Origin: a virus | Reading direction: 5' to 3' (one strand) | IMG/VR virus record: IMGVR_UViG_3300015373_000326 | Location: 1-22,492 of that record | Length of the DNA: 22,492 nucleotides | Shown here: positions 1-22,492 of the stretch, piece by piece | Layout: the number at the start of each line of letters is the position of its first letter | Position numbering within the stretch: position 1 is the stretch's first letter | Notes under the pieces: generated by a model | What the model saw: the letters and a program-made list of their open reading frames with translations, nothing else | Database searches by the model: none | Told to the model about the DNA's origin: nothing | Program-made: the position numbers and the translations under genes

Positions 1-2
1 GG

Positions 3-101
3 AAGGTGGGCCCGCCATTGTTCGATGTTAAAGCCCGACTCGACAAGCCCAAGAAAAAGCGGATTCCGTATCACGAATACACCGGAGGATTCAAACCATG
101 A
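3..101 (+). CDS. C-terminal end of an upstream phage gene (partial)
   Basis: The third forward frame is open from the window edge to a TGA at 99-101, giving 32 residues that end in YHEYTGGFKP. The stretch is rich in Lys, Arg and Pro. Its stop overlaps the ATG of the next gene in an ATGA junction, the arrangement used throughout this window, which supports it as real coding sequence. The rest of the gene lies outside the window, so no function can be given. Confidence 0.6.
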   Translation, partial: KVGPPLFDVKARLDKPKKKRIPYHEYTGGFKP

Positions 102-556
102 TCACCGAAGAAATCGAAAGCCTTCCACGCAAAGCCAACTTCCACGTCCACCCGCGCTACACCTGCGGGTCGGGAGCCATGGTGGATATGATGACCTGTA
201 TGCACGTCGCCGCGCAGGAGAAGGAATCTTACCAACATATCTTGGAGGGAGCAGAAGGGGAGGAGCGACAAGCCCTCGCCCAAGAGGTCGGGCTCGAGGG
301 TATCTGTTACGCCCGGTGGGAGAAGGGGCGGAGGGTTTTCCGCTACGACCTCCTCACCGGGAGAACCTTCCAGGAACCCAAGCGCCTCGAGTATGAGGAG
401 CTGGAGCGGTGGAAAGTCCTCGAGAGTCACGTCAGGATCCTAGCCCGGTTCGGCTCCAGGGTCCCAGGCGAGGTCGGGATGAACGACAAGGACAAGCGGG
501 AGCTCGAAGCCTTGCGGGAGCGGGCTAAGATCCACCGGCAGGAGATCAAACCATGA
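98..556 (+). CDS. Hypothetical phage protein, 152 aa
   Basis: The product is a soluble, charged 152-residue protein that I do not recognise. The N-terminal third contains several His and Cys residues (HVHPRYTCG around residues 16-24, then a Met/Cys-rich MVDMMTCMHVA), so metal binding is possible but unproven. The C-terminal part is rich in Glu, Arg and Lys and looks helical. The ATG start has a good Shine-Dalgarno sequence (CGGAGGA, about 8 bases upstream) and overlaps the stop of the preceding gene. Its own TGA overlaps the ATG at 553. There is no signal peptide or membrane segment. It belongs to the operon leading into the replication genes. Confidence 0.75.
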   Translation: MITEEIESLPRKANFHVHPRYTCGSGAMVDMMTCMHVAAQEKESYQHILEGAEGEERQALAQEVGLEGICYARWEKGRRVFRYDLLTGRTFQEPKRLEYEELERWKVLESHVRILARFGSRVPGEVGMNDKDKRELEALRERAKIHRQEIKP

Positions 557-636
557 AAGCCGATAGACTGAAAAAGCCGATCAAGATCTTCTGAGCAGTC
601 GTCGTAGGCTACGGTCGTAGCATCCCAGAAGGATCC
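553..636 (+). other. 5' part of a small gene ending in an in-frame TGA
   Basis: An ATG at 553 overlaps the stop of the preceding gene (ATGA) and has a Shine-Dalgarno-like GCAGGAG about 9 bases upstream, so translation should begin here. The frame reads MKADRLKKPIKIF and then meets TGA at 592-594. After the TGA the same frame continues open as AVVVGYGRSIPEG straight into the 637-855 coding sequence. Both sides read like one small protein of about 100 residues. A TGG (Trp) codon changed to TGA, a sequencing error, stop readthrough, or restart at TTG 637 would each explain this. Confidence 0.5.
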
Positions 637-855
637 TTGCCCGTCTTCTCCGTGGATACGGAGGAGGAGGCAAGGATGTTGATCACGCTCACCTGCCCGA
701 CGGACATTGACGGAGTCCACTTCGCCCGGGAGCTGGCCGTCGAGCAGTCGTTGAAGAACCTCTACGCCTTCTCCGACCGCCTGGCGAAGGCGTGGGCCCT
801 CTGGCAAAAGAAGTCCAAACGCCGGCCGGCCCCGCCCAAAAAGTCCCGCAGATAA
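637..855 (+). CDS. Small conserved-looking phage protein, 72 aa, possibly the remainder of an interrupted gene
   Basis: This frame encodes PVFSVDTEEEARMLITLTCP, then an ARELAVEQSLKNL helix and a Lys/Pro/Arg-rich tail. From general memory it resembles small phage proteins of unknown function found near replication genes. The only restart codon close to the upstream TGA is TTG at 637, preceded by AGAAGGA 4 bases upstream, so independent translation is possible. In-frame sequence upstream (from 553) appears to be part of the same protein, separated by TGA at 592-594. The protein is soluble, with no known catalytic motif. Confidence 0.6.
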   Translation: MPVFSVDTEEEARMLITLTCPTDIDGVHFARELAVEQSLKNLYAFSDRLAKAWALWQKKSKRRPAPPKKSRR

Positions 856-880
856 TATAGGTGGCGGGACCGTTCACCGC

Positions 881-908
881 CGGAGGATCCGTTGCGTCGG
901 GTCCTCCG
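881..908 (+). other. Strong hairpin ahead of the replication-initiator gene
   Basis: CGGAGGATCC (881-890) pairs with GGGTCCTCCG (899-908) over 10 base pairs, one a G-T wobble, around an 8-base loop. No T-run follows, so it is not a standard rho-independent terminator. The left arm contains GGAGGA, a perfect Shine-Dalgarno sequence, and could hide a ribosome site or act as an RNA-level regulator. It sits in the short gap before the gene starting near 924. The structure is visible; a function is inference. Confidence 0.45.
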
Positions 909-923
909 ACCTACGTAGTCTTA

Positions 924-1817
924 ATGCCTATGGACATTCAAGAGAAGTACTCGCGGATCTTTGCTCGGCCGGTGGCTTTCCATCGGGTTTTCGTAGATTG
1001 GACCGGAAGTGTCCACGCCGCCCTAATGCTCTCCCAACTTGTGTATTGGAGCAGTCGGACCAGCAACAAGGAAGGTTGGGTGTATAAGACGGCGGAGGAT
1101 TGGGAAAGGGAGACAGGATTGTCCTACAAGAACCAACGTACTGCGAGGTTACAATTGAGGAGACTCCAGCTGATGAAGGAGCTCCTGTGCGGAGTACCGG
1201 CCAAGTTGTACTTCCGTGTTGTTTGGTCGGAATTTGATAGGCGATGCCGATTGGGAAAGCCTAGCCATGCCGAAGGGGAAAGGCTAGTTGGACCGGAGGT
1301 GTCTGACAAGCCATGCCGAATCGGCAGAACTAATACAGAGAGTACCCCAGAGAATACCCCGGAGGGGAAACTAAAGTTTCCCCCGCACGCCCCTGCCGGG
1401 GCGGCGAAGGACACCGGGTTGGGCATCCTTGTTAATGGAGAGATATCAACAATCCTCCAAGGCTTCTTCAAGCTGTGGAGACGGACCGGTAGTACCCGCT
1501 ATTCCTCCCAAGACAACTTCCAGGTCCTCGCCCCCAAGTGGAGGAATAGGGTTGAACGCCTCCTCGAGTCCGGCGTCAGCTTGGAAGAGTTCCGCACCGT
1601 CGCCAACTGGTATCTTGAACATGTGGATGACGACTGGACTCCCAAGTGGAACGGTGTTAATCACTTTTGTGACTCGTTCTTTGAGATCAGGAAGGCTATG
1701 CGTCGGGCCGGGGCCAAGAAGAACGGGCACAGCCGGGACGAGGACCCGGAGGAGATTATTGATCCAGAAACAGTCGGTAGCTCAATCGTCGAAGTGATAA
1801 GACATAGGAAAGGATAG
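924..1817 (+). CDS. Winged-helix replication-initiator-like protein
   Basis: The N-terminal third of this about 297-residue protein has the pattern of phage and plasmid replication-initiator winged-helix domains: HAALMLSQLVYWSS, then W(V)YKTAEDWERETGLS, then a recognition-helix-like QLRRLQLMKE and GVPAKLYFRV. A low-complexity linker follows (roughly residues 130-190), then a second helical domain with LWRRTG and WNGVNHFCDSFFEIRKAM. Proteins of this type usually bind the origin or load the helicase, and a DnaB-like helicase gene follows two bases after the stop. The start is uncertain: ATG 924 and ATG 930 both fit the domain, neither has a strong ribosome site, and the frame is open back to a GTG at 861. 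Confidence 0.7.
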   Translation: MPMDIQEKYSRIFARPVAFHRVFVDWTGSVHAALMLSQLVYWSSRTSNKEGWVYKTAEDWERETGLSYKNQRTARLQLRRLQLMKELLCGVPAKLYFRVVWSEFDRRCRLGKPSHAEGERLVGPEVSDKPCRIGRTNTESTPENTPEGKLKFPPHAPAGAAKDTGLGILVNGEISTILQGFFKLWRRTGSTRYSSQDNFQVLAPKWRNRVERLLESGVSLEEFRTVANWYLEHVDDDWTPKWNGVNHFCDSFFEIRKAMRRAGAKKNGHSRDEDPEEIIDPETVGSSIVEVIRHRKG

Positions 1818-1818
1818 T

Positions 1819-3216
1819 ATGCCAATAATAGTCAGGGACTACTCGGGTAAGGAAAGTCGGCCAGTGTTAATAGCTATGATGATTCATAGCGGGGTGTTGG
1901 GTCGGATCGCCTCCATTACCAAGGGCCACGAGAACTTGTTTGGAGGCAAGTGGGCGGATCTCATAGCGGGATGGTGCTTGGATTACTGGCGGAAGTATGG
2001 GAAGGCTCCGGGCAAGGCTCTTCTCCCCATCTTTCAGGATTGGGCCTTACAGTGTAAGGACAACGGGGCGGTGGAGTTGGTGGAATCTATGTTGGAGGGA
2101 TTGGGTAAGGAGGCCAGCCGGTCGGAGGATCTGAACGAGGACTTCATTGTGGATTTGGCCGCCCGTTATTTCGACGGGGCCCAGTTGAACCGGATCCAAG
2201 GGGAGATGGACGAAGCCCTCCGACAAAAGGACATCGACCAGGCGAGGGAGGTTCTCCTGTCCTACAAGAGGATCCAGTTGGGTAGTAGTGGCGAGATCCA
2301 AGTGGATGCGGAGTCCATAGCCCGGTCCTTGCTGAACCGGGAGAAGAACCAAGTGGTGATATGGCCTAAGGATTTGGGCAAGTTCCTCTCGCCCCACTTT
2401 TCGCGGGATCGGTTCATCTCGTTTGTGGGCCCGGAGAAGCGGGGCAAGAGCTACTGGCTCCAGGAAACCGTTTGGCAGGCCTTACGCCAACGCCGGCGGG
2501 TCCGTTACTATGTGGTCGGGGATATGAGCGAGGACGAGGTGATCCAACGATTGATGGTGAGATCCTCCCGACGTCCGTTGGATGCCAAGTCCATAAAGAT
2601 TCCTAGGGACCTTCAAATCATCAAGGAGGGGGCGGACCGGAAGCCGAAGGTCGAGTCGGAGGTTTATGATAGTGGGGAGGTCACCTTGAAGGGACGGATC
2701 CTAGATTGGGAGAAGATCGCCGGGAAAAGAGGAGGGCTCCTGTCATTACAATGTCGATCCGCCCATTCTATCACGGCCGGGGAGATCGAGAATGAACTAC
2801 GACACTTGGACCCGGAGGATGTACCGGACGTGGTGGTGATCGACTATGCCGACCTGTTGGCCCCGGAACCGCACACGGTGAAGATGGACTTCCGTCACCA
2901 AGTCAATATGACGTGGGCTTTGCTCCGGAGCATCTCGCAGAAGTATCACCTCCTGCTTGTGACTGCTACCCAGGCCGCCGCTACATCCTACGACCGGAAG
3001 TTGATCACGAAGAAGGATTTCTCCGAGGACAAGAGGAAGAATGCCCATGTGACGGGTATGATCGGGATCAACCAGACGGCCGAGGAGAAGGTGCACGGCA
3101 TCTACCGATTGAACTGGGTGTTCCTCCGGGACGGGAAGTGGGCGGACTTCCAAGTAGTCTGGACGGCGGGGAACCTGGCCGTCGGATGCCCTTGCTTCGT
3201 TTCCAAATTGCCGTAG
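1819..3216 (+). CDS. DnaB-like (SF4/RecA-fold) replicative helicase
   Basis: This 465-residue protein should unwind DNA at the phage fork. The C-terminal half carries a Walker A P-loop GPEKRGKS (residues 204-211) and a Walker B VVVIDYADLL (338-347), followed by a TATQAA stretch that matches the DnaB H3/Q region. The N-terminal 150 residues are helical and correspond to the region of DnaB that binds primase or loader. It begins two bases after the initiator-like gene with GGAAAGGA as ribosome site, so the two are probably co-translated. No primase with zinc finger or TOPRIM motif is seen in the window. A regulatory RecA-like ATPase is the alternative, but helicase is more likely given the neighbours. 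Confidence 0.85.
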   Translation: MPIIVRDYSGKESRPVLIAMMIHSGVLGRIASITKGHENLFGGKWADLIAGWCLDYWRKYGKAPGKALLPIFQDWALQCKDNGAVELVESMLEGLGKEASRSEDLNEDFIVDLAARYFDGAQLNRIQGEMDEALRQKDIDQAREVLLSYKRIQLGSSGEIQVDAESIARSLLNREKNQVVIWPKDLGKFLSPHFSRDRFISFVGPEKRGKSYWLQETVWQALRQRRRVRYYVVGDMSEDEVIQRLMVRSSRRPLDAKSIKIPRDLQIIKEGADRKPKVESEVYDSGEVTLKGRILDWEKIAGKRGGLLSLQCRSAHSITAGEIENELRHLDPEDVPDVVVIDYADLLAPEPHTVKMDFRHQVNMTWALLRSISQKYHLLLVTATQAAATSYDRKLITKKDFSEDKRKNAHVTGMIGINQTAEEKVHGIYRLNWVFLRDGKWADFQVVWTAGNLAVGCPCFVSKLP

Positions 3217-3224
3217 ATAATAGG

Positions 3225-3488
3225 ATGAAGAAGAAGATGAACCAAGCAGTTAACAACCTAGGGCGGCGGCAGGGTATGAGCTGGAGGCTGTTGGAATTGC
3301 TCCAGCAGCGGGAAGGTTGGTGGCACGACCATGAGGTGTCCAAACTCACCGGCTTGCCCCTCTCCGTCGTCCGGCCGGCGCTCCACTACTTGCGGAGGGT
3401 CGGGGCCGTGAAGTACCGGAAGCAAATCCAGTATCGCCTCGACGGTCGGAAGTCCTTGGATCGTCTGCTCAAGAGAAAGAAGAAATGA
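3225..3488 (+). CDS. Small winged-helix (MarR/ArsR-like) DNA-binding protein
   Basis: This 87-residue basic protein contains a compact winged-helix core: SWRLLELLQQREGWW, then HEVSKLTGLPLSVVRPALHY as the helix-turn-helix, then LRRVGAVKYRKQIQYRL as helix end and wing, and a Lys/Arg tail. Such proteins bind duplex DNA and may regulate transcription or aid replication. ATG 3225 is preferred, although ATG 3237 has a more purine-rich upstream region. The stop overlaps the ATG of queD (ATGA). The DNA-binding prediction is from pattern only and the target is unknown. Confidence 0.65.
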   Translation: MKKKMNQAVNNLGRRQGMSWRLLELLQQREGWWHDHEVSKLTGLPLSVVRPALHYLRRVGAVKYRKQIQYRLDGRKSLDRLLKRKKK

Positions 3489-3988
3489 ACACAGTAACCA
3501 AATCCTACCGGGACTTACCAGCAGCTCATAGACAACCCAATCACGATGGCCACTGCCGACTCATTCATGGTCATAATTTCGCCTTCGATATAACCTTCGG
3601 GTGTAATTTCCTAGATGAGAATGGCTTCGTGGTGGACGTGGGCAAGTTGGAGGAAGTGAAGGCCTTCCTCGTGGAGAGCTTCGACCACACCCTTCTCCTC
3701 AACTCGGACGATCCGCGGTTGGAATATCTTGTCGCCGGGCTCACATCGGAGCTCAAGGTTACGCCCGGCGGGGTAGGGGAGGAGGATACTGAGACGGTGC
3801 AGTCTCCGGTCGCAAAGATAGTGTTCGTCCCCAACTGCGGGATGGAGGGATTGGCGAAGTGGGTGTTTGAGGAAGTTCAAGGGATCGTGACCAAGCAGGT
3901 CCCCGGAGCAAAGGAGCGGGGCCTGCTTGTGGTGGAGGTCGTTTGTTGGGAGGACTCCAAGAACCGGGCAACCTATCGACACGAATGA
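3485..3988 (+). CDS. queD: 6-carboxy-5,6,7,8-tetrahydropterin synthase (QueD)
   Basis: QueD converts 7,8-dihydroneopterin triphosphate, the product of GTP cyclohydrolase I, into 6-carboxytetrahydropterin, the second step toward preQ0. The family's zinc histidines are present (AAHR with H15, and HGH with H28 and H30), as is the catalytic Cys24 in DGHCRLIHGH and the Asp-His pair at SFDHTLLLN (D67, H68). A PNCGMEGLAKWVFE segment stands for the usual PTxENLA motif. At 167 residues it is longer than the roughly 120-residue bacterial enzymes, with an insert around residues 85-110. It overlaps queE by an ATGA, so the two are translationally coupled. Confidence 0.92.
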   Translation: MNTVTKSYRDLPAAHRQPNHDGHCRLIHGHNFAFDITFGCNFLDENGFVVDVGKLEEVKAFLVESFDHTLLLNSDDPRLEYLVAGLTSELKVTPGGVGEEDTETVQSPVAKIVFVPNCGMEGLAKWVFEEVQGIVTKQVPGAKERGLLVVEVVCWEDSKNRATYRHE

Positions 3989-4680
3989 GCTTCCCACTTC
4001 CCATCCACGAACGGTTCCACACCTTCCAAGGGGAGGGTGTGTATATGGGTTGCCCGGCCTTCTTCATCCGCACCTTCGGGTGTCCGGTCCAATGCCCTTG
4101 GTGTGATAGCGCCGGGACTTGGCATCCTTCCTGGGTCCCGCAACACGTCGAGCGGATACCCGTGGCGCAGCTCGTCCAGGAGCACCGGGACGGGCCGGAG
4201 GTGGACTTCGTCGTCATCACCGGGGGTGAGCCGGCCGTCCATGACCTGACCGAGCTGACTGAGGAGTTGGCGTGCCGGATCCACCTCGAGACGAGCGGGA
4301 CGTTCCCGATCAGGGGGACTATTGATTGGATTACCCTGTCCCCGAAGAAGTGGAGGATGCCGCTGAGGGAGAACGTCCAGAGGGCCCACGAGTTCAAGGT
4401 GATCGTTGAACAGCCGTCGGACATCAAGTACTACTCCGATGCTATTGGAGAAGTGTTCAGTATGAAGGAGGGGAAGCTACACGCCCCGATTTGGCTCCAC
4501 CCTGAGTGGGGACACCGGGAGGATCCCGTGACGCTTGGAGCGATCAGTGACGCGGTCAAGGAAGGCCGGGGACGGTTCCGGGCCGGGTGGCAGATTCACA
4601 AACCTTACCGGGTGGATAGTCGGGACGCCCGCACGCAAGTCTTAGTTCCCCTCGGCGGGGACCTGAGGAAGGGATACTAA
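3985..4680 (+). CDS. queE: 7-carboxy-7-deazaguanine synthase (QueE), radical SAM enzyme
   Basis: QueE uses S-adenosylmethionine and a 4Fe-4S cluster to contract 6-carboxytetrahydropterin to 7-carboxy-7-deazaguanine. The 231-residue protein starts with the family pattern ERFHTFQGEGVYMGCPAFFI and has the radical-SAM cluster motif CX3CX2C (C33, C37, C40, in CPVQCPWCD). It also has the SAM-binding ITGGEPAVHDL and a HLETSGTFP segment. The ATG at 3985 overlaps the queD stop and places the start just ahead of the conserved motif, although the frame is open further upstream. A 45-base gap with a small direct repeat separates it from the folE fusion. Confidence 0.95.
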   Translation: MSFPLPIHERFHTFQGEGVYMGCPAFFIRTFGCPVQCPWCDSAGTWHPSWVPQHVERIPVAQLVQEHRDGPEVDFVVITGGEPAVHDLTELTEELACRIHLETSGTFPIRGTIDWITLSPKKWRMPLRENVQRAHEFKVIVEQPSDIKYYSDAIGEVFSMKEGKLHAPIWLHPEWGHREDPVTLGAISDAVKEGRGRFRAGWQIHKPYRVDSRDARTQVLVPLGGDLRKGY

Positions 4681-4692
4681 ACGCCGGAAAAG

Positions 4693-4723
4693 CGAAGACA
4701 AACGCGGTTTTGAACGAAGACAA
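4693..4723 (+). repeat. Two copies of CGAAGACAA, 22 bases apart
   Basis: The gap between queE and the folE fusion holds CGAAGACAA at 4693-4701 and again at 4715-4723, just before the ATG at 4726. The 22-base period is about two helical turns. The same 9-mer also occurs inside coding sequence near 15413 and 20767. It could be a protein-binding site or an RNA element, or chance. Confidence 0.35.
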
Positions 4724-4725
4724 TT

Positions 4726-5649
4726 ATGGATAAAAGGATTCTAAGCCAAGCGGATTGCATGAAGGCCGTCCACCGGCTGATTAAGGACGAGGAGATCTTC
4801 AACGGGTTTCGTGTGTATGGTGTCCCGCGTGGAGGCACCGAGGTGGCCAGACTTTGCGGCAAGGCGAGCAATAAGTTAATGGAGGTGGAGCACGCATCGG
4901 AGGCGGACTTCATTGTTGATGATATTGTGGACAGTGGGGCGACACGGGATCGCTACCGGCAGCGGTTCCCGAAGGCTCCCTTTCTAGCCCTCACCGACTA
5001 TCTGGATCCTCCCCACGTCCACGGTCAATGGATTGTTTTCCCGTGGGAGGTGACGGAGGACGGGGAGGATCGCTCGGCCGACGATATCGTGGTCCGGCTT
5101 CTCCAGTACATCGGGGAGGATCCCAAGCGGGAGGGTTTGGTTGGCACTCCGCAGCGGGTGTTGAAGGCGTGGAAGGAGTTGACGGTCGGGTATGGACAGG
5201 ACCCGGCGGCGATCCTGTCCCGGGACTTCGCGGCTGACAAGTATGACGAGATCATAGCTTGCCCGTTCATCGAGTTCTTTAGTTGCTGCGAGCATCACCT
5301 CCTCCCCTTCTTCGGTGTCGCCCACGTCGCCTACCTTCCCTCGGCCGAGAAGCCGCGGATCGTCGGGTTGTCGAAGATGGCCCGGCTCGTCGATTGCTTC
5401 GCCCGCCGCCTCCAGATCCAAGAGCAGATGACCATTCAGATTGCCGACGCAATGGAGGAACACCTGGACCCGAAGGGAGTGGCGGTGATCATCCAAGCCA
5501 AGCACTTGTGTATGGCCTGCCGGGGAGTATCCAAGCGGGAGAGTGTGATGGTGACGAGTGCGATGCGGGGAGTCTTCCGTGACAACGATCCGGCCCGGTC
5601 GGAGCTCTTCAAGTTGATCGAATTGGCATCCCATAGTAACGGGAGATAA
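4726..5649 (+). CDS. folE: Phosphoribosyltransferase-GTP cyclohydrolase I fusion
   Basis: This is a two-domain protein of 307 residues. The N-terminal part (about 1-115) looks like a type I phosphoribosyltransferase: GVPRGG (32-37) and the PRPP-binding motif [12 protein letters not shown] (63-74). The C-terminal part (about 118-290) is GTP cyclohydrolase I, which opens GTP to 7,8-dihydroneopterin triphosphate, the first step to preQ0. Its zinc ligands are present (C188 and H191 in SCCEHH, C262 in HLCMACRGV), as are [17 protein letters not shown] and LVGTPQRV. The GTP cyclohydrolase part is near the usual length and looks intact. The role of the phosphoribosyltransferase part is not known to me; nucleotide or base salvage, or binding a pathway intermediate, are guesses. 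No strong ribosome site precedes the ATG. Confidence 0.9.
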
Positions 5650-5655
5650 TACGGC

Positions 5656-5955
5656 ATGAATGCCTACCAAGAACCGAAGTATGAAGTCAAAGGCGGGAAG
5701 CTGGTCAACCGGCAGTCCGGTGAAGCTATCCCGGACGACGAGCCTGTGTTTATCCTCCGGGCTAGGGACAAGTATGCCGCCCACACCATCATCAGTTACT
5801 GTCAGGCCGTCCAAGACTCCCAACACCGGGAGGCCTCCCGGCTGAGGGCTGCTCAGTTCTCCAACTGGGCGGCACTCCACCCGGAGAGGATGAAGGAACC
5901 CGATAGTCAAATGGACACCGGTTGGACTTCCGCCGGGAACCCTCCGACGACATGA
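5656..5955 (+). CDS. Hypothetical phage protein, 99 aa
   Basis: This is a small soluble protein with an N-terminal stretch typical of an uncharacterised phage family: KYEVKGGKLVNRQSGEAIPD, then DEPVFILRARDKYAAHTI. The remainder is helical with several Gln, Arg and His residues and includes SNWAALHPERMKEPD. It has a GGGAGA ribosome site about 10 bases upstream of ATG 5656 and its TGA overlaps the dpdA start. Its place between folE and dpdA suggests co-expression with the DNA-modification genes, but there is no catalytic motif to link it to that pathway. Confidence 0.75.
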   Translation: MNAYQEPKYEVKGGKLVNRQSGEAIPDDEPVFILRARDKYAAHTIISYCQAVQDSQHREASRLRAAQFSNWAALHPERMKEPDSQMDTGWTSAGNPPTT

Positions 5956-6956
5956 TTGACGTCGAGGGTATATTCATGGACTCGGGTGCGTGGGGTCTCT
6001 TCACGCAACAAGTCCTGAAACGTGGCAAGTCGGCGGAGAGGATCGGGAAGCACGGACGGATCCTCGAGCCTCCGCCGATAGCGAACAGCTCCTTGGACTT
6101 CTCCTACTTCAACCTGACCAAAGGTTCCCCGTTCCGGGAGTACTGTGACAACTACGCCAAGTTCATGAAGGCGATGGCCGGCCGTCTCGACTTCTGCGCC
6201 AACGTGGATGTGATCGGGAACCCGGAGTTGACGATGGAAACCCAACGCTACTTCGAGGAGGAACACGGGCTCCGCCCTGTCCCGGTGATCCACCAAGGAT
6301 CCTCCATGAAATACGTCGAGCATTACCTGGGCCGGAACTACGACATGATTGGCTTAGGTGGGTTTGCATCGGGAGTAGGAGGGTGGGAAACGATGCGACC
6401 CTGGTGCGACGATGTCTTCATGATAGTCTGCCCCGCCTCCAACAAACACCTCCCGGTCTGCAAGGTTCATGGGTTCGCAATGACGGGCCTGAAAGGGATT
6501 TGGAGGTGGCCGTGGTTCAGTGTGGACTCGACCTCGTGGTTGATTTGGCCCGCCAACGGGTGGATCCCTGTGCCGAGATGGTCGGAGACTAAAGGGTGGA
6601 TGTACGATCGCCAGCCAATGGTGATCAATGCCTGCCCGGCATCCTCCACGACGAGGCGCCGGGAACGCCACATGCTCAACATCTCCGAGCGGGTCCGCGG
6701 ATTGTTCCTCCAGTACATGAAGGAGGCCGGGGTGCCAATCGGGGAGGCGGTGTTGGAGAGTGTGAAGGTGAAAGGGGAGTGGGTGGAGAAGTGGAAGATG
6801 GTAGAGTGGGGTATCGTCTCGCATCACCGGGCCCGGATGGAGGCGAACCTTTACTACTTCAAGGAACTGCAGAACAACCTACCCGCTTGGCCTTGGCCGT
6901 TGAACCCTAAGATAATGCATAGGCGCCGGGCGATCCCGGCCGGCTTTGGACTATGA
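5952..6956 (+). CDS. dpdA: DNA 7-deazaguanine transglycosylase (phage DpdA)
   Basis: DpdA is a paralogue of tRNA-guanine transglycosylase that swaps guanine in DNA for a 7-deazaguanine such as preQ0. The 334-residue product shows the phage DpdA pattern: FMDSGAW with D10, VIHQG around residue 114, IGLGGFAS around 133-140, KVHGFAMTG at 171-179, and PWFSVDSTSWLIW with the likely nucleophile D192. ATG 5952 overlaps the preceding stop and leaves a short N-terminus before the conserved Asp; an in-frame TTG at 5922 is less likely. With FolE, QueD, QueE and QueC here, the phage can make the base and insert it. No canonical TGT-type CXCX2C zinc motif is visible. Confidence 0.9.
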   Translation: MIDVEGIFMDSGAWGLFTQQVLKRGKSAERIGKHGRILEPPPIANSSLDFSYFNLTKGSPFREYCDNYAKFMKAMAGRLDFCANVDVIGNPELTMETQRYFEEEHGLRPVPVIHQGSSMKYVEHYLGRNYDMIGLGGFASGVGGWETMRPWCDDVFMIVCPASNKHLPVCKVHGFAMTGLKGIWRWPWFSVDSTSWLIWPANGWIPVPRWSETKGWMYDRQPMVINACPASSTTRRRERHMLNISERVRGLFLQYMKEAGVPIGEAVLESVKVKGEWVEKWKMVEWGIVSHHRARMEANLYYFKELQNNLPAWPWPLNPKIMHRRRAIPAGFGL

Positions 6957-7141
6957 GAATCTACTTCAGCGGCGGCACCGGGATTGAGGGCGTGGACGAG
7001 AAGTGCTTCGACAAGTGGAAGCCCAAGCCCTATGTAATGTTGAGCTTCTTCGAGCTCAAGACGTCGAAGTCCAAAGCAACGGTCCGTATGATTAAGGCTC
7101 ACCTAAAGAGAAAGAAAAACGATGCGCATAAACCGCGATGA
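6953..7141 (+). CDS. Small hypothetical protein next to dpdA, 62 aa
   Basis: The short basic product begins MRIYFSGGTGIEG, has a FFELKTSKSKATVRMIKAHL helix, and ends in Lys/Arg. Its ATG overlaps the dpdA stop and its 3' end overlaps the sliding-clamp gene by 20 bases. From general memory, proteins starting with a similar M(K/R)IYF(A/S)G stretch occur beside phage dpdA genes, so it may be a companion of the transglycosylase or a shortened relative of a longer protein. No catalytic motif is seen. Confidence 0.65.
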   Translation: MRIYFSGGTGIEGVDEKCFDKWKPKPYVMLSFFELKTSKSKATVRMIKAHLKRKKNDAHKPR

Positions 7142-8177
7142 ACTGATTAAGGATTTGGTAATGGTGAAGGCCGGCGTCTCGCCGCGGGAGTTTATTGAAC
7201 AGAGCTCCTGCTTCGTATTCAACGAGGGCGAGGTCATGACCTTCAACGACGAGGTGGCCTGTCGGAAGAAGACGGTGATACAAGTCCGCGGGGCCGTCCA
7301 GGCCGCCACCCTGATGGCTATCCTAGAGAAGATGAACGACCCGGAGCTGGAGGTGAAAGAGAACGAGAAAGGCGAGTTAGAGTTCCGGGGCAAGCGGAAA
7401 GCCTTCGGAGTTACCATGGACGCGGAGATCTTTCTCCCGATCGACCGGGTAGAGATCCCGGAGAAGTGGAGGAAGCTACCGGAGGCGTTCACCGAGGCGG
7501 CGGATCTGGCCCAGCATTGCGTCAGCTCCGACGAGAGTAAGTTCATCCTAACCTGCGTCCACCTTCACCCCGAATGGATTGAGAGCTGTGACAACCTCCA
7601 AGCCATTCGGGTGAAGGTGGACACCGGGCTTAAGCGATCCTGTTTGATCCGCGGGACCTCGCTCCAGCACATCAAGGACTTGGCGATGGATGAACTCGCC
7701 GTGTCCCCGTCCTGGGTCCACTTCCGTAACAAGGCCGGGTTGATCTTCTCCTGCCGGCGCTACTCGGAGGACTACCCGGACCTGTCCAAGATCTTCCTCG
7801 TCAAAGGGCACTCCATCAAGGTTCCCCGGACGTTGGCCGAGGCGAGCGACCGGGCGGCGGTGTTTGCAACCGACAAGGCTGGCGACCCGCTAGTCACCGT
7901 CACCCTAGAGACGGGCCGGGTTTGCCTGAAAGGAGAGGGGATCACCGGGTGGTATAAGGAGATCAAGAAGCTCGCCTACGACGGACCGCCAATGGAGTTC
8001 TCCATCTCCCCGACCTTGCTCAAGCATGTTTCGGAGGAGTACTCGGATGCGAGGATCTCCCCGGACAAGATGCGGGCGGAGGGTGACAAGGAGGGTAGGA
8101 GTTGGCAATACGTTACTGTCCTTGGAAATAACAACGGGAAGAAGAAAGAGGAGACGGTTAAGCCCAAGGAGAAATGA
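7122..8177 (+). CDS. dnaN: Sliding clamp (DNA polymerase III beta-like)
   Basis: This 351-residue protein most likely forms the ring that tethers the phage polymerase to DNA. The start has the clamp pattern: LVMVKAGVSPREFIEQSSCF, then VFNEGEVMTFNDEVACRK. The length agrees with a three-domain clamp of about 120 residues per domain, and a clamp-loader ATPase is encoded downstream. The C-terminus ends in a Lys/Glu-rich tail (NNGKKKEETVKPKEK) rather than a compact end. ATG 7122 lies inside the end of the previous gene and follows a purine-rich AAAGAGAAAG. Sequence divergence from bacterial DnaN is large, so the call rests on pattern, length and context. Confidence 0.82.
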   Translation: MRINRDELIKDLVMVKAGVSPREFIEQSSCFVFNEGEVMTFNDEVACRKKTVIQVRGAVQAATLMAILEKMNDPELEVKENEKGELEFRGKRKAFGVTMDAEIFLPIDRVEIPEKWRKLPEAFTEAADLAQHCVSSDESKFILTCVHLHPEWIESCDNLQAIRVKVDTGLKRSCLIRGTSLQHIKDLAMDELAVSPSWVHFRNKAGLIFSCRRYSEDYPDLSKIFLVKGHSIKVPRTLAEASDRAAVFATDKAGDPLVTVTLETGRVCLKGEGITGWYKEIKKLAYDGPPMEFSISPTLLKHVSEEYSDARISPDKMRAEGDKEGRSWQYVTVLGNNNGKKKEETVKPKEK

Positions 8178-9358
8178 AAGGCTTCTTCGCAGTCGATGAG
8201 TTCGTGGAGAGGCCGGAGGTCGGGCTCGTCCCGAAGTGTGGGGCCTGCGGACTACTCAAGACTTGTCAGACTCCGAAGATGCCTCCCTACGGGAAGGGCA
8301 AGCGGGGTGTCCTGATCGTCGGCGAGGCCCCGGGCCAATCGGAGGACGAGCAAGGCCGGCCGTTCGTCGGGAAGTCCGGGCAGTTCCTCCGCGGGACCCT
8401 CGAGGGCTTGGGTTTCGATATGGACCGATACGCTTGGGTAACCAACGCCTTGATCTGCCGGCCGCCGGGCAATGCGACCCCGGACGACAAACGGATCTCC
8501 TACTGCCGGCCGAACTTGATCCAAGCGATCCAAAGACTCCAGCCCAAGGTCATCATCGCCTTGGGACGGTCAGCACTGAGCAGTGTGTTGGGTCCCTTCT
8601 GGACCGGGGACATAGGGACAATGGATCGCTGGACCGGGTGGACGATTCCGTTGGAGACGTATTGGGTTTGTCCCACCTGGCATCCCGCCTACCTACTGCG
8701 GATGAAATCCAATTTGATGGATCGCTTGTTCCGGGGACACCTCGAGCAGGCCCTCTCCCTCGCCTCCGAGCCCGTCCCGGTGAACGTGATGAAAGACTTC
8801 CAGCCCCGCCTTCTCTACGAGGACCGGGAGATTTATGAAGCCATCCGGGACCTCAACCGGGCCGGAGGATGGGCGGCAGTGGATGTCGAAACGAATTGCA
8901 TCAAGCCAGAGTGGCCGAAAGGTAGGATCGTGTCCTGTTCCATCTCCAACGGGGCGGATACAATCTCCTATCCATGGACTCCGACGGCCAGGGAGTACAC
9001 CGGGATGTTCATCAACTCCAAAGCGACGAGGAAGATCAGCTCCAACCTGAAGATGGAAGAGAGATGGTTCCTCAAAGAGTTTGGTCACGGGGTGGTCAAT
9101 TGGGGACATGACACGATGTTAGCTGCCCACTGCCTCGACAACCGGACCGGGATCTGTTCGCTCAAGTTCCAAGCCTTCGTCCGCTTGGGCGTCCCGTCCT
9201 ACAACGACAAGCAGGCCGCCTACCTCGAGGCGGTCAAAGGCCAACCTTACAATCGGATCGCCGAGTTGGACATACACCGCCTCCTTTACTACGGGGCCAC
9301 CGACTCTTACTTGGAATGGCATCTCGCCAAGTTACAACGGAAGGAACTACATGCCTGA
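8174..9358 (+). CDS. Family 4 uracil-DNA glycosylase fused to a 3'-5' exonuclease domain
   Basis: Residues 1 to about 200 are a family 4 (iron-sulfur) uracil-DNA glycosylase. They include CGAC (C22, C25) and C95/C111 as the four cluster cysteines, motif GEAPGQSEDEQGRPFVGKSG (50-69) and a WHPAYLL catalytic-His motif (H170). Residues 230-394 are a DnaQ/PolA-type proofreading exonuclease: ExoI DVETN (D237, E239), ExoII-like NLKMEE (291-296) with Glu in place of the usual Asp, HDTMLAAH, and ExoIII YGATD (Y373, D377). The protein stops there; the polymerase domain is in a separate gene after a 139-aa ORF. It probably removes uracil and proofreads for the phage polymerase. It overlaps the next gene by 8 bases. 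Confidence 0.9.
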   Translation: MKGFFAVDEFVERPEVGLVPKCGACGLLKTCQTPKMPPYGKGKRGVLIVGEAPGQSEDEQGRPFVGKSGQFLRGTLEGLGFDMDRYAWVTNALICRPPGNATPDDKRISYCRPNLIQAIQRLQPKVIIALGRSALSSVLGPFWTGDIGTMDRWTGWTIPLETYWVCPTWHPAYLLRMKSNLMDRLFRGHLEQALSLASEPVPVNVMKDFQPRLLYEDREIYEAIRDLNRAGGWAAVDVETNCIKPEWPKGRIVSCSISNGADTISYPWTPTAREYTGMFINSKATRKISSNLKMEERWFLKEFGHGVVNWGHDTMLAAHCLDNRTGICSLKFQAFVRLGVPSYNDKQAAYLEAVKGQPYNRIAELDIHRLLYYGATDSYLEWHLAKLQRKELHA

Positions 9359-9770
9359 TCTACCCAAGCCAACCCTCCGCCGGCTCCTCGACGCTGCCGC
9401 CCAAGTCGGCGCAGACCGGCTCGCTATGGTGAGGAGTTCAACTCCCTGCCGGGAGTCTGGTCTATTCGTGCTCATGATCGGGGCCAAGGCCGTCCGGGAC
9501 CTCGGCCCAATCTGTATTGAGGCGGCGGCCAAGGTTACCGATGAACACGGACTCCCGGTGCACAAGGGTGATCTCCAACCGGATGATAACCTGGACGAGT
9601 GGTTCGACAAAATGGTGGCGGAGAAGACTTACTTCGCATGGGGTAAGAAGGACGACCCTTACGTTATGTTCACCTTCTTCGTCGGCCAGGAGCTCGTGGA
9701 CTACTTGGCCCCCAGGTTGACGGAACAAGGGTGTTGGTGTGAAGGCGGCGGACCGCCGAAGAGATATTAA
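9351..9770 (+). CDS. Hypothetical protein between the exonuclease and polymerase genes, 139 aa
   Basis: I do not recognise this 139-residue protein. It appears to be a soluble alpha/beta fold: a helix TLRRLLDAAAQVG, strand-like segments around LFVLMIGAKAV and YVMFTFFVGQELVDYLAPRL, and a Cys/Gly-rich end (GCWCEGGGPPKRY). No nuclease, ATPase or metal motif is clear. It overlaps the UDG-exonuclease gene by 8 bases and ends one base before the polymerase ATG, so it is co-translated with the polymerase parts and may be an accessory protein of that complex. Confidence 0.75.
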   Translation: MPDLPKPTLRRLLDAAAQVGADRLAMVRSSTPCRESGLFVLMIGAKAVRDLGPICIEAAAKVTDEHGLPVHKGDLQPDDNLDEWFDKMVAEKTYFAWGKKDDPYVMFTFFVGQELVDYLAPRLTEQGCWCEGGGPPKRY

Positions 9771-9771
9771 A

Positions 9772-11265
9772 ATGTCGGGCATTTGGGACAACAACTCACG
9801 GATGAAAGTACAAGCCAATAGGCAGGAAGGATATCAACTCCTTCAGGACGGATTGCACGAGCTCTCTTGGGTGGAGAGTGTCGGCATCCGTATCGACACC
9901 CGGCGCCTCGCCTGGACCAAGGAGAAGCTTCAGGGTTTGACACGCGACCTCCGGCGGGAGCTGGAGGAGGATAAGACGTGGACCCGGTGGAGGAGGCGGT
10001 TTGGAGCCAAGGCGAACCTCAACTCGAGAGATCAGCTGGCGGTTATATTACACGACGAGCTAGGGCACGAGGTCAAGAAGACCACGGAGAACGGCCGGCC
10101 GATGATGGACGAGGAGAGTCTGGCCGACTTGAATCACCCCTTCGTAGATCGTCTCTCCAAGCTGTACAAATACGACAAGGCCCTCAAGACGTTCCTCACC
10201 GGCATCGAACGGGAGGTTATCGGGGACCGCCTCCACCCGATCTTCAACTTGCACATTGCCCGGTCCTATCGTTCCTCGTCGGACAGCCCCAACTTCCAGA
10301 ACTTTCCGGTGAGGGATAAGATCATATCAAAGATCATCCGCTCGGTGTTCATCGCCTCGCCGGGGTGCATCCTAGTAGAGAACGACTTCAAAGGGATAGA
10401 GGTGGGCGTGAGTGCCTGTTACCACAAGGACCGGAACTTCATCTCCTACATCACGACACCGGGCAAGGACATGCACAAGGATATGGCCGCCCAAATCTAC
10501 AAGCTCAAACCGGAGCAGGTGGACAAGGACATCCGCTACGGGGCCAAGAACAAATTTGTCTTCCCCCAATTTTACGGTGACTTCTACGTGTCTTGCGCCC
10601 GGAACCTCTGGGAGTGGATCCGACAAGGGAAGCTGAAGGGACCCGATGGCGGATCGCTCCGGGACCACCTAGCGGAACAAGGGATAGAGGAGCTGGGAGC
10701 CTGCGACCCGGACTCTCCGCCCGTCCCGGGAACCTTCGAGCACCATCTCAAGAGGGTGGAGCAGGACTTCTGGGACAGGCGCTTCCAACAATACGGCCGG
10801 TGGCGGAAGGAGTGGTACACCGCCTATCAGGAGCGGGGCTACTTTGACCTCCTGTCCGGGTTCCGGATCCACGGCATGTTCACCCGCAATCAGGTTATCA
10901 ACCTCCCGGTTCAAGGGAGTGCATTCCATTGTCTGCTCTGGTCCCTGATCCAGGTCAACCGGAAGCTGCGGGCGGCGGACATGAAGAGTCGGGTCGTTGG
11001 GCAGATCCACGACAGTATGATTGGGGATGTGCCGGAGGAGGAACTCACCGACTATTTGGAGATCGTAGCCTCCGTCGTAAAAGAGTTGCGGACCCACTAT
11101 AAGTGGCTCATCATCCCGTTGGAAATTGAGTGTGAGATCTCGCCGCCGGGCAAGAGTTGGTTTGCCAAGCGGGAGGTGAAGTACAAAGATGGAAAGTTCG
11201 AGCACGAAGGGAAGGCGGTGTCCGCCTCCCGGTTCTTGAAGATAATGGATCAAAATGGAAACTAG
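9772..11265 (+). CDS. DNA polymerase, family A, polymerase domain only
   Basis: This 497-residue protein carries the polymerase part of a PolI-type enzyme without exonuclease domains. Motif A is VENDFKGIE with the metal-binding D205 and E210. Motif B is RYGAKNKFVFPQFYG (255-269), a phage form of the O-helix. Motif C is VGQIHDSM with H413 and D414. SYRSSSDSPNFQNFPVRD (165-182) is the primer-side motif. The missing 3'-5' exonuclease is in the gene at 8174 and the 5' nuclease in that at 16566. ATG 9772, two bases after the previous stop and behind AAGAGA, is preferred over the in-frame GTG at 9739. Its end overlaps the clamp-loader gene by 11 bases. Confidence 0.93.
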   Translation: MSGIWDNNSRMKVQANRQEGYQLLQDGLHELSWVESVGIRIDTRRLAWTKEKLQGLTRDLRRELEEDKTWTRWRRRFGAKANLNSRDQLAVILHDELGHEVKKTTENGRPMMDEESLADLNHPFVDRLSKLYKYDKALKTFLTGIEREVIGDRLHPIFNLHIARSYRSSSDSPNFQNFPVRDKIISKIIRSVFIASPGCILVENDFKGIEVGVSACYHKDRNFISYITTPGKDMHKDMAAQIYKLKPEQVDKDIRYGAKNKFVFPQFYGDFYVSCARNLWEWIRQGKLKGPDGGSLRDHLAEQGIEELGACDPDSPPVPGTFEHHLKRVEQDFWDRRFQQYGRWRKEWYTAYQERGYFDLLSGFRIHGMFTRNQVINLPVQGSAFHCLLWSLIQVNRKLRAADMKSRVVGQIHDSMIGDVPEEELTDYLEIVASVVKELRTHYKWLIIPLEIECEISPPGKSWFAKREVKYKDGKFEHEGKAVSASRFLKIMDQNGN

Positions 11266-12181
11266 TCTTTACAAGAAGTACCGGCCTCGCCGGCTATCGG
11301 ACTTACTAGGTCAGGACGGGGCCGTCTCCAGCTTGAAGCTGCTCGTTCAGGAAAATCGGGTTCCACAGACCATCCTGCTGGCCGGCCCGTCGGGATGCGG
11401 TAAGACGACCATTGGAAGGATTCTCAAGGAGAAGCTCGGCTGCGGCGACCCGGACTACTTCGAGATCAACTGTGCGGACTTCCGCGGGATTGATACGGTC
11501 AGGGACATCCGCCGGGCTGTTAACCTCCGGCCGATGGCGGGTGAGTGTCGGATTTGGTTGATCGACGAATGCCATAAACTTACCAACGACGCCCAGAACG
11601 GCTTGCTCAAGGTCCTCGAGGACACTCCGCCCAAAGTTTACTTCATGTTAGCAACGACGGATCCTCACAAGTTGATCAAGGGCATCGTCACCCGGAGCAC
11701 CCAAATCTCTGTCGTTCCTCTGTCCCTAAAATACCTGGCGGTGTTGGTCCGGGATATCGCCGCGAAGGAGAAGTACAAACTCACCGAGGATGTGGTGGAC
11801 GCCCTCGTGGAGGCCGCCGACGGATCCGCTCGCAAGGCCTTGGTTATCCTGGAACAGATTGGAGGGTTGGCTTCGGAGGACGAACAACTCTCCGCCCTCA
11901 AAGGGGCTACGCTCGACAAGATCGTAGTGAAGAAGCTGGTTCAGGTTCTACTCTACGGACGGAACAACTGGAGCGAGGCGGCGGGTTGTTTGCGGGCCTT
12001 GGAAGAGGAGGACCCGGAGCACATCCGTTACATGATCTTGGGATACTGTCGGAAGGTTCTGTTAGGCGGTGGCAAGTTGGCTCCACGGGCCTACATCATA
12101 CTGGATGTCATGGCCGACAATTTCTTTAACAGCAAACAAGCAGGACTCGCCGCAGCCTGCTGGGAGATAATGAATCAATAA
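11255..12181 (+). CDS. dnaX: Clamp loader ATPase (DnaX/gp44-like)
   Basis: This 308-residue AAA+ protein should open and load the sliding clamp encoded at 7122. It begins with the DnaX signature LYKKYRPRRLSDLLGQDGAV and has Walker A GPSGCGKTT (44-52), Walker B WLIDECHKL (101-109), sensor 1 MLATTDPHKL (131-140) and an SRC-like segment TRSTQ (146-150) in which R147 may be the arginine finger. It lacks the zinc-finger insert and the C-terminal tau extension of bacterial DnaX, so it resembles the compact T4 gp44 or RFC small subunits. No second loader subunit is seen in the window. Confidence 0.92.
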   Translation: METSLYKKYRPRRLSDLLGQDGAVSSLKLLVQENRVPQTILLAGPSGCGKTTIGRILKEKLGCGDPDYFEINCADFRGIDTVRDIRRAVNLRPMAGECRIWLIDECHKLTNDAQNGLLKVLEDTPPKVYFMLATTDPHKLIKGIVTRSTQISVVPLSLKYLAVLVRDIAAKEKYKLTEDVVDALVEAADGSARKALVILEQIGGLASEDEQLSALKGATLDKIVVKKLVQVLLYGRNNWSEAAGCLRALEEEDPEHIRYMILGYCRKVLLGGGKLAPRAYIILDVMADNFFNSKQAGLAAACWEIMNQ

Positions 12182-12187
12182 AGCTAT

Positions 12188-12580
12188 ATGCAACTCATCG
12201 AACAACAACACAAACAGATGGTGAAGTCGTTAGTCAAGAACCCGGCGGAGATCTTGGCCGCCTTGGATCCGGTCAAGGTGGACCTACTCCACGCTATGCT
12301 CGGTATTGCGAGCGAGGCCGGGGAATTGTTGGACGCCGTAAAGGCCCACGTCATCTACAACAAACCATTGGATAGGGTGAACGTGAAGGAGGAGCTCGGC
12401 GACCTTGAGTTCTACTTGGAACAATTCCGGACCAATCCATACATGGACGTTGGTCGCGAGGAAGTCCTAAGGGGTAACATCGAGAAGCTGGCCAAACGTT
12501 ACAAGGACTTCAAGTACACCGACAAGCAGGCCGTCGAACGGGCCGACAAACAAGCCGGCGCCGCCGGATCCATGTCATGA
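12188..12580 (+). CDS. MazG-like nucleotide pyrophosphohydrolase
   Basis: The 130-residue all-helical protein has the MazG/dUTPase-like metal motif: EXXE in SEAGELLDAV (E43, E46), followed after about 22 residues by EXXD in EELGDLEFYLEQ (E69, D72). Enzymes of this family hydrolyse NTPs or dNTPs to monophosphate and pyrophosphate; in phages they are thought to adjust nucleotide or alarmone pools. The C-terminus RYKDFKYTDKQAVERADKQ is typical of the phage form. The gene has no clear ribosome site and lies 6 bases after the clamp loader. Its stop overlaps the next ATG. Confidence 0.85.
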   Translation: MQLIEQQHKQMVKSLVKNPAEILAALDPVKVDLLHAMLGIASEAGELLDAVKAHVIYNKPLDRVNVKEELGDLEFYLEQFRTNPYMDVGREEVLRGNIEKLAKRYKDFKYTDKQAVERADKQAGAAGSMS

Positions 12581-13098
12581 AAAGCGGGAACGAGGAAAAG
12601 ACGACCCGGCGGGAACGGGCGGAGATCACCGTCCAGATCGACGAGCTCCGCCTCGGTGACGAATGCGTCAACCTCCCGCACAATTACCTACAGGCCGCCC
12701 ACCAAGCTGCGGACTCCCGGCGGGATGTGGAGTATGCTAAGAACGAGCTGGAGGTGGTGGACGCCGACCTCTGCAAGCACATCCGGTCCACACCGGGCAA
12801 GTATGGGTTGGAGAAGGTCACCGAGTCGGCGATCAAAGAGATCGTAGTCCTCCAACCACCTTACAAGGAAGCCCAATCCCGGTTGATCAAGTCCAAGCAC
12901 CGGCAGGACTTGGATCAGGCCCTCGTGAGTGCCCTCGAGCACAAGAAGAGGGCCCTCGCGATGCTGGTGGATTTGCACACCTCCGGTTACTTCTCCGAAG
13001 TCAAACCGACCACGGCGGAGGGTCGGCAGTCCATGGAACAGAAGATGAAGGAACGGATACGGACCCGCGGGCAACGGAGAGAGGAAGAGGAGGAGTGA
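12577..13098 (+). CDS. Helical protein, possible UvsY-like recombination mediator
   Basis: This 173-residue protein is nearly all helical and charged, with a coiled-coil-like core (NYLQAAHQAADSRRDVEYAK, then NELEVVDADLCKHIRSTPGKYG, then KVTESAIKEIVVLQPPYKEA) and a Glu/Arg-rich end. This organisation matches small phage proteins that I recall being linked to T4 UvsY, which loads UvsX recombinase onto SSB-coated DNA. Sequence alone does not prove it. The context supports it: a gp32-like SSB and a RecA/UvsX-like gene follow directly. The ATG overlaps the stop of the MazG-like gene, and the stop overlaps a GTG-started membrane peptide. Confidence 0.55.
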   Translation: MKSGNEEKTTRRERAEITVQIDELRLGDECVNLPHNYLQAAHQAADSRRDVEYAKNELEVVDADLCKHIRSTPGKYGLEKVTESAIKEIVVLQPPYKEAQSRLIKSKHRQDLDQALVSALEHKKRALAMLVDLHTSGYFSEVKPTTAEGRQSMEQKMKERIRTRGQRREEEEE

Positions 13099-13217
13099 TC
13101 ATTCTTTACATTTTGCTTGGAGTGTTGCTGCTACCAATAGTCGCCTACTTGGTGATGAAGTTTGGAACGGCGGGCTACCTTCGGGCGAAGGAACAGTACA
13201 ACAACCGAAAACCATAA
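13095..13217 (+). CDS. 40-aa single-pass membrane peptide
   Basis: A GTG at 13095 overlaps the preceding TGA (GTGA) and opens a 40-codon frame ending in TAA at 13215-13217. Residues 2-21 are strongly hydrophobic (IILYILLGVLLLPIVAYLVM), followed by a soluble basic end containing GTAGYLRAKEQYNNRKP. This is a clear transmembrane segment with a cytoplasmic-looking tail. Purine-rich ribosome-site sequence (GAGGAAGAGGAGGA) runs up to the start. It fills what would otherwise be a gap before the SSB gene. The function is unknown; membrane attachment of the replication or recombination complex is a guess. Confidence 0.65.
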   Translation: MIILYILLGVLLLPIVAYLVMKFGTAGYLRAKEQYNNRKP

Positions 13218-13230
13218 ACAAAAGGACATT

Positions 13231-14439
13231 ATGTCTAGAACGCAAGAGCGGGAGGAGCGGCGCCTCAAGTACACGTCAGGCCGCGATCGGGCGAAGAAGA
13301 AGGAACAAGGGATGGGCTTTTCAGCCACCTACCTCAAACTACCACAAGGGGCCACATTGTTCCGGCCGAAGGTTGGCATCTACTTGTTGGATGTCCTCCC
13401 TTACCGGGTCGGGAAACACAATCCGTTCGCCCAAGAGGGTTCGCTCCACTACGAGCGGACTTACCACCTTCACGGCCGGGTCGGGGCGGATCAGAACGCC
13501 TACCTGTGCCCCCGGATGACGAGGAAGAAGCCCTGCCCCATCTGCGAACACCGCCAACGCCTCATGCGGGACGACGCGGCCGAGAACGAGGCTATGATCA
13601 AGGACATCTCCCCGCGGGAGCGCCAGCTCTTCAACATCCGTAACCTCAAGGAGCCAGACAAGGGCATCCAGTTGTTCGACATCTCCTACCACCTCTTCGG
13701 CCGGCTGCTCGACGCCCGGATTAGGGACTCGGACGAGGAGGACGAGTGGGACTTGTTCTATCGGCTGGAAGGTGGGCTCACCCTCAAGGTCGGGTTTGCG
13801 GAGAAGTCCTTCGGCGGTCGGTCCTTCGTGGAGGCGGAGACGATCGACTTCAAAACCCGGAAGGAAGACTACGATAACGAGTTCCTCGACCAGGTGTTCA
13901 ACTTGGATGAGCTCCTGAAGATGGAGGAATACGACGTCCTGAAGGAACGGTTCCTGGAATCGGCCGAGGAGAAGGACGACAAGGAAGAGGACGACGAGGT
14001 TGAAGACGCCCGCAAGAAGGGCAAACGGACTCCGGCGGACTCCGACGAGGATGATGACGACGATGACGGGGACGACAAACCCAAGAAGAAGGCTCGGGTG
14101 GAAGTGGACGATGACGACGATGACGAGCCTGCTCCTAAGGCTAAGAAAAAGCGGGTGGAGGATGACGAGACGCCACCCGACGATGACGACGACGACGAGC
14201 CGGCCCCGAAGGGCAAGAAGAAAGCCAAAGGTGAGGACGAGAACTGGGATGACTTCGACGAGGATGACAAGCCCAAGGGCAAGAAGTCTAAGGACGAGGA
14301 CGAGGACGAGGACGACGATGATGATGAGCCGGCCCCGAAGAAAAAGCGGGTCGAGGACTCGGATGATGACGACGACGAGCCGGCACCCAAGAAGAAGAAG
14401 GTAAAGGCCGAAGTCAACGGGGACGACGACGATGATTGA
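13231..14439 (+). CDS. gp32-like single-stranded DNA-binding protein with long charged repeat tail
   Basis: The 402-residue protein has a T4 gp32-type core (about 1-245). A zinc site is suggested by YHLHG (H79 or H81), C93, C102 and C105 in LCPRMTRKKPCPICEH, followed by LFNIRNL and a FDISYHLFGRLL strand region. The remaining 157 residues are low-complexity, alternating Asp runs with Lys clusters and four EPAPK units (299, 323, 366, 383), and the protein ends NGDDDDD. Acidic C-termini of SSBs recruit replication proteins; this one is far longer than usual and also heavily basic. ATG 13231 follows AAAGGACATT. The 3' end overlaps the recombinase gene by 8 bases. Confidence 0.85.
   Translation: MSRTQEREERRLKYTSGRDRAKKKEQGMGFSATYLKLPQGATLFRPKVGIYLLDVLPYRVGKHNPFAQEGSLHYERTYHLHGRVGADQNAYLCPRMTRKKPCPICEHRQRLMRDDAAENEAMIKDISPRERQLFNIRNLKEPDKGIQLFDISYHLFGRLLDARIRDSDEEDEWDLFYRLEGGLTLKVGFAEKSFGGRSFVEAETIDFKTRKEDYDNEFLDQVFNLDELLKMEEYDVLKERFLESAEEKDDKEEDDEVEDARKKGKRTPADSDEDDDDDDGDDKPKKKARVEVDDDDDDEPAPKAKKKRVEDDETPPDDDDDDEPAPKGKKKAKGEDENWDDFDEDDKPKGKKSKDEDEDEDDDDDEPAPKKKRVEDSDDDDDEPAPKKKKVKAEVNGDDDDD
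13966..14436 (+). repeat. Imperfect tandem repeats coding for the DDDDDEPAPK(K) tail of the SSB
   Basis: Within the SSB gene, GAC/GAT-rich blocks alternate with AAG-rich blocks. The unit Asp-run + EPAPK + Lys/Arg cluster (for example DDDDDEPAPKKKRVED) appears about four times with spacings of roughly 24, 43 and 17 residues. Such repeats can expand or contract by slippage or recombination, so tail length may vary among relatives. Confidence 0.7.
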
Positions 14440-15514
14440 TTCCCGCAAACTGTTACTGGCCCGTCGTAAGAAGCTCACCCCGTCCCTCAAGAACGGGGTG
14501 AGCAGCGGGTCCACCCTATTGAACCTGGCCTGCGCCGACAACCCGGCCGTCGCCTTCCTCAAGGGAGGTTACTACTACTTGGTCGGGGACTCGGCCAGCG
14601 GGAAGACATGGCTGTCCTTGTCCTGCTTTGCGGAGGCTTGTCAGAACCCCGCCTTCGACAACTACGATCTAGTCTTCGATGACGTCGAGGGCGGGGCCCT
14701 AATGGACATTGAGCATTACTTCGGCAAGGAGGTTGCCCGACGGCTCGAGCCTCCGACGTTGGACAAACACGGTGCTTGGAGTAACAGCACCTCCATTGAA
14801 ACCTTCTATAACAACCTGGACCGGAGGATTGCCAAAGGCCGGCCGTTCATCTACGTGCTCGACTCACAGGACAGCCTGACCTCGGCCGCCTCCAAGAAGA
14901 AGTTCAAGCAGCAACGGAAGGCGGAGAAGGAGGGTGAGGAGGCCAAGGGATCCTTCGGGGACGGGAAGGCGAAGTATCATAGCGAGCACATCCGCGAGTC
15001 CCTAGCGGGCATCCGGGACCTAGGGAGTATCCTCATCATCATCGGGCAGACCCGGGACTCTCTAGGCTACGGGTTCAATCCCAAAACCCGGTCGGGCGGT
15101 CGGGCCCTACGGTTCTATGCCCACCTAGAGATCTGGTCGGCGGTCGGGAAGAAGTTGGAGAGACTCCGCCATGGCCGCAAACGGGTGGTTGGGGTACAGT
15201 GCTTGGTGGAAGTGAAGAAGAACAGGCTCACCGGGAAGGTAGGGCGGGACCGTCAGGTCATCCTTCCCATCTACTACGGACTCGGCATCGACGATGTCGG
15301 GTCCTGTGTGGACTTCCTCGTGCGGGAGGGACGTTGGTCAAACGACGACGGGGTAGTTGTCGCGCGAGATTTGCGGATAAAGGGGCCCAGAGGCCGGGTT
15401 GTAGCGTATATCGAAGACAAGGGGCTGGAGACTCGCCTACGGGAAGTGGTCGGGGAGACCTGGCAACAAATTGAGGAGGAGTGCTTGGTCAAACGAAAGG
15501 CTCGTTATGCATAA
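14432..15514 (+). CDS. RecA/UvsX-like recombinase
   Basis: This 360-residue RecA-fold ATPase probably drives strand exchange. It has Walker A GDSASGKT (52-59), a FDDVEGGALMDIEHYFG segment with the ATPase glutamate, Walker B YVLDSQDSL, and an L2-like region IIIGQTRDSLGYGFNPKTRS followed by GGRALRFYAHLEIW. The GGxALxFYA stretch is typical of RecA and UvsX. The C-terminal 80 residues are helical and may be a DNA-binding extension. It follows the SSB gene with an 8-base overlap and precedes several small genes. Paralogous RecA-fold proteins such as Sak4 are shorter, so recombinase is the better call. Confidence 0.87.
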   Translation: MIDSRKLLLARRKKLTPSLKNGVSSGSTLLNLACADNPAVAFLKGGYYYLVGDSASGKTWLSLSCFAEACQNPAFDNYDLVFDDVEGGALMDIEHYFGKEVARRLEPPTLDKHGAWSNSTSIETFYNNLDRRIAKGRPFIYVLDSQDSLTSAASKKKFKQQRKAEKEGEEAKGSFGDGKAKYHSEHIRESLAGIRDLGSILIIIGQTRDSLGYGFNPKTRSGGRALRFYAHLEIWSAVGKKLERLRHGRKRVVGVQCLVEVKKNRLTGKVGRDRQVILPIYYGLGIDDVGSCVDFLVREGRWSNDDGVVVARDLRIKGPRGRVVAYIEDKGLETRLREVVGETWQQIEEECLVKRKARYA

Positions 15515-15698
15515 GCGCAAAGTGATACAGGTAGTTAGCAGCATCGATCCGGTGGGAAAGTATTTCATTCTCGCCGTGTGTGACGACGGGACCCTGTGGA
15601 AGTTGGATGGGTTGTATGAGGGCAGTTCAGTTTGGGAACCATTTCCCGTCCCGCCTCAGGATGAATGGAGACTTCCCTCCGACTCAACCGTTGTATGA
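15507..15698 (+). CDS. Small hypothetical protein, 63 aa
   Basis: ATG 15507 lies within the last codons of the recombinase gene (8-base overlap). The product reads MHKRKVIQVVSS, then YFILAVCDDGTLWKLDG, then SSVWEPFPVPPQDEW. This resembles a single beta-propeller-like blade repeat found in many short phage proteins of unknown role, such as those with a CNDGTLW core. There is no catalytic motif or membrane segment. The stop overlaps the next ATG. Confidence 0.7.
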   Translation: MHKRKVIQVVSSIDPVGKYFILAVCDDGTLWKLDGLYEGSSVWEPFPVPPQDEWRLPSDSTVV

Positions 15699-15967
15699 TC
15701 TGTTCACCCTTTCCAGAGTCGAACCAAGTATTCAACCCGCCGCCGGACTTGGATCCTTCCCAATGCTCGGCGGCGGAGGCCTTCGTCGGAGTCATCCAAC
15801 AAGGGAACCTGGACGGCCATACGTTCGTTGTCGTGGCTTGGAAGCCCACCCCGGAGGAGTTGGAGGAGCTAAACCGGGGCGGCCTCATTTACTTAAGCGT
15901 GCTCGGCGGACTCCCACCCCATTTCCTGTGCACCGATTTCAAAACGGCTTCGTATCAAACCACATGA
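15695..15967 (+). CDS. Small hypothetical protein, 90 aa
   Basis: The start at ATG 15695 overlaps the preceding TGA; an in-frame ATG at 15665 is less likely. The protein contains FVVVAWKPTPEELEELNRGG followed by IYLSVLGGLPPHFL, a motif seen in many uncharacterised small phage proteins. I know of no assigned function. It sits in a run of four coupled genes between the recombinase and the flap endonuclease. Confidence 0.72.
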   Translation: MICSPFPESNQVFNPPPDLDPSQCSAAEAFVGVIQQGNLDGHTFVVVAWKPTPEELEELNRGGLIYLSVLGGLPPHFLCTDFKTASYQTT

Positions 15968-16569
15968 GCAAACTATTACCGGAGGAGAGCGTCCGTAACC
16001 CACAAGCCGAGGAGCCGTGGAAGAGGCGGGAGGTGGATCGGATGTTGGACATGCACTTCGAGGGGGTGGATATCGTCCGGTTGGCCGCTAAGATTGGCCG
16101 TAACCCGTATGCGATCAAGAAGAAGCTCGACGAGTATGTGTACAACGAACGCAACCGGATCGTGGACTACCAACCCAAGCAACGGATCAGTCGGAAGGGG
16201 AAGCGCCTCACCGACGCCGAACGGAAGCTGATCCGGTCCTGTATCAAACAGGGGATTGACTTGGAGCATGCCGCCCGGGTCCTCATGCGGGACTTATCGG
16301 AGATCAGCACTAAGGATCAGGAACAGGTGGTGAAGAACAAAGAGGTCGCGGCGAGCTTGGACTTGGTGTTGGCTTACCGTTACATCTATCACCAGTACAA
16401 GTTCAAGCTGATCTCCAACAAGGCCTATGACAACATGAAGGCGGAGGAAATGGAGTATGGTGGTGGGGTCCTAGCCCTATCCACTAAGGAATGCCCGGAC
16501 TATGTCAAGTCGTTGGCCCTCTACTTGGTGGGGAAACACGAGTGGACCCACGGAAAGATCAAACAATGA
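15964..16569 (+). CDS. Helix-turn-helix-like phage protein, 201 aa
   Basis: The 201-residue product is helical and basic. A first HTH-like segment lies at MHFEGVDIVRLAAKIGRNPY followed by AIKKKLDEYV. A second, LTDAERKLIRSCIKQGIDLE followed by HAARVLMRD, has a similar layout. This suggests a DNA-binding or transcription-related protein with two related helical units. I do not recognise a named family. ATG 15964 overlaps the previous stop, and the frame is open upstream. The stop overlaps the flap endonuclease start. Confidence 0.68.
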   Translation: MSKLLPEESVRNPQAEEPWKRREVDRMLDMHFEGVDIVRLAAKIGRNPYAIKKKLDEYVYNERNRIVDYQPKQRISRKGKRLTDAERKLIRSCIKQGIDLEHAARVLMRDLSEISTKDQEQVVKNKEVAASLDLVLAYRYIYHQYKFKLISNKAYDNMKAEEMEYGGGVLALSTKECPDYVKSLALYLVGKHEWTHGKIKQ

Positions 16570-17408
16570 AGACGTGGCTAGTATTAGATTGTCCCAACCT
16601 GTGCTTTCGGCTGTGGGGTGTCCTACGAAAGAGCGGACCGGGTTGGTATTTGAACGAGGGGCTGGTTACCTGTTTCATGCGGACGGTGACCTCCCTTCGG
16701 ACGAGCTTCCAGACGGATCACTTAGCCTTTTGTTTTGACTCCCCGGTTCTCTTCCGCCGGCAAATCTTTCCTAAGTACAAAGCCTATCGCCGGGGCGAGA
16801 CTGACTCGGAGGTGATCCAGGACAAGATCAGGGTGAGGAGGGTGATAGACGAACTATGGAAGCAACTAGGACGGGCCGGGTTCGTGAACGTGTTCCGGTC
16901 GCCGGGGATGGAGAGCGACGACTTGATGGCCAAGATTGCCTTCACCTACGACGGGTTGAGGGAGGGTCCCGACGGGGACGAGAAGCTGTTCCTCGTTTTG
17001 GTTTCCTCCGACAAGGACCTCTACCAATGCCTTTCCGAGCGGGTCATCCTGCACATGTCGGGCACCATGACAAAAAGGGCCTTTGAGAACCTGTATGAGA
17101 TTCCGCCACGGGCCTGGGCCCGCGTGAAGGCGATCGCCGGGTGTAAGACGGACGGGGTGCCCGGCATTCCGGGTATCGGGGAGAACACGGCATTGAAGTA
17201 TATCCGGGGCCAGATCAGCTCCGGGGCCAAGCTCAACAAGATCCGTAGTCCAGAGGGTAGGAATATCATCCAACGGAATCGCCAGTTGGTGGAGCTCCCG
17301 GCCGAGGGTTGTCCAAAGATCAAGCTCTACGATCGGGATTGGTCGGAGGACAAATGGATCCGGCTGGCCAAGAAACTAAAGATCAAGGAGGGACGGATAC
17401 GGGTATGA
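16566..17408 (+). CDS. 5'-3' exonuclease / flap endonuclease
   Basis: This 280-residue PIN/FEN-fold nuclease should remove RNA primers and 5' flaps, supplying the activity that bacterial PolI carries in its N-terminal domain. Conserved acidic sites are D8 (VLDCPN), D58 (CFDSP), E116/D118/D119 (GMESDDL) and D149/D151 (SSDKDLYQ), and the helical-hairpin DNA-binding motif is DGVPGIPGIGENTALKYI (196-213). FPKYKAYR is the helical-arch family motif. The length matches T5 or T4 RNase H-like exonucleases. Its start and end both overlap neighbours by ATGA. Confidence 0.92.
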   Translation: MKTWLVLDCPNLCFRLWGVLRKSGPGWYLNEGLVTCFMRTVTSLRTSFQTDHLAFCFDSPVLFRRQIFPKYKAYRRGETDSEVIQDKIRVRRVIDELWKQLGRAGFVNVFRSPGMESDDLMAKIAFTYDGLREGPDGDEKLFLVLVSSDKDLYQCLSERVILHMSGTMTKRAFENLYEIPPRAWARVKAIAGCKTDGVPGIPGIGENTALKYIRGQISSGAKLNKIRSPEGRNIIQRNRQLVELPAEGCPKIKLYDRDWSEDKWIRLAKKLKIKEGRIRV

Positions 17409-18013
17409 GAGCCAAAAAAGGATCCCAGTTTGAACGGAAGATCTGCCGGACACTATCCCGCTGGTGGAGCCTAGGAGGGTGGCCGGAGGAGGAAGTGAGG
17501 GACGATATCTTCTGGAGGTCATCCCAGTCCGGCGGCCGGGCAACCTGGCGGGCGAGGAAAGGATTGAAGACAGCCAACTCCTACGGGGACGTGGCGGCAA
17601 TGGACCCGATCGGCCGGCCGTTGCTCAAGATGTTCACCATCGAGCTCAAGCGGGGAGACTCCCACGGTCATCCGCTCGACCTGCTCGACGCCCGGCCGAC
17701 GGATACCCAACGCAAATGGGAGAAGACGTTGAAGCAAACGGTGGACTCCATGACGGATGCGGGTTCACTTGGCTGGCTCCTCATTCACCAACGGGACTTT
17801 CGGGAGTCCGTGGTTTACATCGACTGGCCGACGGCCAAGCGGTTCAACCTCCTGAAGATCTGTCCCACCTTCGTTCTCTTCAAGGTGCGGGTGAACGAGG
17901 GGAAAGGAAAGAGGTGGTGGAGGCTCTACTACGGGTGCCTCCGGCTCGAGGATTTTCTCCGGGTAATGAAGCCCGCGGAGATAATAGAACAAATAGAAAG
18001 GATCACAGAATGA
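17405..18013 (+). CDS. Hjc-like Holliday junction resolvase / PD-(D/E)XK nuclease
   Basis: The 202-residue protein starts MRAKKGSQFERKICRTLS, the usual start of Hjc-like nucleases with E10. SYGDVAAMD follows with D62, and then FTIELKRG with E80 and K82, completing the PD-(D/E)XK active site. The FWRSSQSGGRAT segment between is also typical. It should cut branched DNA produced by recombination or before packaging. The C-terminal 90 residues are alpha/beta with a Trp-rich stretch. A restriction-like nuclease is a possible alternative, but recombination neighbours favour a resolvase. Confidence 0.85.
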   Translation: MRAKKGSQFERKICRTLSRWWSLGGWPEEEVRDDIFWRSSQSGGRATWRARKGLKTANSYGDVAAMDPIGRPLLKMFTIELKRGDSHGHPLDLLDARPTDTQRKWEKTLKQTVDSMTDAGSLGWLLIHQRDFRESVVYIDWPTAKRFNLLKICPTFVLFKVRVNEGKGKRWWRLYYGCLRLEDFLRVMKPAEIIEQIERITE

Positions 18014-18717
18014 AAAAAACGCTAGTGTTGGTTTCCGGCGGGATGGACTCAGCGGTATTACTCCGGGAGATGCGCCAGTGCTCCGGAGTGGTCCGGGCGA
18101 TCTCCTTCAACTACGGTCAGCGCCACGGGATTGAGTTGGAGTATGCCGCCCGGCATTGCACCGAGCTTGGGGTGAGGCATGAGATCGTGGAGATGTCCTT
18201 CCTCAAACACCTCCTCCCCGGCTCCTCCCAGACTGACGCCTCTGTCCCGGTGCCGGCCGGGCACTACTCGGAGGAGTCCATGAAGGCGACGGTCGTCCCC
18301 AATCGGAATATGATCATGCTGTCGATCGCGGCCGGCCACGCCCTTGCTAACGACATCGAGTCGGTGGCCTACGCTGCGCACTACGGGGATCATGCCATCT
18401 ATCCCGATTGCCGCCCGGAGTTCGTGGGCGCCCTGAACGGGGCCCTCGCCCTCTGCGACTGGAAGAAGGTCCGGGTGGAGACTCCGTTCGTGAACTTGTC
18501 GAAGGCGGACATCCTGAAGGCCGGGATCGCCTTGAAGGTGGATTGGAAGGAAACGTATTCCTGTTACACCGGGCAGACCCTCCAATGCGGACGGTGCGGG
18601 ACTTGCATCGAGCGGCGGGAGGCGTTCCACTTGGCCGGGGTGGAGGATCCGACGGAATACAACCCGGCGACGGCCCCGATGCTCGGTGATTTGGTTCTTA
18701 AAGGTTTCAAACTCTAA
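18010..18717 (+). CDS. queC: 7-cyano-7-deazaguanine (preQ0) synthase (QueC)
   Basis: QueC converts 7-carboxy-7-deazaguanine with ammonia and ATP to preQ0. The 235-residue protein has the PP-loop SGGMDS (9-14), the SFNYGQRHGIELE segment, VVPNRNMIMLSIA, and the zinc site C185, C193, C196 and C199 in CYTGQTLQCGRCGTC. It is full length. The gene lies more than 11 kb from dpdA, next to the resolvase, whose stop it overlaps. This split placement, with the same + orientation, suggests either separate acquisition or rearrangement. It ends at the border of the longest non-coding stretch in the window. Confidence 0.95.
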   Translation: MKKTLVLVSGGMDSAVLLREMRQCSGVVRAISFNYGQRHGIELEYAARHCTELGVRHEIVEMSFLKHLLPGSSQTDASVPVPAGHYSEESMKATVVPNRNMIMLSIAAGHALANDIESVAYAAHYGDHAIYPDCRPEFVGALNGALALCDWKKVRVETPFVNLSKADILKAGIALKVDWKETYSCYTGQTLQCGRCGTCIERREAFHLAGVEDPTEYNPATAPMLGDLVLKGFKL

Positions 18718-18742
18718 TGCAAAAGATTCCAAAGTCTAATGC
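18705..18742 (+). repeat. Direct repeat of a 16-base unit, 22 bases apart, at the queC 3' end
   Basis: TTTCAAACTCTAATGC (18705-18720) and TTCCAAAGTCTAATGC (18727-18742) match at 14 of 16 positions with a 22-base period, about two helical turns. The first copy covers the queC stop. The repeat could be a binding site for an initiator or regulator. Confidence 0.45.
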
Positions 18743-18912
18743 TGGAATATCATTTCCACCATTCGTGGGTGGCGCGGCGACCGGGATATCACCATAGGTG
18801 GGCCAGGAAAAAAAGAGCTGAAATGTCAAAAAAGATGTGGTGTTAAATCCTAGGTGGGTGATATTGGTTGCAAGTAAGGGCGGTCCGGATGGATCGTCCG
18901 AGCAGAACCGGG

Positions 18913-18928
18913 GCGGGTTAGTACCCGC
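18913..18928 (+). other. Perfect 6-bp hairpin GCGGGT-TAGT-ACCCGC
   Basis: A 6-base-pair perfect stem with a 4-base loop, one of several closely spaced hairpins upstream of the gene at 19003. It has no T-run, so it is unlikely to be a terminator alone. Confidence 0.4.
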
Positions 18929-18965
18929 TATATCACGGAGAAGAGTCGCTCCGGTTCGCAAACCC

Positions 18966-18986
18966 GGTGGCCCTCGTAGGGTCACC
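18966..18986 (+). other. 9-bp hairpin just upstream of the 19003 start
   Basis: GGTGGCCCT pairs with AGGGTCACC (one G-T wobble) around the loop CGT, ending 16 bases before the ATG at 19003. The ATG has no Shine-Dalgarno sequence, so the hairpin may control or assist initiation. There is no T-run for a terminator. Confidence 0.45.
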
Positions 18987-19002
18987 AAGCACAAATTAGT
19001 TT

Positions 19003-19848
19003 ATGAGCAAGATGAAGAGCAAGGAAGTCCTGAAGGAAGTCCGCCGTTCCAGGGACCCGGCAGAGTTCGGCGTCCGGCTGCGGGTCGGGGACATCATCCG
19101 TATGGGAAACACCGAGCACTTCGTTTGGTTCCTAAACGATAGCCGGGCGGCGGTGATCCCGCTCCGGAACACAACGTACACCTTCAAGACATTGGAGACG
19201 GACGTAACGTTCCAGGCGGACCCGGCGAGTGTAAACATCAGTCCAAACAGCGAGGTCCCGATCCTCAAACGGCTCGGCCGGGAGGGTTTGATCGCGTTCC
19301 TCGCACAACGAACAGAAGAAAGGAAGGCAGTTATGGCTAAGAACAAAGAAGAGAAGAACGGTAAGTCGGAGAAGGAAGAGGGCCCGAAGCTCGGCGGCCT
19401 CGGTGGATTCCTGGGGCACCCCGTCACCGGAGTGATCCGGGCCATGGGCGTGGCCGGGTGGTCCTTCAAGGAAGTCCGCTACGTGTTCGACAAAGCGAAA
19501 ATCCAGGTCGCCGATAACACGATCCGGATCCAGCTCCACAAGGGCAAGTCCAAAGCCCAGGAACCCGCGGACGTGAGCAAGAAAGAGCTCGCGCAGCTCC
19601 GACCGGACCCGGCCCTCTTCGCCAAGGAAGAGAAAGCCGACAAGAAGGGCAAGGGCGCCAAGGACGCGAAGGCGGCCGGGAAGTCCAAGCCCGCGAAGGC
19701 GGAAGCGGACGACGACGGGGACGACGACGAGGGTGACGAACCCGCCCCGGCGAAGAAGCCCAAGGTCAAACCCGCCGCCAAGCCTGCGAAGGAAGAGGCG
19801 GAACCCGCGGACGAGAAGGAAGAGGACGACGAAGCGGTGGAAGTGTAA
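19003..19848 (+). CDS. Hypothetical protein with conserved-looking central domain and charged tail
   Basis: The 281-residue protein has three parts. Residues 1-105 (with LRVGDIIRMGNTEHFVWFLN) look like a small beta-rich domain. Residues 130-182 (GGFLGHPVTGVIRAMGVAGW, then SFKEVRYVF and a DNTIRIQLHKGK end) resemble a helical domain I recall from phage proteins near terminase genes, possibly DNA binding. Residues 205-281 are a Lys/Ala/Asp/Glu tail with DEGDEPAPAKKPKVKPAAK, echoing the SSB tail. ATG 19003 lacks a ribosome site. A second in-frame ATG at 19333 (residue 111) has a strong one, so a shorter product may also be made. A strong terminator follows the stop. Confidence 0.7.
   Translation: MSKMKSKEVLKEVRRSRDPAEFGVRLRVGDIIRMGNTEHFVWFLNDSRAAVIPLRNTTYTFKTLETDVTFQADPASVNISPNSEVPILKRLGREGLIAFLAQRTEERKAVMAKNKEEKNGKSEKEEGPKLGGLGGFLGHPVTGVIRAMGVAGWSFKEVRYVFDKAKIQVADNTIRIQLHKGKSKAQEPADVSKKELAQLRPDPALFAKEEKADKKGKGAKDAKAAGKSKPAKAEADDDGDDDEGDEPAPAKKPKVKPAAKPAKEEAEPADEKEEDDEAVEV
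19320..19335 (+). promoter_or_regulatory. Internal ribosome site and in-frame ATG within the 19003 gene
   Basis: AGGAAGG precedes ATG 19333 by about 5 bases, inside the coding sequence and in frame. Translation from here would give a 171-residue protein with only the helical domain and charged tail (starting MAKNKEEKNGKSEKEEG). This start fits the usual beginning of such domains better than ATG 19003, which has no ribosome site. Confidence 0.45.
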
Positions 19849-19870
19849 AGCGCGGTTGGGCTAAAAGCAG

Positions 19871-19907
19871 ACGCCCGGTGGGAACCCTCCCGCCGGGTGT
19901 TTTTTTT
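19871..19907 (+). terminator. Strong rho-independent terminator
   Basis: ACGCCCGGTGGG (19871-19882) pairs over 12 bases with CCCGCCGGGTGT (19889-19900), two of them G-T wobbles, around the loop AACCCT, and is followed at once by a run of T to 19907. It is placed 22 bases after the stop of the 19003 gene and ends the preceding transcript ahead of the terminase genes. Confidence 0.92.
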
Positions 19908-19945
19908 GCTTTACGGGAACCCGGTGGTCCTCCATTTTGGGGATC

Positions 19946-20791
19946 ATGAAGTTCCGACATATGCAAAGCAGATTGGGGATGAGCCGCTACAACCTGGAGC
20001 GGGTCCTCGAGTACTTCTTCTGGTTATGCCACGGGGAAAAGGAGATGACCAAGCAAGCCCAGCTCCTCGGCGTCCACCTGGATACGTTCAAGAGCTGGTG
20101 GAATACCCCGGCCTTCAAGGTGGCCCGGACCAAGGCCGAAGAGTTCGTGGCCGGCCAAGCGGAAACCTTCGGGGAGTATGTCTTCCGTCAGCTCACCCCG
20201 GAGGCGCAGAAGGTTTGGAAGCGGATCTCCAAATGGGCGGACCCGAAGAAGAGGCAAACCCTCGAGGACCAAGCCAACGTCCACCGGGAGATGAAAGCCC
20301 TCGGCCGGAAGATCCGCCAGGAGCTCTTCATCCACGCATTGATCTACTCCAACTACAACCTGAGCGAGGCCTGCCGGATCACCGGGGTGTCCTACAACCA
20401 GCTCAACGGGTGGAGGCGGGAGGATACGGGCTTCAAGCGGTTGGTCGAAGAGGTCGAGTGGCATAAAAAGAACTTCTTCGAGCACGCTCTCATGGACTTA
20501 GTGGCCGAGCGCCATCCCACGGCCGTCCTGTTCGTCAACCGGACGATCAATGCGGACCGGGGATATAGCGAGAGGATGACCGTCAACCACACTGGGCTGG
20601 ATCCTTCCTTCGGCTTGGAGGACCTCGACCTGGATCTGGAAACCCGGAAGCGGATCCTCGAGGCGATCCGGAGGAAAAAGGAGAAGGAGGCGTCTTCGTC
20701 CCCAATCATCGACGTCACCCCTCAACAGCTTACCAACGGCGAACCGGACGGGAACGGGGAAAACGGCGAAGACAATGCGGTTAATGAGTAA
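19946..20791 (+). CDS. terS: Terminase small subunit (TerS-like)
   Basis: This 281-residue protein precedes the terminase large subunit and has two helix-turn-helix segments: TKQAQLLGVHLDTFKSWW (about 35-52) and NLSEACRITGVSYNQLNGWR (about 138-157). TerS binds the phage DNA packaging site and regulates TerL. The central region is helical, consistent with TerS ring formation, and the C-terminal end is acidic with Asn/Gly (NGENGEDNAVNE), possibly the TerL contact. It is longer than many TerS proteins. Starts at ATG 19946, 19961 or 19979 are possible; GGGGA three bases before 19946 is the best though close. It is the first gene after the terminator, so a promoter should lie near 19908-19945, but none is clear. 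Confidence 0.78.
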   Translation: MKFRHMQSRLGMSRYNLERVLEYFFWLCHGEKEMTKQAQLLGVHLDTFKSWWNTPAFKVARTKAEEFVAGQAETFGEYVFRQLTPEAQKVWKRISKWADPKKRQTLEDQANVHREMKALGRKIRQELFIHALIYSNYNLSEACRITGVSYNQLNGWRREDTGFKRLVEEVEWHKKNFFEHALMDLVAERHPTAVLFVNRTINADRGYSERMTVNHTGLDPSFGLEDLDLDLETRKRILEAIRRKKEKEASSSPIIDVTPQQLTNGEPDGNGENGEDNAVNE

Positions 20792-20797
20792 AGACGA

Positions 20798-22273
20798 ATG
20801 CCCCTAGCTCCTTGGCAGCAAAAGCAACCTCCCATCCCGGCCCGGTGGACCGAAACCAAGATGGTGGCGTCCATCTGCCGGGAGTCCTTCTTCGAGTTCA
20901 TCAAGGAGTTCTGGGACACGATCATCCAGGACCCGCCGATCCTCAATTGGCACATCGAATACTTGGCCAACGAGCTCCAACAAGTGGCCGAGCGGGTTTT
21001 CAAAGGGGAGCCAAAGGAATACGACCTCATAGTCAACATCTCCCCGGCCTCTACCAAGTCCACCATCTTCTCCCAAATGTTCCCCGCTTGGGCTTGGACC
21101 CGCAAGCCGGACGCCAAGTTCATTTGCGCCTCCTACGGCCAAGTCCTCGCCCTCCGGGATGCGATCCGCTCACGGGATCTTGTGGAATCCGAAAAGTACA
21201 AGAAGTGTTTCCCCGGCATCGGACTCCGCGAAGATCAAAATACGAAAGGCCTTTACATTAACACTAAGGGAGGATCCCGACTGTCGGTAGGGATAGGCGG
21301 GGCGGCCGCCGGCCTCCACGGCCACTTCTTAATTGTGGACGACCCGATCAACCCGGAGCAGGCCTACAGCGAGGCGGACTTGAAGGTCGCTAATCGGTGG
21401 ATGACAACGACACTGCCGACCAGAAAGATTGACAAGAAGGTGACAGTAACGATCCTGGTACAACAACGTCTGCACCAGGCCGACCCCTCGGGTGAACAAC
21501 TTGAAAAGAGCAAAGGAGTAGGAATCCGGCATATATGCCTACCGGGGGAATTGGGGAATGATCCGGACGCTGTCGTCGTCTCCCCGCCGGAGTTACGGGA
21601 CAGGTATGTGGACGGCCTATTCGACCCGATCCGCCTAGACCGGGAGTCCTTAAAAGCCCTCGAGTCGGAACTAGGAATCTACGGTTACAGCTCCCAAATC
21701 CTCCAGACCCCGGTTCCCTTGGCCGGGGCCATGTTTATGGTAAACAAGTTTCAGTTCTGCGACCAGCCCCCTCGTAGGATAGTCCGCACCGTCCGCAGCT
21801 GGGATAAGGCGGGGACGGAAGGGGCGGGGAAGTACACCGTCGGCCTCCTGATGGCCGAGGACTCCGCCGGCCAATGGGGTATTCTAGACGTCATTCGGGA
21901 TAGGTGGGGAGCAACCCGGAGAGAAGAAGAGATCCGGTCTGCCGCCGAGATGGATGGCGACGAGGTCCCGGTCGTCCTCGAAATAGAGGGAGGATCCGGC
22001 GGAAAGGAATCCGGGGAGTCCACCACGAAGAACCTCAAAGGTTACCGGGTCCATGCCTTCCATCCCACCGGAGATAAGGTCAGCCGGGCTTATCCCTTCG
22101 CCTCCCAAGTCGGGTCGGGGAACGTCTGGGTCCTCAACCGGGATTGGACCCGGGACTACGTGGAGGAGCTCCGCTTCTTCCCCAATTCCAAATACTCGGA
22201 CCAAGTGGACGCCTCGAGCGGGGCCTTCAACTTCCTAGCCAAGAAGAGGAAGAAAGCCGGGGCCTTATGGTAG
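20798..22273 (+). CDS. terL: Terminase large subunit (TerL)
   Basis: TerL is the motor and nuclease that packages DNA into the prohead. The 491-residue protein has an ATPase half with a Walker-A-like NISPASTKST (80-89) that lacks the usual Gly before Lys, Walker B HFLIVDDP with D181 and D182, and the coupling motif TILVQQRLHQADPSG (218-232). The nuclease half has RSWDKAGT with D336, LEIEGGSGGKES (E395/E397) and SDQVDASSGAF (D468, D471), the three acidic sites of the RNase H-like fold. It begins 6 bases after the TerS stop with only a weak ribosome site. It is full length and ends with a basic AKKRKKAG segment. Confidence 0.93.
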   Translation: MPLAPWQQKQPPIPARWTETKMVASICRESFFEFIKEFWDTIIQDPPILNWHIEYLANELQQVAERVFKGEPKEYDLIVNISPASTKSTIFSQMFPAWAWTRKPDAKFICASYGQVLALRDAIRSRDLVESEKYKKCFPGIGLREDQNTKGLYINTKGGSRLSVGIGGAAAGLHGHFLIVDDPINPEQAYSEADLKVANRWMTTTLPTRKIDKKVTVTILVQQRLHQADPSGEQLEKSKGVGIRHICLPGELGNDPDAVVVSPPELRDRYVDGLFDPIRLDRESLKALESELGIYGYSSQILQTPVPLAGAMFMVNKFQFCDQPPRRIVRTVRSWDKAGTEGAGKYTVGLLMAEDSAGQWGILDVIRDRWGATRREEEIRSAAEMDGDEVPVVLEIEGGSGGKESGESTTKNLKGYRVHAFHPTGDKVSRAYPFASQVGSGNVWVLNRDWTRDYVEELRFFPNSKYSDQVDASSGAFNFLAKKRKKAGALW

Positions 22274-22289
22274 GAGGAGATAATGGGGT

Positions 22290-22492
22290 ATGAATACACC
22301 GACTGATGAACAAGATGGGCCGGGTCCGAAGGTTGATCGCCTGGACCGGGCGATTGCGGTTTGTTGTGAGATGATAGCTGCCAAGCAAAGGGAAGTGACC
22401 GAGCTGCAGAGGCGGTTGGCTCTCCTCCGGGAGATTGAGCGGGACTTCGTCCAAGTGGACAAGAGGGCCCGGGCCGTCGAGCGGGCGGAGGA
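22290..22492 (+). CDS. Start of a coiled-coil protein downstream of TerL (partial)
   Basis: ATG 22290 opens a frame that runs to the window edge (67 codons). It reads MNTPTDEQDGPGPKVDRLDR, followed by a heptad-rich helix including AAKQREVTELQRRLALLREI. The ribosome site AGGAGGAG lies about 11 bases upstream, somewhat far, and closer to an ATG at 22283 that would code for only seven residues. The position suggests a small helical protein before the portal gene. Function unknown. Confidence 0.6.
   Translation, partial: MNTPTDEQDGPGPKVDRLDRAIAVCCEMIAAKQREVTELQRRLALLREIERDFVQVDKRARAVERAE

Follow-up and report, generated by a model that had tools for sequence, protein, structure and literature searches.

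A probable split, circularly permuted DpdA in the preQ0 pathway of an uncultured phage

An uncultured phage, represented by the IMG/VR record IMGVR_UViG_3300015373_000326, encodes a complete pathway for preQ0 synthesis and a DpdA that lacks the N-terminal part known from other phage DpdAs, and this part appears to be encoded separately, directly behind the catalytic chain. It is probable that the two polypeptides form a split DpdA of swapped order, i.e. circularly permuted, that exchanges phage-made preQ0 for guanine in the phage DNA. 7-Deazaguanines in DNA are known to protect against restriction, and to our knowledge the enzyme that inserts such bases has been described so far as a single protein; a search of the open-access literature found no paper on a split or permuted DpdA. 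A recurrent split, circularly permuted barrel enzyme in uncultured phages would explain DpdA ORFs that look truncated, and, if true, the annotated ORF may fail when it is expressed alone, and the enzyme would be a test case for a TIM barrel working as two pieces.

The window, as the analysed stretch is called here, is the entire linear record of 22,492 b. Two overlapping contigs belong to the same phage. IMGVR_UViG_3300015372_000028 (G001) equals positions 1-14837 of the window at 100% identity, including the region of the DpdA core and piece, and adds 9,040 b upstream, and IMGVR_UViG_3300015372_000199 (G002) shows 2 differences over the 7,660 b that it shares with the window from 14833 on, and continues downstream for about 15.2 kb. 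Together with the window (G000) they cover about 46.7 kb, a part of the genome, instead of 22.5 kb. No overlap joins the outer ends of this stretch, the left one of G001 and the right one of G002.

Table 1. Features of the window that relate to preQ0 synthesis and DpdA.
Feature	Position	Strand	Family match or basis
QueD (6-carboxytetrahydropterin synthase)	3485..3988	+	PF01242 4e-25; phrog_2389 9e-30
QueE (7-carboxy-7-deazaguanine synthase, radical SAM)	3985..4680	+	phrog_2076 7.5e-33; TIGR04322 2.9e-28
FolE (GTP cyclohydrolase I) with N-terminal phosphoribosyltransferase-like domain	4726..5649	+	PF01227 8e-68, above cut-off
Small ORF between FolE and DpdA	5656..5955	+	no family match (Pfam/PHROGs/NCBIfam)
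DpdA core, from the DSGA strand on	5952..6956 (readable from TTG 5922)	+	phrog_887 1.4e-28
62-aa ORF, putative DpdA N-terminal piece (b1-a1-b2-a2)	6953..7141	+	leave-one-out HMM E 4e-9; profile matches to DpdA N-termini
DNA polymerase clamp (next gene)	7122-8177		phrog_947
QueC (7-cyano-7-deazaguanine synthase)	18010..18717	+	PF06508 2e-62; TIGR00364 above cut-off

The preQ0 pathway

The preQ0 pathway is complete. The original prediction had stated that FolE, QueD, QueE and QueC all keep their catalytic residues, and family models (Pfam, PHROGs, NCBIfam) together with motif-bearing alignments to solved structures from the PDB bear this out. QueE aligns with PDB 6nhl (2.7e-24) and keeps the CxxxCxxC motif (gCpvqCpwC), QueC aligns with PDB 2pg3 (2e-29) and keeps SGGmDS and the CGRCGTC cluster, and FolE keeps the CEHHL and HLCM motifs of solved structures; in QueD, HGH and FDH lie within the alignment to a solved QueD structure, and the Cys and the Glu were read by eye. 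As the scores of QueD and QueE are below the NCBIfam equivalog cut-offs, these two are divergent. The start of QueE lies on the stop of QueD (ATGA overlap), and QueC, which sits 11 kb from the other pathway genes, also starts on the preceding stop (ATGA overlap). The conversion of GTP to preQ0 by these four enzymes is established for their families, and they would carry it out here as well.

The N-terminus of the FolE ORF (4726-5100) is a phosphoribosyltransferase-like domain with a PRPP loop that is fused to FolE, as recognised by phrog_8995 (7e-6), NF006613 (9e-6) and the loop. Such a loop N-terminal to FolE was found in 14 of the 51 FolE ORFs of the fetched loci. It is a speculation that the domain recycles the guanine that is freed by DpdA.

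The DpdA core

A phage-type DpdA had been predicted as well, and sequence profile and catalytic residues agree with this: the ORF (5922-6956) matches the profile of phage DpdAs (Table 1), tblastn led to 215 phage records, and DSGA (D20), D96, H183 and SVDS (D202) are kept and invariant across the split group. Base exchange in DNA by DpdA is established for the family. The more likely start is ATG 5952 and not TTG 5922, since this ATG lies on the stop of the small ORF (ATGA), and the core then has 334 aa.

The ORF by itself, however, lacks the barrel strands of the N-terminus. In alignments, known phage DpdAs have a strand-helix-strand-helix segment ahead of the catalytic DSGA strand, and in the window at most 19 residues precede DSGA, only 9 if translation starts at ATG 5952. 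The AF2 model of the ORF (pTM 0.80, alignment of 31 sequences) has six parallel barrel strands, not eight (17-19, 89-93, 122-124, 142-146, 181-185 and ~200-201, as assigned by us from the DSSP string of the model), and the core thus differs from described members, in which a single chain forms an eight-stranded barrel like that of tRNA-guanine transglycosylase (TGT). A VIA-align comparison of the model with the PDB gave only TGTs among the 50 matches listed, with a Z of ~13.5 and an alignment that covers only TGT residues 73-371; in Zymomonas TGT it begins at residue 73. With Foldseek alone nothing reached E<=0.001, and PADLOC called no DpdA. When the DpdA profile was run against PDB sequences (hmmsearch), only beta-lactamases were matched, and these were discarded as spurious. 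The interval of the original prediction (3485-6956) includes the core, and the matching N-terminal piece at 6953-7141 falls outside of it.

A candidate N-terminal piece

The 62-aa ORF follows directly after the core, with its ATG 6953 on the stop TGA of DpdA (ATGA), and encodes MRIYFSGGTGIEGVDEKCFDKWKPKPYVMLSFFELKTSKSKATVRMIKAHLKRKKNDAHKPR. By its sequence, it resembles the N-terminal beta-alpha-beta part that is missing from the core. An HMM of nine pieces from the clade of the window matches the N-terminus of the intact DpdA in L038/L048 with an E-value of 1.9e-6. When a profile of all pieces, some of which had initially been picked from truncated loci with a motif, was compared with the N-termini of 29 full-length DpdAs by hhalign, the score was 34.8; none of 200 column shuffles exceeded 14.1, and the reversed profile reached 8.1. 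The pieces of the window clade alone gave a modest match (17.6, shuffles at most 14.9), and the C-terminally fused pieces alone, which are described below, were with 15.8 not above the shuffles (16.6). The window piece alone had no match at E<=10 in phage isolates, and a weak match of the L022 piece in pEt-SU, inside a very large protein, was judged to be due to chance. Six synonymous and no nonsynonymous codon changes separate the pieces of L014 and L016, and the piece is apparently under purifying selection.

If the piece is what it resembles, the core would contribute strands b3-b8 of the barrel together with all the catalytic residues, and the 62-aa protein would contribute b1-b2 and thereby close the TIM barrel. 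The order of core and piece is reversed relative to an ordinary DpdA, and the enzyme would therefore be not only split but also circularly permuted. The stop-start overlaps at 5952-5955 and 6953-6956 would favour a coupled translation of both parts. The assembled DpdA of two polypeptides would put preQ0 in place of guanine, and the product would be phage DNA in which part of the guanine is preQ0, which can be expected to resist restriction.

Distribution among relatives

The association of the piece with truncated cores was examined in 84 loci with family-wise leave-one-out HMMs, which were used to remove the bias of the motif search from the count. A separate piece within 6 kb (E<0.05) was found in 29 of the 38 loci with an N-truncated DpdA and in none of the 46 with a complete one, where "truncated" follows a motif rule that mis-sorts a few loci (L043 is probably complete, L079 lies at a contig edge, L089 is frameshifted). 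At <1e-3, there still are 26 of the 38 truncated loci, with the window at an E-value of 4e-9. No p-value is given, because the loci are related, and the leave-one-out results are the reliable set, as piece HMM E-values outside of it include seed sequences.

The arrangement of the window recurs in L013-L017, the cores of which are 38-52% identical to that of the window, and also in the distant relatives L099, L100, L101 and L107, which are assembled genomes, mostly MAGs. In some relatives the piece is 0.4-4.5 kb distant from the core. Judged from these sequences, the two-gene DpdA in reversed order is a layout common to uncultured relatives. In L026 a single ORF comprises the core with the piece appended at its C-terminus (leave-one-out E 2e-7); a C-terminal fusion is weakly supported in L051 (leave-one-out 0.04) and recognised by eye only in L042, L054 and L055. 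If this reading is right, these fusions are natural circular permutants of DpdA. In the AF2 model of the L026 fusion, with only 5 poorly aligned rows at the piece, the piece has a pLDDT <50. On a tree of the cores, the split or permuted state needs at least 7 changes, so that splitting or fusing recurred and a single origin is not supported. Five phage isolates, of the 215 isolate matches, were inspected and no split DpdA was found in them; L092, L093, L095 and L096 are isolates with a DpdA in which sequence precedes DSG. In the fetched stretch of pEt-SU there is no DpdA.

Near a single core, L013, L019, L028, L099 and L102 carry the N-terminal piece in two or three diverged copies; in the window phage there is just one. 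A frameshifted extra piece is present in L014/L015, which are one relative pair, and L102 is among the loci with piece copies or N-termini in a shifted frame, in some cases at simple-repeat tracts. A GA-dinucleotide tract lies in the N-terminal region of dpdA in L031, L033, L035 and L056 (~5795-5850), and none of the four has the start MKINFAGTPG in the reading frame of the remainder; phase variation or an assembly error are possible reasons. It is conceivable, if rather doubtful, that the piece is an exchangeable module, so that one core works with alternative and possibly phase-variable b1-b2 pieces that alter the sites or the bases exchanged. In L017, a DpdA ORF of 649 aa (5980-7929) is broken by an intein-like stretch.

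Comparison with known systems and alternative explanations

The DpdA of the CAjan/Seuratvirus type (Hutinet et al. 2019, PMC6884629) has DSGA, the conserved His and SVDS in common with the window core at about 25-32% identity, and its neighbourhood (FolE, small ORF, DpdA, clamp, DNA polymerase) and preQ0 gene set match those of the window. It is one protein with b1-b2 in place at the N-terminus, whereas the window encodes the putative b1-b2 part in an ORF of its own behind the core. Bacterial and archaeal TGTs have the TIM-barrel fold and the catalytic Asp pair in common with the core, but the core aligns with them only from residue 73 on, its chain would be split, and the expected substrate is DNA, not tRNA.

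One alternative is an ordinary dPreQ0 pathway with a self-sufficient DpdA and an unrelated small phage protein next to it. The core does hold all the catalytic residues, small ORFs are common near dpdA in isolated 7-deazaguanine phages, and the profile match of the window-clade pieces to canonical N-termini is only modest. The core alone, however, is without two barrel strands, sequence profiles relate the piece family to the N-terminus of intact DpdA, and the piece accompanies truncated and not complete DpdAs and is fused to DpdA in L026, which makes this alternative unlikely. That dpdA is a decaying gene, which has lost its N-terminus in a phage that has given up DNA modification, is very unlikely: the frameshifted extra piece in L014/L015 and the out-of-frame N-termini in L031/L033/L035/L056 would fit, but the catalytic residues are invariant across the split group, the changes between the L014 and L016 pieces are biased to synonymous ones, the truncated architecture with the piece recurs in many distinct contigs, and the pathway genes are intact. 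A split DpdA thus is the preferred reading.

With regard to the base, CAjan and Rosebush, which have FolE, QueD, QueE, QueC and DpdA but no amidotransferase, carry dPreQ0 in place of ~32% and ~28% of G, respectively (PMC6884629), and because this minimal gene set sufficed there, preQ0 is a sound prediction for the window phage. No amidotransferase was found in the ~46.7 kb of the window phage; the window differs in the position of QueC, the extra domain of FolE and the two putative pieces of DpdA. The original prediction had noted that no QueF or amidotransferase is seen in the window, and this extends to all three contigs, in which QueF (PF14489) had no match above the cut-off, with the sub-threshold matches in the window and G001 falling in FolE, and GATase_6 (PF13522) had no match; preQ0 in DNA is therefore a reasonable default. 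Neither QueF above the cut-off nor GATase_6 was found in 29 further records whose DpdA is split or permuted, and many of these records are fragments. A derivative of preQ0 (dADG, dG+, dPreQ1 or another), made by a host gene or by a phage gene beyond the sequenced part, is a less likely but quite possible outcome that is compatible with a split DpdA, as the ends of the ~46.7 kb are not joined and other 7-deazaguanine phages carry dG+, dPreQ1 or dADG, some of them without an obvious phage gene (PMC6884629, PMC8306585). Given the lack of QueF and GATase_6 matches in the ~46.7 kb and the dPreQ0 of phages with the minimal set, a partial replacement of guanine by preQ0 in the phage DNA seems most likely.

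Genomic neighbourhood

The order FolE, small ORF, DpdA, clamp and polymerase recurs in isolated 7-deazaguanine phages, in one comparison without the small ORF, and this recurrence is therefore well above chance. Cyanophage MinM2 has an ORF 55% identical to the small ORF, and its surroundings there contain no annotated 7-deazaguanine gene. Some relatives have a glycosyltransferase-like ORF immediately 5' of the split DpdA (L018 3550-4557, L020 4614-5927, L021 4784-6001, L022 4917-5993, L023 4769-5935; Pfam Glycos_transf_1, some below the cut-off), which might glycosylate the inserted base; in the window no such ORF lies between FolE and DpdA.

The right part that G002 adds has thymidylate synthase, glycosyltransferases and methyltransferases, and portal and capsid ORFs that were identified by eye. 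The former three are not typical tailoring genes, though they may have a role. In one ORF of G002 (L006 7897-8772), the thymidylate synthase match covers positions 1-203 of 266 and is followed by a stretch like sigma-70 region 4, and a cluster of glycosyltransferase and methyltransferase genes (L007 1327-6674) lies amid the head genes.
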